The notes under the pieces are model-generated. The model saw only the letters and a program-made list of their open reading frames with translations. It did no database searches and was not told the origin of the DNA. The translations under genes were made by a program, and so were the position numbers. This document shows, piece by piece, positions 1-64,000 of a stretch of 64,000 bases of DNA. Within the stretch, counting starts at the first letter, position 1; each line of letters begins with the position of its first letter. Source of the stretch: Cymbomonas tetramitiformis (taxonomy: Eukaryota > Chlorophyta > Pyramimonadophyceae > Pyramimonadales > Pyramimonadaceae); NCBI GenBank assembly GCA_001247695.2, contig LGRX02024601.1, positions 23,687 to 87,686 on the forward strand, written 5' to 3'.

Positions 1-3000
1 GCGCTGAGTGAGCAGTACAGGGTGTCGAGCTGCACGGAGCTGCAGGAGAGCACGGGCGGGGCGATCTCGGCGGAGACAGAGAGCGAGATCATCGCGCAGT
101 GTGCCGCGACGTGCGGGGCGTGTGCAACGCCGCCGGCACCGCCGCCGCATGACGACTATGTCGACTCCGACTCTGACTCCGATACTGATAGCGACTCCGA
201 CATTCCACCTTCTCCTCCGCCGCTGAGTCTTCCACGCCCACCTTCTCCTCCAACGCCGAGTCCTCCACCCCCATTGTCGCCACCCTCTCCGCTGCCACCC
301 TCACCGCCGCCACCCTCACCGCTGCCTCCATCCCCACCGCCGCAGGAGGAGTGCGGGGACAACTCGACGTACTCGGTGTACGTCATCGACGGCTACTACA
401 ACTGCTCGCAGCTGACGGCGCTGAGTGAGCAGTACAGGGTGTCGAGCTGCACGGAGCTGCAGGAGAGCACGGGCGGGGCGATCTCGGAGGAGACAGAGAG
501 CGAGATCATCGCGCAGTGTGCCGCGACGTGCGGGGCGTGTGCAACGCCGCCGGCACCGCCGCCGCGTGACGACTATGTCGACTCCGACTCTGACTCGGAT
601 ACTGTTAGCGACTCCGTCATTCCACCTTCTCCTCCGCCGCTGAGTCTTCCATCCCCACCTTCTCCTCCAACGCCGAGTCCTTCACCCCCATTGTCGCCAC
701 CCTCTCCGCTGCCACCCTCACCGCCGCCACCCTCACCGCTGCCTCCATCCCCACCGCCGCAGGAGGAGTGCGGGGACAACTCGACGTACTCGGTGTACGT
801 CATCGACGGCTACTACAACTGCTCGCAGCTGACGGCGCTGAGTGAGCAGTACAGGGTGTCGAGCTGCACGGAGCTGCAGGAGAGCACGGGCGGGGCGATC
901 TCGGCGGAGACAGAGAGCGAGATCATCGCGCAGTGTGCCGCGACGTGCGGGGCGTGTGCAACGCCGCCGGCACCGCCGCCGCGTGACGACTATGTCGACT
1001 CCGACTCTGACTCGGATACTGATAGCGACTCCGACATTCCACCTTCTCCTCCGCCGCTGAGTCTTCCATCCCCACCTTCTCCTCCAACGCCGAGTCCTTC
1101 ACCCCCATTGTCGCCACCCTCTCCGCTGCCACCCTCACCGCCGCCACCCTCACCGCTGCCTCCATCCCCACCGCCGCAGGAGGAGTGCGGGGACAACTCG
1201 ACGTACTCGGTGTACGTCATCGACGGCTACTACAACTGCTCGCAGCTGACGGCGCTGAGTGAGCAGTACAGGGTGTCGAGCTGCACGGAGCTGCAGGAGA
1301 GCACGGGCGGGGTGATCTCGGCGGAGACAGAGAGCGAGATCATCGCGCAGTGTGCCGCGACGTGCGGGGCGTGTGCAACGCCGCCGGCACCGCCGCCGCG
1401 TGACGACTATGTCGACTCCGACTCTGACTCCGATACTGATAGCGACTCCGACATTCCACCTTCTCCTCCGCCGCTGAGTCTTCCACCCCAACCTTCTCCT
1501 CCAACGCCGAGTCCTCCACCCCCATTGTCGCCACCCTCTCCGCTGCCACCCTCACCGCCGCCACCCTCACCGCTGCCTCCATCCCCACCGCCGCAGGAGG
1601 AGTGCGGGGACAACTCGACGTACTCGGTGTACGTCATCGACGGCTACTACAACTGCTCGCAGCTGACGGCGCTGAGTGAGCAGTACAGGGTGTCGAGCTG
1701 CACGGAGCTGCAGGAGAGCACGGGCGGGGCGATCTCGGAGGAGACAGAGAGCGAGATCATCGCGCAGTGTGCCGCGACGTGCGGGGCGTGTGCAACGCCG
1801 CCGGCACCGCCGCCGCGTGACGACTATGTCGACTCCGACTCTGACTCCGATACTGATAGCGACTCCGACATTCCACCTTCTCCTCCGCCGCTGAGTCTTC
1901 CACGCCCACCTTCTCCTCCAACGCCGAGTCCTCCACCCCCATTGTCGCCACCCTCTCCGCTGCCACCCTCACCGCCGCCACCCTCACCGCTGCCTCCATC
2001 CCCACCGCCGCAGGAGGAGTGCGGGGACAACTCGACGTACTCGGTGTACGTCATCGACGGCTACTACAACTGCTCGCAGCTGACGGCGCTGAGTGAGCAG
2101 TACAGGGTGTCGAGCTGCACGGAGCTGCAGGAGAGCACGGGCGGGGCGATCTCGGAGGAGACAGAGAGCGAGATCATCGCGCAGTGTGCCGCGACGTGCG
2201 GGGCGTGTGCAACGCCGCCGGCACCGCCGCCGCGTGACGACTATGTCGACTCCGACTCTGACTCGGATACTGTTAGCGACTCCGTCATTCCACCTTCTCC
2301 TCCGCCGCTGAGTCTTCCATCCCCACCTTCTCCTCCAACGCCGAGTCCTTCACCCCCATTGTCGCCACCCTCTCCGCTGCCACCCTCACCGCCGCCACCC
2401 TCACCGCTGCCTCCATCCCCACCGCCGCAGGAGGAGTGCGGGGACAACTCGACGTACTCGGTGTACGTCATCGACGGCTACTACAACTGCTCGCAGCTGA
2501 CGGCGCTGAGTGAGCAGTACAGGGTGTCGAGCTGCACGGAGCTGCAGGAGAGCACGGGCGGGGTGATCTCGGCGGAGACAGAGAGCGAGATCATCGCGCA
2601 GTGTGCCGCGACGTGCGGGGCGTGTGCAACGCCGCCGGCACCGCCGCCGCGTGACGACTATGTCGACTCCGACTCTGACTCCGATACTGATAGCGACTCC
2701 GACATTCCACCTTCTCCTCCGCCGCTGAGTCTTCCACCCCAACCTTCTCCTCCAACGCCGAGTCCTCCACCCCCATTGTCGCCACCCTCTCCGCTGCCAC
2801 CCTCACCGCCGCCACCCTCACCGCTGCCTCCATCCCCACCGCCGCAGGAGGAGTGCGGGGACAACTCGACGTACTCGGTGTACGTCATCGACGGCTACTA
2901 CAACTGCTCGCAGCTGACGGCGCTGAGTGAGCAGTACAGGGTGTCGAGCTGCACGGAGCTGCAGGAGAGTACGGGCGGGGCGATCTCGGAGGAGACAGAG

Positions 3001-4640
3001 AGCGAGATCATCACGCAGTGTGCCGCGACGTGCGGGGCGTGTGCAACGCCGCCGGCACCGCCGCCGCGTGACGACTATGTCGACTCCGACTCTGACTCCG
3101 ATACTGATAGCGACTCCGACATTCCACCTTCTCCTCCACCGCTGAGTCTTCCACGCCCACCTTCTCCTCCAACGCCGAGTCCTCCACCCCCATTGTCGCC
3201 ACCCTCTCCGCTGCCACCCTCACCGCCGCCACCCTCTTCGCTGCCTCCATCCCCACCGCCGCAGGAGGAGTGCGGGGACAACTCGACGTACTCGGTGTAC
3301 GTCATCGACGGCTACTACAACTGCTCGCAGCTGACGGCGCTGAGTGAGCAGTACAGGGTGTCGAGCTGCACGGAGCTGCAGGAGAGTACGGGCGGGGCGA
3401 TCTCGGAGGAGACAGAGAGCGAGATCATCACGCAGTGTGCCGCGACGTGCGGGGCGTGTGCAACGCCGCCGGCACCGCCGCCGCGTGACGACTATGTCGA
3501 CTCCGACTCTGACTCGGATACTGATAGCGACTCCGACATTCCACCTTCTCCTCCGCCGCTGAGTCTTCCATCCCCACCTTCTCCTCCAACGCCGAGTCCT
3601 TCACCCCCATTGTCGCCACCCTCTCCGCTGCCACCCTCACCGCCGCCACCCTCACCGCTGCCTCCATCCCCACCGCCGCAGGAGGAGTGCGGGGACAACT
3701 CGACGTACTCGGTGTACGTCATCGACGGCTACTACAACTGCTTGCAGCTGACGGCGCTGAGTGAGCAGTACGGGGTGTCGAGCTGCACGGAGCTGCACGA
3801 GAGCACGGGCGGGGCGATCTCGGCGGAGACAGAGAGCGAGATCATCGCGCAGTGTGCCGCGACGTGCGGGGCGTGTGCAACTCCGCCGACACCGACGCTG
3901 CATGACAACTATGTCGACTCCGACTCGGACTCGGACTACGATACCGACTCCGACATTCCACCTTCTCCTCCGCCGCCGAGTCCTCCACCCCCACCTTCTC
4001 CTCCAACACCGAGTCCTCCACCCCCATTGTCGCCACCCTCTCCGCTGCCACCCTCACCGCCGCCACCCTCACCGCTGCCTCCATCCCCACCGCCGCCGGA
4101 GGAGTGCGGGGACAACTCGACGTACTCGGTGTACGTCATCGACGGCTACTACAACTGCTCGCAGCTGACGGCGCTGAGTGAGCAGTACGGGGTGTCGAGC
4201 TGCACGGAGCTGCACGAGAGCACGGGCGGGGCGATCTCGGCGGAGACAGAGAGCGAGATCATCGCGCAGTGTGCCGCAACGTGCGGGGCGTGTGCAACGC
4301 CGCCACCACCGCCGCTGTCGCCGCCGCTGGAGGAGTGCGGGGACAACTCGACGTACTCGGTGTACGTCATCGACGGCTACTACAACTGCTCGCAGCTGAC
4401 GGCGCTGAGTGAGCAGTACGGGGTGTCGAGCTGCACGGAGCTGCACGAGAGCACGGGCGGGGCGATCTCGGCGGAGACAGAGAGCGAGATCATCGCGCAG
4501 TGTGCCGCGACGTGCGGGGCGTGTGCAACTCCGCCGGCACCGGCGCCGCATGACAACTATGTCGATTCCGACTCTGACTCGGACTCCGATACCGACTCCG
4601 ACATTCCACCTTCTCCTCCGCCGCTGAGTCTTCCACCCCC
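1..4640 (+). repeat. Tandem array of 12 ShK-like + acidic + proline-rich modules
   Basis: Modules recur every 417 bp (139 codons); equivalent points lie at about 2, 419, 836, 1253, 1670, 2087, 2504, 2921, 3338, 3755, 4172 and 4403. The penultimate unit is only 231 bp because its linker is lost. Each full module holds six cysteines in the ShK-like spacing (EEC, YNC, SSC, then QC..TCGAC), an acidic DSDSDSD stretch, and a ~45-residue Ser-Pro linker. ShK-like domains are common in algal and metazoan secreted proteins as disulfide-bonded folds; nothing here suggests toxicity. Adjacent units differ by few substitutions, and the last three are the most diverged. Confidence 0.9.
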
Positions 4641-7600
4641 ATCACCACCTCCACTCTCACCCGCCACCTCACCAACCACTTTGCCCACCTCTTTACCCAC
4701 CCGCTTGCCGACAGACTCCCCCACCCCCTCGCCGGCGGACTCCCCCACCACCTTACGGCCGCCACCTCCACCAGGCACTGTCACCGTTGACTCGGTCAAC
4801 TCCTCGACATCATTTTCGGGACTGGACATCTCCGCGTTTAGCAACGCCTCATTTTCTGCCGAATTCCAGGCCTCCTTCTCGTCGCAGATGGCAGCTGCCG
4901 CAGGGGTGGGAACCTCGGACGTCGAGGTGACCTCCATTGTGAGTGGCAGTGTCAGTATCACGTCTAGTGTGTATTTCCCCAGCACCGCTACATCTACCGC
5001 CTCCGCCTTCTCCACTACTCTCACCTCAAACCCTGAAGCGGTCTTCACCACCTTCGGGAGTACCTATGGCAATGTAAGCGTGGCCAGTGTCCACGTGGCA
5101 ACAGCCACACAGGTCTACTCACCACCGCTGCCACCACCACTTCCACCTTCTACTTCCCCACCTCCGTCACCGCCGCCACCTCCTCCGCCGCCGCCACCGC
5201 CTCCGTGCCCGCCGCCGCCATCACCACCTCCGCCGCCGCCTCCGCCACCGTGTCCCCCGCCACCACCCTCGGATTTTGCGGCTTATGCCGTTCCCTCCAT
5301 CCGCCTGACCAGTGCGTCGCCGGGGTTCCCCACGAGCTCCGTGGCGTCCGCCATCGCGTCGGCGCAGTTCTACCGCACCTTCGCAGCCTTCAACAATGAC
5401 ATCCCCGGCAGTTCAGGAAACGCGGAGCTCCAGCTGGGAGGCACGCCATGCTCTGGAGGGGATCTGCCTGACAGCTTCAGCACTCGCTCCAGTGGGTCGT
5501 TCGCGACTGATAAGGAGCAGGTTGCAGTGGTGCGCGCGGTGCTGAGGACCGGCACAATCTACCACGACAGGTCCAGCATCAGCGTGCAGTACTCGGTGGT
5601 GGATGAGGCTGGGCGGCCGCAGGTGGACCTATCAGGGCTGAGTATGCAGATGGTGATAAGCAACAGCGATGCGTCGTCGACACTGAGCGGCTCCTGCGGC
5701 ACGCCGGACTCCTCCACGGGGACAGCGGACTGCTCCTCCAGTGATACGGAGGTTTTCAGCTGGTTCAGCACATCAGGATCAAGCACAGCAAGTGTGGTGG
5801 TGAGGGCGGAGTACAGCGGGGCCGTGCTGGCAGAGAGCGCGGCGATGGAGATGACGCTTGCGGCGCAGGTGGCGCACTCGGGGATGAGCAGCGCCGGGAT
5901 GGTCATGACGATGCCGGCGAGCCCGCGATACGCTGGAGACTCTTTCACGTCGCAGGTGTACGGCCATACCAGCGGGTATCCTCTGAGTACCTTCGGGTTC
6001 ACGGTGCTGTACAACAGCGCTGTGCTGCAGTACGACTCGACGACGGGTGACTCAAAGTACCTTACCCCGACGGTGAACGACTACACGGAGGGGCAGGTGG
6101 TGGTGCTGACGAGCGGGCTGGCTGACGGGGTGACAAATGCTGATGTGACCGGAGAGGCCATCGAGTTGGCAACCATCCAGTTCAGGTTGGCGTCAGATGC
6201 GAGCGCCCGGACGCACAGCAACGCGCTGAACTGCACGGTGAAGGAGATGGTGAGCACGAACAGCGTGCAGCTGGACGGCACGGTGAACGCGCCGGCGCAG
6301 ATCAACGACGAGAAGGGCGGAGCAGTGTACGAGGGGCAGCTGAGCGTGCAAGCCACGGAGGTGGTGGGGATGTATGCGTACGTGAGCGAGGCCGAGCTGT
6401 TCAACACGGGTTTCCTGACGGGCACGGCGGTGACGAGTGAGGTCACGGTGAAAGAGGTGTACAATCAGGTGGGGGTGGCCGACGGGGTGGCGGCGAGCCC
6501 GGCATGCTCCATCGACTCTCAAGGCGAAGTGGCTTGGGCCTCCGGGTGCACGGTGACTTTGGACGAGAGCCACACGGCGGGGGCAAGCGCCGTGAATGTG
6601 ACGGTGCGGACCGGGTCGCACAGCTCGCGGGTGGCGGTGCGGGTGTGGTTCCCACAGGAGGTGAGGGCGTGGGTGAGCGATGCGGAGCTGAATGCCATCG
6701 CCGGGGCATTCCAGGTGCAGGCGTGCGCACAGCCACGGTTTCAGAGCACGAACATCGGGGCCACGGCGACGTTCGGTGGGGCGGGGCTGAGCAATGTGAG
6801 TGGGCTGGACGTCAGCTGCATGGTGGAGTTTGCATCCACAAACTCCACGGCGCTGGAGGTGAGCGGCACAAGTGCACAAGGGCTGTCCGTGGGCCAAGCC
6901 GACGTGTACATCACAGGCGGCGCGGAGGCTCTCGAGACGATGGGCAGAGCGCAAGTGGAGGTGGCGCAGACGGAGGTGACGGTGGAGCACATGAGCGCAA
7001 TGCTGACCACCGGCGCGGAATGGGACGCTCTGGAGTCATCGAGTGTGAGCCTGGATGCGGCGAGCCAGCTTGAGGTGAGAGTGACGCTGCAGCAGACGCT
7101 GACCAAGGAGGAGCAGTACGGTCCCATCTTCACGTATGCGCTGTTCTCCGACTCGAGTCTGGTGGAGCTGAAGCAGGCCGACGGGGTGGAGGTGAGCGTG
7201 AATCCGGACTACGTGGCCTGCCTGGAGCTGTCGGATGACACGGAGTCGAGTGCGGACATGAAGGGCACGGTGCCCAGCGGCGGAGAGAGTGGCTCATCCC
7301 ACGGCATGCTGTTGGTGAACTGGCAGGATGCGTGCACTGGCACCGAAATCTCGACAGGGATCGGGGAAGTGACGGTGGCCTTGTCTCCTCCGGTGTCTGC
7401 TGCGATCACGGCGAAGCACTCCTCGATTGCGAGATCAACGGACCCGGCTGCGGCGAGCCCCATCAGCGTCCCGACGTCGAGCGCCCTGACCGTGGTGATG
7501 ACATATGAAGATGGCACCACCAAGGATATCACCATGGACTCGAGGACTGTGTACAGTGTGGTGGCAGGGGCGGACTTGGTGCTGGTGGAGCCCAGCAGCG

Positions 7601-9870
7601 CAGCCGCAGAGGCCAACAGCACGGCGAGCGAGTTCGGGAGTGCCACCATCAGGGCGTCGTTCCCAGAGTACAAGGGGGCCGAGAACATGAGTGCAAGCGT
7701 GGTGGTGGAGGTGATCGGGCTGGAGTATGTGACGCTGTTCACCAGCCCCTACCCGGAGTACAGTGGAAGCGGCTCGGTCAACGAGACCGCCCTGAGCGTG
7801 GTGCAGTGCAGCGGGGTGCACCAGCGGGCCACCATGGCGCTGACGGTAACGCTGACTGACTCGAGCACCACGGACGTGACCTCGGCAAGCACGTACACGT
7901 CCTCGGGCAGTGGAGGGCTTAGTGTGAGCGGCACGGAGCTGGTGGCCAGCGGTGTCGGGCAGTATGCGGTGACGGGTACGTTTGAGGGAGTGGCCAGCAA
8001 CAGTGTGGTGGTGACGGTGAGCGACGACGTTGTGTACATCACATCTGTGCAGCACACATCGAGCTGGGACTCGGCGACCACGTTCCACGACCACCAGAAT
8101 GCGACGAAGACCCTGAGTGTTGGGGTGGAGCTGAGCGACGGCACACAGTTCACAGATGCGGTGATCGGCACGCAGTCGAGCTGGATACCCGTGGCGCAGC
8201 TGCTGACGTTCTCGAGTGGCTCAACCGGAAGCATCAGCGTGGACGCCAATGGGGTGGCGACGCTGTTGGACAATCACTATGAGGCGGTGAGGCTGGTGGC
8301 GCAGGCCACCAACTGCTCTGCCGATGAATCGGGCAGCGCGTCACTTCCTTCTGACGTGGATGTGGTGAACGCCAACATGGCGCCGAAGGTGAATGACGTG
8401 GATCTGGGCAACGAGTATGGGCTGCAGTTCGACGTGGGGACGGCGGAGTCGTACATCGAGGTGCCGGTGTGGATCGAGACGGGGTCCGCGACGCTGAACG
8501 TGTTTGACATTCTGCTGACATTCGACCCGAGCCATCTGGAGGCCACGAGCTGCAGCGTGGGGAGTGCGTGGTCATCGTACGGCTTCACGTGCACGCTGAG
8601 CGATCCGGTGGAGGAGGTGCTGATCACGGGGGTGGAGATCTCAACGGATGTGCAAGGCTTGGTGCAGGTGGCCACGGTGCAGTTCAAGGTGCTGGCGGGC
8701 TTCTCGGTGACGGCGCTCACAGCCACCGTGCAGGGGCTTCAAACTTCATCGACGGAAATTGCGGAGGCGTACAGCGCCGTGGCGGGTCAAGGCATGGTGG
8801 CACAGGCTGGCCGGCGGCGCAGGCATCTGCTGAGCTCCTGGCAGGAGGTGCAGGGTGTGGCGGCGGAGCGGGCTCGCCGGCAGCAGCACGCGCAGGCGCG
8901 GCGGCTGCGGTCATCGGGAGAGATGTTTGGCGACGTGAACGGAGATGGCGTGTTCGACACGTTTGACACGCAAGCTCTGAAGAAGTGGGCCACCGGCTAT
9001 CCCGGGTACGGCATGGACGAGGTGGGCAGCCTGAGCGCGTTCCAGAGGCAGCAGCTGGACCCGACCCTGGACTACCTGTCCGCCGCGGACGACGTGTCGA
9101 ACTGCCCGACAGGATGGGATGTGGGCACGCCGTGCCCGTCGCCGCTGGATGCGCAGTACCTGCAGTATGTGTACGCCAACTTCCTGCGCTTTGTGAAGCT
9201 GGAGACCCAGGCGGACGCAGAGCCGGAGATATCCGGGGGCGAGATGACGATGTCCGTGGCCATCTACGACAAGAGCAGCGTGCCGGTGGTGAGCGACACG
9301 ACGGTGGTGCAGTACGAGCTGGGCACGACCGAGAACACCGACATGCAGGTGCTGGTAGGCCACAGCGCCTCCACAACGAGTGACGGGTGGATGGCAACGG
9401 CGGCAGGGCCAGACAGCACGGACGGCTCTTTCACGCTGAGCACCGCCGGCATGGCGTACAATGCAACGAGGTTCTGGGCGGAGACCGGGGTGGGGGTGGT
9501 GTTCATCCTGCGCACGTATGACACGCTGTACGCCACGTCCGAGGAGCGGGTATTTGCGTTCTGCGGGAGTGCGCTGGTGGGGTCGTCCTACTCCGCGTTC
9601 ACGACGTTTGACTTCCCGGAACCGCCTCCGCCGCCGCCTCCCCCCCCGCCTTCACCGCCGCCACCTCCACCACCGCCACCTCCTCCTCCGCCTTCCCACC
9701 TCCACCGCCGCCACCTCCATCACCCCCCACCCTCCACCACCTCCTCCCACCCCCTCCGCCGCCACCCCGTCACCCCCACCACCAACTATAACGACCTATG
9801 GTGGTTCGCTCGACACAATCGTTTACTTTCAGGGAACTTCAGACTCAACTTGTGTTTCAGTTTACGGTAG
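1..9870 (+). CDS. Giant modular surface/matrix protein, 5' part, intronless block
   Basis: The frame is open from the first base and runs 3,289 codons without a stop, so the true start lies upstream. Domains in order: twelve ShK-like modules with Ser-Pro linkers (1-4640), a SEA-like domain (4774-5120), poly-Pro (5115-5270), then unit 1: N-terminal beta domain (5271-5870), cohesin-like domain (about 5884-6345), TMEM132-like Ig region (6360-7240), Big-like Ig repeats (7260-8345), second cohesin-like domain (8370-8740), dockerin-like loop (8932-8967) and a beta-rich domain (9190-9610) ending in poly-Pro. Many NxS/T sites and paired cysteines indicate secretion. There are no introns, although units 2-4 have nine. 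Near 9695 a run of three C replaces four C in the other copies, so the last ~55 codons to the stop at 9868-9870 are probably out of the original frame. Role as adhesin or wall protein is inferred from domains. Confidence 0.85.
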   Translation, partial: ALSEQYRVSSCTELQESTGGAISAETESEIIAQCAATCGACATPPAPPPHDDYVDSDSDSDTDSDSDIPPSPPPLSLPRPPSPPTPSPPPPLSPPSPLPPSPPPPSPLPPSPPPQEECGDNSTYSVYVIDGYYNCSQLTALSEQYRVSSCTELQESTGGAISEETESEIIAQCAATCGACATPPAPPPRDDYVDSDSDSDTVSDSVIPPSPPPLSLPSPPSPPTPSPSPPLSPPSPLPPSPPPPSPLPPSPPPQEECGDNSTYSVYVIDGYYNCSQLTALSEQYRVSSCTELQESTGGAISAETESEIIAQCAATCGACATPPAPPPRDDYVDSDSDSDTDSDSDIPPSPPPLSLPSPPSPPTPSPSPPLSPPSPLPPSPPPPSPLPPSPPPQEECGDNSTYSVYVIDGYYNCSQLTALSEQYRVSSCTELQESTGGVISAETESEIIAQCAATCGACATPPAPPPRDDYVDSDSDSDTDSDSDIPPSPPPLSLPPQPSPPTPSPPPPLSPPSPLPPSPPPPSPLPPSPPPQEECGDNSTYSVYVIDGYYNCSQLTALSEQYRVSSCTELQESTGGAISEETESEIIAQCAATCGACATPPAPPPRDDYVDSDSDSDTDSDSDIPPSPPPLSLPRPPSPPTPSPPPPLSPPSPLPPSPPPPSPLPPSPPPQEECGDNSTYSVYVIDGYYNCSQLTALSEQYRVSSCTELQESTGGAISEETESEIIAQCAATCGACATPPAPPPRDDYVDSDSDSDTVSDSVIPPSPPPLSLPSPPSPPTPSPSPPLSPPSPLPPSPPPPSPLPPSPPPQEECGDNSTYSVYVIDGYYNCSQLTALSEQYRVSSCTELQESTGGVISAETESEIIAQCAATCGACATPPAPPPRDDYVDSDSDSDTDSDSDIPPSPPPLSLPPQPSPPTPSPPPPLSPPSPLPPSPPPPSPLPPSPPPQEECGDNSTYSVYVIDGYYNCSQLTALSEQYRVSSCTELQESTGGAISEETESEIITQCAATCGACATPPAPPPRDDYVDSDSDSDTDSDSDIPPSPPPLSLPRPPSPPTPSPPPPLSPPSPLPPSPPPPSSLPPSPPPQEECGDNSTYSVYVIDGYYNCSQLTALSEQYRVSSCTELQESTGGAISEETESEIITQCAATCGACATPPAPPPRDDYVDSDSDSDTDSDSDIPPSPPPLSLPSPPSPPTPSPSPPLSPPSPLPPSPPPPSPLPPSPPPQEECGDNSTYSVYVIDGYYNCLQLTALSEQYGVSSCTELHESTGGAISAETESEIIAQCAATCGACATPPTPTLHDNYVDSDSDSDYDTDSDIPPSPPPPSPPPPPSPPTPSPPPPLSPPSPLPPSPPPPSPLPPSPPPPEECGDNSTYSVYVIDGYYNCSQLTALSEQYGVSSCTELHESTGGAISAETESEIIAQCAATCGACATPPPPPLSPPLEECGDNSTYSVYVIDGYYNCSQLTALSEQYGVSSCTELHESTGGAISAETESEIIAQCAATCGACATPPAPAPHDNYVDSDSDSDSDTDSDIPPSPPPLSLPPPSPPPLSPATSPTTLPTSLPTRLPTDSPTPSPADSPTTLRPPPPPGTVTVDSVNSSTSFSGLDISAFSNASFSAEFQASFSSQMAAAAGVGTSDVEVTSIVSGSVSITSSVYFPSTATSTASAFSTTLTSNPEAVFTTFGSTYGNVSVASVHVATATQVYSPPLPPPLPPSTSPPPSPPPPPPPPPPPPCPPPPSPPPPPPPPPCPPPPPSDFAAYAVPSIRLTSASPGFPTSSVASAIASAQFYRTFAAFNNDIPGSSGNAELQLGGTPCSGGDLPDSFSTRSSGSFATDKEQVAVVRAVLRTGTIYHDRSSISVQYSVVDEAGRPQVDLSGLSMQMVISNSDASSTLSGSCGTPDSSTGTADCSSSDTEVFSWFSTSGSSTASVVVRAEYSGAVLAESAAMEMTLAAQVAHSGMSSAGMVMTMPASPRYAGDSFTSQVYGHTSGYPLSTFGFTVLYNSAVLQYDSTTGDSKYLTPTVNDYTEGQVVVLTSGLADGVTNADVTGEAIELATIQFRLASDASARTHSNALNCTVKEMVSTNSVQLDGTVNAPAQINDEKGGAVYEGQLSVQATEVVGMYAYVSEAELFNTGFLTGTAVTSEVTVKEVYNQVGVADGVAASPACSIDSQGEVAWASGCTVTLDESHTAGASAVNVTVRTGSHSSRVAVRVWFPQEVRAWVSDAELNAIAGAFQVQACAQPRFQSTNIGATATFGGAGLSNVSGLDVSCMVEFASTNSTALEVSGTSAQGLSVGQADVYITGGAEALETMGRAQVEVAQTEVTVEHMSAMLTTGAEWDALESSSVSLDAASQLEVRVTLQQTLTKEEQYGPIFTYALFSDSSLVELKQADGVEVSVNPDYVACLELSDDTESSADMKGTVPSGGESGSSHGMLLVNWQDACTGTEISTGIGEVTVALSPPVSAAITAKHSSIARSTDPAAASPISVPTSSALTVVMTYEDGTTKDITMDSRTVYSVVAGADLVLVEPSSAAAEANSTASEFGSATIRASFPEYKGAENMSASVVVEVIGLEYVTLFTSPYPEYSGSGSVNETALSVVQCSGVHQRATMALTVTLTDSSTTDVTSASTYTSSGSGGLSVSGTELVASGVGQYAVTGTFEGVASNSVVVTVSDDVVYITSVQHTSSWDSATTFHDHQNATKTLSVGVELSDGTQFTDAVIGTQSSWIPVAQLLTFSSGSTGSISVDANGVATLLDNHYEAVRLVAQATNCSADESGSASLPSDVDVVNANMAPKVNDVDLGNEYGLQFDVGTAESYIEVPVWIETGSATLNVFDILLTFDPSHLEATSCSVGSAWSSYGFTCTLSDPVEEVLITGVEISTDVQGLVQVATVQFKVLAGFSVTALTATVQGLQTSSTEIAEAYSAVAGQGMVAQAGRRRRHLLSSWQEVQGVAAERARRQQHAQARRLRSSGEMFGDVNGDGVFDTFDTQALKKWATGYPGYGMDEVGSLSAFQRQQLDPTLDYLSAADDVSNCPTGWDVGTPCPSPLDAQYLQYVYANFLRFVKLETQADAEPEISGGEMTMSVAIYDKSSVPVVSDTTVVQYELGTTENTDMQVLVGHSASTTSDGWMATAAGPDSTDGSFTLSTAGMAYNATRFWAETGVGVVFILRTYDTLYATSEERVFAFCGSALVGSSYSAFTTFDFPEPPPPPPPPPPSPPPPPPPPPPPPPSHLHRRHLHHPPPSTTSSHPLRRHPVTPTTNYNDLWWFARHNRLLSGNFRLNLCFSLR
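4774..5120 (+). other. SEA-like extracellular domain
   Basis: This ~115-residue stretch between two proline-rich linkers has the alternating strand-helix pattern seen in SEA-like domains of algal surface proteins: an FSAEFQASF helix, a Met-Ala-Ala-Ala helix, a TSDVEV strand and a GSVSIT strand. It carries NSS and NAS glycosylation sites. It occurs once, only upstream of unit 1, so it belongs to the N-terminal half of the protein and not to the tandem unit. The assignment rests on pattern only. Confidence 0.5.
5159..9785 (+). repeat. Tandem unit 1 (intron-free copy of cohesin/Ig/dockerin block)
   Basis: Homology to units 2-4 begins at 5159, exactly 112 bp before the conserved GGATTTTGCG at 5271. 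The nine splice junctions of the other copies correspond to 5416/5417, 5570/5571, 5622/5623, 5868/5869, 7263/7264, 7416/7417, 7567/7568, 8733/8734 and 8791/8792. The exon blocks between them are 154, 52, 246, 1395, 153, 151, 1166 and 58 bp. In unit 2 the same blocks are 154, 52, 246, 1395, 153, 151, 1181 and 58 bp, the single difference being an in-frame 15-bp indel. Each intron is missing to the base. Confidence 0.93.
8800..9190 (+). other. Polybasic site and dockerin-like calcium-binding domain (unit 1)
   Basis: At 8812-8823 four consecutive Arg codons precede HLLSS, a polybasic motif that could be a processing site. At 8932-8967 the sequence GDVNGDGVFDTFD matches the DxNxDGxxxxxD calcium loop of dockerins and EF-hands, followed by an ALKKWATG helix. 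The second half (CPSPLDAQYLQYVYANF) resembles a second, degenerate dockerin repeat. Equivalent domains occur in unit 2 (about 16349), unit 3 (about 23725) and unit 4 (about 31042). Dockerins bind cohesins in bacterial cellulosomes; here both types sit in one chain, so intramolecular or protein-protein assembly is inference. Confidence 0.7.
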
Positions 9871-10075
9871 GCAGAATGAGAACGTGACTTCTGTTAGTAT
9901 CAAAACGGTCTCAGGCCCAACAAACTTGTCATGGACTTTTCCAAATATCTCTGCAATGCACTCAACACCCTTGTGTGGGTATGAAATCGGAGAATACCTC
10001 TTGGCAGCAGAAGTGAGGTATGTGGATTACACAAAAGTCACCAGTTGGAACGCAACTATAACTTGCTTTTATGCT
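9785..10075 (+). CDS. 97-residue low-GC module between units 1 and 2
   Basis: In the frame beginning TITTYGG the sequence is open for 97 codons and is bracketed in the same frame by poly-Pro. It carries at least four cysteines and four glycosylation sites (NVT, NLS, NIS, NAT), and looks beta-rich. GC content is visibly lower than in neighbouring coding DNA. The frame differs from the preceding dockerin exon, so an intron, a frameshift or assembly error in the poly-Pro tract must lie between. A pyrimidine-rich run ending in AG at 9822-9831 could also act as a splice acceptor inside it. No family recognised. Confidence 0.5.
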
Positions 10076-10935
10076 CCTCCTCCTCCCTCGCCCCCACCTC
10101 CGCCACCTCCTCCTCCACCTCCGCATCATGCTCCTGGCGCTGCCCACCGCCTCCCCCGCCACCACCACCCCCACCGCCTCCCACCGCCTCACTCACCCAC
10201 CTCCTCCTCCGCCCCCACCGCCTCCACATGCACCTCACCGCCAGCACCTCCACCTCACCTCCCCCCACCTCCACCTCCCCCTCCTCCATCTCCCCACCGC
10301 CCGCCACCACCACCGCGCCACCTCCGTCACCTCCCCCTCCTCCCCCCGCCTCCTCCGCCCCCACCACCACCCCGTCCCCGCCACCTCCATCTCCCACCTC
10401 CCGCCACCTCCCACCTCCCGCCGTCGCACCACCACCACCACCACCAAGCCCCCGCCACCACCGCCACCGCCCCCGCAACCTCCCGTCCCGCCACCACCTC
10501 CCGCCGCCACCATCCGCCCGCCGCCACCGCCGCCACCTCACTTCCACCTCCCATCTCCCTCCTCCCACCCCCGCCGCCACCACCTCCGTCACCTCCCCCT
10601 CTCCTCCCGCCCCCGCCTCCCACCGCCTCACCACCACCGTCCCCCACCTCGCTCCCCACCTCCCACCGCCACCGCCGCCTCCCCATCTCCTCCACCTCCA
10701 CCAAGCCCCCGCCGCCACCCCCACCGCCCCGCCACCGTCACCACCACACCGCCTCCCGCCCGCCACCGTCACCGCCACCGCCCACCGCCTCCCCCACCGC
10801 CTCCACCACCTCCTCCCTCTCCTCTCCACGCCCTCACCGCCACCTCCACCACCTCCACCTCCAAGCCCTCCCCTCCACCCCCGCCGCCACCACCTCCGTC
10901 ACCCCGCCCCCCGTCGCCGCCACCTCCTCCCCCCC
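10076..10935 (+). repeat. C-rich proline-coding low-complexity linker, units 1 to 2
   Basis: About 860 bp made almost only of C, with CCA/CCG/CCT triplets and short irregular minisatellite blocks. All three + frames are largely stop-free and give Pro-, His/Arg/Leu- or Thr/Ala/Ser-rich peptide. The frame of the preceding 97-residue module and that of the following unit differ, so this linker does not connect them by direct reading. It may be coding with indels, contain an intron, or be collapsed or mis-assembled repeat. Confidence 0.7.
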
Positions 10936-13900
10936 CACCTCCGTCACCGCCGCCACCTCCTCCGCCGCCGCCACCGCCTCCGTGCCCGCCGCCGCCATCA
11001 CCACCTCCGCCGCCGCCTCCGCCACCGTGTCCCCCGCCACCACCCTCGGATTTTGCGGCTTATGCCGTTCCCTCCATCCGCCTGACCAGTGCGTCGCCGG
11101 GGTTCCCCACGAGCTCCGTGGCGTCCGCCAACGCGTCGGCGCAGTTCTACCGCACCTTCGCAGCCTTCAACAATGACATCCCCGGCAGTTCAGGTGAGCG
11201 GCGGCGCCCCGGGCCTTGATGCTGGCAGGCGCGAGGCGGTCTGTCCAGGCAAGGCTGATGCTATAGACCCTCGGAGGAGGTTCGGGGCAGCAGGCGTATG
11301 GCGGGTGAAGCTGGGCGGGACGGGGATGGCGCGCGGCAGGAAACGCGGAGCTCCAGCTGGGAGGCACGCCATGCTCTGGAGGGGATCTGCCTGACAGCTT
11401 CAGCACTCGCTCCAGTGGGTCGTTCGCGACTGATAAGGAGCAGGTTGCAGTGGTGCGCGCGGTGCTGAGGACCGGCACAATCTACCACGACAGGTGCGCG
11501 CGTACGCCCTGACAGAGGCTATGTCCACATGAGATGAGGGCCGTGTGCGGTGCTGGGCTGGGTGGAGGGGCTCGGGAGAGTGGAGCCAGGAATGTGGCCA
11601 CCGAGGATGGGAGGGGTTGTGGAGGGTGTGGGTGCTCGGAGCAGGTCCAGCATCAGCGTGCAGTACTCGGTGGTGGATGAGGCTGGGCGGCCGCAGGTGT
11701 GGTTTCTTTGCTCAGCGGTGATGAAGGATGCCATGAGTGCGCCATGAGTGCGGGTGTGGTGCTGGGGCGAGAATGGGGCACTGAGGAGGGTTGGGGGGGA
11801 AATGGGTGGGGCACAGGTGGACCTATCAGGGCTGAGTATGCAGATGGTGATAAGCAACAGCGATGCGTCGTCGACACTGAGCGGCTCCTGCGGCACGCCG
11901 GACTCCTCCACGGGGACAGCGGACTGCTCCTCCAGTGATACGGAGGTTTTGAGCTGGTTCAGCACATCAGGATCAAGCACAGCAAGTGTGGTGGTGAGGG
12001 CGGAGTACAGCGGCGCCGTGCTGGCAGAGAGCGCGGCGATGGAGATGACGCTTGCGGCGCAGGTGCGAGGGGTGACGGAAGTGTTGTGGTTGTGCTTGAG
12101 CTCGACGTCGATTACTTTTGTTCCACAAGCGGCGCAGTGTCCACATGCGACTGAGGCAGGCCGGCGAGGAGGGGGGGCGGTTGGTGGCAGGTGGCGCACT
12201 CGGGGATGAGCAGCGCCGGGATGGTCATGACGATGCCGGCAAGCCCGCGATACGCTGGAGACTCTTTCACGTCGCAGGTGTACGGCCATACCAGCGGGTA
12301 TGCTCTGAGTACCTTCGGGTTCACGGTGCTGTACAACAGCGCTGTGCTGCAGTACGACTCGACAACGGGTGACTCAAAGTACCTTACCCCGACGGTGAAC
12401 GACTACACGGAGGGGCAGGTGGTGGTGCTGACGAGCGGGCTGGCTGACGGGGTGACAAATGCTGATGTGACCGGAGAGGCCATCGAGTTGGCAACCATCC
12501 AGTTCAGGTTGGCGTCAGATGCGAGCGCCCGGACGCACAGCAACGCGCTGAACTGCACGGTGAAGGAGATGGTGAGCACGAACAGCGTGCAGCTGGACGG
12601 CACGGTGAACGCGCCGGCGCAGATCAACGACGAGAAGGGCGGAGCAGTGTACGAGGGGCAGCTGAGCGTGCAAGCCACGGAGGTGGTGGGGATGTATGCG
12701 TACGTGAGCGAGGCCGAGCTGTTCAACACGGGTTTCCTGACGGGCACGGCGGTGACGAGTGAGGTCACGGTGAAAGAGGTGTACAATCAGGTGGGGGTGG
12801 CCGACGGGGTGGCGGCGAGCCCGGCATGCTCCATCGACTCTCAAGGCGAAGTGGCTTGGGCCTCCGGGTGCACGGTGACTTTGGACGAGAGCCACACGGC
12901 GGGGGCAAGCGCCGTGAATGTGACGGTGCGGACCGGGTCGCACAGCTCGCGGGTGGCGGTGCGGGTGTGGTTCCCACAGGAGGTGAGGGCGTGGGTGAGC
13001 GATGCGGAGCTGAATGCCATCGCCGGGGCATTCCAGGTGCAGGCGTGCGCACAGCCACGGTTTCAGAGCACGAACATCGGGGCCATGGCGACATTCGGTG
13101 GGGCGGGGCTGAGCAATGTGAGTGGGCTGGACGTCAGCTGCATGGTGGAGTTTGCATCCACAAACTCCACGGCGCTGGAGGTGAGCGGCACAAGTGCACA
13201 AGGGCTGTCCGTGGGCCAAGCCGACGTGTACATCACAGGCGGCGCGGAGGCTCTCGAGACGATGGGCAGAGCGCAAGTGGAGGTGGCGCAGACGGAGGTG
13301 ACGGTGGAGCACATGAGCGCAATGCTGACCACCGGCGCGGAATGGGACGCTCTGGAGTCATCGAGTGTGAGCCTGGACGCGGCGAGCCAGCTTGAGGTGA
13401 GAGTGACGCTGCAGCAGACGCTGACCAAGGAGGAGCAGTACGGTCCCATCTTCACGTATGCGCTGTTCTCCGACTCGAGTCTGGTGGAGCTGAAGCAGGC
13501 CGACGGGGTGGAGGTGAGCGTGAATCCGGACTACGTGGCCTGCCTGGAGCTGTCGGATGACACGGAGTCGAGTGCGGACATGAAGGTGCGTGCCAGGGGC
13601 ACTTGGCGCTGCAGGTCATGGGGAAGGGGCTGGGGATTGGGGGGGGCGAAGGTGGTGATGGCTCGGAGGCGAGGAGGGCTGACGCGCGGAAGGGTGCTGG
13701 GAGGGGGGCATGCAGGGCACGGTGCCCAGCGGCGGAGAGAGTGGCTCATCCCACGGCATGCTGTTGGTGAACTGGCAGGATGCGTGCACTGGCACCGAAA
13801 TCTCGACAGGGATCGGGGAAGTGACGGTGGCCTTGTCTCCTCCGGTGTCTGCTGCGATCACGGCGAAGGTGCGCACGGCGACATGCGCAGCGTGAGCGCT

Positions 13901-16900
13901 TGTGGATGACACCCCAGGGTGCATGACGGGTGTTGGGGAGGCGATGGCTCGGGCGCTGGGGAGCGACGCCGCGGCAGGGAGGTGGGAGGGAAGCGTGGGG
14001 GATGCGCCAGCGGTGCAGAAGTCTTGCGGCTGTCCGTTGTATATACGAGGGGATCGCTACTGCGCCATGGCTGTGGCTTGGTGTTGCGTATTACATTACG
14101 GGCGTGTCGGCATGTCCGGGGGGTGATGGGCGGGATGAGTCGAGGAGGTGTGACTCGCGCCACTGGGTGTGTGCGTGCACAGCACTCCTCGATTGCGAGA
14201 TCAACGGACCCGGCTGCGGCGAGCCCCATCAGCGTCCCGACGTCGAGCGCCCTGACCGTGGTGATGACATATGAAGATGGCACCACCAAGGATATCACCA
14301 TGGACTCGAGGACTGTGTACAGTGTGGTGGCAGGTGCGGCGCAAACGAGGCCGCGAGGCGATGCAGGGAGTTGGAACTATGGCAGTAGGGTGAGGGGAGG
14401 CTGTGGATTGATGCGCCTTGGGAAATGAAGAGAGCGGAGGGGTGCGCAGGCACTGGACAGGCGGCTGAGGGGTACGAGGGGCTATGGGGAGGGAGGGGGC
14501 TGCAGGGGAGGACTTGGTGCTGGTGGAGCCCAGCAGCGCAGCCGCAGAGGCCAACAACACGGCGAGCGAGTTCGGGAGTGCCACCATCAGGGCGTCGTTC
14601 CCAGAGTACAAGGGGGCCGAGAACATGAGTGCAAGCGTGGTGGTGGAGGTGATCGGGCTGGAGTATGTGACGCTGTTCACCAGCCCCTACCCGGAGTACA
14701 GTGGAAGCAACTTGGTCAACGAGACCGCCCTGAGCGTGGTGCAGTGCAGCGGGGTGCACCAGCGGGCCACCATGGCGCTGACGGCAACGCTGACCGACTC
14801 GAGCACCACGGACGTGACCTCTGTAAGCACGTACATGTCCTTGGGCAGTGGAGGGCTGAGTGTGAGCGGCACGGAGCTGGTGGCCAGTGGTGTCGGGAAG
14901 TATACGGTGACGGGTACGTTTGAGGGCGTGGCCAGCAACAGTGTGGTGGTCACGGTGAGCGACGACGTTGTTTACATCACATCTGTGCAGCACACATCGA
15001 GCTGGGACCCTGAGACGTATTCGGAATCTGGGACGTTCCACGACCACCAGAATGCGACGAAGACCCTGAGTGTTGGAGTGGAGCTGAGCGACGGCACACA
15101 GTTCACAGATGCGGTGAGCGGCACGCAGTCGAGCTGGATACCCGTGGCGGAGCTGCTGACATTCTCGAGTGACGCAACCGGAAGCATCAGCGTGGACGCC
15201 GATGGGGTGGCGACGCTGTTGGACAATCACTATGAGGCGGTGAGGCTGGTGGCGCAGGCCACCAACTGCTCTGCCGATGAATCGGGCAGCGCGTCACTTC
15301 CTTCTGACGTGGATGTGGTGAACGCCAACATGGCGCCGAAGGTGAATGACGTGGATCTGGGCAACAAGGATGGGCTGCAGTTCGACGTGGGGACGGCGGA
15401 GTCGTACATCGAGGTGCCGGTGTGGATCGAGACGGGGTCTTCGACGCTGAACGTGTTTGACATTCTGCTGACATTCGACCCGAGCCATCTGGAGGCCACG
15501 AGCTGCAGCGTGGGGAGTGCGTGGTCATCGTACGGCTTCACGTGCACGCTGAGCGATCCGGTGGAGGAGGTGCTGATCACGGGGGTGGAGATCTCAACGG
15601 ATGTGCAAGGCTTGGTGCAGGTGGCCACGGTGCAGTTCAAGGTGCTGGCGGGCTTCTCGGTAACGGCGCTCGCAGCCACCGTGCAGGTGAGGCTGGGCAG
15701 CGTTCGGTTGTTTTGGGGGCGGGGCGCAAGAATAGTCCCTTACTTACGCTAAAATAACGTTTGCATATAAATTCGATCGGAACCTTAACACTGTGTAACA
15801 CTGCGTTAAATACACGCCATTTTTGCCAGTGGAGGCTGAATGTGTGGCGACCAACCAACAAGGACTTAGGGAGCGGGTGTGGGGATGGGTGGTCAGGGGC
15901 TTCAAACTTCATCGACGGAAATTGCGGAGGCGTACAGCGCCGTGGCGGGGCAAGGTGCGCTGTGATGGCCCCTCGTCCCCGCGTCTTCTGTGGGCTAATG
16001 GCGGCGCCGGGCCACGTGGTGCACGCGTGTTACGGGCGCAGCGACGCGGCATCGCTGGCGGGCGGCGCGTGCGCTATCAAGCTGGCAGCAGGACGGGCGG
16101 TGTGCGGGGAGCCACGCGTGTGGGTGCATTCGGAGCTTTGCCGTTGGCTCGGACATCACAGATATCTATACAGGGGTGAGAACAGGGGTGGGTGAGTTTG
16201 GGGCGCAGGCATGGTGGCACAGGCTGGCCGGCGGCGCAGGCATCTGCTGAGCTCCTGGCAGGAGGTGCAGGGTGTGGCGGCGGAGCGGGCTCGCCGGCAG
16301 CAGCACGCGCAGGCGCGGCGGCTGCGGTCATCGGGAGAGATGTTTGGCGACGTGAACGGAGATGGCGTGTTCGACACGTTTGACACGCAAGCTCTGAAGA
16401 AGTGGGCCACCGGCTATCCCGGGTACGGCATGGACGAGGTGGGCAGCCTGAGCGCGTTCCAGAGGCAGCAGCTGGACCCGACCCTGGACTACCTGTCCGC
16501 CGCGGACGACGTGTCGAACTGCCCGACAGGATGGGATGTGGGCACGCCGTGCCCGTCGCCGCTGGATGCGCAGTACCTGCAGTATGTGTACGCCAACTTC
16601 CTGCGCTTTGTGAAGCTGGAGACCCAGGCGGACGCAGAGCCGGAGATATCCGGGGGCGAGATGACGATGTCCGTGGCCATCTACGACAAGAGCAGCGTGC
16701 CGGTGGCGAGCGACACGACGGTGGTGCAGTACGAGCTGGGCACGACCGAGAACACCGACATGCAGGTGCTGGTAGGCCACAGCGCCTCCACAACGAGTGA
16801 CGGGTGGATGGCAACGGCGGCAGGGCCAGACAGCACGGACGGCTCTTTCACGCTGAGCACCGCCGGCATGGCGTACAATGCAACGAGGTTCTGGGCGGAG

Positions 16901-17206
16901 ACCGGGGTGGGGGTGGTGTTCATCCTGCGCACGTATGACACGCTGTACGCTACGTCCGAGGAGCGGGTATTTGCGTTCTGCGGGAGTGCGCTGGTGGGGT
17001 CGTCCTACTCCGCGTTCACGACGTTTGACTTCCCGGAACCGCCTCCGCCGCCGCCTCCCCCCCCGCCTTCACCGCCGCCACCTCCACCACCGCCACCTCC
17101 TCCTCCGCCTTCCCCACCTCCACCGCCGCCACCTACTCACCCTGCACCTCCACCACCTCCTCCACCCTCCGCCGCCACCCTCGTCACCCCCCACCACCAA
17201 CTATAA
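10936..17206 (+). CDS. Tandem unit 2: cohesin/TMEM132-like Ig/cohesin/dockerin block, 10 exons
   Basis: Same domain plan as unit 1, but interrupted by nine GT-AG introns: 11194-11339, 11494-11644, 11697-11816, 12063-12190, 13586-13715, 13869-14182, 14334-14505, 15687-15896 and 15955-16208. Removing them restores one frame matching unit 1 at >97% of residues. The first exon starts in poly-Pro and enters SDFAAYAV at about 11045. Dockerin loop is near 16349; the frame ends in poly-Pro at 17206. The first intron leaves phase 1. There is no convincing own start codon or promoter, and the 5' exon is fused to proline-coding DNA, so this is best read as internal exons of one giant gene. A separate tandem gene is the alternative. 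Confidence 0.8.
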
Positions 17207-17490
17207 CGACCTATGGTGGTTCGCTCGACACAATCGTTTACTTTCAGGGAACTTCAGACTCAACTTGTGTTTCAGTTTACGGTAGGCAGAATGAGAACGT
17301 GACTTCTGTTAGTATCAAAACGGTCTCAGGCCCAACAAACTTGTCATGGACTTTTCCAAATATCTCTGCAATGCACTCAACACCCTTGTGTGGGTATGAA
17401 ATCGGAGAATACCTCTTGGCAGCAGAAGTGAGGTATGTGGATTACACAAAAGTCACCAGTTGGAACGCAACTATAACTTGCTTTTATGCT
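17200..17490 (+). CDS. 97-residue low-GC module between units 2 and 3
   Basis: Second copy of the TITTYGG...CFYA module, essentially identical to the copy at 9785-10075. Downstream its frame stays open through the whole poly-Pro linker into SDFAAYAV of unit 3 and on to the first splice donor of that unit at 18569. This is the strongest direct evidence that units are joined in one polypeptide. Upstream, the dockerin frame of unit 2 and this frame differ by one position. Confidence 0.55.
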
Positions 17491-18310
17491 CCTCCTCCTC
17501 CCTCGCCCCCACCTCCGCCACCTCCTCCCCCTCCACCTCCGCCTCCACCTCACCACCACCGCCTCCCCCGCCACCACCACCACCCGCCTCCATCCGCCTC
17601 CACCTCCACCCCCACCTTCCTCCCTCCCGCCCCCACCTCTACCTCGCCCACCGCCACCTCCTCCACCCCCGCCCCCACCTCCACCTCCACCTCCCCACCT
17701 CCACCTCCTCCTCCATCTCCACCGCCGCCACCACCGCCGCCACCTGTCACCTCCCCTCCTCCCGCCTCCTCCGCCCCACCACCACCGTCTCCCGCCACCT
17801 CCATCTCCACCTCCACCGCCACCTCCACCTCCGCTCGCCGCCGCCACCACCACCACCAAGCCCCGCCTGCCTCACCGCCACCGCCCCGCTCCGTCTCCGC
17901 CACCACCTCCGCCACCATCACGCCGCCGCCACCGCCGCCACCTCCGCCACCTCCATCTCCACCTCACCCCCGCCGCCACCACCTCTCGTCACCTCCTCCT
18001 CCGCCTCGCCACCGCCCACCACCACCGTCCCCCACCTTTATCTCCTCCACTCCACTGCCACCGCCGCTCCCCCCATTCCCTCCACCTCCACCACCAGCCT
18101 CGCCGCCACTCCCCACCGCCCCCGCCACCGGCCACCACCACCGCCCGCCACTGTCATCACATCACACGGGGCCCACCGCTCCCACCACCTCCTCCTCTCC
18201 CTCCTCCGCCCTCACCGGCTCACCTCCACCACCTCCACCTCCAAGCCCCCCTCCACCCCGCCGCCACCACCTCCGTCACCCCGCCTCTGCCGGCCGCTCA
18301 CCTCCTCCCC
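17491..18310 (+). repeat. C-rich proline-coding linker, units 2 to 3 (in frame)
   Basis: About 820 bp of C-dominated low complexity. Unlike the other two linkers, one frame is open across it and joins the upstream 97-residue module directly to unit 3, giving a long Pro/Ser/Thr/His-rich spacer. Length and internal order differ from the linkers at 10076 and 24866, showing rapid minisatellite-type turnover. Confidence 0.7.
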
Positions 18311-21300
18311 CACCTCCGTCACCGCCGCCACCTCCTCCGCCGCCGCCACCGCCTCCGTGCCCGCCGCCGCCATCACCACCTCCGCCGCCGCCTCCGCCAC
18401 CGTGTCCCCCGCCACCACCCTCGGATTTTGCGGCTTATGCCGTTCCCTCCATCCGCCTGACCAGTGCGTCGCCGGGGTTCCCCACGAGCTCCGTGGCGTC
18501 CGCCAACGCGTCGGCGCAGTTCTACCGCACCTTCGCAGCCTTCAACAATGACATCCCCGGCAGTTCAGGTGAGCGGCGGCGCCACGGGCCTTGATGCTGG
18601 CAGGCGCGAGGCGGTCTGTCCAGGCAAGGCTGATGCTATAGACCCTCGGAGGAGGTTCGGGGCAGCAGGCGTATGGCGGGTGAAGCTGGGCGGGACGGGG
18701 ATGGCGCGCGGCAGGAAACGCGGAGCTCCAGCTGGGAGGCACGCCATGCTCTGGAGGGGATCTGCCTGACAGCTTCAGCACTCGCTCCAGTGGGTCGTTC
18801 GCGACTGATAAGGAGCAGGTTGCAGTGGTGCGCGCGGTGCTGAGGACCGGCACAATCTACCACGACAGGTGCGCGCGTACGCCCTGACAGAGGCTATGTC
18901 CACATGAGATGAGGGCCGTGTGCGGTGCTGGGCTGGGTGGAGGGGCTCGGGAGAGTGGAGCCAGGAATGTGGCCACCGAGGATGGGAGGGGTTGTGGAGG
19001 GTGTGGGTGCTCGGAGCAGGTCCAGCATCAGCGTGCAGTACTCGGTGGTGGATGAGGCTGGGCGGCCGCAGGTGTGGTTTCTTTGCTCAGCGGTGATGAA
19101 GGATGCCATGAGTGCGCCATGAGTGCGGGTGTGGTGCTGGGGCGAGAATGGGGCACTGAGGAGGGTTGGGGGGGAAATGGGTGGGGCACAGGTGGACCTA
19201 TCAGGGCTGAGTATGCAGATGGTGATAAGCAACAGCGATGCGTCGTCGACACTGAGCGGCTCCTGCGGCACGCCGGACTCCTCCACGGGGACAGCGGACT
19301 GCTCCTCCAGTGATACGGAGGTTTTGAGCTGGTTCAGCACATCAGGATCAAGCACAGCAAGTGTGGTGGTGAGGGCGGAGTACAGCGGGGCCGTGCTGGC
19401 AGAGAGCGCGGCGATGGAGATGACGCTTGCGGCGCAGGTGCGAGGGGTGACGGAAGTGTTGTGGTTGTGCTTGAGCTCGACGTCGATTACTTTTGTTCCC
19501 ACAAGCGGCGCAGTGTCCACATGCGACTGAGGCAGGCCGGCGAGGAGGGGGGGCGGTTGGTGGCAGGTGGCGCACTCGGGGATGAGCAGCGCCGGGATGG
19601 TCATGACGATGCCGGCAAGCCCGCGATACGCTGGAGACTCTTTCACGTCGCAGGTGTACGGCCATACCAGCGGGTATGCTCTGAGTACCTTCGGGTTCAC
19701 GGTGCTGTACAACAGCGCTGTGCTGCAGTACGACTCGACGACGGGTGACTCAAAGTACCTTACCCCGACGGTGAACGACTACACGGAGGGGCAGGTGGTG
19801 GTGCTGACGAGCGGGCTGGCTGACGGGGTGACAAATGCTGATGTGACCGGAGAGGCCATCGAGTTGGCAACCATCCAGTTCAGGTTGGCGTCAGATGCGA
19901 GCGCCCGGACGCACAGCAACGCGCTGAACTGCACGGTGAAGGAGATGGTGAGCACGAACAGCGTGCAGCTGGACGGCACGGTGAACGCGCCGGCGCAGAT
20001 CAACGACGAGCAGGGCGGAGCAGTGTACGAGGGGCAGCTGAGCGTGCAAGCCACGGAGGTGGTGGGGATGTATGCGTACGTGAGCGAGGCCGAGCTGTTC
20101 AACACGGGTTTCCTGACGGGCACGGCGGTGACGAGTGAGGTCACGGTGAAAGAGGTGTACAATCAGGTGGGGGTGGCCGACGGGGTGGCGGCGAGCCCGG
20201 CATGCTCCATCGACTCTCAAGGCGAAGTGGCTTGGGCCTCCGGGTGCACGGTGACTTTGGACGAGAGCCACACGGCGGGGGCGAGCGCCGTGAATGTGAC
20301 GGTGCGGACCGGGTCGCACAGCTCGCGGGTGGCGGTGCGGGTGTGGTTCCCACAGGAGGTGAGGGCGTGGGTGAGCGATGCGGAGCTGAATGCCATCGCC
20401 GGGGCATTCCAGGTGCAGGCGTGCGCACAGCCACGGTTTCAGAGCACGAACATCGGGGCCACGGCGACATTCGGTGGGGCGGGGCTGAGCAATGTGAGTG
20501 GGCTGGACGTCAGCTGCATGGTGGAGTTTGCATCCACAAACTCCACGGCGCTGGAGGTGAGCGGCACAAGTGCACAAGGGCTGTCCGTGGGCCAAGCCGA
20601 CGTGTACATCACAGGCGGCGCGGAGGCTCTCGAGACGATGGGCAGAGCGCAAGTGGAGGTGGCGCAGACGGAGGTGACGGTGGAGCACATGAGCGCAATG
20701 CTGACCACCGGCGCGGAATGGGACGCTCTGGAGTCATCGAGTGTGAGCCTGGACGCGGCGAGCCAGCTTGAGGTGAGAGTGACGCTGCAGCAGACGCTGA
20801 CCAAGGAGGAGCAGTACGGTCCCATCTTCACGTATGCGCTGTTCTCCGACTCGAGTCTGGTGGAGCTGAAGCAGGCCGACGGGGTGGAGGTGAGCGTGAA
20901 TCCGGACTACGTGGCCTGCCTGGAGCTGTCGGATGACACGGAGTCGAGTGCGGACATGAAGGTGCGTGCCAGGGGCACTTGGCGCTGCAGGTCATGGGGA
21001 AGGGGCTGGGGATTGGGGGGGGCGAAGGTGGTGATGGCTCGGAGGCGAGGAGGGCTGACGCGCGGAAGGGTGCTGGGAGGGGGGCATGCAGGGCACGGTG
21101 CCCAGCGGCGGAGAGAGTGGCTCATCCCACGGCATGCTGTTGGTGAACTGGCAGGATGCGTGCACTGGCACCGAAATCTCGACAGGGATCGGGGAAGTGA
21201 CGGTGGCCTTGTCTCCTCCGGTGTCTGCTGCGATCACGGCGAAGGTGCGCACGGCGACATGCGCAGCGTGAGCGCTTGTGGATGACACCCCAGGGTGCAT

Positions 21301-24300
21301 GACGGGTGTTGGGGAGGCGATGGCTCGGGCGCTGGGGAGCGACGCCGCGGCAGGGAGGTGGGAGGGAAGCGTGGGGGATGCGCCAGCGGTGCAGAAGTCT
21401 TGCGGCTGTCCGTTGTATATGCGAGGGGATCGCTACTGCGCCATGGCTGTGGCTTGGTGTTGCGTATTACATTACGGGCGTGTCGGCATGTCCGGGGGGT
21501 GATGGGCGGGGTGAGTCGAGGAGGTGTGACTCGCGCCACTGGGTGTGTGCGTGCACAGCACTCCTCGATTGCGAGATCAACGGACCCGGCTGCGGCGAGC
21601 CCCATCAGCGTCCCGACGTCGAGCGCCCTGACCGTGGTGATGACATATGAAGATGGCACCACCAAGGATATCACCATGGACTCGAGGACTGTGTACAGTG
21701 TGGTGGCAGGTGCGGCGCAAACGAGGCCGCGAGGCGATGCAGGGAGTTGGAACTATGGCAGTAGGGTGAGGGGAGGCTGTGGATTGATGCGCCTTGGGAA
21801 ATGAAGAGAGCGGAGGGGTGCGCAGGCACTGGACAGGCGGCTGAGGGGTACGAGGGGCTATGGGGAGGGAGGGGGCTGCAGGGGAGGACTTGGTGCTGGT
21901 GGAGCCCAGCAGCGCAGCCGCAGAGGCCAACAACACGGCGAGCGAGTTCGGGAGTGCCACCATCAGGGCGTCGTTCCCAGAGTACAAGGGGGCCGAGAAC
22001 ATGAGTGCAAGCGTGGTGGTGGAGGTGATCGGGCTGGAGTATGTGACGCTGTTCACCAGCCCCTACCCGGAGTACAGTGGAAGCAACTTGGTCAACGAGA
22101 CCGCCCTGAGCGTGGTGCAGTGCAGCGGGGTGCACCAGCGGGCCACCATGGCGCTGACGGCAACGCTGACCGACTCGAGCACCACGGACGTGACCTCTGT
22201 AAGCACGTACATGTCCTTGGGCAGTGGAGGGCTGAGTGTGAGCGGCACGGAGCTGGTGGCCAGTGGTGTCGGGAAGTATACGGTGACGGGTACGTTTGAG
22301 GGCGTGGCCAGCAACAGTGTGGTGGTCACGGTGAGCGACGACGTTGTTTACATCACATCTGTGCAGCACACATCGAGCTGGGACCCTGAGACGTATTCGG
22401 AATCTGGGACGTTCCACGACCACCAGAATGCGACGAAGACCCTGAGTGTTGGAGTGGAGCTGAGCGACGGCACACAGTTCACAGATGCGGTGAGCGGCAC
22501 GCAGTCGAGCTGGATACCCGTGGCGGAGCTGCTGACATTCTCGAGTGACGCAACCGGAAGCATCAGCGTGGACGCCGATGGGGTGGCGACGCTGTTGGAC
22601 AATCACTATGAGGCGGTGAGGCTGGTGGCGCAGGCCACCAACTGCTCTGCCGATGAATCGGGCAGCGCGTCACTTCCTTCTGACGTGGATGTGGTGAACG
22701 CCAACATGGCGCCGAAGGTGAATGACGTGGATCTGGGCAACGAGTATGGGCTGCAGTTCGACGTGGGGACGGCGGAGTCGTACATCGAGGTGCCGGTGTG
22801 GATCGAGACGGGGTCCGCGACGCTGAACGTGTTTGACATTCTGCTGACATTCGACCCGAGCCATCTGGAGGCCACGAGCTGCAGCGTGGGGAGTGCGTGG
22901 TCATCGTACGGCTTCACGTGCACGCTGAGCGATCCGGTGGAGGAGGTGCTGATCACGGGGGTGGAGATCTCAACGGATGTGCAAGGCTTGGTGCAGGTGG
23001 CCACGGTGCAGTTCAAGGTGCTGGCGGGCTTCTCGGTGACGGCGCTCGCAGCCACCGTGCAGGTGAGGCTGGGCAGCGTTCGGTTAATTTGGGGGCGGGG
23101 CGCAAGAATAGTCCCTTATTTACGCTAAAATAACTTTTGCATATAAATTCGATCGGAACCTTAACACTGTGTAACACTGCGTTAAATACACGCCATTTTT
23201 TCCAGTGGAGGCTGAATGTGTGGCGACCAACCAACAAGGACTTAGGGAGCGGGTGTGGGGATGGGTGGTCAGGGGCTTCAAACTTCATCGACGGAAATTG
23301 CGGAGGCGTACAGCGCCGTGGCGGGTCAAGGTGCGCTGTGATGGCCCCTCGTCCCCGCGTCTTCTGTGGGCTAATGGCGGCGCCGGGCCACGTGGTGCAC
23401 GCGTGTTACGGGCGCAGCGACGCGGCATCGCTGGCGGGCGGCGCGTGCGCTATCAAGCTGGCAGCAGGACGGGCGGTGTGCGGGGAGCCACGCGTGTGGG
23501 TGCATTCGGAGCTTTGCCGTTGGCTCGGACATCACAGATATCTATACATGGGTGAGAACAGGGGTGGGTGAGTTTGGGGCGCAGGCATGGTGGCACAGGC
23601 TGGCCGGCGGCGCAGGCATCTGCTAAGCTCCTGGCAGGAGGTGCAGGGTGTGGCGGCGGAGCGGGCTCGCCGGCAGCAGCACGCGCAGGCGCGGCGGCTG
23701 CGGTCATCGGGAGAGATGTTTGGCGACGTGAACGGAGATGGCGTGTTCGACACGTTTGACACGCAAGCTCTGAAGAAGTGGGCCACCGGCTATCCCGGGT
23801 ACGGCATGGACGAGGTGGGCAGCCTGAGCGCGTTCCAGAGGCAGCAGCTGGACCCGACCCTGGACTACCTGTCCGCCGCGGACGACGTGTCGAACTGCCC
23901 GACAGGATGGGATGTGGGCACGCCGTGCCCGTCGCCGCTGGATGCGCAGTACCTGCAGTATGTGTACGCCAACTTCCTGCGCTTTGTGAAGCTGGAGACC
24001 CAGGCGGACGCAGAGCCGGAGATATCCGGGGGCGAGATGACGATGTCCGTGGCCATCTACGACAAGAGCAGCGTGCCGGTGGCGAGCGACACGACGGTGG
24101 TGCAGTACGAGCTGGGCACGACCGAGAACACCGACATGCAGGTGCTGGTAGGCCACAGCGCCTCCACAACGAGTGACGGGTGGATGGCAACGGCGGCAGG
24201 GCCAGACAGCACGGACGGCTCTTTCACGCTGAGCACCGCCGGCATGGCGTACAATGCAACGAGGTTCTGGGCGGAGACCGGGGTGGGGGTGGTGTTCATC

Positions 24301-24660
24301 CTGCGCACGTATGACACGCTGTACGCTACGTCCGAGGAGCGGGTATTTGCGTTCTGCGGGAGTGCGCTGGTGGGGTCGTCCTACTCCGCGTTCACGACGT
24401 TTGACTTCCCGGAACCGCCTCCGCCGCCGCCTCCCCCCCCGCCTTCACCGCCGCCACCTCCACCACCGCCACCTCCTCCTCCGCCTTCCCCACCTCCACC
24501 GCCGCCACCTCCATCACCCCCACCTCCACCACCTCCTCCACCCTCCACCGCCACCCCCGTCACCCCCACCACCAACTATAACGACCTATGGTGGTTCGCT
24601 CGACACAATCGTTTACTTTCAGGGAACTTCAGACTCAACTTGTGTTTCAGTTTACGGTAG
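18311..24660 (+). CDS. Tandem unit 3: cohesin/TMEM132-like Ig/cohesin/dockerin block, 10 exons
   Basis: Nearly identical to unit 2 at DNA level, introns included. Introns: 18569-18714, 18869-19019, 19072-19191, 19438-19566, 20962-21091, 21245-21558, 21710-21881, 23063-23272 and 23331-23584. Intron 4 is one base longer than in units 2 and 4. Exonic differences from unit 2 are few, for example Glu-Gln instead of Glu-Lys before GGAVYEG. Exon 8 carries the 15-bp longer variant shared with unit 2. The dockerin frame runs through poly-Pro to a stop at 24660; the overlapping 97-residue module is in another frame. The high identity of introns implies very recent duplication or continuing gene conversion. 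Confidence 0.8.
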
Positions 24661-24865
24661 GCAGAATGAGAACGTGACTTCTGTTAGTATCAAAACGGTC
24701 TCAGGCCCAACAAACTTGTCATGGACTTTTCCAAATATCTCTGCATTGCACTCAACACCCTTGTGTGGGTATGAAATCGGAGAATACCTCTTGGCAGCAG
24801 AAGTGAGGTATGTGGATTACACAAAAATCACCGGTTGGAACGCAACTATAACGTGCTTTTATGCT
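24575..24865 (+). CDS. 97-residue low-GC module between units 3 and 4
   Basis: Third copy of the TITTYGG...CFYA module. Relative to the other two it has four coding substitutions, mostly conservative (Met to Leu, Val to Ile, Ser to Gly, one synonymous change), a mild sign of protein-level constraint in this frame. It is followed in frame by poly-Pro. No corresponding module follows unit 4. Confidence 0.55.
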
Positions 24866-25642
24866 CCTCCTCCTCCCTCGCCCCCACCTCCGCCACCTCC
24901 TCCCCCTCCACCTCCGCCTCCACCACCACCACCGCCTCCCCCCGCCACCACCACCACCGCCTCCACGCCTCACCTCCGCCCCCACCTCCTCCCCCTCCGC
25001 TTCCACCCCACCGCCTCCACCGCCACCACCTCCGCCCCCACCTCCACCTCTTACCCTCTGCTCCCTCCTCATCTCCACATATACCTCTGCATACCTCCGT
25101 CACCTCCCCTCCCCCCCACCACCTCCTTCACCACCACCGGTCCTCCCACCTCCATCTCCTCCACCTGCCTCCACCTCCTTGGTAAGCCGCCACAACCACC
25201 ACCGAACCCCCGCCACTACCATGCCCGCCTGGATCCGCCACCTCCGCCGCCACCATCACCGCCGCCGCCACACCGCGCCACCTCGCCACCTCCATCTCCC
25301 TCCTCCACCGCCGCCGCCACCTCAGATCACCTCCTCCTCCGCCCGCCTCACCGCCCCCTACCACCGTCCCCCACCTCCATCTCCACCTCCACCGCCACAC
25401 TTCTCACCATCTCCACCACCTCCACCACCAAGCCCCCGCATACCCCCGCCCCCGCCACCGTCTACCACCGCCTCCGCCACGCCACCGTCACCGCCCAGCC
25501 GCCTGCCTCCCCCGCCTCCACCACCTCCTCCCCTCTCCTCCTCCACCTCACCGCCACCTCCACCACCTCCTGCCTCCGGCCTCCCCCCTCCACCCCGCCG
25601 CCACCACCTCCGTCACCCCCGCCCCCGTCGCCATGCCTCTCC
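24866..25642 (+). repeat. C-rich proline-coding linker, units 3 to 4
   Basis: About 780 bp of C-dominated low complexity like the other linkers, with TGCCTCC and CACCGCC blocks. The frame of the upstream module and that of unit 4 are offset by one position across it, so a direct protein connection requires splicing or an indel. Confidence 0.65.
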
Positions 25643-28600
25643 CACCTCCGTCACCGCCGCCACCTCCTCCGCCGCCGCCACCGCCTCCGTGCCCGCCGCC
25701 GCCATCACCACCTCCGCCGCCGCCTCCGCCACCGTGTCCCCCGCCACCACCCTCGGATTTTGCGGCTTATGCCGTTCCCTCCATCCGCCTGACCAGTGCG
25801 TCGCCGGGGTTCCCCACGAGCTCCGTGGCGTCCGCCAACGCGTCGGCGCAGTTCTACCGCACCTTCGCAGCCTTCAACAATGACATCCCCGGCAGTTCAG
25901 GTGAGCGGCGGCGCCACGGGCCTTGATGCTGGCAGGCGCGAGGCGGTCTGTCCAGGCAAGGCTGATGCTATAGACCCTCGGAGGAGGTTCGGGGCAGCAG
26001 GCGTATGGCGGGTGAAGCTGGGCGGGACGGGGATGGCGCGCGGCAGGAAATGCGGAGCTCCAGCTGGGAGGCACGCCATGCTTTGGAGGGGATCTGCCTG
26101 ACAGCTTCAGCACTCGCTCCAGTGGGTCGTTCGCGACTGATAAGGAGCAGGTTGCAGTGGTGCGCGCGGTGCTGAGGACCGGCACAATCTACCACGACAG
26201 GTGCGCGCGTACGCCCTGACAGAGGCTATGTCCACATGAGATGAGGGCCGTGTGCGGTGCTGGGCTGGGTGGAGGGGCTCGGGAGAGTGGAGCCAGGAAT
26301 GTGGCCACCGAGGATGGGAGGGGTTGTGGAGGGTGTGGGTGCTCGGAGCAGGTCCAGCATCAGCGTGCAGTACTCGGTGGTGGATGAGGCTGGGCGGCCG
26401 CAGGTGTGGTTTCTTTGCTCAGCGGTGATGAAGGATGCCATGAGTGCGCCATGAGTGCGGGTGTGGTGCTGGGGCGAGAATGGGGCACTGAGGAGGGTTG
26501 GGGGGGAAATGGGTGGGGCACAGGTGGACCTATCAGGGCTGAGTATGCAGATGGTGATAAGCAACAGCGATGCGTCGTCGACACTGAGCGGCTCCTGCGG
26601 CACGCCGGACTCCTCCACGGGGACAGCGGACTGCTCCTCCAGTGATACGGAGGTTTTGAGCTGGTTCAGCACATCAGGATCAAGCACAGCAAGTGTGGTG
26701 GTGAGGGCGGAGTACAGCGGGGCCGTGCTGGCAGAGAGCGCGGCGATGGAGATGACGCTTGCGGCGCAGGTGCGAGGGGTGACGGAAGTGTTGTGGTTGT
26801 GCTTGAGCTCGACGTCGATTACTTTTGTTCCACAAGCGGCGCAGTGTCCACATGCGACTGAGGCAGGCCGGCGAGGAGGGGGGGCGGTTGGTGGCAGGTG
26901 GCGCACTCGGGGATGAGCAGCGCCGGGATGGTCATGACGATGCCGGCAAGCCCGCGATACGCTGGAGACTCTTTCACGTCGCAGGTGTACGGCCATACCA
27001 GCGGGTATGCTCTGAGTACCTTCGGGTTCACGGTGCTGTACAACAGCGCTGTGCTGCAGTACGACTCGACAACGGGTGACTCAAAGTACCTTACCCCGAC
27101 GGTGAACGACTACACGGAGGGGCAGGTGGTGGTGCTGACGAGCGGGCTGGCTGACGGGGTGACAAATGCTGATGTGACCGGAGAGGCCATCGAGTTGGCA
27201 ACCATCCAGTTCAGGTTGGCGTCAGATGCGAGCGCCCGGACGCACAGCAACGCGCTGAACTGCACGGTGAAGGAGATGGTGAGCACGAACAGCGTGCAGC
27301 TGGGCGGCACGGTGAACGCGCCGGCGCAGATCAACGACGAGCAGGGCGGAGCAGTGTACGAGGGGCAGCTGAGCGTGCAAGCCACGGAGGTGGTGGGGAT
27401 GTATGCGTACGTGAGCGAGGCCGAGCTGTTCAACACGGGTTTCCTGACGGGCACGGCGGTGACGAGTGAGGTCACGGTGAAAGAGGTGTACAATCAGGTG
27501 GGGGTGGCCGACGGGGTGGCGGCGAGCCCGGCATGCTCCATCGACTCTCAAGGCGAAGTGGCTTGGGCCTCCGGGTGCACGGTGACTTTGGACGAGAGCC
27601 ACACGGCGGGGGCGAGCGCCGTGAATGTGACGGTGCGGACCGGGTCGCACAGCTCGCGGGTGGCGGTGCGGGTGTGGTTCCCACAGGAGGTGAGGGCGTG
27701 GGTGAGCGATGCGGAGCTGAATGCCATCGCCGGGGCATTCCAGGTGCAGGCGTGCGCACAGCCACGGTTTCAGAGCACGAACATCGGGGCCACGGCGACA
27801 TTCGGTGGGGCGGGGCTGAGCAATGTGAGTGGGCTGGACGTCAGCTGCATGGTGGAGTTTGCATCCACAAACTCCACGGCGCTGGAGGTGAGCGGCACAA
27901 GTGCACAAGGGCTGTCCGTGGGCCAAGCCGACGTGTACATCACAGGCGGCGCGGAGGCTCTCGAGACGATGGGCAGAGCGCAAGTGGAGGTGGCGCAGAC
28001 GGAGGTGACGGTGGAGCACATGAGCGCAATGCTGACCACCGGCGCGGAATGGGACGCTCTGGAGTCATCGAGTGTGAGCCTGGACGCGGCGAGCCAGCTT
28101 GAGGTGAGAGTGACGCTGCAGCAGACGCTGACCAAGGAGGAGCAGTACGGTCCCATCTTCACGTATGCGCTGTTCTCCGACTCGAGTCTGGTGGAGCTGA
28201 AGCAGGCCGACGGGGTGGAGGTGAGCGTGAATCCGGACTACGTGGCCTGCCTGGAGCTGTCGGATGACACGGAGTCGAGTGCGGACATGAAGGTGCGTGC
28301 CAGGGGCACTTGGCGCTGCAGGTCATGGGGAAGGGGCTGGGGATTGGGGGGGGCGAAGGTGGTGATGGCTCGGAGGCGAGGAGGGCTGACGCGCGGAAGG
28401 GTGCTGGGAGGGGGGCATGCAGGGCACGGTGCCCAGCGGCGGAGAGAGTGGCTCATCCCACGGCATGCTGTTGGTGAACTGGCAGGATGCGTGCACTGGC
28501 ACCGAAATCTCGACAGGGATCGGGGAAGTGACGGTGGCCTTGTCTCCTCCGGTGTCTGCTGCGATCACGGCGAAGGTGCGCACGGCGACATGCGCAGCGT

Positions 28601-31600
28601 GAGCGCTTGTGGATGACACCCCAGGGTGCATGACGGGTGTTGGGGAGGCGATGGCGTGGGCGCTGGGGAGCGACGCCGCGGCAGGGAGGTGGGAGGGAAG
28701 CGTGGGGGATGCGCCAGCGGTGCAGAAGTCTTGCGGCTGTCCGTTGTATATGCGAGGGGATCGCTACTGCGCCATGGCTGTGGCTTGGTGTTGCGTATTA
28801 CATTACGGGCGTGTCGGCATGTCCGGGGGGTGATGGGCGGGGTGAGTCGAGGAGGTGTGACTCGCGCCACTGGGTGTGTGCGTGCACAGCACTCCTCGAT
28901 TGCGAGATCAACGGACCCGGCTGCGGCGAGCCCCATCAGCGTCCCGACGTCGAGCGCCCTGACCGTGGTGATGACATATGAAGATGGCACCACCAAGGAT
29001 ATCACCATGGACTCGAGGACTGTGTACAGTGTGGTGGCAGGTGCGGCGCAAACGAGGCCGCGAGGCGATGCAGGGAGTTGGAACTATGGCAGTAGGGTGA
29101 GGGGAGGCTGTGGATTGATGCGCCTTGGGAAATGAAGAGAGCGGAGGGGTGCGCAGGCACTGGACAGGCGGCTGAGGGGTACGAGGGGCTATGGGGAGGG
29201 AGGGGGCTGCAGGGGAGGACTTGGTGCTGGTGGAGCCCAGCAGCGCAGCCGCAGAGGCCAACAACACGGCGAGCGAGTTCGGGAGTGCCACCATCAGGGC
29301 GTCGTTCCCAGAGTACAAGGGGGCCGAGAACATGAGTGCAAGCGTGGTGGTGGAGGTGATCGGGCTGGAGTATGTGACGCTGTTCACCAGCCCCTACCCG
29401 GAGTACAGTGGAAGCAACTTGGTCAACGAGACCGCCCTGAGCGTGGTGCAGTGCAGCGGGGTGCACCAGCGGGCCACCATGGCGCTGACGGCAACGCTGA
29501 CCGACTCGAGCACCACGGACGTGACCTCGGCAAGCACGTACACGTCCTCGGGCAGTGGAGGGCTGAGTGTGAGCGGCACGGAGCTGGTGGCCAGCGGTGT
29601 CGGGCAGTATGCGGTGACGGGTACGTTTGAGGGAGTGGCCAGCAACAGTGTGGTGGTGACGGTGAGCGACGACGTTGTGTACATCACATCTGTGCAGCAC
29701 ACATCGAGCTGGGACTCGAGCGACCACGTTCCACGACCACCAGAATGCGACGAAGACCCTGAGTGTTGGGGTGGAGCTGAGCGACGGCACACAGTTCACA
29801 GATGCGGTGAGCGGCACGCAGTCGAGCTGGATACCCGTGGCGGAGCTGCTGACGTTCTCGAGTGGCTCAACCGGAAGCATCAGCGTGGACGCCAATGGGG
29901 TGGCGACGCTGTTGGACAATCACTATGAGGCGGTGAGGCTGGTGGCGCAGGCCACCAACTGCTCTGCCGATGAATCGGGCAGCGCGTCACTTCCTTCTGA
30001 CGTGGATGTGGTGAACGCCAACATGGCGCCGAAGGTGAATGACGTGGATCTGGGCAACGAGTATGGGCTGCAGTTCGACGTGGGGACGGCGGAGTCGTAC
30101 ATCGAGGTGCCGGTGTGGATCGAGACGGGGTCCGCGACGCTGAACGTGTTTGACATTCTGCTGACATTCGACCCGAGCCATCTGGAGGCCACGAGCTGCA
30201 GCGTGGGGAGTGCGTGGTCATCGTACGGCTTCACGTGCACGCTGAGCGATCCGGTGGAGGAGGTGCTGATCACGGGGGTGGAGATCTCAACGGGAGTGAA
30301 GGGCCTGGTGCAGGTGGCCACGGTGCAGTTCAAGGTGCTGGCGGGCTTCTCGGTGACGGCGCTCACAGCCACCGTGCAGGTGAGGCTGGGCAGCGTTCGG
30401 TTAATTTGGGGGCGGGGCGCAAAAATAGTCCCTTATTTACGCTAAAATAACTTTTGCATATACATTCGATCGGAACCTTAACACTGTGTAACACTGCGTT
30501 AAATACACGCCATTTTTGCCAGTGGAGGCTGAATGTGTGGCGACCAACCAACAAGGACTTAGGGAGCGGGTGTGGGGATGGGTGGTCAGGGGCTTCAAAC
30601 TTCATCGACGGAAATTGCGGAGGCGTACAGCGCCTTGGCGGGTCAAGGTGCGCTGTGATGGCCCCTCGTCCCCGCGTCTTCTGTGGGCTAATGGCGGCGC
30701 CGGGCCACGTGGTGCACGCGTGTTACGGGCGCAGCGACACGGCATCGCAGCCGGGCGGCGCGTGCACTATCAAGCTGGCAGCAGGACGGGCGGTGTGCGG
30801 GGAGCCACGCGTGTGGGTGCATTCGGAGCTTTGCCGTTGGCTCGGACATCACAGATATCTATACATGGGTGAGAACAGGGGTGGGTGAGTTTGGGGCGCA
30901 GGCATGGTGGCACAGGCTGGCCGGCGGCGCAGGCATCTGCTAAGCTCCTGGCAGGAGGTGCAGGGTGTGGCGGCGGAGCGGGCTCGCCGGCAGCAGCACG
31001 CGCAGGCGCGGCGGCTGCGGTCATCGGGAGAGATGTTTGGCGACGTGAACGGAGATGGCGTGTTCGACACGTTTGACACGCAAGCTCTGAAGAAGTGGGC
31101 CACCGGCTATCCCGGGTACGGCATGGACGAGGTGGGCAGCCTGAGCGCGTTCCAGAGGCAGCAGCTGGACCCGACCCTGGACTACCTGTCCGCCGCGGAC
31201 GACGTGTCGAACTGCCCGACAGGATGGGATGTGGGCACGCCGTGCCCGTCGCCGCTGGATGCGCAGTACCTGCAGTATGTGTACGCCAACTTCCTGCGCT
31301 TTGTGAAGCTGGAGACCCAGGCGGACGCAGAGCCGGAGATATCCGGGGGCGAGATGACGATGTCCGTGGCCATCTACGACAAGAGCAGCGTGCCGGTGGC
31401 GAGCGACACGACGGTGGTGCAGTACGAGCTGGGCACGACCGAGAACACCGACATGCAGGTGCTGGTAGGCCACAGCGCCTCCACAACGAGTGACGGGTGG
31501 ATGGCAACGGCGGCAGGGCCAGACAGCACGGACGGCTCTTTCACGCTGAGCACCGCCGGCATGGCGTACAATGCAACGAGGTTCTGGGCGGAGACCGGGG

Positions 31601-31812
31601 TGGGGGTGGTGTTCATCCTGCGCACGTATGACACGCTGTACGCTACGTCCGAGGAGCGGGTATTTGCGTTCTGCGGGAGTGCGCTGGTGGGGTCGTCCTA
31701 CTCCGCGTTCACGACGTTTGACTTCCCGGAACCGCCTCCGCCGCCGCCTCCCCCCCCGCCTTCACCGCCGCCACCTCCACCACCGCCACCTCCTCCTCCG
31801 CCTTCCCCACCT
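25643..31812 (+). CDS. Tandem unit 4: cohesin/TMEM132-like Ig/cohesin/dockerin block, 10 exons, one frameshift
   Basis: Introns: 25901-26046, 26201-26351, 26404-26523, 26770-26897, 28293-28422, 28576-28889, 29041-29212, 30380-30589 and 30648-30901. Exon 8 (29213-30379) is 1,167 bp, one more than in unit 1: at about 29716-29722 the bases CTCGAGCGACC replace CTCGGCGACC of unit 1, breaking the frame inside the Big-like region. This is either a true mutation or a base-calling error. Exon 8 shares with unit 1 the 15-bp shorter variant and several residues (SASTYTSSG, GQYAVTG), unlike units 2 and 3. After the dockerin domain, homology to other units stops within poly-Pro near 31812, where the C-terminal exons of the gene begin. 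Confidence 0.75.
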
Positions 31813-31977
31813 TGCCGCCGCCACCTCCATCACCCCACCGCCACCACCTCCCTCCCCCCGCCTCCATCACCTCCCACTCCTCACCCCACCGGCTCCGCCT
31901 CCGCCTCCCACCACCCCCTGCCCCCAGCGCCCCTCAGCCAGGTTTTTCCCAAATATCACCGAGGAGTTTCCCAGCAG

Positions 31978-34900
31978 GGGATTCAGATGGCTTTGCAGGC
32001 CGTTTCGCACAGCTCTCGCCATCCTTTGAAAGTGAAATACTGAAGTACTTTGTGGAGATTCCCTCGGACACGAATGGTGTGGATGTGGTGGCGAGCAGCC
32101 TGCTTGGGGAAGGCGCCCAGGGCGTGATCAACATCACGATCCAGGACACTGCCGTGGAGCACAACCAGGGCCACTTCGTTGAGATTGGTCCAGGAACCAC
32201 GACGGTCACCATTACCTCCAGGTAATTTGTGCGACACTCTCGAAGCGTGCTGTCAAGTGCTGACAAGCCGCTCTGTGGGCCACCCCTCTGCATCATCCCT
32301 TATGCCTTTCGCCTCTGTGCCTCGAGCCCGAAGAATCCTCGTGCCAGATTCAGCGGGCGGATCCTTGCGCCAGGTGCTGCCACGTGGCTTCGGTGGGTGG
32401 ATCCTTGGGCCAGGTGCTGCCACGTGGTATTGATGTGTGGATCCTCGTGCAAGGTACTGCCACGTGGCATTGGTGGATGGATCCTCACATCAGGTGCTGC
32501 CACGTGGCTTTGGTGGGAGATCCTTGTGCTTGGAGTGGGCCATGCATGTGGCGAGCAAAGAAAGCTTTTTGAGCCTGGTCCATGCGCCTGCACTGACAGG
32601 TACATCCTGTATCCGACTGTGTTCGCAAGCTATCTGCTGTTCATCTCCAAGCCACTTCAAGAGGGAGATCCACGACTTGAGTCCTTGCTCGTGGACCCCG
32701 GCGTGCTGGTGCCCTCCTTTGACGGAAGCATTACCTATTACGATGTTTGGGTGCCATATGGCGAGGAGCAGGTGAGCTATTACATGGAATTCTCGGAGGG
32801 TGTGGTGGAGCTGGATGGTGTGGCTGTGGTCAGTGGCACGTGGCATGCTGTCGCCTACCCGACATTAGACGGGAACACCTCGGTGTCCACCATCTCTATT
32901 TATTCTGGGGATGCGAGCAGACGGTTGCGACTTCTCGGCCAGTCATCTGTGGCTGCATGCACCTACTCAATACGGGTGATCAAGGGAGAGTATACTGCAC
33001 CGCCAATGCCTCCACCGCCTGCACCTGAGGTGGCCACTGAGGGCAGCGAGAAAGAAGACAACGAAGTGTCCGCGGCGGGCACATCAGCAACCCTGATGGC
33101 TGTTGCCGCAGGGACGGTTATCTGCGTGGCTGCGCTGGCGCTGCTGCTGAGGCGGAGACGGCAGAAGAGGGAACAGCTGAGTGCTACGATATCGGGCAAA
33201 GTGATGACGCCGAATCCAATGTTCGCGCAGTCCGAAAACTCTGCGCGCACTGAATCGTACGACGGCGGGGTGAAGGCCAGCCTCGGCAGTTTCGGGGATG
33301 AGGCGGAGTTCTTCAACCCTCTAGCGTTCCCGACGCCCAAGATGCGGACCGAGAGCTACTCCCACGGGAACCAGGTGCGGGAGATGTTCATGAGCAATAC
33401 GGACTTTCTGGATGAGTACGGCGCGATGGTGCCGGAGGAGCAGAAGAAGAAGCGCAAAGGCGGACGAAGCTCTGTGCAAAACGCGGAGGACTTCGCCGAG
33501 CGCAAGGCCAAGATGATTGAGGGGACAGCGACGTTCGGTGATCTGGTGTCGGAGTTCAACCCGATGATGACTGCGGGCGACGGCGTCCAGCTCGAGATGA
33601 TGGCGATACCCTCCTCTGGCCTGCTCAAGAAGAAGGATAAGCGCGCCTCGATGGAGAATCTGACCCAGTATCTGAGCCGCAAGATGGAGAGCAATCCGGA
33701 CGACGAGGACATGTCAGAGGCGTATGTCAACCCTATGACGATGGGCAGTGGAGGCACAGCGGTGAATGCAGCCTTGGACGAGACGATGAGTCCCCTGGAG
33801 GCAGTCACGTTTGGGAATCCACTCCTGGGTGGTATCATGGGCGGCGGGGGAGCTGAGGTGGTAACACAGAACCCACTCAGCATGCTGCCGAACATAAGTG
33901 ATTTCGCCTCAATGACACCAGATGAGTTAGTGACTGAAGTCATCCAGAACGTGGAGTTGGACCTGGAGAAGCTGATGACGAGTATGGCTCGCATCCCCAA
34001 ATTCCACCAGAAAGTGATGAATGACAAGATCTCTCTCGCCAAGGAGCAGGTTTGTTTGCTCCCCTTCATCTCTTTCCACGCTTCCCACCGTCCTGGGTGA
34101 TCTGAGCTGACCCCAATGTTAGGCAAGAATCGTCTCCTGCACTCTCGCTTCGTAAGAAAAATCGGTGGCAGGCAAACTCTAAGCCAGGCAAGAGCGACCT
34201 CCTGTCATCCGGCTGTCAGAGCTGCCCTGGTCGGTCCAGGCAGAGCAGATGCTGCAGCCTAGGACACCATCTCAACAGCTAAAACCGATACATTCCCGGG
34301 CTGCACCAATCTATCCAGCACGTGGGCAATCAGCGGTTGGCCAGGCTGCACCACTTTATGTCTTAGACGGCATAAGTGTAAACCTCCGCCATGCGTCGGG
34401 CAGAGGCAGTCTCTTTGATTAGTCTTCTTCCAGACACAGTTCCCCGGTGGCATAATCGGCGGCACCCAGTTCCCCGATCCGCAGGCCGCGCGCGTTATTA
34501 TGATCCGCGGGCCGTGCGCGTTATTGTCTTCGCTTTTCCCTGGCATGCGTCTTCCATCCTGACATTGTTTATGACGGGGGGGCAGATGATGATCATGATG
34601 GAGACAAACGACCAAGCATTGCAGACTGGGTATGGTAAACAAAGTATGGAAGGCATTTGCGAGACTGCGTCCAACGTCTTCGCGCACCTGCAGGAGGCCC
34701 AGCAGCTGGCAGACCATTGGGACACCTTGCAGGAGGCCAATCAGCAACTCGTGGCAGATTGGTCCAAGAGAACGTCTCTCAAAGTTGACCAGGCCGCAGA
34801 ACTTATGTCTAAGCTCACCAACATCAAAGGCAACCTGCGCCATGTCGAAAAAGACGACAAGGAAGTGAGGCGCGGCTCCATTGCTGATGGGGTATGGAGC

Positions 34901-35780
34901 ATTTCCCGCCATGACGGCTCGCCCCCGTCCCCTACAGAGAGTCTATGCGGAGCGGTCGTTGACTTGTTCACATTCAGTTCAAAGCAAATGAGCTCAGACC
35001 ACTTCGAGGGAAATTAACGGGAATTGCAGCTTGATGCATCGATGTTAGCTTCGCGTGGAGCTTGAGTCTTATGCATTTCTGCTACATCATATTGGAGCAA
35101 TGCCGTCAGAGTTGCCCTCTGGAGCCAACCGCAGATGCCCATTTAGAGAACCACCAGCCTCGGGAAGCTAGGCCAAACATGATGAGCATGAGTTGTGCTC
35201 AGTCACGCCGCGCATGTTGAGGGTATGCGCCTTCCTCACTGGTGTGGGATTGCTTCATGGCCAGATTTCGGAAGAGCTGCGCAAGAAACTGGTTGCGCGG
35301 CGCATAGGCGGCCAGTGGAAGAGAAAAGGGAGCGAGATAAAGCCGACCAAGCGCACTTCCATACAGAGGATAGCACAGCTGGCGCAGATGCGGCTTGCGG
35401 GCATCCCCAAGAAAGTGAACCAGGAGGAGATCCTGAAGTCAAGGCAGCGATTCCTAGAACGCCAGACTAATTTAGTGATCGAGCCTCAGAAGCCGGTGGC
35501 AGATCAATCCAACTTTACAAAAATACTGGATGATGGCGCCTCGATGATGGGAGCTGCAGTCGGAGGCATGTTCAGCGCTCTGGCTAGCCCATTCACTTCG
35601 AGACCAGCGTCCACTTCGACGGAATCAGATGGCGATCGGAGCCCATCGATGGATGCAACACAGGACACCTCAAGGAGAGGCTCGCAGAATCGGCGAAGTA
35701 CAAGCAGGCAAAGCCGCGCAGGAACTGGAAAAAGCCGTGCGGCATCGACTCTAGATACATTGAGGGAAGAGGAAGACTGA
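31978..35780 (+). CDS. C-terminal exons: cadherin-like beta-sandwiches, transmembrane helix, cytoplasmic tail
   Basis: Four exons join in phase: about 31978-32221, 32600-34049, 34586-34864 and 35265-35780 (stop TGA). The 5' edge is uncertain, after an AG at 31977 or nearby. Donor GTAATT at 32222 and acceptor CACTGACAG at 32599 rejoin an Arg codon; the other two introns (34050-34585, 34865-35264) are phase 0. The product has two cadherin-like beta-sandwich domains (the LSPSF..YFVEIP and VLVPSFDGSITYYDVWVP signatures), a spacer, a transmembrane helix at 33087-33149 followed by RRRRQKR, and a ~575-residue tail. The tail has six NP(M/L) motifs, a KKKRK cluster and a Ser/Arg-rich end. It follows unit 4 directly and gives the giant protein a membrane anchor. 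Helical spacing in the third exon suggests a coiled region. Confidence 0.8.
32367..32525 (+). repeat. ~40-bp minisatellite inside an intron
   Basis: About four imperfect copies of a unit containing AGGTGCTGCCACGTGGC followed by a GGTGG..GGATCCT stretch lie within the 32222-32599 intron. The CCACGTGG core (E-box/G-box-like) is repeated in each copy. Confidence 0.8.
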
Positions 35781-37047
35781 TTATGGAAATGACTTCCCAC
35801 CGTGCTTCTGTCTTAAAGGAGCGACGTCCAACGAATAGTTATGGATGCGCTGATGAAAATTTAGCGATGCAATACAAACTTAGCAAAAGTAAGAAATGTA
35901 ATTTAAACGCCCTGACGTGGGTAAAGGTTTTCTTAAGGTTTTCTTAATCATTACATCTCTTGCAAAAATGTCACCCTTATAACCGTGTTGGGGAATTGTT
36001 GTTTTTGCTGCGATTATATTTCATTATGCCAATCCATTAGTCGCATCGTCGGCATATATCTGTGCGGAAAGGGACTTCTCGTAAAGTCCTATCGTGACAG
36101 AGCAGATCCAAGTGCAAGTTTCGCAACAATAGTTTTAAAGTGCAGGAACACGTTAGCCTCCTTGGCTTTGAAAAATAATTGCATAACTGCGTGCACGTTA
36201 CCATAATTTCGCGAAGCGAAAAGAATCAATGTGGCGTGTTAATCTGAATTAGAGCCATCTGAAACGCAGCTGCAGCTAAAACTTTCACACCCGATATTTA
36301 AAAGAAATTCTGAAATCCGAGTCTCCTGGCAAATCTGTGTTCTTAAGAGCAGTGTCGGGTAATTAGTTTCGATTCGCCCATTAACCTAAAGGTGCTCGGG
36401 ACCTTTGACTATGTTTCGGAAGGTCAATCTTTGAGAACCTGGTTTGAAACCGAATGGAATGGTGAACTGAAACCCTGCGAAAATCAATGCTCGCTTCCTA
36501 AAGGGAAATCGGGTTCCGGGATTCATTCCGAATGAGTGCTATTGCATTATCGGCCTGATTGACACCTTTAAGTTGCGAGTTTTCAGTGATCGTGCAATCG
36601 ATTCGATTCCGATTCTCGATTTCGATTCTCGATTCCGATTCACTTTCGACGACACAGATACACATTCGAAATCTTTCGGAACTAATTTGGGTTTCGAAAC
36701 CCATTTCCAGAGTAGGGCATTGGAAACCTAGCCAGAAGTCCCGAGTGTGTTTTTGCGTGTTCCTCAGAGTGAAAAGTCACAAAATTGATCAGACTCATAG
36801 GCGAGCTGAGGGTATCAGGATATCAGAGTAAGCACTTGCGAACTCAATGACGTCGACGCAAAAATCGTTTCAAATATGGGTTTCGCTGGGGCCAAACACC
36901 GTATACTGTGCAAGAGTGGCGGGGGCAGGGGACTCCCTAGACATGAGCGACGACCCCAGCCATTTTGTCGCACGCCTGGTTATTAATGTCGCTGTCGCAG
37001 AAGATGCGTTTGTCGCAGGTCCGTCAAACAGAAACTTCTAGATAATA
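35781..37047. other. Intergenic, 3' flank of the giant gene
   Basis: AT-richer than the gene upstream, with no convincing ORF. A short simple repeat of GATTC/CGATT type lies at about 36598-36650. No clear polyadenylation signal of known algal type was identified with confidence. Confidence 0.6.
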
Positions 37048-38029
37048 AAATGGTGAACGCTGGCGTTTCCCTTACAGGGTTAAAGAACAATTTCATAAAA
37101 TAGAAATGTGGAGTGGGCTCAAACTTAACCTCACAAAGTCTGCCATAACAGAGATAAAAAACGGGGTACAAATATGTGAAAAATACCATACCGACCTCAA
37201 AATGACGGGGGCCGACGGACGACTGGACCACTTCAAAATACTCAAACCGAACCAAACATGTAAGTACCTGGGTGTTCTACTAGCTTTCACGGGAAGCTGG
37301 GAACAAGAGAAACAAGCGGCCACGGAAGAAATGACCCGCCGCATACAAGCGCTCCTACGCTCTCCCCTCACGCCGTACCAAAAAGAATACTCCCTCCACT
37401 CAGCGATACTAGGGAATTTCAGATATGGACTGCACCTGGGCCTCTACACTACAGTTGAAATTGACGAACTCGACAAACTGATTGGAGGGGCCACGAAAAA
37501 CATACAGGGCCTACCGAGAAACTGCACACCGAATATTTTCACCACAGAAGAGAAGGCGCGCTTCGGGCTGGGAATGATGCCACTCCAGGCAGTCTACGCA
37601 CAGTCTGTGTGGAGTGGACTGCAAGAAGCCACGCAAAGTGAAGAGGACAAGGGCGCCATAAGAGGCCCTACGTGGAGACAAATGAACCTCAAGTCGAGAC
37701 TCAGGATGTCGCACGTCAGCAGGTCCACCAGAGGCCTCATTGAACACAACTGTGCGAAACGTCTGGACTGCGAAGGCCTGACCAAACTGTGGGGAGGACA
37801 CCAGACAAAATACAACACCCTCAGAAAAATGAACGCCCTGCTGAGATACAACATAACGCTCCAATGAATGGAGGGGATACTGCAGCAACTCCAAAACCCA
37901 CCACCAAAGATAATGGAACAGCTGGAGCAGGCCACCAAACACAAGTGCCGAGGATACGAGGTTCCGAGGACCCGAGTTTGCCAAAACAATACGTGTAAAA
38001 TTCTCGTCACCACTATGAGGGACCCATGA
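37048..38029 (+). pseudogene. 5'-truncated LINE-type (non-LTR) reverse transcriptase fragment
   Basis: An open frame from about 37048 reads YRVKEQFHKIEMWSGLKLNL and on through CKYLGVLL, the region after the YxDD box and the thumb region of non-LTR reverse transcriptases. The catalytic YxDD itself and everything upstream are missing, as is common for 5'-truncated LINE insertions. A TGA at 37865-37867 interrupts the frame and is followed at once by ATG in the same frame, which stays open to 38029 and includes a Cys-containing tail (HKC..VC..TC). The copy is inactive. GC content is lower than in the giant gene. Confidence 0.75.
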
Positions 38030-38282
38030 ATACAATGGGCTATAAAACTGCTGTAAAACCGTTAAGTTGTTTAGAGTCTTTGTTCACGAGGAAATTAAAT
38101 TTACGGCACGCGGTTGCTATAATTTGCTCGGTGCTTTACTTTCCGCCTACCATACGTGCATTGTACACGTGTTTCTAGGTAAACCGAGGCCTGCATCAAG
38201 ACTCTTGGTCAAGGCTGTCGGTGCAGTGGGCCGTTTAAGAACATACGTGTACTTTACAGATTTGTCCAGTTGTCAATTTTTG

Positions 38283-38409
38283 CACCTCGATACTAACGCA
38301 GCAAAGCTACACCTTCTCGACTCGCGCAAAACTTTCCTTAGGTTATTCTTACACCTCAATACTAACGCAGTGGAACTGCCCCTTCTCGACTCGCGTAAGA
38401 CTTTCCTGT
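38283..38409 (+). repeat. 69-bp direct duplication
   Basis: Two copies start at 38283 and 38352 (CACCTCGATACTAACGCAG and CACCTCAATACTAACGCAG), each followed by a CTTCTCGACTCGCG stretch and ACTTTCCT. About 85% identical. No coding function seen. Confidence 0.8.
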
Positions 38410-38498
38410 CGGGTTTCTGTGCTAGGACAACACACGGTGTCATGCGCGGATGACTCAGCAATCGCAAACATGCCAGTAGTGCCATACGCGCCTTACAG

Positions 38499-38941
38499 TG
38501 TTAGGAAGCGCCCGAGACCCCTGTTGAGGAAGAGACCCCCCTTATAGGGGAGTACACAGTACCACTGTACTGTGTAATAATGTGTCATACAGAATACTGG
38601 CACATCATACTGCATGATAATGTAGTGCAAGCATATGATAGGTTGATGAGACTTGGCCATGCTGACTAGGATTACCTCAGAGAGCTGAGTGGATAAGTAA
38701 TGGCCAAGGCCAAAGAAACAGTTCAGATTTCTAGAGTAAAAACAGCCGCATGGCAAAAGTCAAATAAATACCTAATTATTTATACCTGCAAGTATATGTA
38801 GTAAGTCAGGACATATATCCTAAGAGTGGCATAGCTCACTATGACCTTATAAAGCATAATATAGAACCTTGCTTTATATGAGTCCCATCACAAGTAGTTA
38901 CAGTGTCTGTTATGTGAGGAGGGTTACAGCTGCCTCCCACA
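38499..38941 (+). mobile_element. Possible 5' LTR with Met-tRNA-like primer site
   Basis: A 443-bp segment begins TGTTAGGAAG and ends CCCACA. Three bases later comes TGGTATCATAGT, which differs at two of twelve positions from the TGGTATCAGAGC primer-binding site used by many LTR retrotransposons. A TATA-like CTTATAAAG lies at about 38851. No matching 3' LTR or polyprotein is visible downstream, so it would be a remnant. Weakly supported. Confidence 0.3.
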
Positions 38942-38944
38942 AAA

Positions 38945-40214
38945 TGGTATCATAGTGCTACGCACCACCACCACCGCTTCCACACGTTTTTTCTGTTTTA
39001 CAATTATAGCTTTTCGGGCGAATTTATGTGTTCTCCTGGGCTTCGGATGATATTTGAGCTCTCGCACTGCTAGTGCGTTACGGGTACCCCGGGCCTCACT
39101 GGCCAGCAGCTTCGCTTCAATTCCTTTCGGCTAGTTGGTGCTCAATGCTCAAATAAGTTGTCTTTTATGACCAATCTGGATTGAATTTCTTCTTCAGCGC
39201 GTTGCGAGATGATGGTTTACACTGGATTCCCGAAATCGGGCGCTTTTAGGGCCTAAAAGCGCCCAACTGCAAAATTACAGTCGTTTTTCGCTTGCTGGCC
39301 TCCGTGACGATTTTTGACGTTGTATCTTATCTTTCAATTGTCAATGGAGACTTAATTCTTCGTGGCGTCGTGATCTGTGGAGATTAGAGAATTGCGACTT
39401 GTTCAGTGTGCAGTGTAACGGCTATTTGAGTCCTTGGCCTCGTTGCGTTATCCGTTCCGCGTTCCATTGGCGTGCGCGAATGCCAAATTCACGTTGCCAA
39501 TTGTATCGGGAATTGTAATTCTTCCTTGGAGACAGGCTTTGCGGGGTTTGAGAATCTGCTTCTGGCTGCTGGGCATATTTGCGCTCTGACGCACTGGTCA
39601 ACGCCTCGGCGTTTTTCTTACTCGCTGGCAGCTTTGCGCCGTTAATTCTTCTCGAAAATTGTGCCGATTGGTCAGCGTTTTCCGCGGGATCTTCGTCTAC
39701 TCTCCACTCTGCGATTGGAATGAGTACGCAGCGTTCTTCTTTGGCTCGTCTGGTTGGGAATTAGCGTGATGAAGCTTCAAGTTGGCGCTATTCGCCTGGC
39801 GTGCGTGTTCTTCGTCGAGGGTCTTTGCGACTGAGTGGAATTACGCAAATTTATGCTTTGGAATTCGAAAATGTTCTCTGAATTGGCAGATGCGGCTTGC
39901 CTTCGTTGCCCTTAAGCTCTGCAGCGCTCTAGCGTTCTTAACAGTGGCTAACCCTAAGGGGTATCGCGCTGCGGCGTTGCTTTGACTTCCGTGGGCCGAT
40001 CGTTGACCAATTTTGCTCAATTTGTTTTCGTCTTACCTCTTCGAGTTCGCTGGAAAACTTTGGTTGGGATTTGGTAACGGCAGTTGTTTATTTGCTGTTG
40101 GGCCTGGCTTCTGCGTCTTCGAACTTGACACTATACGCCTGTACGGCGGAAGCGCTGGCAGATTTTTCAGAATCAGATTGCTGCGTTTCTCCACCGACTT
40201 AAGCAACTTTTTCA
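38945..40214. other. Intergenic; one 27-nt hairpin
   Basis: No convincing coding sequence; short ORFs on both strands lack codon bias or motifs. A perfect 12-bp stem with GGC loop lies at 39238-39264 (GGGCGCTTTTAG paired with CTAAAAGCGCCC). Confidence 0.5.
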
Positions 40215-40946
40215 ATGTCCTCTTCACGGCGGGCTTCTTCGCTGTATATTCCGCCTCAGCGGCGCTCGGGGGTGGCGGGAGCTGCTTCTGGGCCCTCCGG
40301 GCTCTCCAGCTCGGCCCGGGTGTTTGAGCACTGGGGATTGGATGGGCTTGGGGCTTTGGGGCCCACCCCGTACTTTGTCCCGGAGTGGGAGGCGCCAGCC
40401 GGGGCGCGGCGGGGCAGCAGGGGGGGGGAGCAGTACAACGTTCTCTGGAGGGCGAATACGCGCTTTTGGCGAGCGCGCCTCTACCTCAAGAGGAAGGTCG
40501 CATCCAAGCATCGCTGCCTGCCACGCCCACGAATTTCCCCAACGGCTCGCGTGACTCTCTTCTTGAGCTGGTATCTGCCACTGTACGTATGTTTCAGTGC
40601 TCCTCTACACCCCACCAGCGTGCAGGGGGGTACAAGTGCCCCAGGTCTACAACGTAGCCAACCAGCTCTCGAGGAGCTCAACACGGTCGCTATAGCCACC
40701 GCGCATAATTTGAGATCACCTCCTCATTGCGAAACTGTAGTTGACCTTTTGCCTTTGGCACCAGGGCATCACGTTGGAAACCCGACCCATGAGAGCAACA
40801 TATTTACGCCTAGGCGTGAAAATGTACCTCCAAGTGGCGAGCGCGGTTTGTCAAGCGTGAACGAGTGGAGCGTCAGACGAGTGGAGCGTCAGGCTGGCAC
40901 GCCAAGCTGTAGCAGTGGATATTCTAGCGGTATGTGCATTGCGTAA
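40215..40946 (+). CDS. Unrecognised ORF, 243 codons
   Basis: An ATG-initiated frame rich in Ser, Arg, Pro and Gly with no motif that I recognise. Its 3' end overlaps a second + frame (from 40861) that looks more protein-like, so the two could be one gene broken by a frameshift near 40880-40900 or linked by splicing. Could also be chance in a GC-rich stretch. Confidence 0.25.
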   Translation: MSSSRRASSLYIPPQRRSGVAGAASGPSGLSSSARVFEHWGLDGLGALGPTPYFVPEWEAPAGARRGSRGGEQYNVLWRANTRFWRARLYLKRKVASKHRCLPRPRISPTARVTLFLSWYLPLYVCFSAPLHPTSVQGGTSAPGLQRSQPALEELNTVAIATAHNLRSPPHCETVVDLLPLAPGHHVGNPTHESNIFTPRRENVPPSGERGLSSVNEWSVRRVERQAGTPSCSSGYSSGMCIA

Positions 40947-41649
40947 TTGGTGGAGTACTTGGACAGCACGAGTGCTCAGCGGGCGTGTTTCATCTGCGCT
41001 TACAACATGGCGCCTACGTGCCCGTCTCGCACGCATGCGTGTTTCCCTTACAGCATGGCACGAGCGAGCTCACCGCAAGAATCAGGTTCAACGCAAAAAG
41101 CAAGATTTTGCTGGACACGCAAGTTCACGATTGGCGTCTCGGCTCTTGAGTGCATAGCGAGAAGAACAACGTCGTGTAAAAGAGATCACTCTCGAAATCA
41201 CGACGTGCAACATCGCCCGGTCCGAGTTCTACGCGAGGAAGTGTATGAAAGCGTGGAAGGCTACCGTGGACTTCGCTTCCAAGTGCACACGTTTTGCAGT
41301 ACAACGCAAACAGCACGTGAGGCGCAAAGCCCTCCACGAGTGGGCAGCACTGACGGACATCCCTGACTTGACTCCAAACCAATGGGCGACTTTGCGTAAA
41401 CATTTGCCCCGCCTGAGTGGTAAGGAGAACGCGATTGCCGCGATCACATGGGAGGCTCACCTCAAGACGAAAGGTGGAGAGCACATCTGGAAAATGGCGA
41501 GGCGATCCGGGATCGCTCTTTTTGTGATCCGGAACGGGATCGATCCCGGGAGGGAAGTTTCTTACGGGATCGTTCCGGTTTCGGCGAAATTACACGATCG
41601 TAGAGGGAACGCTCCAGGTACGGGAACGATCTTGGAACGCTCCAGGTAA
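40861..41649 (+). pseudogene. Trp/Arg-rich helical repeat ORF, Sfi1-like pattern, with in-frame stop
   Basis: From 40861 the frame encodes a helical, Arg/Ala/Trp-rich sequence with Trp at spaced intervals (ALRNWW, ALTTWRLRARLARMR, LTAWHERAHR, CMKAWKAT, ALHEWAAL), reminiscent of Sfi1-type centrin-binding repeats. A TAG at 41155-41157 interrupts it, but the same frame continues (REEQRRVKE) to 41649 and finally runs into a minisatellite. The family call is pattern-based and weak; the stop indicates a decayed or mis-spliced gene fragment. Confidence 0.35.
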
Positions 41650-41770
41650 GGGAACGATCCTGGAACGCTCCAAGTATGGGAACGATCTTGGAACGATCCA
41701 GGTACGGGAACGATCCCAGAACGCTCGAGGTACGGGAACGATCCTGGAACGCCGCAGGTACGGGAACGGT
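41606..41770 (+). repeat. 28-bp minisatellite
   Basis: About six copies of a 28-bp unit of the type GGAACG(C/A)TCCAGGTACGGGAACGATC(T/C). Each unit contains two copies of a GGAACGATC-like half-unit. A looser related stretch (GGGATCG, CGATCC) precedes it at 41505-41580. Confidence 0.85.
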
Positions 41771-41985
41771 GGAAGGACAGGTGTGATATGCTCAAGATGT
41801 ATTCAAGCATTCAAAGAAAGTGTATCATGCACCACACATAAAAAAGGTAAACTTTCAGAACACAAGGCTAGAGGTAAAGGAGGCAACTTTTCAAATATGT
41901 ATATACAAATACAAAAAGAAAATACACCATACAATACACCAGGTACTTCATTTGTATGTACTCGTAATGTTTCCATTATCAACTA

Positions 41986-42871
41986 TCACTGAGTAGTAAA
42001 GTCTTCTTCTTCCTCATCTATACTTCCCACTCCTACTGTGTTTTGGTGCTGAAGAATTTCTGTTAAAGTTGCAGGCCACTTGGCTGACTGCGCCAGCTTC
42101 ACACGTGAGTGTACCATATTCCATCTTTTTACTTGGGTAAAAATTCTTGAGTACTCCTTGCTCAAGGTATTTGGTACCTCGGTCTGCACGTCGAAAGTGC
42201 CAAAGTGAGTACTAGTTGAAAAAAAGGTGTACTCTAACCAAGCAAAAGTACCAAGGAAATGCATACTTACCATAGCTTGTGACTTTGTGGATGAGTTCTC
42301 ATTTATCTCATACTCGATGGCCCAATCTTTTAAGCTTGGGCAAAGGAGTGCCTTTTCAACACACGTTACAGCGAAAGTTAGAGTTTGGCGTGTGATACAC
42401 CCATCGAAGTTTTGATCTTTCTCTCCGAACACTTTCTTCAAAATAGACCCAAATAGGTCGTTTCCACACTGGTCGATCTGGGGGTGTTCAGCTGAAGCTG
42501 CGCTCTTTCTCCACCACGCACCTGTGTGAGTAATAATAAAAGTGAGTATAAACCAAACGAACCATAGAAAGGACTAGAGAAAATAAAGATAGCTGGAATA
42601 GTTTCATACTTTGTAAGCCTTCTATGTTATAGTTGTATACCCGGTCCTTGCCAACACCAGTAAACGCCTCTGGGTAAGCTTGGATGGTCCCTGCAAATAG
42701 TTTTTGCTGTAGCTTGCTGCGCGAGTTCACCCTGACCGAGTTCTTGAGCTGTACATTCAACCCACCTCACTTTTTCACCACGCACTTCTTTTATTTTTGC
42801 AAAAAGTTAAGTTAAGAGGCCTTACCGCTTTCCTGGTGAGATTCCAGCCGTGACAGTCTTTTTCTTTTCAT
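41986..42871 (-). CDS. Four-exon gene, 216-residue protein of unknown family
   Basis: On the minus strand four exons join with consistent phase: 42871-42826 (ATG, MKRKRLSRL), 42765-42610, 42521-42271 and 42183-41986 (stop TGA). Donors are GTAAGG, GTATGA and a perfect GTAAGTATG; one acceptor is a strong TTATTACTCACACAG. Exon lengths 46, 156, 251 and 198 add up to 217 codons. The protein has a basic N-terminus, a KDRVYNYNIEG segment, AWWRKSAAS, a DQCGNDLFGSILKKVFG helix and an acidic end with DEEEED. No signal peptide or membrane helix. I do not recognise the family. An alternative acceptor for exon 4 with a TTTTTTTCAACTAG tract would give a different tail. No close neighbour suggests a role. 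Confidence 0.6.
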
Positions 42872-43059
42872 TGTCCTTCCGTTTCCACGCTATACAATAT
42901 CCCCATGCACTCACCGATAGTGGTGTCTCCAAAATAATAGCCCTCTGGACCATTTGCCATAGCGTAGCTTACCACTGCGCGAATATTTCCTTCCTGAGCA
43001 CACCTTTCACCCACGCATGTTATACCAAAAACACTCTTTTTCGCACAAGCATAGCACAC

Positions 43060-44099
43060 GCACGCAGATAGACACTTATCGTGGCATAGGCATAACACAA
43101 CAAACATACACAGATACACACATTTCAAGCACACGCACAGCACACACGCACAGCACACACGCACAGCACACACACACAGATACACTCATATCCTAGCACA
43201 GGCATAGCACACGCACAGAGAGGTACACACATATCCTAGCATAGGCATAACACAATAGGCACACACATATACACACCTATTCTAGCACAAGCATAGCACA
43301 CACACACAAAGAAAAACACATATCCTGGCATAGGCATAAGAGGCCTACAGATACACACATATCCTAGCATAGGCAAAAGAGGCCTATGCTAGAATATGTG
43401 TTTGCCTGTTGTGTTATGCCTATGCCATGATAGGTGTCTATCTTTGTGTGCGTGTGCTATGCGTATGCCAAAATATGTGTGCGTCTCTCTATGCGTGTGT
43501 TATGCATAACACACGCACAGACATATTCTAGCATATCTTGGCATACGCATAGCACACGCAGAGAGATACACACATATCCTAGCACAGGCATATCACAACA
43601 GGCATACACAGATATACACACATATTCCAGCACAGGCATAGCACACGAACACAAATACACACATATATCATAGCACAACCATAGCACACGCAAAGAGGTA
43701 CACACATATCCTAGCACAGGCTTAACACTCGCACACAAAGATACACATATATCCTACCACAGGCATAGCACACGCACACGCACACGAATATGCATATCCT
43801 AGCAAAGGCATAACACTAGCATACAAAGATACACCTATATCCTACCACAGGCATAGCACACGCACACGCACACGCACACAAAGATACTCACGTATCCTAG
43901 CAAAGGCATAACACACGCACACAGAGATACCCACCTATCCTAGCAGAGGCATACCACTAGCACAGAGATACACACCTACAGTAATCACTCGGTGATAAGA
44001 AAACCGGAGATTTGGGACCAGCCAGCAATATTGGCCAAGTTGGATACCAACTTGGTACCCCCTTGACCACCCGTCCTACAGAAAAAATCGTAAGAATAG
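43060..44099. repeat. AC-rich satellite / minisatellite block
   Basis: Irregular tandem copies (roughly 45-65 bp) of a unit containing ACACACATATCCTAGCACAGG followed by CATAGCACACGCAC. A segment from about 43384 to 43505 is in the opposite orientation (GT-rich strand). The last ~120 bp before the gap (43978-44099) are not repeat-like. Confidence 0.9.
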
Positions 44100-44411
44100 N
44101 NNNNNNNNNNNNNNNNNNNNNNNNNNNNNNNNNNNNNNNNNNNNNNNNNNNNNNNNNNNNNNNNNNNNNNNNNNNNNNNNNNNNNNNNNNNNNNNNNNNN
44201 NNNNNNNNNNNNNNNNNNNNNNNNNNNNNNNNNNNNNNNNNNNNNNNNNNNNNNNNNNNNNNNNNNNNNNNNNNNNNNNNNNNNNNNNNNNNNNNNNNNN
44301 NNNNNNNNNNNNNNNNNNNNNNNNNNNNNNNNNNNNNNNNNNNNNNNNNNNNNNNNNNNNNNNNNNNNNNNNNNNNNNNNNNNNNNNNNNNNNNNNNNNN
44401 NNNNNNNNNNN
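44100..44411. other. Assembly gap (312 N)
   Basis: A run of unknown bases inside the satellite. The left flank is unique-looking DNA (43978-44099), the right flank resumes the satellite with CACTAGCACAGAGATACACA, the same words that precede the unique DNA on the left. Confidence 1.
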
Positions 44412-44645
44412 CACTAGCACAGAGATACACACATATCCTATCACAGGCATAGCACACACACAAAGATACACACATATCCTAGCACAGACATAACAGTGGT
44501 ACAGAGATACACATATATCATACCACAGACAGGCATAGCACACGCACCGAGAGGTACCCACATATCCTAGCATAGGCATAACACAACAGGCACACACATA
44601 TTCTAGCACAAGCATAGCGCACGCACACAAAGAAACACACATATC
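44412..44645. repeat. AC-rich satellite, right part
   Basis: Same unit as the block left of the gap, ending at ACACACATATCCTTG. The following 44650-44880 has no recognised feature. Confidence 0.88.
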
Positions 44646-44879
44646 CTTGTCGCGATTATGAACAAGGGTCGGCAATGTAGGGGCTGGCGGGGCGTGGGGG
44701 TATTGCTGGGTGCTAAAATGGCGGTGTATCTCTGTTGTGGTTGAGTGTGGGGTGTTGTGAGGGATTTTGGGTTTGAGATGTGGGTGTGGCATTGGAGGGC
44801 AAGTTTTTTAAATATATTACGAAGAGGTTCGGCACCCAGTTAGGTGACACCGTTCCAGCAGAACAAAACAACACTTTGC

Positions 44880-45800
44880 AATTGGGCATTCACTGCGGCT
44901 CGCGTGTCGTGCGCCCGGGTCGCGGCACGAGCGGCTCCTGCGGTGAATGCCCCCAACCTGCCACAAGGCCTAGTTGGCGCCCTCGAGCAGCCAAGCACGA
45001 GTTCACGTCGAAACTTATGAAAGAATCTGCGGGCAAAGGCGTGCTTCGAGCACACGCATGGCAAAAAGGCATAGGTCAGGTGTCCAAACCCGAGCTGGCG
45101 CGTCGCCAACCATGAATTCCCACAACCTGTCATACAGGCCCGTCGGGGAATTCACCGCTGCCAACGCCCGCATGGGTCGAATTCACAAAGACAAACATAA
45201 TACAAACTGAGGGAAAAACATGCGTTCGGCTGCAATGTTGTCAAAAGGGTGCAGCCAGGTGTCTGGACTCAAGCTGGCGCGCCGTCAGCCGTGAATTCCC
45301 ACAACCTGTCACACAGGTCCGTTCAGGGAATTCAACGTTGCCACAGCCTGCGCAGGTCGGATTCACAAAGGTAAACATCATACGAACTGTGGGAAAAACA
45401 TGGGTTCGGCTACAACCTCGTCAAACAGCAAAAGTCAGGTGCCACGGCTCGAGTCAGCGCGGCTACGGTTGTGCATTCCCAAACGCCGGTCACATACGCC
45501 GGTTTGAGCATAATTATTTGGCAAGCAAGCCCTGCGAGGTTCGAATTCGCATAGCAAATGGTGCAAAATATGGCACAAAACGGCCGGGCGCATCGTGCAC
45601 ACACGTGAATACTGCTGAGAGTGCCTGTAACGGTTCGCCGTCGCGGGTGTGAATTTATGATAAACGCAGCTTCGGGCTATCTCGCCGCTACGCGCTCAAC
45701 GGGAAAAATGCTACTCTGTGGGAATTCACGAGCGTGTTCTGAATTCGCGAACGTTTTCGGACAGCTGCGGATCTCCACCGCTGCGGAACGGCGACATGCG
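44880..45800. repeat. Degenerate ~179-bp satellite, about five monomers
   Basis: Equivalent points at 44904, 45080, 45259, 45439 and 45621 give periods of 176, 179, 180 and 182 bp. Conserved words include GAATTCCCACAACCTGTC, GGCGCG near the start, and GATTCACAAAG..AAACAT..TACRAACT. Monomers diverge toward both ends. No ORF of note. Confidence 0.75.
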
Positions 45801-45893
45801 TGTCTATTGCTGTGCCACGTAAAACATGCCAGGCGGCAACGCGCTTCTGCCGCGCCGGCTCGTAGATTCGCAAAACGGGCGCGGGTCTAACTT

Positions 45894-46860
45894 GTACCGT
45901 GCTCTCTTTATTGATTTTATCCCCCCACCCCCCTAGAAATAAATTATTATCAGTCACAAACAGTCGCGGCGGAATTGTTATTTATTTACCGGACTATTTG
46001 TTTATTTGTTGCGATTCGTTTTCGTAGAAATCTTATTTAATTCCGACTGTTTGCTTTTATTGTTTGTCACATAGACTATGGTCGCATCAATATAATTGAT
46101 TATTGTGTTTGTGGTGTGTTATAGGCCGCCGCGTATCGTTTGTTACTTTATGGCCTGAGTGCTGGTCCGCCCTATCATTATGACTGCACCCTCTTATAAG
46201 CCGAATAGGATTGAGTTTCGGCACATATACAAGCCGAAATATACAAGCGTCCCGTTATGAAAGGCTGTCTTTTTAGGACGACCGACAGCTTCTGCAGCGG
46301 ACTTGGCGAGAAGCCCTTCATAAAACCTAAGATAACGCTCAGGAACCGTGCGCTGAAGGACCGGTGCGGGTGGGCGTCTGACTTCAGGGTCCGGGTTTAC
46401 GTCACTCGGTTTCACGCATTTCACGAAGCTCGATAGCGTACTCTGTGGTTGGCGTTTTAGGGCGCGGTGCGCAAGGAACATGGTACCCCTCGAAATTTTG
46501 GTGCAGACACACCCCTCACCATCAGCAATCAGACCCGTCTTCCGCTTCGTGGCGCATATGATACACGGTGGGTCCATGGCGTGGCCCGAGCGCTTACGGT
46601 AACTTTATTTTTTTTGTTGGAATTGCGGCTTGTGGGTTGACGTACTTCATTCAGCATCGAGTGTTATTTCTTAATTGGTTTTGTCGATTGCAGTTGTCGC
46701 ATGGCCGAGAACCGATGACTTTAATTAATTTCCAAACTATTGGTTGTCGTGTCGTGTGTACGTGGCCAAATTTATTTATTAATTGGATTTGTCGTTTGAC
46801 GTCGAGTGACGCGATTTAGAAATTATTTGTGGGGTAAAATTAATAAAGAGAGCACGGTAC
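45894..46860. mobile_element. 967-bp DNA element with ~30-bp terminal inverted repeats
   Basis: The left end GTACCGTGCTCTCTTTATT (45894 on) is matched in reverse complement at 46860, identical over the first 19 bp and continuing with one mismatch and one indel to about 31 bp. The ends and interior are AT-rich, unlike the flanks. No clear target-site duplication is seen. One minus-strand ORF lies inside. Likely a non-autonomous TIR transposon of unassigned superfamily. Confidence 0.7.
46194..46577 (-). CDS. Unrecognised 127-residue ORF inside the TIR element
   Basis: ATG-initiated, with an N-terminal CIIC pair, a GCVCTK pair and a Pro-rich centre (RRPPAPVLQRTVPERYLRFYEG). The Cys pairs could form a small zinc site. 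It does not look like a complete transposase. Being wholly within the 45894-46860 inverted repeats, it moved with the element if it moved at all. Confidence 0.4.
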   Translation of the reverse strand: MDPPCIICATKRKTGLIADGEGCVCTKISRGTMFLAHRALKRQPQSTLSSFVKCVKPSDVNPDPEVRRPPAPVLQRTVPERYLRFYEGLLAKSAAEAVGRPKKTAFHNGTLVYFGLYMCRNSILFGL

Positions 46861-47535
46861 TCGCAGACTGTAGATTCAGGCTCAGATAAAAGCATGAAAA
46901 GCAGAAAGGCAAACGCGCAGCACAGGGGGCAATTCACAGATAAAACGAACACCCCGGCACGACTTCACAAATACATCAGAGTGGCGTGCCGGCACTCTGG
47001 GGATCCGAACCAGACTCTTACAAACTGCTAGTGACAAAGCTCTCATGTGGATTCGAAGCATATGTATGCATGTATCGCGTTTAATACTAGGCCACAAGAG
47101 GCAAGTATCACTATCCCGCAGAATGGTTTTGAAAGGTTCGGATCTAACTTTTCGAAAGCAGGAGCTAGCTAAATACTCAAGCGAGCATAGTGGAAGTCCG
47201 TGAATGCCATTGTCGTTTCGGGTGCCCTGTGCCCATTGGTTCCCAGTGACAGCGGCGTTTGGTGTCCACGCGCGCTTGCGTTTGCCCTGTCATGCATCGC
47301 CGAGACGTCATGTGTGGCCATGTCGTGATGTCACTTCGCGTGATGTCGTGCTTGACGCTCTGCGGTGCTCGCGGATCGGCACGGGCTGGTCGCGGCGACG
47401 TCGCTGTAGCGCTTGGCGAGGCGTCGTGCATGATTTATACTGGGAGGGAGATCTGAGCTGGAGGGTGAACGTGATATGCTCCGGGGGCTCGAGCGGACAA
47501 TGAACTGGGGTAGGACCGTGACTGAGGGGGGAATG
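46861..47535. other. Intergenic stretch left of the hAT element
   Basis: No convincing gene. The 90 bp just before the element read in one frame as a hydrophilic Gag-like peptide (LEGERDMLRGLERTMNW), possibly a fragment of the retroelement found on the other side. Confidence 0.35.
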
Positions 47536-48977
47536 CAGGGAAGATATCTTACTGGGATTGGCCGGCCCGGGGCCGTGTCACAGAGGCTCGGGCCGAAGGC
47601 GGGCCGAAGGGAAATTTGATTTCGGGCCGAGTCACGTCGGAGGTCAAAAGCGCCGAAAATCGTGCTGGCCTTCCTGGCCGAATGCAGGCCGGATGTCGTT
47701 TTTGTGACCTTGGAGGCCCCTGAGTGGTCAGGCCGAGCAATGTTTGGGCTGGCCGAACTCTGGCCGAACGATATTTTCGATATTGACGGAATCTGGAAAA
47801 TCGATGGTCCCTATTCATTAATATCTGGTATTCACGTGGCCATCGCATGTTCACTTACGCATGGTTTTACCTGTGTGGTACCATGTGGTACCATGTTCAT
47901 TTAGGTTTTTGAGACTACAACAATTCAACAAAATAATGTGTATCCTCAGCAGCTCGAGGTATTGACGCCAGTTTTGAATATATTTGCGTAAAAATGAAAC
48001 CGTTTTCGGCGAAACTTTTTGGTTTTCTCATAGTATTATGTGTCAGCAGCCTTTCCACCTTCCTTGGAGCTGTCGAGATTGTTCCGGCTTCACAGGAGGA
48101 ACCCTCAACTTCATCCTCTCGTTCTACAAATGCGTTGGGCGCCCTCATCGAAGACTTCGTTTCCGATGCCAATCCTTCCGATATTGGCGGTTCTTTAACC
48201 TTGAATGAAGAAGTTCCACCTACTCCCATCGTGTATTTTGGTTCGCGACGTGTTCTAGTTCACCCTGAACACAGTTATTCAACGAACGACGATTTCTCAT
48301 TCATCACCTCAGACGCGCCTGTGCTAGAGCGTGATGTTCGACTATTAACTTGGGGTAGACAGGAGACACAGAACTTTTCGGTGGATCTCACCAATGATGT
48401 GGAAGAGGTACACCCTCATACTATACCTATTACATATTTTGGCACACGCCGTGTTTTGCTTCACCCCGATCACAGCTACGGCATCGAAGAATATGGTTTA
48501 ATAGTTCGCGATGTTCCTTTCTCCACGCAGCACGCTTCCGCATTTACATGGGGGCGACGCTCAGATGCTGCGCAAGCTATATCCACCACAAACTGCTCCG
48601 CCTCGAGAATGCAAGACTCTCAAACTCGGCCGAATTCTTTTCTTTCCTGGAGACCAAACGCTGCCCCCTTGACCAAACGCGCTGTGGTTATTAGAAGCAA
48701 AATTGCATCGAAAACTACAAAGCTAGCTAAAAGGTCTCAGCAGAATTCTACCGCTTCTTTACAGGCAGCTTCACAGCCATCATGCTCATACCGTGCGCCA
48801 GGCTCTCGCTCCGATACGGTTGAGGCAGTCGCCCAACCCAAACAAGCTACTCAGACAGCATCAGATGAGTCCGCCCTCACAACAACAGTAGGCAAGAAGG
48901 CTAGTAGCAAACGCAAACGCGATTCAGCGGTTGAACCTAGACCAGAGGGGTCTCGTCAATTTCAGGTGTCGTGGCGA
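47536..48977 (+). repeat. Left long terminal inverted repeat of the hAT element
   Basis: Contains the terminus, a subterminal cluster of seven GGCCGA words all in one orientation (about 47592-47770), the presumed promoter region, and codons 1-328 of the transposase. Aligns base for base, without net length change, to the right repeat. Visible differences include A/G at about 48492 (Tyr versus Cys) and C/T near 47966. Confidence 0.92.
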
Positions 48978-51410
48978 CACGATAGAGACTGGTTACAGTA
49001 CGAGGATGGATTTATGTATTGTTCAGTATGTCAACAACATAATTGTGACAATTCTTTCACCAGAGGTTGCTCTAGCATTCGTTTGCTTGGCATTCGTGAG
49101 CATGAAAATGAACGGAATCATATATTTTCAGTAGAACGCTGCCTCAAAGATCGCGAGCAGTGGAATATCGCCCAAAAAAACGCTATCTTGCGCGAGAAAA
49201 TCGGAATTCTCAACTGTTTCAGCATGGCATACTTATTAGCAAAGGAGGATATCGCTATGTTTAAATTTGGCTCTTTCTTGCAGGGTACAGAATGTCTATA
49301 CACTACAGATGATCTCACCACCTCCGTGAATATTGGGGTGGAGGAGTATAGGAATAAAGATGCCGCTCATGAATTCATCATTTGCTTAGCTGATTCTATC
49401 CGAGATTCTATCTTGGAGGATATCCGCCTCTCCCCAGTGTATTCTATTGGCGTTGATGAGAGCACAGACATATCTACTGTTGAGGAAATGGTTCTTTATT
49501 CTTGGTTTTTGAAAGCTGGGGAACCTGTGGTCCGACTTTTAGGTCTGTACGCAATGCCTAAAGCTGACGCGGAGACCATATCCGCAACTATCCGAGAAAA
49601 AGTTCTTGGCTACGATCTTGAGGAACAGAGTTTTGTGGCTTTTGGCAGTGACGGGGCTAGTGTGATGACTGGATGTGAGAGTGGTGTGGGAGTTAGGCTG
49701 CGCAAGACTGTGATGCCCCACATGCTTGCTTTTCACTGTCTCGCACACAAGTTAGCCTTGTGCTCTAAGGATGCTGCGGATGGTATCATGTACTTTGAGA
49801 ATTTTGACACCAGCCTTCATGCTATTTCTACCTATTTTGCTCGCTCAGGACTTCGAAAAAAGAGCTTTTGTGATCTTCAGAAGGAGTTGGGATTTGACAC
49901 ACCTACCGGGATAGCAAAAGATGTTGAGACTCGTTGGTTGTCTAAAGGGTTGTCGGTGGAATCAGTCTTCAGAACTTTGCCTGCTTTGATAGAGGAGTTC
50001 CAGAGTGCGGCCGCACACAGTGACGTGGCTAAAATGCTACCTTCACAGGTGACCTCTTTTCAGTTTTTGGGGACTTTATGCTTCTATAAAGATATTTTAC
50101 ACAAGCTGAACTCTCTCAGCAAGTGTTTTCAGTGTGACGTTATCGACTTTGAGGTTGCTGCAGACCTTGTTCACGGCACGCGGGTGGGCTTAGAAGCATT
50201 TTACATTAATAGTCAGAAGCCCGGTGGTATTACTTTGAAGGGGTTTTTGCGTGCTATGGATACTGCAGAAGAGGGTTCAACAACCTTTGAGTATCAACAC
50301 GAAAGGGGCGCTGTGCAAGTAACCTTTAGCACAGAAGAAGTTGACTCGCTTTTTTTACATACGAAGTTATTTGCTACCAGCCTACACTCGGAGTTGGGAG
50401 AGCGGTTTCCTTCTCAACCTATCATGGACGCGTTGGATATTTTCAGCCCAAAGAAGTTTCCACGAGTACAGGACTCTATTGATGCTTATGGTGACGATAA
50501 GCTCGAGACGTTGATTGATCACTACTGTGAGGTTCACCAGGGATCTGACATTATGGGACCGCTCGTGAATGCCCAAAAGTTAAAAGCTCAGTGGGAGGAT
50601 ATGAAGCTCGTGATGTTTGGGGCTAAAGTGTGGGAGCAGACATTTCAACAATTTTGGGCGCCTCGTTTGACAAATCCCTCTGAAGACTATGCAGATCTCC
50701 TCTTTCTGGTTAGTATTCGTATGATCTTACCCTTGAATACTGCGTGCTGTGAACGTGGATTTTCGAAGATGAAGTTGATCAAGACTTATTTGAGAAACAG
50801 ATTGCATGATACTACCTTATCTGCGCTCATGATGATCAGCATCAATGGTCCTGCAGTATCAGATAAGAAGGCAGTGCACGATTTGTGCTATTCAGCTTAC
50901 ATGAAATGGAACACTCTTAAGAAGCGAACCTCTCAACGGTCTAGTTTGAAGGCTCGCAAGAAGCAGCATTACCGCGGAAAGCCCATTCGTTCAAGACGGG
51001 AAGACGTATCGACACTAGGGTGCACTGTGGTATCTGGGATGCTGGACGATGCGTATTACACAATTGAGGACGATTTGGAAGTGGCCCAAGATGCTGGCGC
51101 AGTAAATGTTGATGAACAGGGTGAGTCAGATAACGAGGCAGATACTGCAGAAGACATTGCAGAGGAATGGTGCACAGATGTCATGGAGGCTCCAGAAGGA
51201 TGGTTGCTGCAAGTGACCGCACCCACTACATTGACACACGCCTCTTTGAAGAAGACGGCCAAGATAGCTCATCGTTTCAAAAACTCTTGGTGTGTAGGAA
51301 AGTACAAGTATATTTGTTCCACTGGTGAGAACAAGGGGTTGAAAGCAGTATATTATTCGCCACGACACCTGAAATTGACGAGACCCCTCTGGTCTAGGTT
51401 CAACCGCTGA
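47994..51410 (+). CDS. hAT-family transposase (TTF zinc finger / DUF4371-type), 1,138 aa
   Basis: Single uninterrupted ORF. Residues 1-328 lie in the left TIR: a hydrophobic N-terminus resembling a signal peptide, then a duplicated ~64-residue module (YFGSRRVLVHPEHSY and YFGTRRVLLHPDHSY, each ending TWGRR/Q), then a basic linker. From about residue 335 comes a TTF-type zinc finger (MYCSVC at 341-346, ending REHENERNH). The RNase H-like catalytic core follows, with VDESTDIS (Asp about 488), FGSDGASVM (Asp about 553), FHCLAHKLAL, and the hAT dimerisation region with NTACCERGFSKMK (Glu about 920). All three presumed DDE residues are present, so the protein looks capable of activity. The true start may be downstream of 47994, since a secretory leader makes no sense for a nuclear enzyme. 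Confidence 0.88.
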   Translation: MKPFSAKLFGFLIVLCVSSLSTFLGAVEIVPASQEEPSTSSSRSTNALGALIEDFVSDANPSDIGGSLTLNEEVPPTPIVYFGSRRVLVHPEHSYSTNDDFSFITSDAPVLERDVRLLTWGRQETQNFSVDLTNDVEEVHPHTIPITYFGTRRVLLHPDHSYGIEEYGLIVRDVPFSTQHASAFTWGRRSDAAQAISTTNCSASRMQDSQTRPNSFLSWRPNAAPLTKRAVVIRSKIASKTTKLAKRSQQNSTASLQAASQPSCSYRAPGSRSDTVEAVAQPKQATQTASDESALTTTVGKKASSKRKRDSAVEPRPEGSRQFQVSWRHDRDWLQYEDGFMYCSVCQQHNCDNSFTRGCSSIRLLGIREHENERNHIFSVERCLKDREQWNIAQKNAILREKIGILNCFSMAYLLAKEDIAMFKFGSFLQGTECLYTTDDLTTSVNIGVEEYRNKDAAHEFIICLADSIRDSILEDIRLSPVYSIGVDESTDISTVEEMVLYSWFLKAGEPVVRLLGLYAMPKADAETISATIREKVLGYDLEEQSFVAFGSDGASVMTGCESGVGVRLRKTVMPHMLAFHCLAHKLALCSKDAADGIMYFENFDTSLHAISTYFARSGLRKKSFCDLQKELGFDTPTGIAKDVETRWLSKGLSVESVFRTLPALIEEFQSAAAHSDVAKMLPSQVTSFQFLGTLCFYKDILHKLNSLSKCFQCDVIDFEVAADLVHGTRVGLEAFYINSQKPGGITLKGFLRAMDTAEEGSTTFEYQHERGAVQVTFSTEEVDSLFLHTKLFATSLHSELGERFPSQPIMDALDIFSPKKFPRVQDSIDAYGDDKLETLIDHYCEVHQGSDIMGPLVNAQKLKAQWEDMKLVMFGAKVWEQTFQQFWAPRLTNPSEDYADLLFLVSIRMILPLNTACCERGFSKMKLIKTYLRNRLHDTTLSALMMISINGPAVSDKKAVHDLCYSAYMKWNTLKKRTSQRSSLKARKKQHYRGKPIRSRREDVSTLGCTVVSGMLDDAYYTIEDDLEVAQDAGAVNVDEQGESDNEADTAEDIAEEWCTDVMEAPEGWLLQVTAPTTLTHASLKKTAKIAHRFKNSWCVGKYKYICSTGENKGLKAVYYSPRHLKLTRPLWSRFNR

Positions 51411-52340
51411 ATCGCGTTTGCGTTTGCTACTAGCCTTCTTGCCTACTGTTGTTGTGAGGGCGGACTCATCTGATGCTGTCTGAGTAGCTTGTTTGGGTTG
51501 GGCGACTGCCTCAACCGTATCGGAGCGAGAGCCTGGCGCACGGTATGAGCATGATGGCTGTGAAGCTGCCTGTAAAGAAGCGGTAGAATTCTGCTGAGAC
51601 CTTTTAGCTAGCTTTGTAGTTTTCGATGCAATTTTGCTTCTAATAACCACAGCGCGTTTGGTCAAGGGGGCAGCGTTTGGTCTCCAGGAAAGAAAAGAAT
51701 TCGGCCGAGTTTGAGAGTCTTGCATTCTCGAGGCGGAGCAGTTTGTGGTGGATATAGCTTGCGCAGCATCTGAGCGTCGCCCCCATGTAAATGCGGAAGC
51801 GTGCTGCGTGGAGAAAGGAACATCGCGAACTATTAAACCACATTCTTCGATGCCGTAGCTGTGATCAGGGTGAAGCAAAACACGGCGTGTGCCAAAATAT
51901 GTAATAGGTATAGTATGAGGGTGTACCTCTTCCACATCATTGGTGAGATCCACCGAAAAGTTCTGTGTCTCCTGTCTACCCCAAGTTAATAGTCGAACAT
52001 CACGCTCTAGCACAGGCGCGTCTGAGGTGATGAATGAGAAATCGTCGTTCGTTGAATAACTGTGTTCAGGGTGAACTAGAACACGTCGCGAACCAAAATA
52101 CACGATGGGAGTAGGTGGAACTTCTTCATTCAAGGTTAAAGAACCGCCAATATCGGAAGGATTGGCATCGGAAACGAAGTCTTCGATGAGGGCGCCCAAC
52201 GCATTTGTAGAACGAGAGGATGAAGTTGAGGGTTCCTCCTGTGAAGCCGGAACAATCTCGACAGCTCCAAGGAAGGTGGAAAGGCTGCTGACACATAATA
52301 CTATGAGAAAACCAAAAAGTTTCGCCGAAAACGGTTTCAT
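51126..52340 (-). CDS. Truncated transposase ORF read from the right TIR, 404 aa
   Basis: Begins with the same ATG as the full transposase and shares its first 328 residues, then crosses into the unique core and reads 76 unrelated residues antisense to the transposase 3' end. It lacks the zinc finger and the catalytic core. If transcribed, its mRNA would be complementary to the 3' end of the transposase mRNA. Whether it is expressed or merely a consequence of the long inverted repeat is unknown. Confidence 0.5.
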   Translation of the reverse strand: MKPFSAKLFGFLIVLCVSSLSTFLGAVEIVPASQEEPSTSSSRSTNALGALIEDFVSDANPSDIGGSLTLNEEVPPTPIVYFGSRRVLVHPEHSYSTNDDFSFITSDAPVLERDVRLLTWGRQETQNFSVDLTNDVEEVHPHTIPITYFGTRRVLLHPDHSYGIEECGLIVRDVPFSTQHASAFTWGRRSDAAQAISTTNCSASRMQDSQTRPNSFLSWRPNAAPLTKRAVVIRSKIASKTTKLAKRSQQNSTASLQAASQPSCSYRAPGSRSDTVEAVAQPKQATQTASDESALTTTVGKKASSKRKRDSAVEPRPEGSRQFQVSWRIIYCFQPLVLTSGTNILVLSYTPRVFETMSYLGRLLQRGVCQCSGCGHLQQPSFWSLHDICAPFLCNVFCSICLVI

Positions 52341-52798
52341 TTTTACGCAAATATATTCAAAACTGACGTCAATACCTCGAGCTGCTGAGGATACACATTA
52401 TTTTGTTGAATTGTTGTAGTCTCAAAAACCTAAATGAACATGGTACCACATGCTACCACACAGGTAAAACCATGCGTAAGTGAACATGCGATGGCCACGT
52501 GAATACCAGATATTAATGAATAGGGACCATCGATTTTCCAGATTCCGTCAATATCGAAAATATCGTTCGGCCAGAGTTCGGCCAGCCCAAACATTGCTCG
52601 GCCTGACCACTCAGGGGCCTCCAAGGTCACAAAAACGACATCCGGCCTGCCTTCGGCCAGGAAGGCCAGCAAGATTTTCGGCGCTTTTGACCTCCGACGT
52701 GACTCGGCCCGAAATCAAATTTCCCTTCGGCCCGCCTTCGGCCCGAGCCTCTGTGACACGGCCCCGGGCCGGCCAATCCCAGTAAGATATCTTCCCTG
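51357..52798 (-). repeat. Right long terminal inverted repeat of the hAT element
   Basis: Reverse complement of 47536-48977, of exactly equal length. It therefore carries a second inward-facing copy of the promoter region and of the first 328 transposase codons. Its innermost 54 bp also encode, on the + strand, the last 17 codons and stop of the full transposase. Confidence 0.92.
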
Positions 52799-52801
52799 CT
52801 G

Positions 52802-53277
52802 AACAAGGCCGATCGATGATGTTTTCTTCGACGTCAAGCAGCACCTTGAGGGGCTCGAGGCCCCAGAGTCGATCACCGAGGAGCGAATTGCGAAAGTCAA
52901 AAAAGCGCAAGCGGCAATCCAGGAAGGTATGCTCTGGGCTGAAGAACAGGCCCAAATTATTGACATAGCGTTTAAGTTTGGATGGCCTACGGCCCAAGAG
53001 TTCGAGGGAGAGCCAATCGTGGCTACTGACAGAGGAGCAAGAGAAGAAGTTGAAAAAAACCAAGAAGGCTATAGCTGAGCGCGCGGCGAAGCTTGAAAAA
53101 GAGAGGAATGCTAAACGCACTCGCGTCAATGACAGCAGGCCGTTTGCAGGCGGACGCAATCGCGGTACTCAGCCTGTTGTGCAGGGTAGAGCTTGCTTTA
53201 TTTGTGGTTCTCCGGACCATATCTCGCCCCAATGCCCACAGAATGGTGGCAAGGGGAAGGGAGGAAAAGGACGTTGA
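52802..53277 (+). pseudogene. Gag-like protein with CCHC zinc knuckle, frameshifted
   Basis: From 52802 one frame reads a hydrophilic helical sequence (DDVFFDVKQHLEG, ITEERIAKVKKAQAAIQEG) to about 53025. The protein-like reading then switches frame (LTEEQEKKLKKTKKAIAERA) and ends with the CX2CX4HX4C knuckle CFICGSPDHISPQC at about 53191-53232, followed by a Gly/Lys tail. A one-base indel near 53025 explains the switch. The first half begins right at the hAT boundary, so its N-terminus is lost. Confidence 0.7.
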
Positions 53278-53729
53278 ATGTTAAACCGCTTCCTGCGGTA
53301 TGGCGTCACTGGGTCTCCAGTGGTCGCGGAACTCCGGCTTATAGCCCGAGAGACTCGCCGGCTTCTCGCCCGCTTGAGTAAGTAAAGTAATGAGAGCAAT
53401 CGTGATGTTAATTCGTTTCTAATGGTTTTAGGGTTCGCTCCTTCGCCCGAGTTCCAACGTCGCGGTGTAATTCCGCTGTGAGGAATCTTTTCGTAACCTT
53501 CCGGCACTTTGATTGTATGTTAGATGCACGCATAATGTTTGCAATTGCTTGAGGAATCTCCCTTGTGGCCGCTTTGACTCGTTTTTCCAATCCTCGATCA
53601 CGTAATTCTCTTGAGACGCGGCGCCACACGACGGGCTGTCAACCAATTCCTTGATTTCTTTTGGATCGGCTTCGGCTTTTTCGGAGATTAGGTGAGTTAG
53701 CTTAGTAGGTTCGGTGTGTTGCATAATTT

Positions 53730-55652
53730 GTGGACTGCCCGTCGGAGTTCGACGAGGCTCCAGCCACGGAGGTCTCGGGGGTCCCGGAGGTCCTGAGGAT
53801 CACAGGCAGGCTGAGACAGCGAGTTGGTTTCTGGAGATCCTTCGCCTCCGCTTTGGTGGTGACGTGGATCCTTTTTGGCGTCCCGCTCACTTGGATTGCG
53901 GGCCCCCCGCCTAGCCGGTTCTCGGCTAATGCACCTTCGGCTTTGGCAGAGGCAGAGTTTGTTACAGAGGCAGTATTTGGCTTGGTTAAGTCTGGCGCAG
54001 CAGAGGAGTGGCTCACTCAGCCCACAGTGGTGTCACCGTTAGCAGTGGCTTACAGGGACATGGGCCCAGATAAGCCGCCTAAGAAGCGGCTTATTTGGAA
54101 TGGCAGGTATGTCAATTCTTTCATAGTAGTCCAGAAGTTCAAGTACGAATCTCTGGCTATTGTGAGAGACTTGCTTTTCTGGCGAGGCTCTCTCTGGTCT
54201 TTTGACCTGACTTCGGGCTATCACCACGTAGAGTTACACAAGGACTTCCACACCTACGTGGCTTTTAGCTGGCAGGAGAGGTTCTATGTGTTTAAGGCTC
54301 TGCCTTTCGGTCTGGCGCCTGCCCCTTACTTCTTCACCAAGATCACCAATGAGCTAGCCGCTCGGTGGAGGAGGCAAGGTGCAGGCTTGGTTCACTACCT
54401 GGATGATTTTCTTTTCATTCAGAGACCTTCTGGCAGGCCCTTTGCAGAGGAGCAGGCGGCAGTCCTTCGGGACGTGGAGGACAGTGGTTTCTTGGTCAAC
54501 CAGGAGAAGTCAGTTTTGGGTTTTCAGCAGTTGATTGAGTTCTTAGGAATTGGTATTGACTCTGTCAGAGGGGTGTTCTACGTGCCCCAAAAGAAGTGGG
54601 ACTCCTTTCAGGCTCGAGTGACAGATGCACTTGGTAGACAGTGGACCTCTCCCAGGGAGCTCTCCAGACTGGCGGGGAAGATTCAGAGCTTCAGCTTGGC
54701 CCTGGGCAAGGTGTGTCAGATGTTCTCTAGGGAGATGTACTTCGAGGTTGAGAGGCACACCTCCTGGGACAAGGCCACCAGGCTTACAGAGGAGGTGGCA
54801 GAAGAGCTCCGGTTTTGGCTTTCGGTGCAGAGGCGGCAGTTTGAAGCCCCTATCTGGCCAGTCTTTTTGGCTTTCAGAAACAGGATGTGGACAGATGCAG
54901 GTGGCACAGGCTGGGGAGCAGTCCTGGAGGCGGTTACAGGCAGGCTGGAGCAGGTCGCCAGGGGGCACTTGACCCTAGCAGAGCGGGAGGAGTCCTCCAC
55001 ACACAGGGAGATGGTGGGCTACTTGCATGCCCTTCGGTCCTTCTCGGGCTTTGTGGAGGGGGGTACACTTAAACTGTACACAGACTCTCAGGCAGGCTGT
55101 CAGATTTTGGACAAAGGCCGTAGCTCTAAGTATCGGCTTCATCGACTGGTGGTGAGCATCTTCTGGGAGTGTACCCGGCTGGGGGTGTCACTTTACCCCG
55201 TGTGGGTGCCTCGGGAGCTGAATGCTCAGGCGGACTATCTGGCAGGCATCTATGATGGGGATGACTGGCAACTGAATCCGTATTGGTTCAGGTGGCTTGA
55301 CGGACTCTGGGGTCAGCACACAGTGGACCGCTTTGCCACAGACAAGAATGCTTTGCTGCCTCGGTTCAACAGCAGGTGGTGGTGTCCAGGCTCGGAGAAC
55401 ATTGACTGTTTCTCCCTTACGGACTGGTGGCTTGAGAACAACTGGTGCAACCCCCCCTTCGGCTTGGTGGGTAGGCTCTTGGAGGTGCTCAGGAGGTTTT
55501 CAGCGGTGGCTACTATCATTGTGCCGTACTGCACTGGCAGGCACTGGTGGCCCATCCTCCGTCCAGACGGGCAACACTTTGCACCCTTCGTGCGGGACTG
55601 GAGGGAGCTCCCCAGGAATACTGATAAGGCTTCGCTAGTCTCAAGCGAATAG
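53730..55652 (+). CDS. DIRS reverse transcriptase / RNase H / methyltransferase-like protein
   Basis: About 640 codons. RT motifs: KKRLIWNGRYVN, FDLTSGYHHV (catalytic Asp about residue 159), FKALPFGLAPAPYFF and YLDD (about 223-226). RNase H residues: MWTDAGG, SSTHRE, LYTDSQ and NAQADYLAG, all acidic residues retained. The C-terminal part (DRFATDKNALLPRFNSRWW, then NPPFG) matches the DAM-like methyltransferase domain typical of DIRS elements. The frame has no early ATG; it opens with GTG and the first Met lies near 54060, so translation probably depended on frameshifting, splicing or a lost upstream start. The catalytic parts look intact. Confidence 0.88.
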   Translation: MDCPSEFDEAPATEVSGVPEVLRITGRLRQRVGFWRSFASALVVTWILFGVPLTWIAGPPPSRFSANAPSALAEAEFVTEAVFGLVKSGAAEEWLTQPTVVSPLAVAYRDMGPDKPPKKRLIWNGRYVNSFIVVQKFKYESLAIVRDLLFWRGSLWSFDLTSGYHHVELHKDFHTYVAFSWQERFYVFKALPFGLAPAPYFFTKITNELAARWRRQGAGLVHYLDDFLFIQRPSGRPFAEEQAAVLRDVEDSGFLVNQEKSVLGFQQLIEFLGIGIDSVRGVFYVPQKKWDSFQARVTDALGRQWTSPRELSRLAGKIQSFSLALGKVCQMFSREMYFEVERHTSWDKATRLTEEVAEELRFWLSVQRRQFEAPIWPVFLAFRNRMWTDAGGTGWGAVLEAVTGRLEQVARGHLTLAEREESSTHREMVGYLHALRSFSGFVEGGTLKLYTDSQAGCQILDKGRSSKYRLHRLVVSIFWECTRLGVSLYPVWVPRELNAQADYLAGIYDGDDWQLNPYWFRWLDGLWGQHTVDRFATDKNALLPRFNSRWWCPGSENIDCFSLTDWWLENNWCNPPFGLVGRLLEVLRRFSAVATIIVPYCTGRHWWPILRPDGQHFAPFVRDWRELPRNTDKASLVSSE

Positions 55653-56219
55653 ATATGATACACGCGAGGTTATTATGGAACGATAATAACTCACGCAGCG
55701 TAAGTGCGGGTGATGAGTGCAGTGCTTCGTCCGAAGTGACTGCTGTAGCTCAATGCTACCTCATTATACGCAATGCCGCCCTGCATCTCATAGATGTCAC
55801 CGCAATCGGGTTGTGAACCCAAGGCATTGGTTGAACAATCAGTATCGGCTGAACGAATAAGCCATATGATACTCACATGCTTGTTCAGAACATGCTTGAA
55901 GCGAAGATGAGTTTTCTCCGAACCATTCGGTACTTCAAGACTCCATCTTGCTTTGCCATCTCGAGTCCAGTATACTGGCCTCTCGATGACAGGTGTCACT
56001 CAAGTCTCACCTTGAGTAAATGACATATGATATGACTGTACATGTCATAGTCGACCGTACTGACGACTGTCTGTCATTATAATATATGCCATGACTCGAC
56101 ATGACATGACATGACATGACATGACATGACATGGCATGACATGTCTGACAAGAATGACACGTATGACATGTATGACATGTATGACACATGTGTCATCGGT
56201 CATAACCCTGACAGATACG
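55653..56219. other. Spacer between RT and recombinase; minus-strand ORF and microsatellite
   Basis: Holds an unrecognised 102-codon minus-strand ORF (55999-55691) and an (ATGAC)n-type microsatellite at about 56085-56135 continuing as irregular ATGACAC(G/A)T repeats to 56195. Possibly a later insertion into the retroelement, but no boundaries were found. Confidence 0.4.
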
Positions 56220-58001
56220 GCAGAGGCCCTGTTCCTGCCTGGTGCGGGCCGGGCTAATGAGAGAGCCGTGGGCCCGCCTAACTTCAGGGTGATGGCTCTG
56301 CGGGTGGACTTTTGGGCATGAGCAGGAGGGCATCTGGACTCGGCCTTCTGGAGGCAAGTGGAGGTCAGCCCTAGGGACCCCTTGGAGCAGGAGCTGCTGA
56401 GGAGCATGAATCTGGACATGGTGACCACCAGGGCAGTGGGCAGCTGGTGTAATAGTTACTTGGGAGCATTCGGGAGATTCTCCAGGTGGTGTGCAGCCAG
56501 ACAGCCACCGCGGGAGTGTTGCCCTGCACTGCCGGTGATAGTGGCATAGTATCTGAGGTTCGTCATGGACAGGGCCGACACTTTCTCAGTGGTTAACAGC
56601 CTTAAGGGCGAATTGCCATACTGCTCATACTGATCCTGTTTTCTAGGAACTTATTTTCACGTTTTCGGCAATAACTCAAGTTCTAGACATCCATTTGCCA
56701 CGATTCTTCGCATATCTTATATTGCGGAACTAGATGGATGATATGGCACTTCATTATCACTCGCAACGTATGTGCACACATGAATATATGTGACCCATCA
56801 TCACCATACTTAAGGAAATTCTGTTGAACAGCTGTTGGGGGCATTTTTGGGCATGCGCCATGAACATGCCACCACTATTGACTTGATGTTATGAGTGGGC
56901 GATGCCGTATCATGGTGTATACCAATGGGGGGAAATATCGTATCCTTGATTTGAAGCCTTTAGAGCACTCTCCATAGAGTACGCTTTTGTCACCTGGCAG
57001 CAGAACACCCCTGCACTTTCCAAAAAGTCCTCCACTCGATAAACCGAGTTTGGTGGGCATTGAAGGGTTGAGGGACCTCGCCCAAGTCCCCAATATGGAC
57101 ACTAATACTTCATAAATATCCAATAGTTGACTACCGTGGTAGTTATGGATGTTTCCGCCCTCATACTGATCCCATACTGCTAAAAACGAATTCGCCCTTA
57201 CGGTGTTAAGACAACATCGGGGGCTATCCACGCGGTGCATGATGTGGCTCTGGTACCGAGGGACCAGAACCCCACCAAGACTGAGCTGTGCAAGGCAGTT
57301 CGGGAGCAGGCTCGGAGGAAGTTCGGGCTAGGTGTGAAGAATAGGAAGGCAACCATGCCCGTCGTGCTTTTGGCCACCGGCATCAGGATGTACCACACAG
57401 ACAGCAAAGGCAGGTTCTCCATCATCAGACTGACGGTGGCATGCATGGGGTCAGTGATGTGGGCGGGATGCCTGCGGTACTCGGACATGAAGATGATCTG
57501 GGTTGGGGCAATGAGGTTCTATCCGACCCACATGGTCTTTCTCCTGACATCCAGGCAGAATGACCAGGACTGTGAGGGTGATGTGGTGTACGTGGCCCGT
57601 GGGGGGAAGCATTTCTGCCCGGTGGATCTCTCACACTCTCGGAGCGGCTTATCGAGGCGGGGCAGCTGTCAGGGTCAGTGAACCTGTTCCAGGGCTGGGA
57701 CGGCAGGAAGGCCGTCAGGGACCCTCAGGTGCCTCTGAATGGCAGGCACATGGATTACCACGCCTGCAGGCGTGAGGTCATCAGGATGGTGGCTCAGGCA
57801 GCGGGTAAGACGGAAGCAGAGACCATGGCAGTTTTTGGGACCCAGAGCATGGGATCTGGTGGAGCCACAGTCGTGGCCCAGAAGGTGTCATTCGCCGAGT
57901 TCATGCGGCATGGGCACTGGATGACCCAAGCAGCAGCCATGAGGTACATCCAGCCGTCCACCGAGCAAAGGGTGGCAGTGACAGCAGCAGCTGAGTACTA
58001 G
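56220..58001 (+). pseudogene. DIRS tyrosine recombinase, multiply disrupted
   Basis: N-terminal core-binding part in one frame: GAGRANERAVGPPNF, a TGA at 56319-56321, LRSMNLDMVTTRAVGSWCNSYLGAF, a TAG at 56547-56549, then YLRFVMDRADTF. A 598-bp insertion (56603-57200) follows. The frame resumes with GVKTTSGAIHAVHD and the first catalytic Arg context GCLRYSDM (about 57473). An extra base near 57640 shifts frame into ERLIEAGQL, then MRYIQ with the presumed Tyr. The usual HxxR of the family is replaced here (TQSMGSGGAT), removing two catalytic residues. Clearly inactive. Confidence 0.8.
56603..57200. mobile_element. Small TIR element inserted in the recombinase
   Basis: Bounded by TAAGGGCGAATT at 56603-56614 and its exact reverse complement at 57189-57200. 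If the outer TA is a target duplication, the TIR is 10 bp. Direct CATACTG words occur just inside both ends. It separates two parts of the recombinase that are contiguous in family members. A minus-strand frame (GGLFGKCRGVLLPGDKSVLYG) inside is open but unrecognised. MITE-like. Confidence 0.6.
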
Positions 58002-58130
58002 ACTGCCGAGCCGTGCCGTCGCACTGGCCAAGACTGACGTGCAGTAGCCTGTAGCACTATGTGCTGGCCAGTATGTGTGCCTGCGGGCTATTATTGGTAT
58101 TATTGCCCGCTGTATGATCTTTGTTTTGTC

Positions 58131-58307
58131 TCCGTGACATGCATCTTGCTTTACAGGTGTGATTATTGGGTAGTTAGGGTAGATAGGGTAGCTAGGGGGG
58201 TCCGTAGGGTAGGTGTGTCACATAACTGGATGTTATGTGTCACAGTGCAGCGAGCGGAGCGAGAGGTGCTGTGTCACATAACTCTGGTTATGTGACAGAC
58301 CGGACCG
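58131..58307 (+). repeat. 177-bp direct repeat, copy 1
   Basis: Begins TCCGTGACATGCATC and ends GACAGACCGGACCG. Contains a degenerate TTAGGG-like run (GGGTAGTTAGGGTAGATAGGG) and two hairpin-forming motifs around CACATAAC...GTTATGTG. Appears identical to the copy 405 bp downstream. Confidence 0.9.
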
Positions 58308-58535
58308 AAGGGCCCGGGTCAATGCAGACTGCTGTACCAGCAGTATAAGGTAGGGAACTCTGTAGAGTTCTGCTCCGACACTTGATCTGTTTTCGGGAAG
58401 GGTATCATCCCGCCCGCCCACCTCATTGGCATTATTTACGTTCGTTTTCATTCCGATATTGCGTTGCGGGTCCCTTATGCCCGCATTACTATTTGCACTA
58501 ATAATTCTTAATTATTAGTGTTCTCCGATACCCTA

Positions 58536-58712
58536 TCCGTGACATGCATCTTGCTTTACAGGTGTGATTATTGGGTAGTTAGGGTAGATAGGGTAGCTAG
58601 GGGGGTCCGTAGGGTAGGTGTGTCACATAACTGGATGTTATGTGTCACAGTGCAGCGAGCGGAGCGAGAGGTGCTGTGTCACATAACTCTGGTTATGTGA
58701 CAGACCGGACCG
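58536..58712 (+). repeat. 177-bp direct repeat, copy 2
   Basis: Identical to 58131-58307. The 228 bp between copies are unique. In PAT-like DIRS elements split direct repeats lie at the 3' end after the recombinase, as here; the partner repeat expected at the 5' end is not seen. Confidence 0.9.
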
Positions 58713-60235
58713 TTAATCCCCAAAGTTGTGCACATGACCATTCAGGATCCCCCGCCCCGTGTGCTGAAACCGTCTTCCATGCATACGATAGAGCTCTACT
58801 GTAAAGTACTGTACTCCCGTCCGACAATTTCAAGCGGAAGGGAGCTAGCGTTCATCCGAACTTTTTGTTCTTGTGGACGCCGTAGCACCACATGACTCGA
58901 CGCAAGCGAGGAAACAAGAAAGCCTGCGCAAGGCGTGGTTAAGATTCTTTCGCTGGTGATAAGGTCTATTCCAATTATCAACTGACAATAAACACCTGTA
59001 GACAGTTTTTTGGTTTGCACGTCCCTCGAGGAATCCAGTGCCAGTATAGGTTATCGTTAGGATCCCGACAAAGGCCAAAAGAGACATTTAACGCGCTCTG
59101 TTTTGCTGAAAGGCTGGTCAAGTACTGCTATTCCTTAAGAGAATTTTGTTCAACGAGCGTCAGGAGCCAATAGTTCGGAGATTTCAGGTACGATTTCCGC
59201 TTGCTAAATATGCTATGATTTGGGTTTGGTAAAATATGGCTCAGGTGATCGCGGTTCATCTTTTCTCGCTTGTCGCGTCCTTGCGTGCGAAGTTTCCCTG
59301 CGTCGATGTAACGCGTGATTTGAGCAGTTGATTACAGAATCAACTCGATGTGGCTGAGATGTTACCTCGCGATACAGATTGAAATAAGTGTATCGGCATA
59401 TCTATCATAGTTCTGAATCTTTGTCAAGTGTCGTATATGGCCCGTATTCACAGTTGCGCTAACAGGGAAGTCGTTGATTTGGTCTCCTTGACTAACATCG
59501 CTTGATAGTGGTTCGCAGAGTTGTAAGCAAGGCACGCATTTCACGTATGAGTAACTCCTATGATGTGATACAACAGGAATATGTTCTCTCGATCGTCAAT
59601 GGCGGGTGTAGTCTTGTTTTTCTCCCTGCTCCCGTCAACGACAACTTTGATTTCAGGTGTGTGATCAAATCAGCTCTCCGAAGTGGAAGTGGCGACAGTA
59701 CTCTCGCGATTCCAACTTCCTCGCCGCTTACGTCGACTTGTCCATCTTTGTGTTTTTGCGTGTCACCCGCCCCTCGCCCCAATACATCTTGATATCTTAA
59801 GATATCACATTGTCTTTCACCTTTTTTCTCGCAGTCCGTCAGCCCGCACCTTTTCTCCTGTGACTCTATCCTAGTCTTCAACTCCCGCACGCCAAAATGG
59901 CAAAGTAGTTTACAGCTTGCCCTTCCACGGTTTCCTTTCCTCTCTCTCTTTCTCTCTGCCCTTTCGCTCGCTCTTTTCTCCACACTATCGTCAGCTTTGC
60001 ATCTCGCTTCTTCGTGTTCTTGTCAGTTGCCCTCGTCATCTTGGCATTTCCCCCTGTATAAATAAATAAATAAATAAGACAACCTTTTCAGGTTGTGTGG
60101 CTTTCATAAGAGGGAGCCGAGCCCTCATCCCCCTGTATCGATGCTCTTTGCGTTGCTCGTTCGCTTCCAAGTGTCGGCCCTTCTGCAATCAAGTACGGAA
60201 ACCCTAACGTCGCAATCACCGCTTTCCCCTGACAG
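58713..60235. other. Mostly intergenic; candidate 5' exon near 59547
   Basis: From an ATG at 59547 the frame reads MSNSYDVIQQEYVLSIVNGG and continues protein-like to a GT donor after 59657 (TTTCAG/GTGTGT). This could be an upstream exon of the membrane protein at 60236, but the phases do not match without an additional exon. An (AATA)n microsatellite lies at 60058-60078. Nothing else recognised. Confidence 0.3.
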
Positions 60236-60655
60236 GGTCTGCTACAGGGTTTGAGGTTGTGAACCCCGTCCTTCAAGAAGACTCTAAAACGTGGGTGTCC
60301 ACGAGATCCTTAAAGGTATGCAATTTCTGTCGTTGTTGCTCGCACTTCTTGTACGGCTGCTTATTTGCTCGCGCTTGTACGGCGCCTGAGTTGCTTGTGG
60401 TACTTGGTTTGATAGGCAACCAACGAGACGGCGGTAATAAGCGCAGCGAACTCCACCGATACCACCACTTCCGATAATGACAGCACAGCCCCTAACACAG
60501 AAAACGTCACCCATGACGACGGCGGCGGTAATGAAAAGACGACCAAGGCAAAACGCGGTCGGCTGTCTAAAAAGCAGCGCGTGATGATTACCCTCACGCT
60601 TCTCATCATCTTGATCCTGTGCTTCGCTACTTGCAGGCACATCGTTTGGGTGTAA
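60236..60655 (+). CDS. C-terminal exons of a small single-pass membrane protein
   Basis: Two exons, 60236-60315 and 60416-60655 (stop TAA), join in phase 0 using donor AAAG/GTATGC and acceptor TTGATAG. The product has a Ser/Thr/Asn-rich ectodomain with NET, NST and NVT glycosylation sites, a basic KRGRLSKKQR segment, a hydrophobic helix (VMITLTLLIILILCFATC) and a seven-residue tail. The 60235 acceptor (CCCCTGACAG) leaves two bases of a split codon, so at least one upstream exon exists. Family unknown. Confidence 0.55.
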
Positions 60656-61152
60656 GGGCTCACCCACATTGTCGTGGGACCTCCCATTCGCTTCGTGCCT
60701 TCTCTGCGGCACCGCATACCGCTTCTCATCCCCTTTCCGGCCATGCCTTTCCTGCGATATCTTCCCGGCCATGCCTTTCGTGTGACAACTGCTCAACTCA
60801 CACATCTTGTTGCGCGCATGCTGCACACACACTATCACGAGGCGCTTGCAACTTTGTGTATGTTCTCAACCTGCTCCACTCGCAAGCCCGCATACGATGG
60901 ACGCAGGGAGGAGTGTTTGGGGGCAGCGGCAGCATTCTTAAATGGGAGCGGAGAGAAGGAGCATTATGTATGGGATACATGGCATTTTGGGAATTGCGCT
61001 TGGGCAGGAAGGCGCCATGCCACATCTCAAGGGTTGTGCTTCATCCGAATTTCCATTTGGGGGGCGTGTGGCCGGGCATCGAGGTGCCGCATGCCGGGGT
61101 CTGTGCTGATGGGCGGATGCAGCGCCTCACATGGCAGCGGATGTGCTTGAGC

Positions 61153-61690
61153 AGGAAAGCGGGTGGCTACAAGCTGATGGCCATGAGCGCGGAAGAGCGG
61201 CTCAAGCTTCAGGAGGAAACCCAGAAACGGTTCTACAAGAAGCGGGGTCAGTGGCGTCCTGCTTACCATCCTGCCGACGGCTTCAACCAGGACCTGGCGC
61301 CGGAGCCCACACCTCCCATGATAACTGGTACCGGACTTGGACCCGAGTTCGAGACGCAGGAGATCAGAAGGTGTCTCCCAAAAGTGGTACCGTGTGGTGC
61401 CCACTTCCTTGGGCCCAGCACCTGCGTGGTCGTCACATGGGATGCAGTATGGGAGCTGGCCCAGGGCCTAGCTACAACGCAGGGATGCGGGCGCTACCCC
61501 ACCGCCTTGGTGGCTGCATGGGACTCGCTTGCGGCGCTGTGCTTGCAGCGCATCCAGGCCCCATTCCGACAGAGAAGCAAGCGCCGTGTGAGCATTGCCA
61601 GGAGGCGCTGCACGCCACCTCGCGAATCAGTTCGTACATGCAAGTGAAAGCCCTGGTTACAATGCTGGTAGGCTTCGGGGGGTCTTGTTG
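61153..61690 (+). CDS. Low-confidence coding stretch
   Basis: After a possible acceptor (TTGAGCAG at 61152) one frame reads MSAEERLKLQEETQKRFYKK, then PAYHPADGFNQDL and a Pro-rich segment to about 61365. Protein-like reading seems to continue in a second frame (KVSPKSGTVWCPLPW, CEHCQEALHATS) to about 61650. A frameshift, short intron or chance could explain this. No family recognised. Confidence 0.3.
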
Positions 61691-64000
61691 AAGCTCTATT
61701 GTGTAGGACTAAATCTGAGGAGAGGCTTGTCTTGAACACCTCCATGTGGGAGTCACTCGAGCGTGCACCTACCGCCAGCAGTGTCTGTCTTGTGAGGTAT
61801 CCATCTTGCATGATGTACCCATTTTGAATGTGTGTGCCCTCCCTTGATCTTTGCGGGGAATACCTCGGTGCCCGCTTTTGATTCCTGCTTCCATGCATCT
61901 TTCATTTTCTGCCAATGGTTTGCATTCATCGACTAACTGTTTACATCATCGACTGTGAGCCACCGGGGGGCATGCCAGCAGGGTTCGCTTACTCCATTAC
62001 CCAAGGACCGTTGCAATATCACGTGTTGGGCCATGATTGGCCTATACTATCATCCATGCTGCTCTGCATTCGGTTTGAGATATGTAGATGTTGGGGGTAT
62101 TTTGTCACGGCCCTGTGCTGTTCCTGAATGCTTCCCATATCCACGGGGATAAAGGTGGGCTGATTTTTCTCAGCGGGCCTCATGCCGTTCAGTGTATGTT
62201 CTCTCCATGCCGCCAACTTGTCTGGTGCGTGTTTGATGTTTTGTCGCGGCCCCATCCTGCTCTTGCATGCTTTATTTCTACAGGGTGGTGTTGGCCGGGC
62301 AAACGCTGGTCAGCTTACCTCGCGAGGGTCAATGTGTGCACAACCCTTTGTGACGCGTCTTTGTAGCTGACCTTGCTAGGGTCAATTTGTGCACACCCTT
62401 TTGTGACACGTCTTTGCAGCTGACCTCGCAAGGGTCAATGTGTGCACAACCCTTTGTGACGCGTATTTGCAGCTTACCTTGATAATCACCATGACTGCTG
62501 CATTCGCTGCATTGATCATGACCATGACTACTGCATTCCTTTTATCCGCTGGAGAAACGTGGCAGCAGAGGTTGCGTACTGTTGACACCATGAGGCGAGT
62601 GCAATATGCATAGATTTGATGTAGCAATTTCCCCCATCACGGTCCAACCCGGTTTCTCTGTGCTACTTACTCCTTTGGCCAGCTTTGGTTAGAGTGACCC
62701 ACATCGCCTGGGGCACCACTCATGCCTTGTGATATATTGCTAAGCACTAGTACGTGTTGCCAACCGCAGGCCAGGACATTCAGAAGATAGTAGGAGTCGA
62801 CGACGGAGATGAGCTTTGTCAGAGGCCATGCACATTGTTGACTTATCACGTGGCGAAGTTCCTTCAATGATATTTATTTGTGTGTCTGTGTTGGATTATG
62901 CCTACTCAACCTTTCTTCCAAGCGAATTTCTGACTATGTTGTTTGAAGTGTACGGCACATGGCCTTTGAAGTGACTTCGGGAGCACTCGAGGCTTTTAGG
63001 ACATGATGCGGACCATCCCTTACACAGTATTGGATCATTACATACCGTTACTTGTGTACAGATAGGGTTCATGATAGGTGTAATGCCACCTCCTTAAGAA
63101 AAGCATGCATTCGCCCGGCGATGTGGAGATTGCATGATACAAGTTATCCCAGCATGCGATGATTAAATCACGCTTCGATACCGTAGCTCCCATCTCAAAC
63201 GGTTGTTATAAAACTACATTATGGGCGGCGTTGGATATTGCACCATTATTCCATTGTACATCTTCACGTCCACAATTCGCTAATATGCAACTTTGTATTG
63301 TCATGTATCAAAATGTTGATCGAGTATACTATTGGAGCTCTGTGTTTGGCTCCCGTTGTGAGTACGTTATACGAATCCAGAGTCTATTTCACAGTCGCTA
63401 CAGAAAATGTGTTTGTATGTCTAAGCAGATGATAGCATGCGCGAGCTGTTGCAGTCTGCATGGTGAGTTGAATTCAGTGGCCTGTTTAGATGCACTCTGA
63501 GACATTCGAATAGTCTAGAGGATTTCTTTTTATCGATATATGGTCGCCAGGGTACCGTAGGGGTGCCGCCCTCGTATCTCCACATTAGTGTCCTCATGTC
63601 GATACATCATGAAAGCTCACATCAACTTGACAACTCTGGCTACTATTCTTATCGCTGGATATCAACTATAATATGAATAACTTGAAGCATCTGAGCAATG
63701 TACATACGGGCTCGGATGACAGCGATACATCTATAATTGTCTCCACTGGAGAACAGCTCTCTCTAGCCGATTTCTAGGCCGTCCCACGTGCGCTATTCCG
63801 TGTGTTTGCACGCAAATGCCTGCTCAATTTTAATTTTCAACTCAAGGGGAAGGCAGCGCTAGGGCTTAGGCAGAGGCGGGCATCGGTGTTAACGACTGAT
63901 TTCGTTCTCGCATGATCCGGTTGTCGGTCATTTTATGCGATGTAGCGAAGAGTGACGGCAAGGTTTCTTATTGCGCCCACCATATGTTTATTTTTTTTTG
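61691..64000. other. Intergenic to window end
   Basis: No convincing gene on either strand. AT content rises toward the end, which closes with a T run. One tandem repeat (62312-62481) is described separately. Confidence 0.55.
62312..62481 (+). repeat. 53-bp tandem repeat, about 3.2 copies
   Basis: Copies start at 62312, 62365, 62418 and (partial) 62471, each with AGCTKACCT, AGGGTCAATGTGTGCACA and CCTTTGTGACGCGT words. Confidence 0.85.

Follow-up and report, generated by a model that had tools for sequence, protein, structure and literature searches.

Exact absence of nine consecutive introns from one module of a tandem array in the green alga Cymbomonas tetramitiformis

How introns are lost is still debated, and RNA or cDNA templates, break repair and plain deletion have all been put forward. 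For Cryptococcus (PMC2395259) as well as for mouse and rat (PMC3652778) a cDNA-mediated loss is outlined in which introns disappear exactly and as runs of neighbours while the gene stays in place, and the locus presented here resembles these cases in all three respects. The rodent account moreover ties the disappearance of introns to those mRNAs that free ribosomes translate (PMC3652778). From human cells, RNA-templated repair of double-strand breaks is reported, with an exact deletion of up to five consecutive introns for which retrotransposon activity is argued not to be involved (PMC12065846); exactness and consecutive deletion are common to that system and ours. Repeated exact losses within one gene and short repeats at the intron ends, both of which recur here, are described for the plant gene ABCB1, and there the authors favour end joining (PMC5716013).

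We analysed a window of 64,000 nucleotides from C. tetramitiformis (C15899:23687-87686), that is, the whole stretch to which all coordinates refer unless another contig is named. It contains a tandem array of four units of one module (units 1-4, or U1-U4). In a MAFFT alignment of the four units, nine long gaps appear in unit 1, and according to the boundary analysis every one of them corresponds to a GT-AG intron in units 2, 3 and 4 (27 of 27), the absence being exact at the splice borders for all nine junctions of unit 1. An earlier note on this DNA had claimed nine GT-AG introns common to units 2-4, each missing from unit 1 to the base; the base-level alignment of unit 1 to its sister units bears out both statements. 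From the first to the ninth, the introns of units 2-4 measure 146, 151, 120, 128 (129 in unit 3), 130, 314, 172, 210 and 254 bp. The features are given below, with A (C24813:2190-6957) and B (C23464:8794-13377) denoting two modules of the same family at other loci.

1..4701, + strand, 417-bp repeats with ShK-like domain, in frame with unit 1
5143..9760, + strand, unit 1, intronless module with E1-E10 fused; TMEM132-like cohesin/Ig module with a weakly dockerin-like end
5416..5417, + strand, unit 1 junction 1 (intron 1 missing), from boundary analysis
5570..5571, + strand, unit 1 junction 2 (intron 2 missing), from boundary analysis
5622..5623, + strand, unit 1 junction 3 (intron 3 missing), from boundary analysis
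5868..5869, + strand, unit 1 junction 4 (intron 4 missing), from boundary analysis
7263..7264, + strand, unit 1 junction 5 (intron 5 missing), differs from A and B within 50 bp
7416..7417, + strand, unit 1 junction 6 (intron 6 missing), differs from A and B within 50 bp
7567..7568, + strand, unit 1 junction 7 (intron 7 missing), differs from A and B within 50 bp
8733..8734, + strand, unit 1 junction 8 (intron 8 missing), differs from A and B within 50 bp
8791..8792, + strand, unit 1 junction 9 (intron 9 missing), differs from A and B within 50 bp
9761..10919, + strand, Pro-rich linker joining units 1 and 2, with counterparts in the 2-3 and 3-4 intervals
10920..17190, + strand, unit 2, same module with nine introns
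11194..11339, + strand, unit 2 intron 1, GT-AG, 146 bp
11494..11644, + strand, unit 2 intron 2, 151 bp
11697..11816, + strand, unit 2 intron 3, 120 bp
12063..12190, + strand, unit 2 intron 4, 128 bp
13586..13715, + strand, unit 2 intron 5, 130 bp
13869..14182, + strand, unit 2 intron 6, 314 bp
14334..14505, + strand, unit 2 intron 7, 172 bp
15687..15896, + strand, unit 2 intron 8, 210 bp
15955..16208, + strand, unit 2 intron 9, 254 bp
18295..24560, + strand, unit 3, same nine introns (18569-18714 to 23331-23584)
25627..31870, + strand, unit 4, same nine introns (25901-26046 to 30648-30901), frameshift near 29720
32229..34100, + strand, region 3' of unit 4, ORF with likely transmembrane segment (read by eye from the translation) and cytoplasmic tail
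53730-55652, reverse transcriptase of a mobile element (RVT_1, E 1.2e-16; YLDD motif)

When the borders are placed by GT-AG, blocks E2-E9 of unit 1 measure 154, 52, 246, 1395, 153, 151, 1166 and 58 bp, and the block lengths of the earlier note, including 1166 versus 1181, were correct. The main other length change among the units is in E8, with 1181 bp in units 2-3, 1166 in unit 1 (15 bp fewer, in frame) and 1167 in unit 4, where 14 bp fewer go with the frameshift; small indels are also seen in the Pro-rich end of E10. In E5, unit 1 differs from units 2-4 by only 0.4-0.6% (6, 6 and 8 of 1397 columns), and therefore its match to them is far beyond chance. The start of unit 1 is in a Pro-rich stretch around 5143, and the last exon extends to about 9760. 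It lies inside an ORF open from 22 to 9870, which also holds 11 copies of the 417-bp ShK-like repeat, and it is free of stops and frameshifts.

The module matches the TMEM132 Ig domain PF16070 with 37 bits (cut-off 27), and ahead of it lies a match to the cohesin family PF00963 with 23.7 bits, just under the cut-off of 24.1. Only the fourth of the TMEM132 domains is matched in this way, plus the sixth below its cut-off, and the last exon gives a weak dockerin match (E 0.028, below cut-off). The best of five AlphaFold2 models reached a mean pLDDT of 71.8 (the other four 52-62); among the best 50 of its 1896 PDB matches are seven cohesin chains with a target-normalised TM of 0.65-0.68, and those ranked above them are large beta-rich assemblies with a TM under 0.2. 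The PF16070 domain, and the putative cohesin-like domain before it, recall the TMEM132/cohesin-BIG architecture, for which an early holozoan origin is given in PMC6030884. Unlike the architecture outlined there, the one described here is from a green alga and has tandem modules, Pro-rich linkers, a weakly dockerin-like end and ShK repeats. The proteins that come nearest to the module are those of C. tetramitiformis; no relative turned up when viral contigs were scanned and phage records searched, and no Pfam family scored above cut-off in the region after unit 4. Probably the four modules together make up portions of one giant cell-surface (TMEM132-like) protein. They would then belong to one gene, although the Pro-rich linkers shift the reading frame and no intron can be placed there. 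A product that looks like a surface protein contrasts with the association of intron loss and free ribosomes reported in PMC3652778, and this speaks against the reading of the intron loss which we favour below.

Are the introns absent from unit 1 because they were lost, or were they gained by its sisters, the alternative raised in the earlier note? A single assembly of 851.7 Mb in 25,745 contigs was searched for paralogues, and intron positions and phases were determined with our own splice-aware protein-to-DNA aligner, which replaced tblastn gaps, these being unreliable for short exons. A second array on C10324 (D1-D3) has all nine introns, GT-AG and at the same bases as in the U units, at a distance from U2 of 2-32% in the exons (13% in E5) and 28-53% in the introns on the DNA level. 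All nine positions and phases were recovered in U2, U4, D1, E1376b, G25060a and F1393a/c, with protein identities of 85% for D1, 61% for E1376b, 57% for G25060a and 52/51% for F1393a/c, and a second scan found nine of nine introns in 11 of 11 units (U2-U4, D1-D3, E1376b, F1393a/b/d, G25060a). E1376a, which is cut by its contig start, and F1393e were left out of these scans. The partial sequence of G25060b has introns 2-7 and an intron called at 81.1 instead of 91.1, introns 8-9 being outside the stretch. In a protein tree of 18 rows, U1 groups with U2 and U4 (99/100), nested among intron-bearing paralogues; the U units are placed inside D, P0012, E/G/H and F in succession, with P0012 branching next to D. 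Since unit 1 is nested inside a nine-intron clade, its state is a loss. Judged by these paralogues, all nine introns are ancestral to unit 1.

Deeper in the family the picture is less uniform. Distant members are often intronless: among the best 48 of 365 candidates, 17 places of 31-47% identity, not counting U1, A, B and H21860 (introduced below), have sites 5-7 as one block, P0011 (1489 residues on a contig of 4664 bases) is without introns at these positions as well, and C25111 has introns 1, 3, 4 and 6 of the nine. Thus, to judge from these sequences, some of the nine introns may have been gained long ago. A gain in the ancestor of units 2-4, for which such distant homologues could be cited, would nevertheless presuppose that nine introns were inserted in parallel, base for base, in paralogues outside the U clade whose identity goes down to 51% (on C10324, C1376, C1393 and C25060), and we hold it to be almost inconceivable; as far as paralogues allow, and unless their loci are mis-assembled, it is excluded. 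The nine introns gave no hits to each other (blastn, E 0.01) and hence are mutually unrelated and not an introner family. Introner-type gain is ruled out by this and by the shared positions in the paralogues.

Unit 1 is not the sole case. Module B lacks all nine introns and module A lacks introns 2-9, its retained intron 1 differing by 0.7-1.4% from those of U4 and U2. Both are in long open frames (1670 and 1884 codons), with a frameshift near the end of B. The more distant paralogue H21860, on C21860, lacks introns 5-8 and has introns 1-4 and 9; G25060a, which is closest to it in the tree, keeps the full nine. All four modules lie inside the nine-intron clade and in each the loss is a run of neighbours (U1 1-9, B 1-9, A 2-9, H21860 5-8); for H21860 alone, a contiguous four of nine would arise by chance with a probability of 0.048. 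A DNA search, in which the best candidates were scored, gave U1-U4, A, B and D1-D3 as places with at least 86% identity, and only U1, A and B among them are intronless.

Derived sites were polarised by D and counted without gapped columns and without the first 130 and last 30 columns. None is shared only by U1, A and B together, by U1 and A or by U1 and B, whereas 35 are common to A and B, six to U2, U3 and U4, and 11 are private to U1. A clade of U1, A and B is rejected over 1416 columns from E8 to E10 (AU p 0.0026), a stretch that avoids the longest D-type patches and contains some short ones; over 4343 columns the value of 3.8e-52 is inflated by mosaics. Site patterns and AU rejection together indicate that neither A nor B was the source of the U1 exons. 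On these patterns, losses probably occurred separately at least twice, the alternative being one old loss after which the exons of U1 were overwritten by its neighbours. We also asked whether U1 could derive from one existing unit, and none matches throughout: U1 is U4-like in 7884-8248 and elsewhere shares states with U2 and/or U3 against U4, in addition to its private sites.

The silent divergence of U1 from U2, U3 and U4 is 0.017, 0.015 and 0.011, which is low in comparison with 0.25 from D1 of the next array, so the loss should be recent. Among U2-U4 the values are 0.006-0.016. With a nonsynonymous/synonymous ratio of 0.47-0.49, unit 1 is by these measures a recent, maintained coding module, and conversion between its exons and those of neighbouring copies can lower its apparent age below that of the loss. 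More generally, age and number of the loss events are blurred by the exchange of exons among paralogues.

That the losses are exact, contiguous, frame-preserving and concentrated in single modules points to an intron-free template, either spliced RNA or its cDNA. Loss by way of such an intermediate is the reading with the best support, and the earlier proposal of a reverse-transcribed spliced mRNA is thereby supported. We consider it quite probable that unit 1 lost its introns recently with a spliced transcript or cDNA as template during recombination or repair in place. The template for the DNA of unit 1 would be either a transcript of the gene after splicing or the corresponding cDNA, and it would pair with exons at both ends, upon which the DNA between the paired ends would be replaced by an intron-free version; all nine introns would have disappeared in this one event. 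The earlier note had left the choice between recombination and insertion. The linker between units 1 and 2 is homologous to the other linkers and unit 1 is in register in the array, so that recombination or repair in place appears likelier than insertion, and no poly-A tract was seen in 9501-11220. Neither poly-A nor a cDNA end marks the event, and from recombination neither these nor a target-site duplication would be expected; the template is therefore not seen directly, which counts against this reading.

The position of the losses relative to the gene ends varies. Module A, with intron 1 and without intron 2, indicates that a 5' break point lies between the two, near exon 2, and a cDNA truncated at its 5' end would give this pattern. 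The kept intron 9 of H21860 requires an internal template or a later exchange. The affected unit of the array is the 5'-most one, whereas cDNA primed at poly-A favours 3' ends; like the case of H21860, this observation is against the reading we favour. The reverse transcriptase in the window, presumably of a DIRS-like element, is present as the earlier note had stated, but as a pointer to the enzyme used it fails, since it belongs to a mobile element. With over 100,000 retroelement copies in the published assembly (PMC10675990), its presence in the window is uninformative; at least one expressed retrotransposon is mentioned in PMC5741210.

A close variant of the favoured explanation is repair of a double-strand break which copies the spliced transcript directly, with neither a retroelement enzyme nor free cDNA. 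The human-cell results (PMC12065846) provide a model for it and, having no need of a 3' bias, it would suit a 5' unit; nothing at this locus separates an RNA from a cDNA template, and we regard this variant as possible though somewhat unlikely. In another rival reading, unit 1 obtained its exons through ordinary gene conversion at the DNA level, with A, B or an unassembled intronless copy as donor and the cDNA event elsewhere. This draws on the fact that intronless copies exist (C24813, C23464) and that exchange is seen, A and B having 2517 identical bases in common and pieces of their downstream flanks being 80-85% identical, one of 141 bp even 91%. The derived sites and the rejected clade described above contradict a transfer from A or B, and no further intronless copy is among the nine places of at least 86% identity in the best candidates scored, though an unseen one may exist; this makes such a conversion unlikely. 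Nine separate genomic deletions by end joining at short splice-border repeats, as argued for ABCB1 (PMC5716013), would fit the repeats of 2-7 bp flanking all nine lost introns. However, such repeats are of much the same length at retained introns of other arrays (means 3.8-4.3 bp) and thus look like splice consensus and not like a deletion-prone mark. Moreover, all nine losses are on one unit, with none of 27 in its three sisters and the frame kept, which has a probability of 1.5e-5 under independent losses at equal rates. We consider separate deletions extremely improbable.

A possible artefact, the painting of unit 1 with an intronless paralogue by the hybrid assembler, deserves attention because the published assembly (914.3 Mb, 35,945 scaffolds), of which we take the one searched to be another release, is a MaSuRCA hybrid of Nanopore and Illumina reads from a repetitive genome inferred to be tetraploid (PMC10675990), and the identical stretch of A and B could itself be painted. 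Yet the libraries are from DNA, and intronless DNA must therefore exist. Neither A nor B agrees fully with unit 1 within 50 bp of junctions 2, 5, 6, 7, 8 and 9. At junction 1 the intron is present in A, and B is different from unit 1, although junction 3 matches B and junction 4 matches A. Furthermore, among the best 40 of 314 candidates in a search with the 5' flank plus E1, the whole query was matched only by unit 1, and no intron-bearing allele of unit 1 was found. Painting is thus very unlikely, and recombination or repair in place on a spliced template remains the preferred reading.

Exchange is also evident on a smaller scale, the exons of U, A, B and D being patchworks. Between U and D, exons 2-3 differ at none of 40 fourfold sites, while introns 1-3 are 29-41% diverged. 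Four of the five U-D differences in exons 2-3 are clustered at exon 2 positions 145-148 and hence two separate tracts are possible, which makes this homogenisation a weaker argument for a spliced template. In exon 6, A and B have the D-type state at 22 of 22 diagnostic sites, the edges of the tract lying in windows of 15 and 7 bp that contain the vanished junctions. Both patterns suggest exchange with a spliced template; for exon 6, a swap made while the introns were still present could also account for the tract. The identity of A and B over 2517 bp may be real conversion or assembly painting, and for this reason the small-scale mosaics are weaker evidence than intron presence or absence. No introns were seen over some 12 kb, from about 22.87 kb of the contig to intron 1 of unit 2, and this stretch could be entirely cDNA-derived. 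We put forward tentatively, as a possibility that is still doubtful, that spliced transcripts repeatedly rewrite the family, with RNA- or cDNA-templated conversion stripping runs of introns and homogenising exons across loci while the introns diverge.

The open-access papers searched yielded none pairing Cymbomonas with intron loss and, by titles and the beginnings of abstracts, no precedent for intron loss in internal repeats. The mechanism is known in kind; the setting, within an array and recurrent, is unusually clean. Nine introns are gone from one module and kept by three copies in the same array whose silent sites differ by about 1-2%, and at related loci the lost runs vary in extent (1-9, 2-9, 5-8). 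All this is found in one culturable alga, so that template, break points and enzyme are testable. If our reading is true, part of the evolution of a giant surface protein in this phagotrophic green alga consists in its gene being rewritten from the gene's own transcripts. The ABCB1 losses, for which end joining is favoured (PMC5716013), can be set against losses that are here contiguous and confined to single modules. The human events are from cell lines and tumours (PMC12065846), whereas ours is in a reference assembly and comprises nine introns. Unlike the cases outlined for Cryptococcus and rodents (PMC2395259, PMC3652778), only one of four near-identical modules is affected here, the sister modules serve as internal controls for the loss of nine introns, and three further modules of the same family (A, B and H21860) have contiguous losses of their own.

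Over the sites of introns 5–7, three of the nine intron positions numbered along the module, introns are absent in at least 17 further places of the family, at 31–47% identity, among the best 48 of 365 candidates in the assembly. On these sequences, then, intron content varies widely across the TMEM132-like module family, where some introns may have been lost earlier or gained late. Two modules of the family, one on C24813 without introns 2–9 and one on C23464 with none of the nine, are identical over 2517 bases (C24813:3958-6474 and C23464:10403-12919), while the pieces of their downstream flanks are 80–85% identical and one short piece 91%. This identity reflects either a recent conversion or assembly painting.

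Exon 8, between introns 7 and 8, has one haplotype common to units 1 and 4 and another common to units 2 and 3 (window 7884-8248). In unit 4 it carries a frameshift at window 29720, the length difference being 14 bp instead of 15 bp; the frameshift is either genuine damage to the gene or a mistake in the assembly.

Two arrays of repeats lie on the 5' side of the units:

C15899 ~22.0-22.9 kb, 5' of the window: two tandem copies, 91% alike, each with an intron-like stretch with GT-AG ends
Window 1-4701: 417-bp repeat in eleven copies, coding for ShK-like domains and Pro-rich linkers

Compared over 300 bases, the copies of the 417-bp repeat show 85–99% identity with the first one. No intron was seen over the ~12 kb from C15899 ~22.9 kb to intron 1 of unit 2, although the reading frame shifts within Pro-rich stretches of this region.

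In window 34000-64000 the G+C content is down to ~47–55%, from ~65%. Two ORFs are located here, the second of which we take to be DIRS-like:

Window 47994-51410: zinc-finger ORF, with a DUF4371 match under the cut-off
Window 53730-55652: RT/RNase H ORF, with a YLDD motif

The TMEM132-like cohesin/Ig modules (window 5866-7260 and homologues) form a large family in this green alga, possibly with dockerin-like ends. For the TMEM132 cohesin/Ig architecture, a 2017 paper (PMC6030884) assigns an early holozoan origin.
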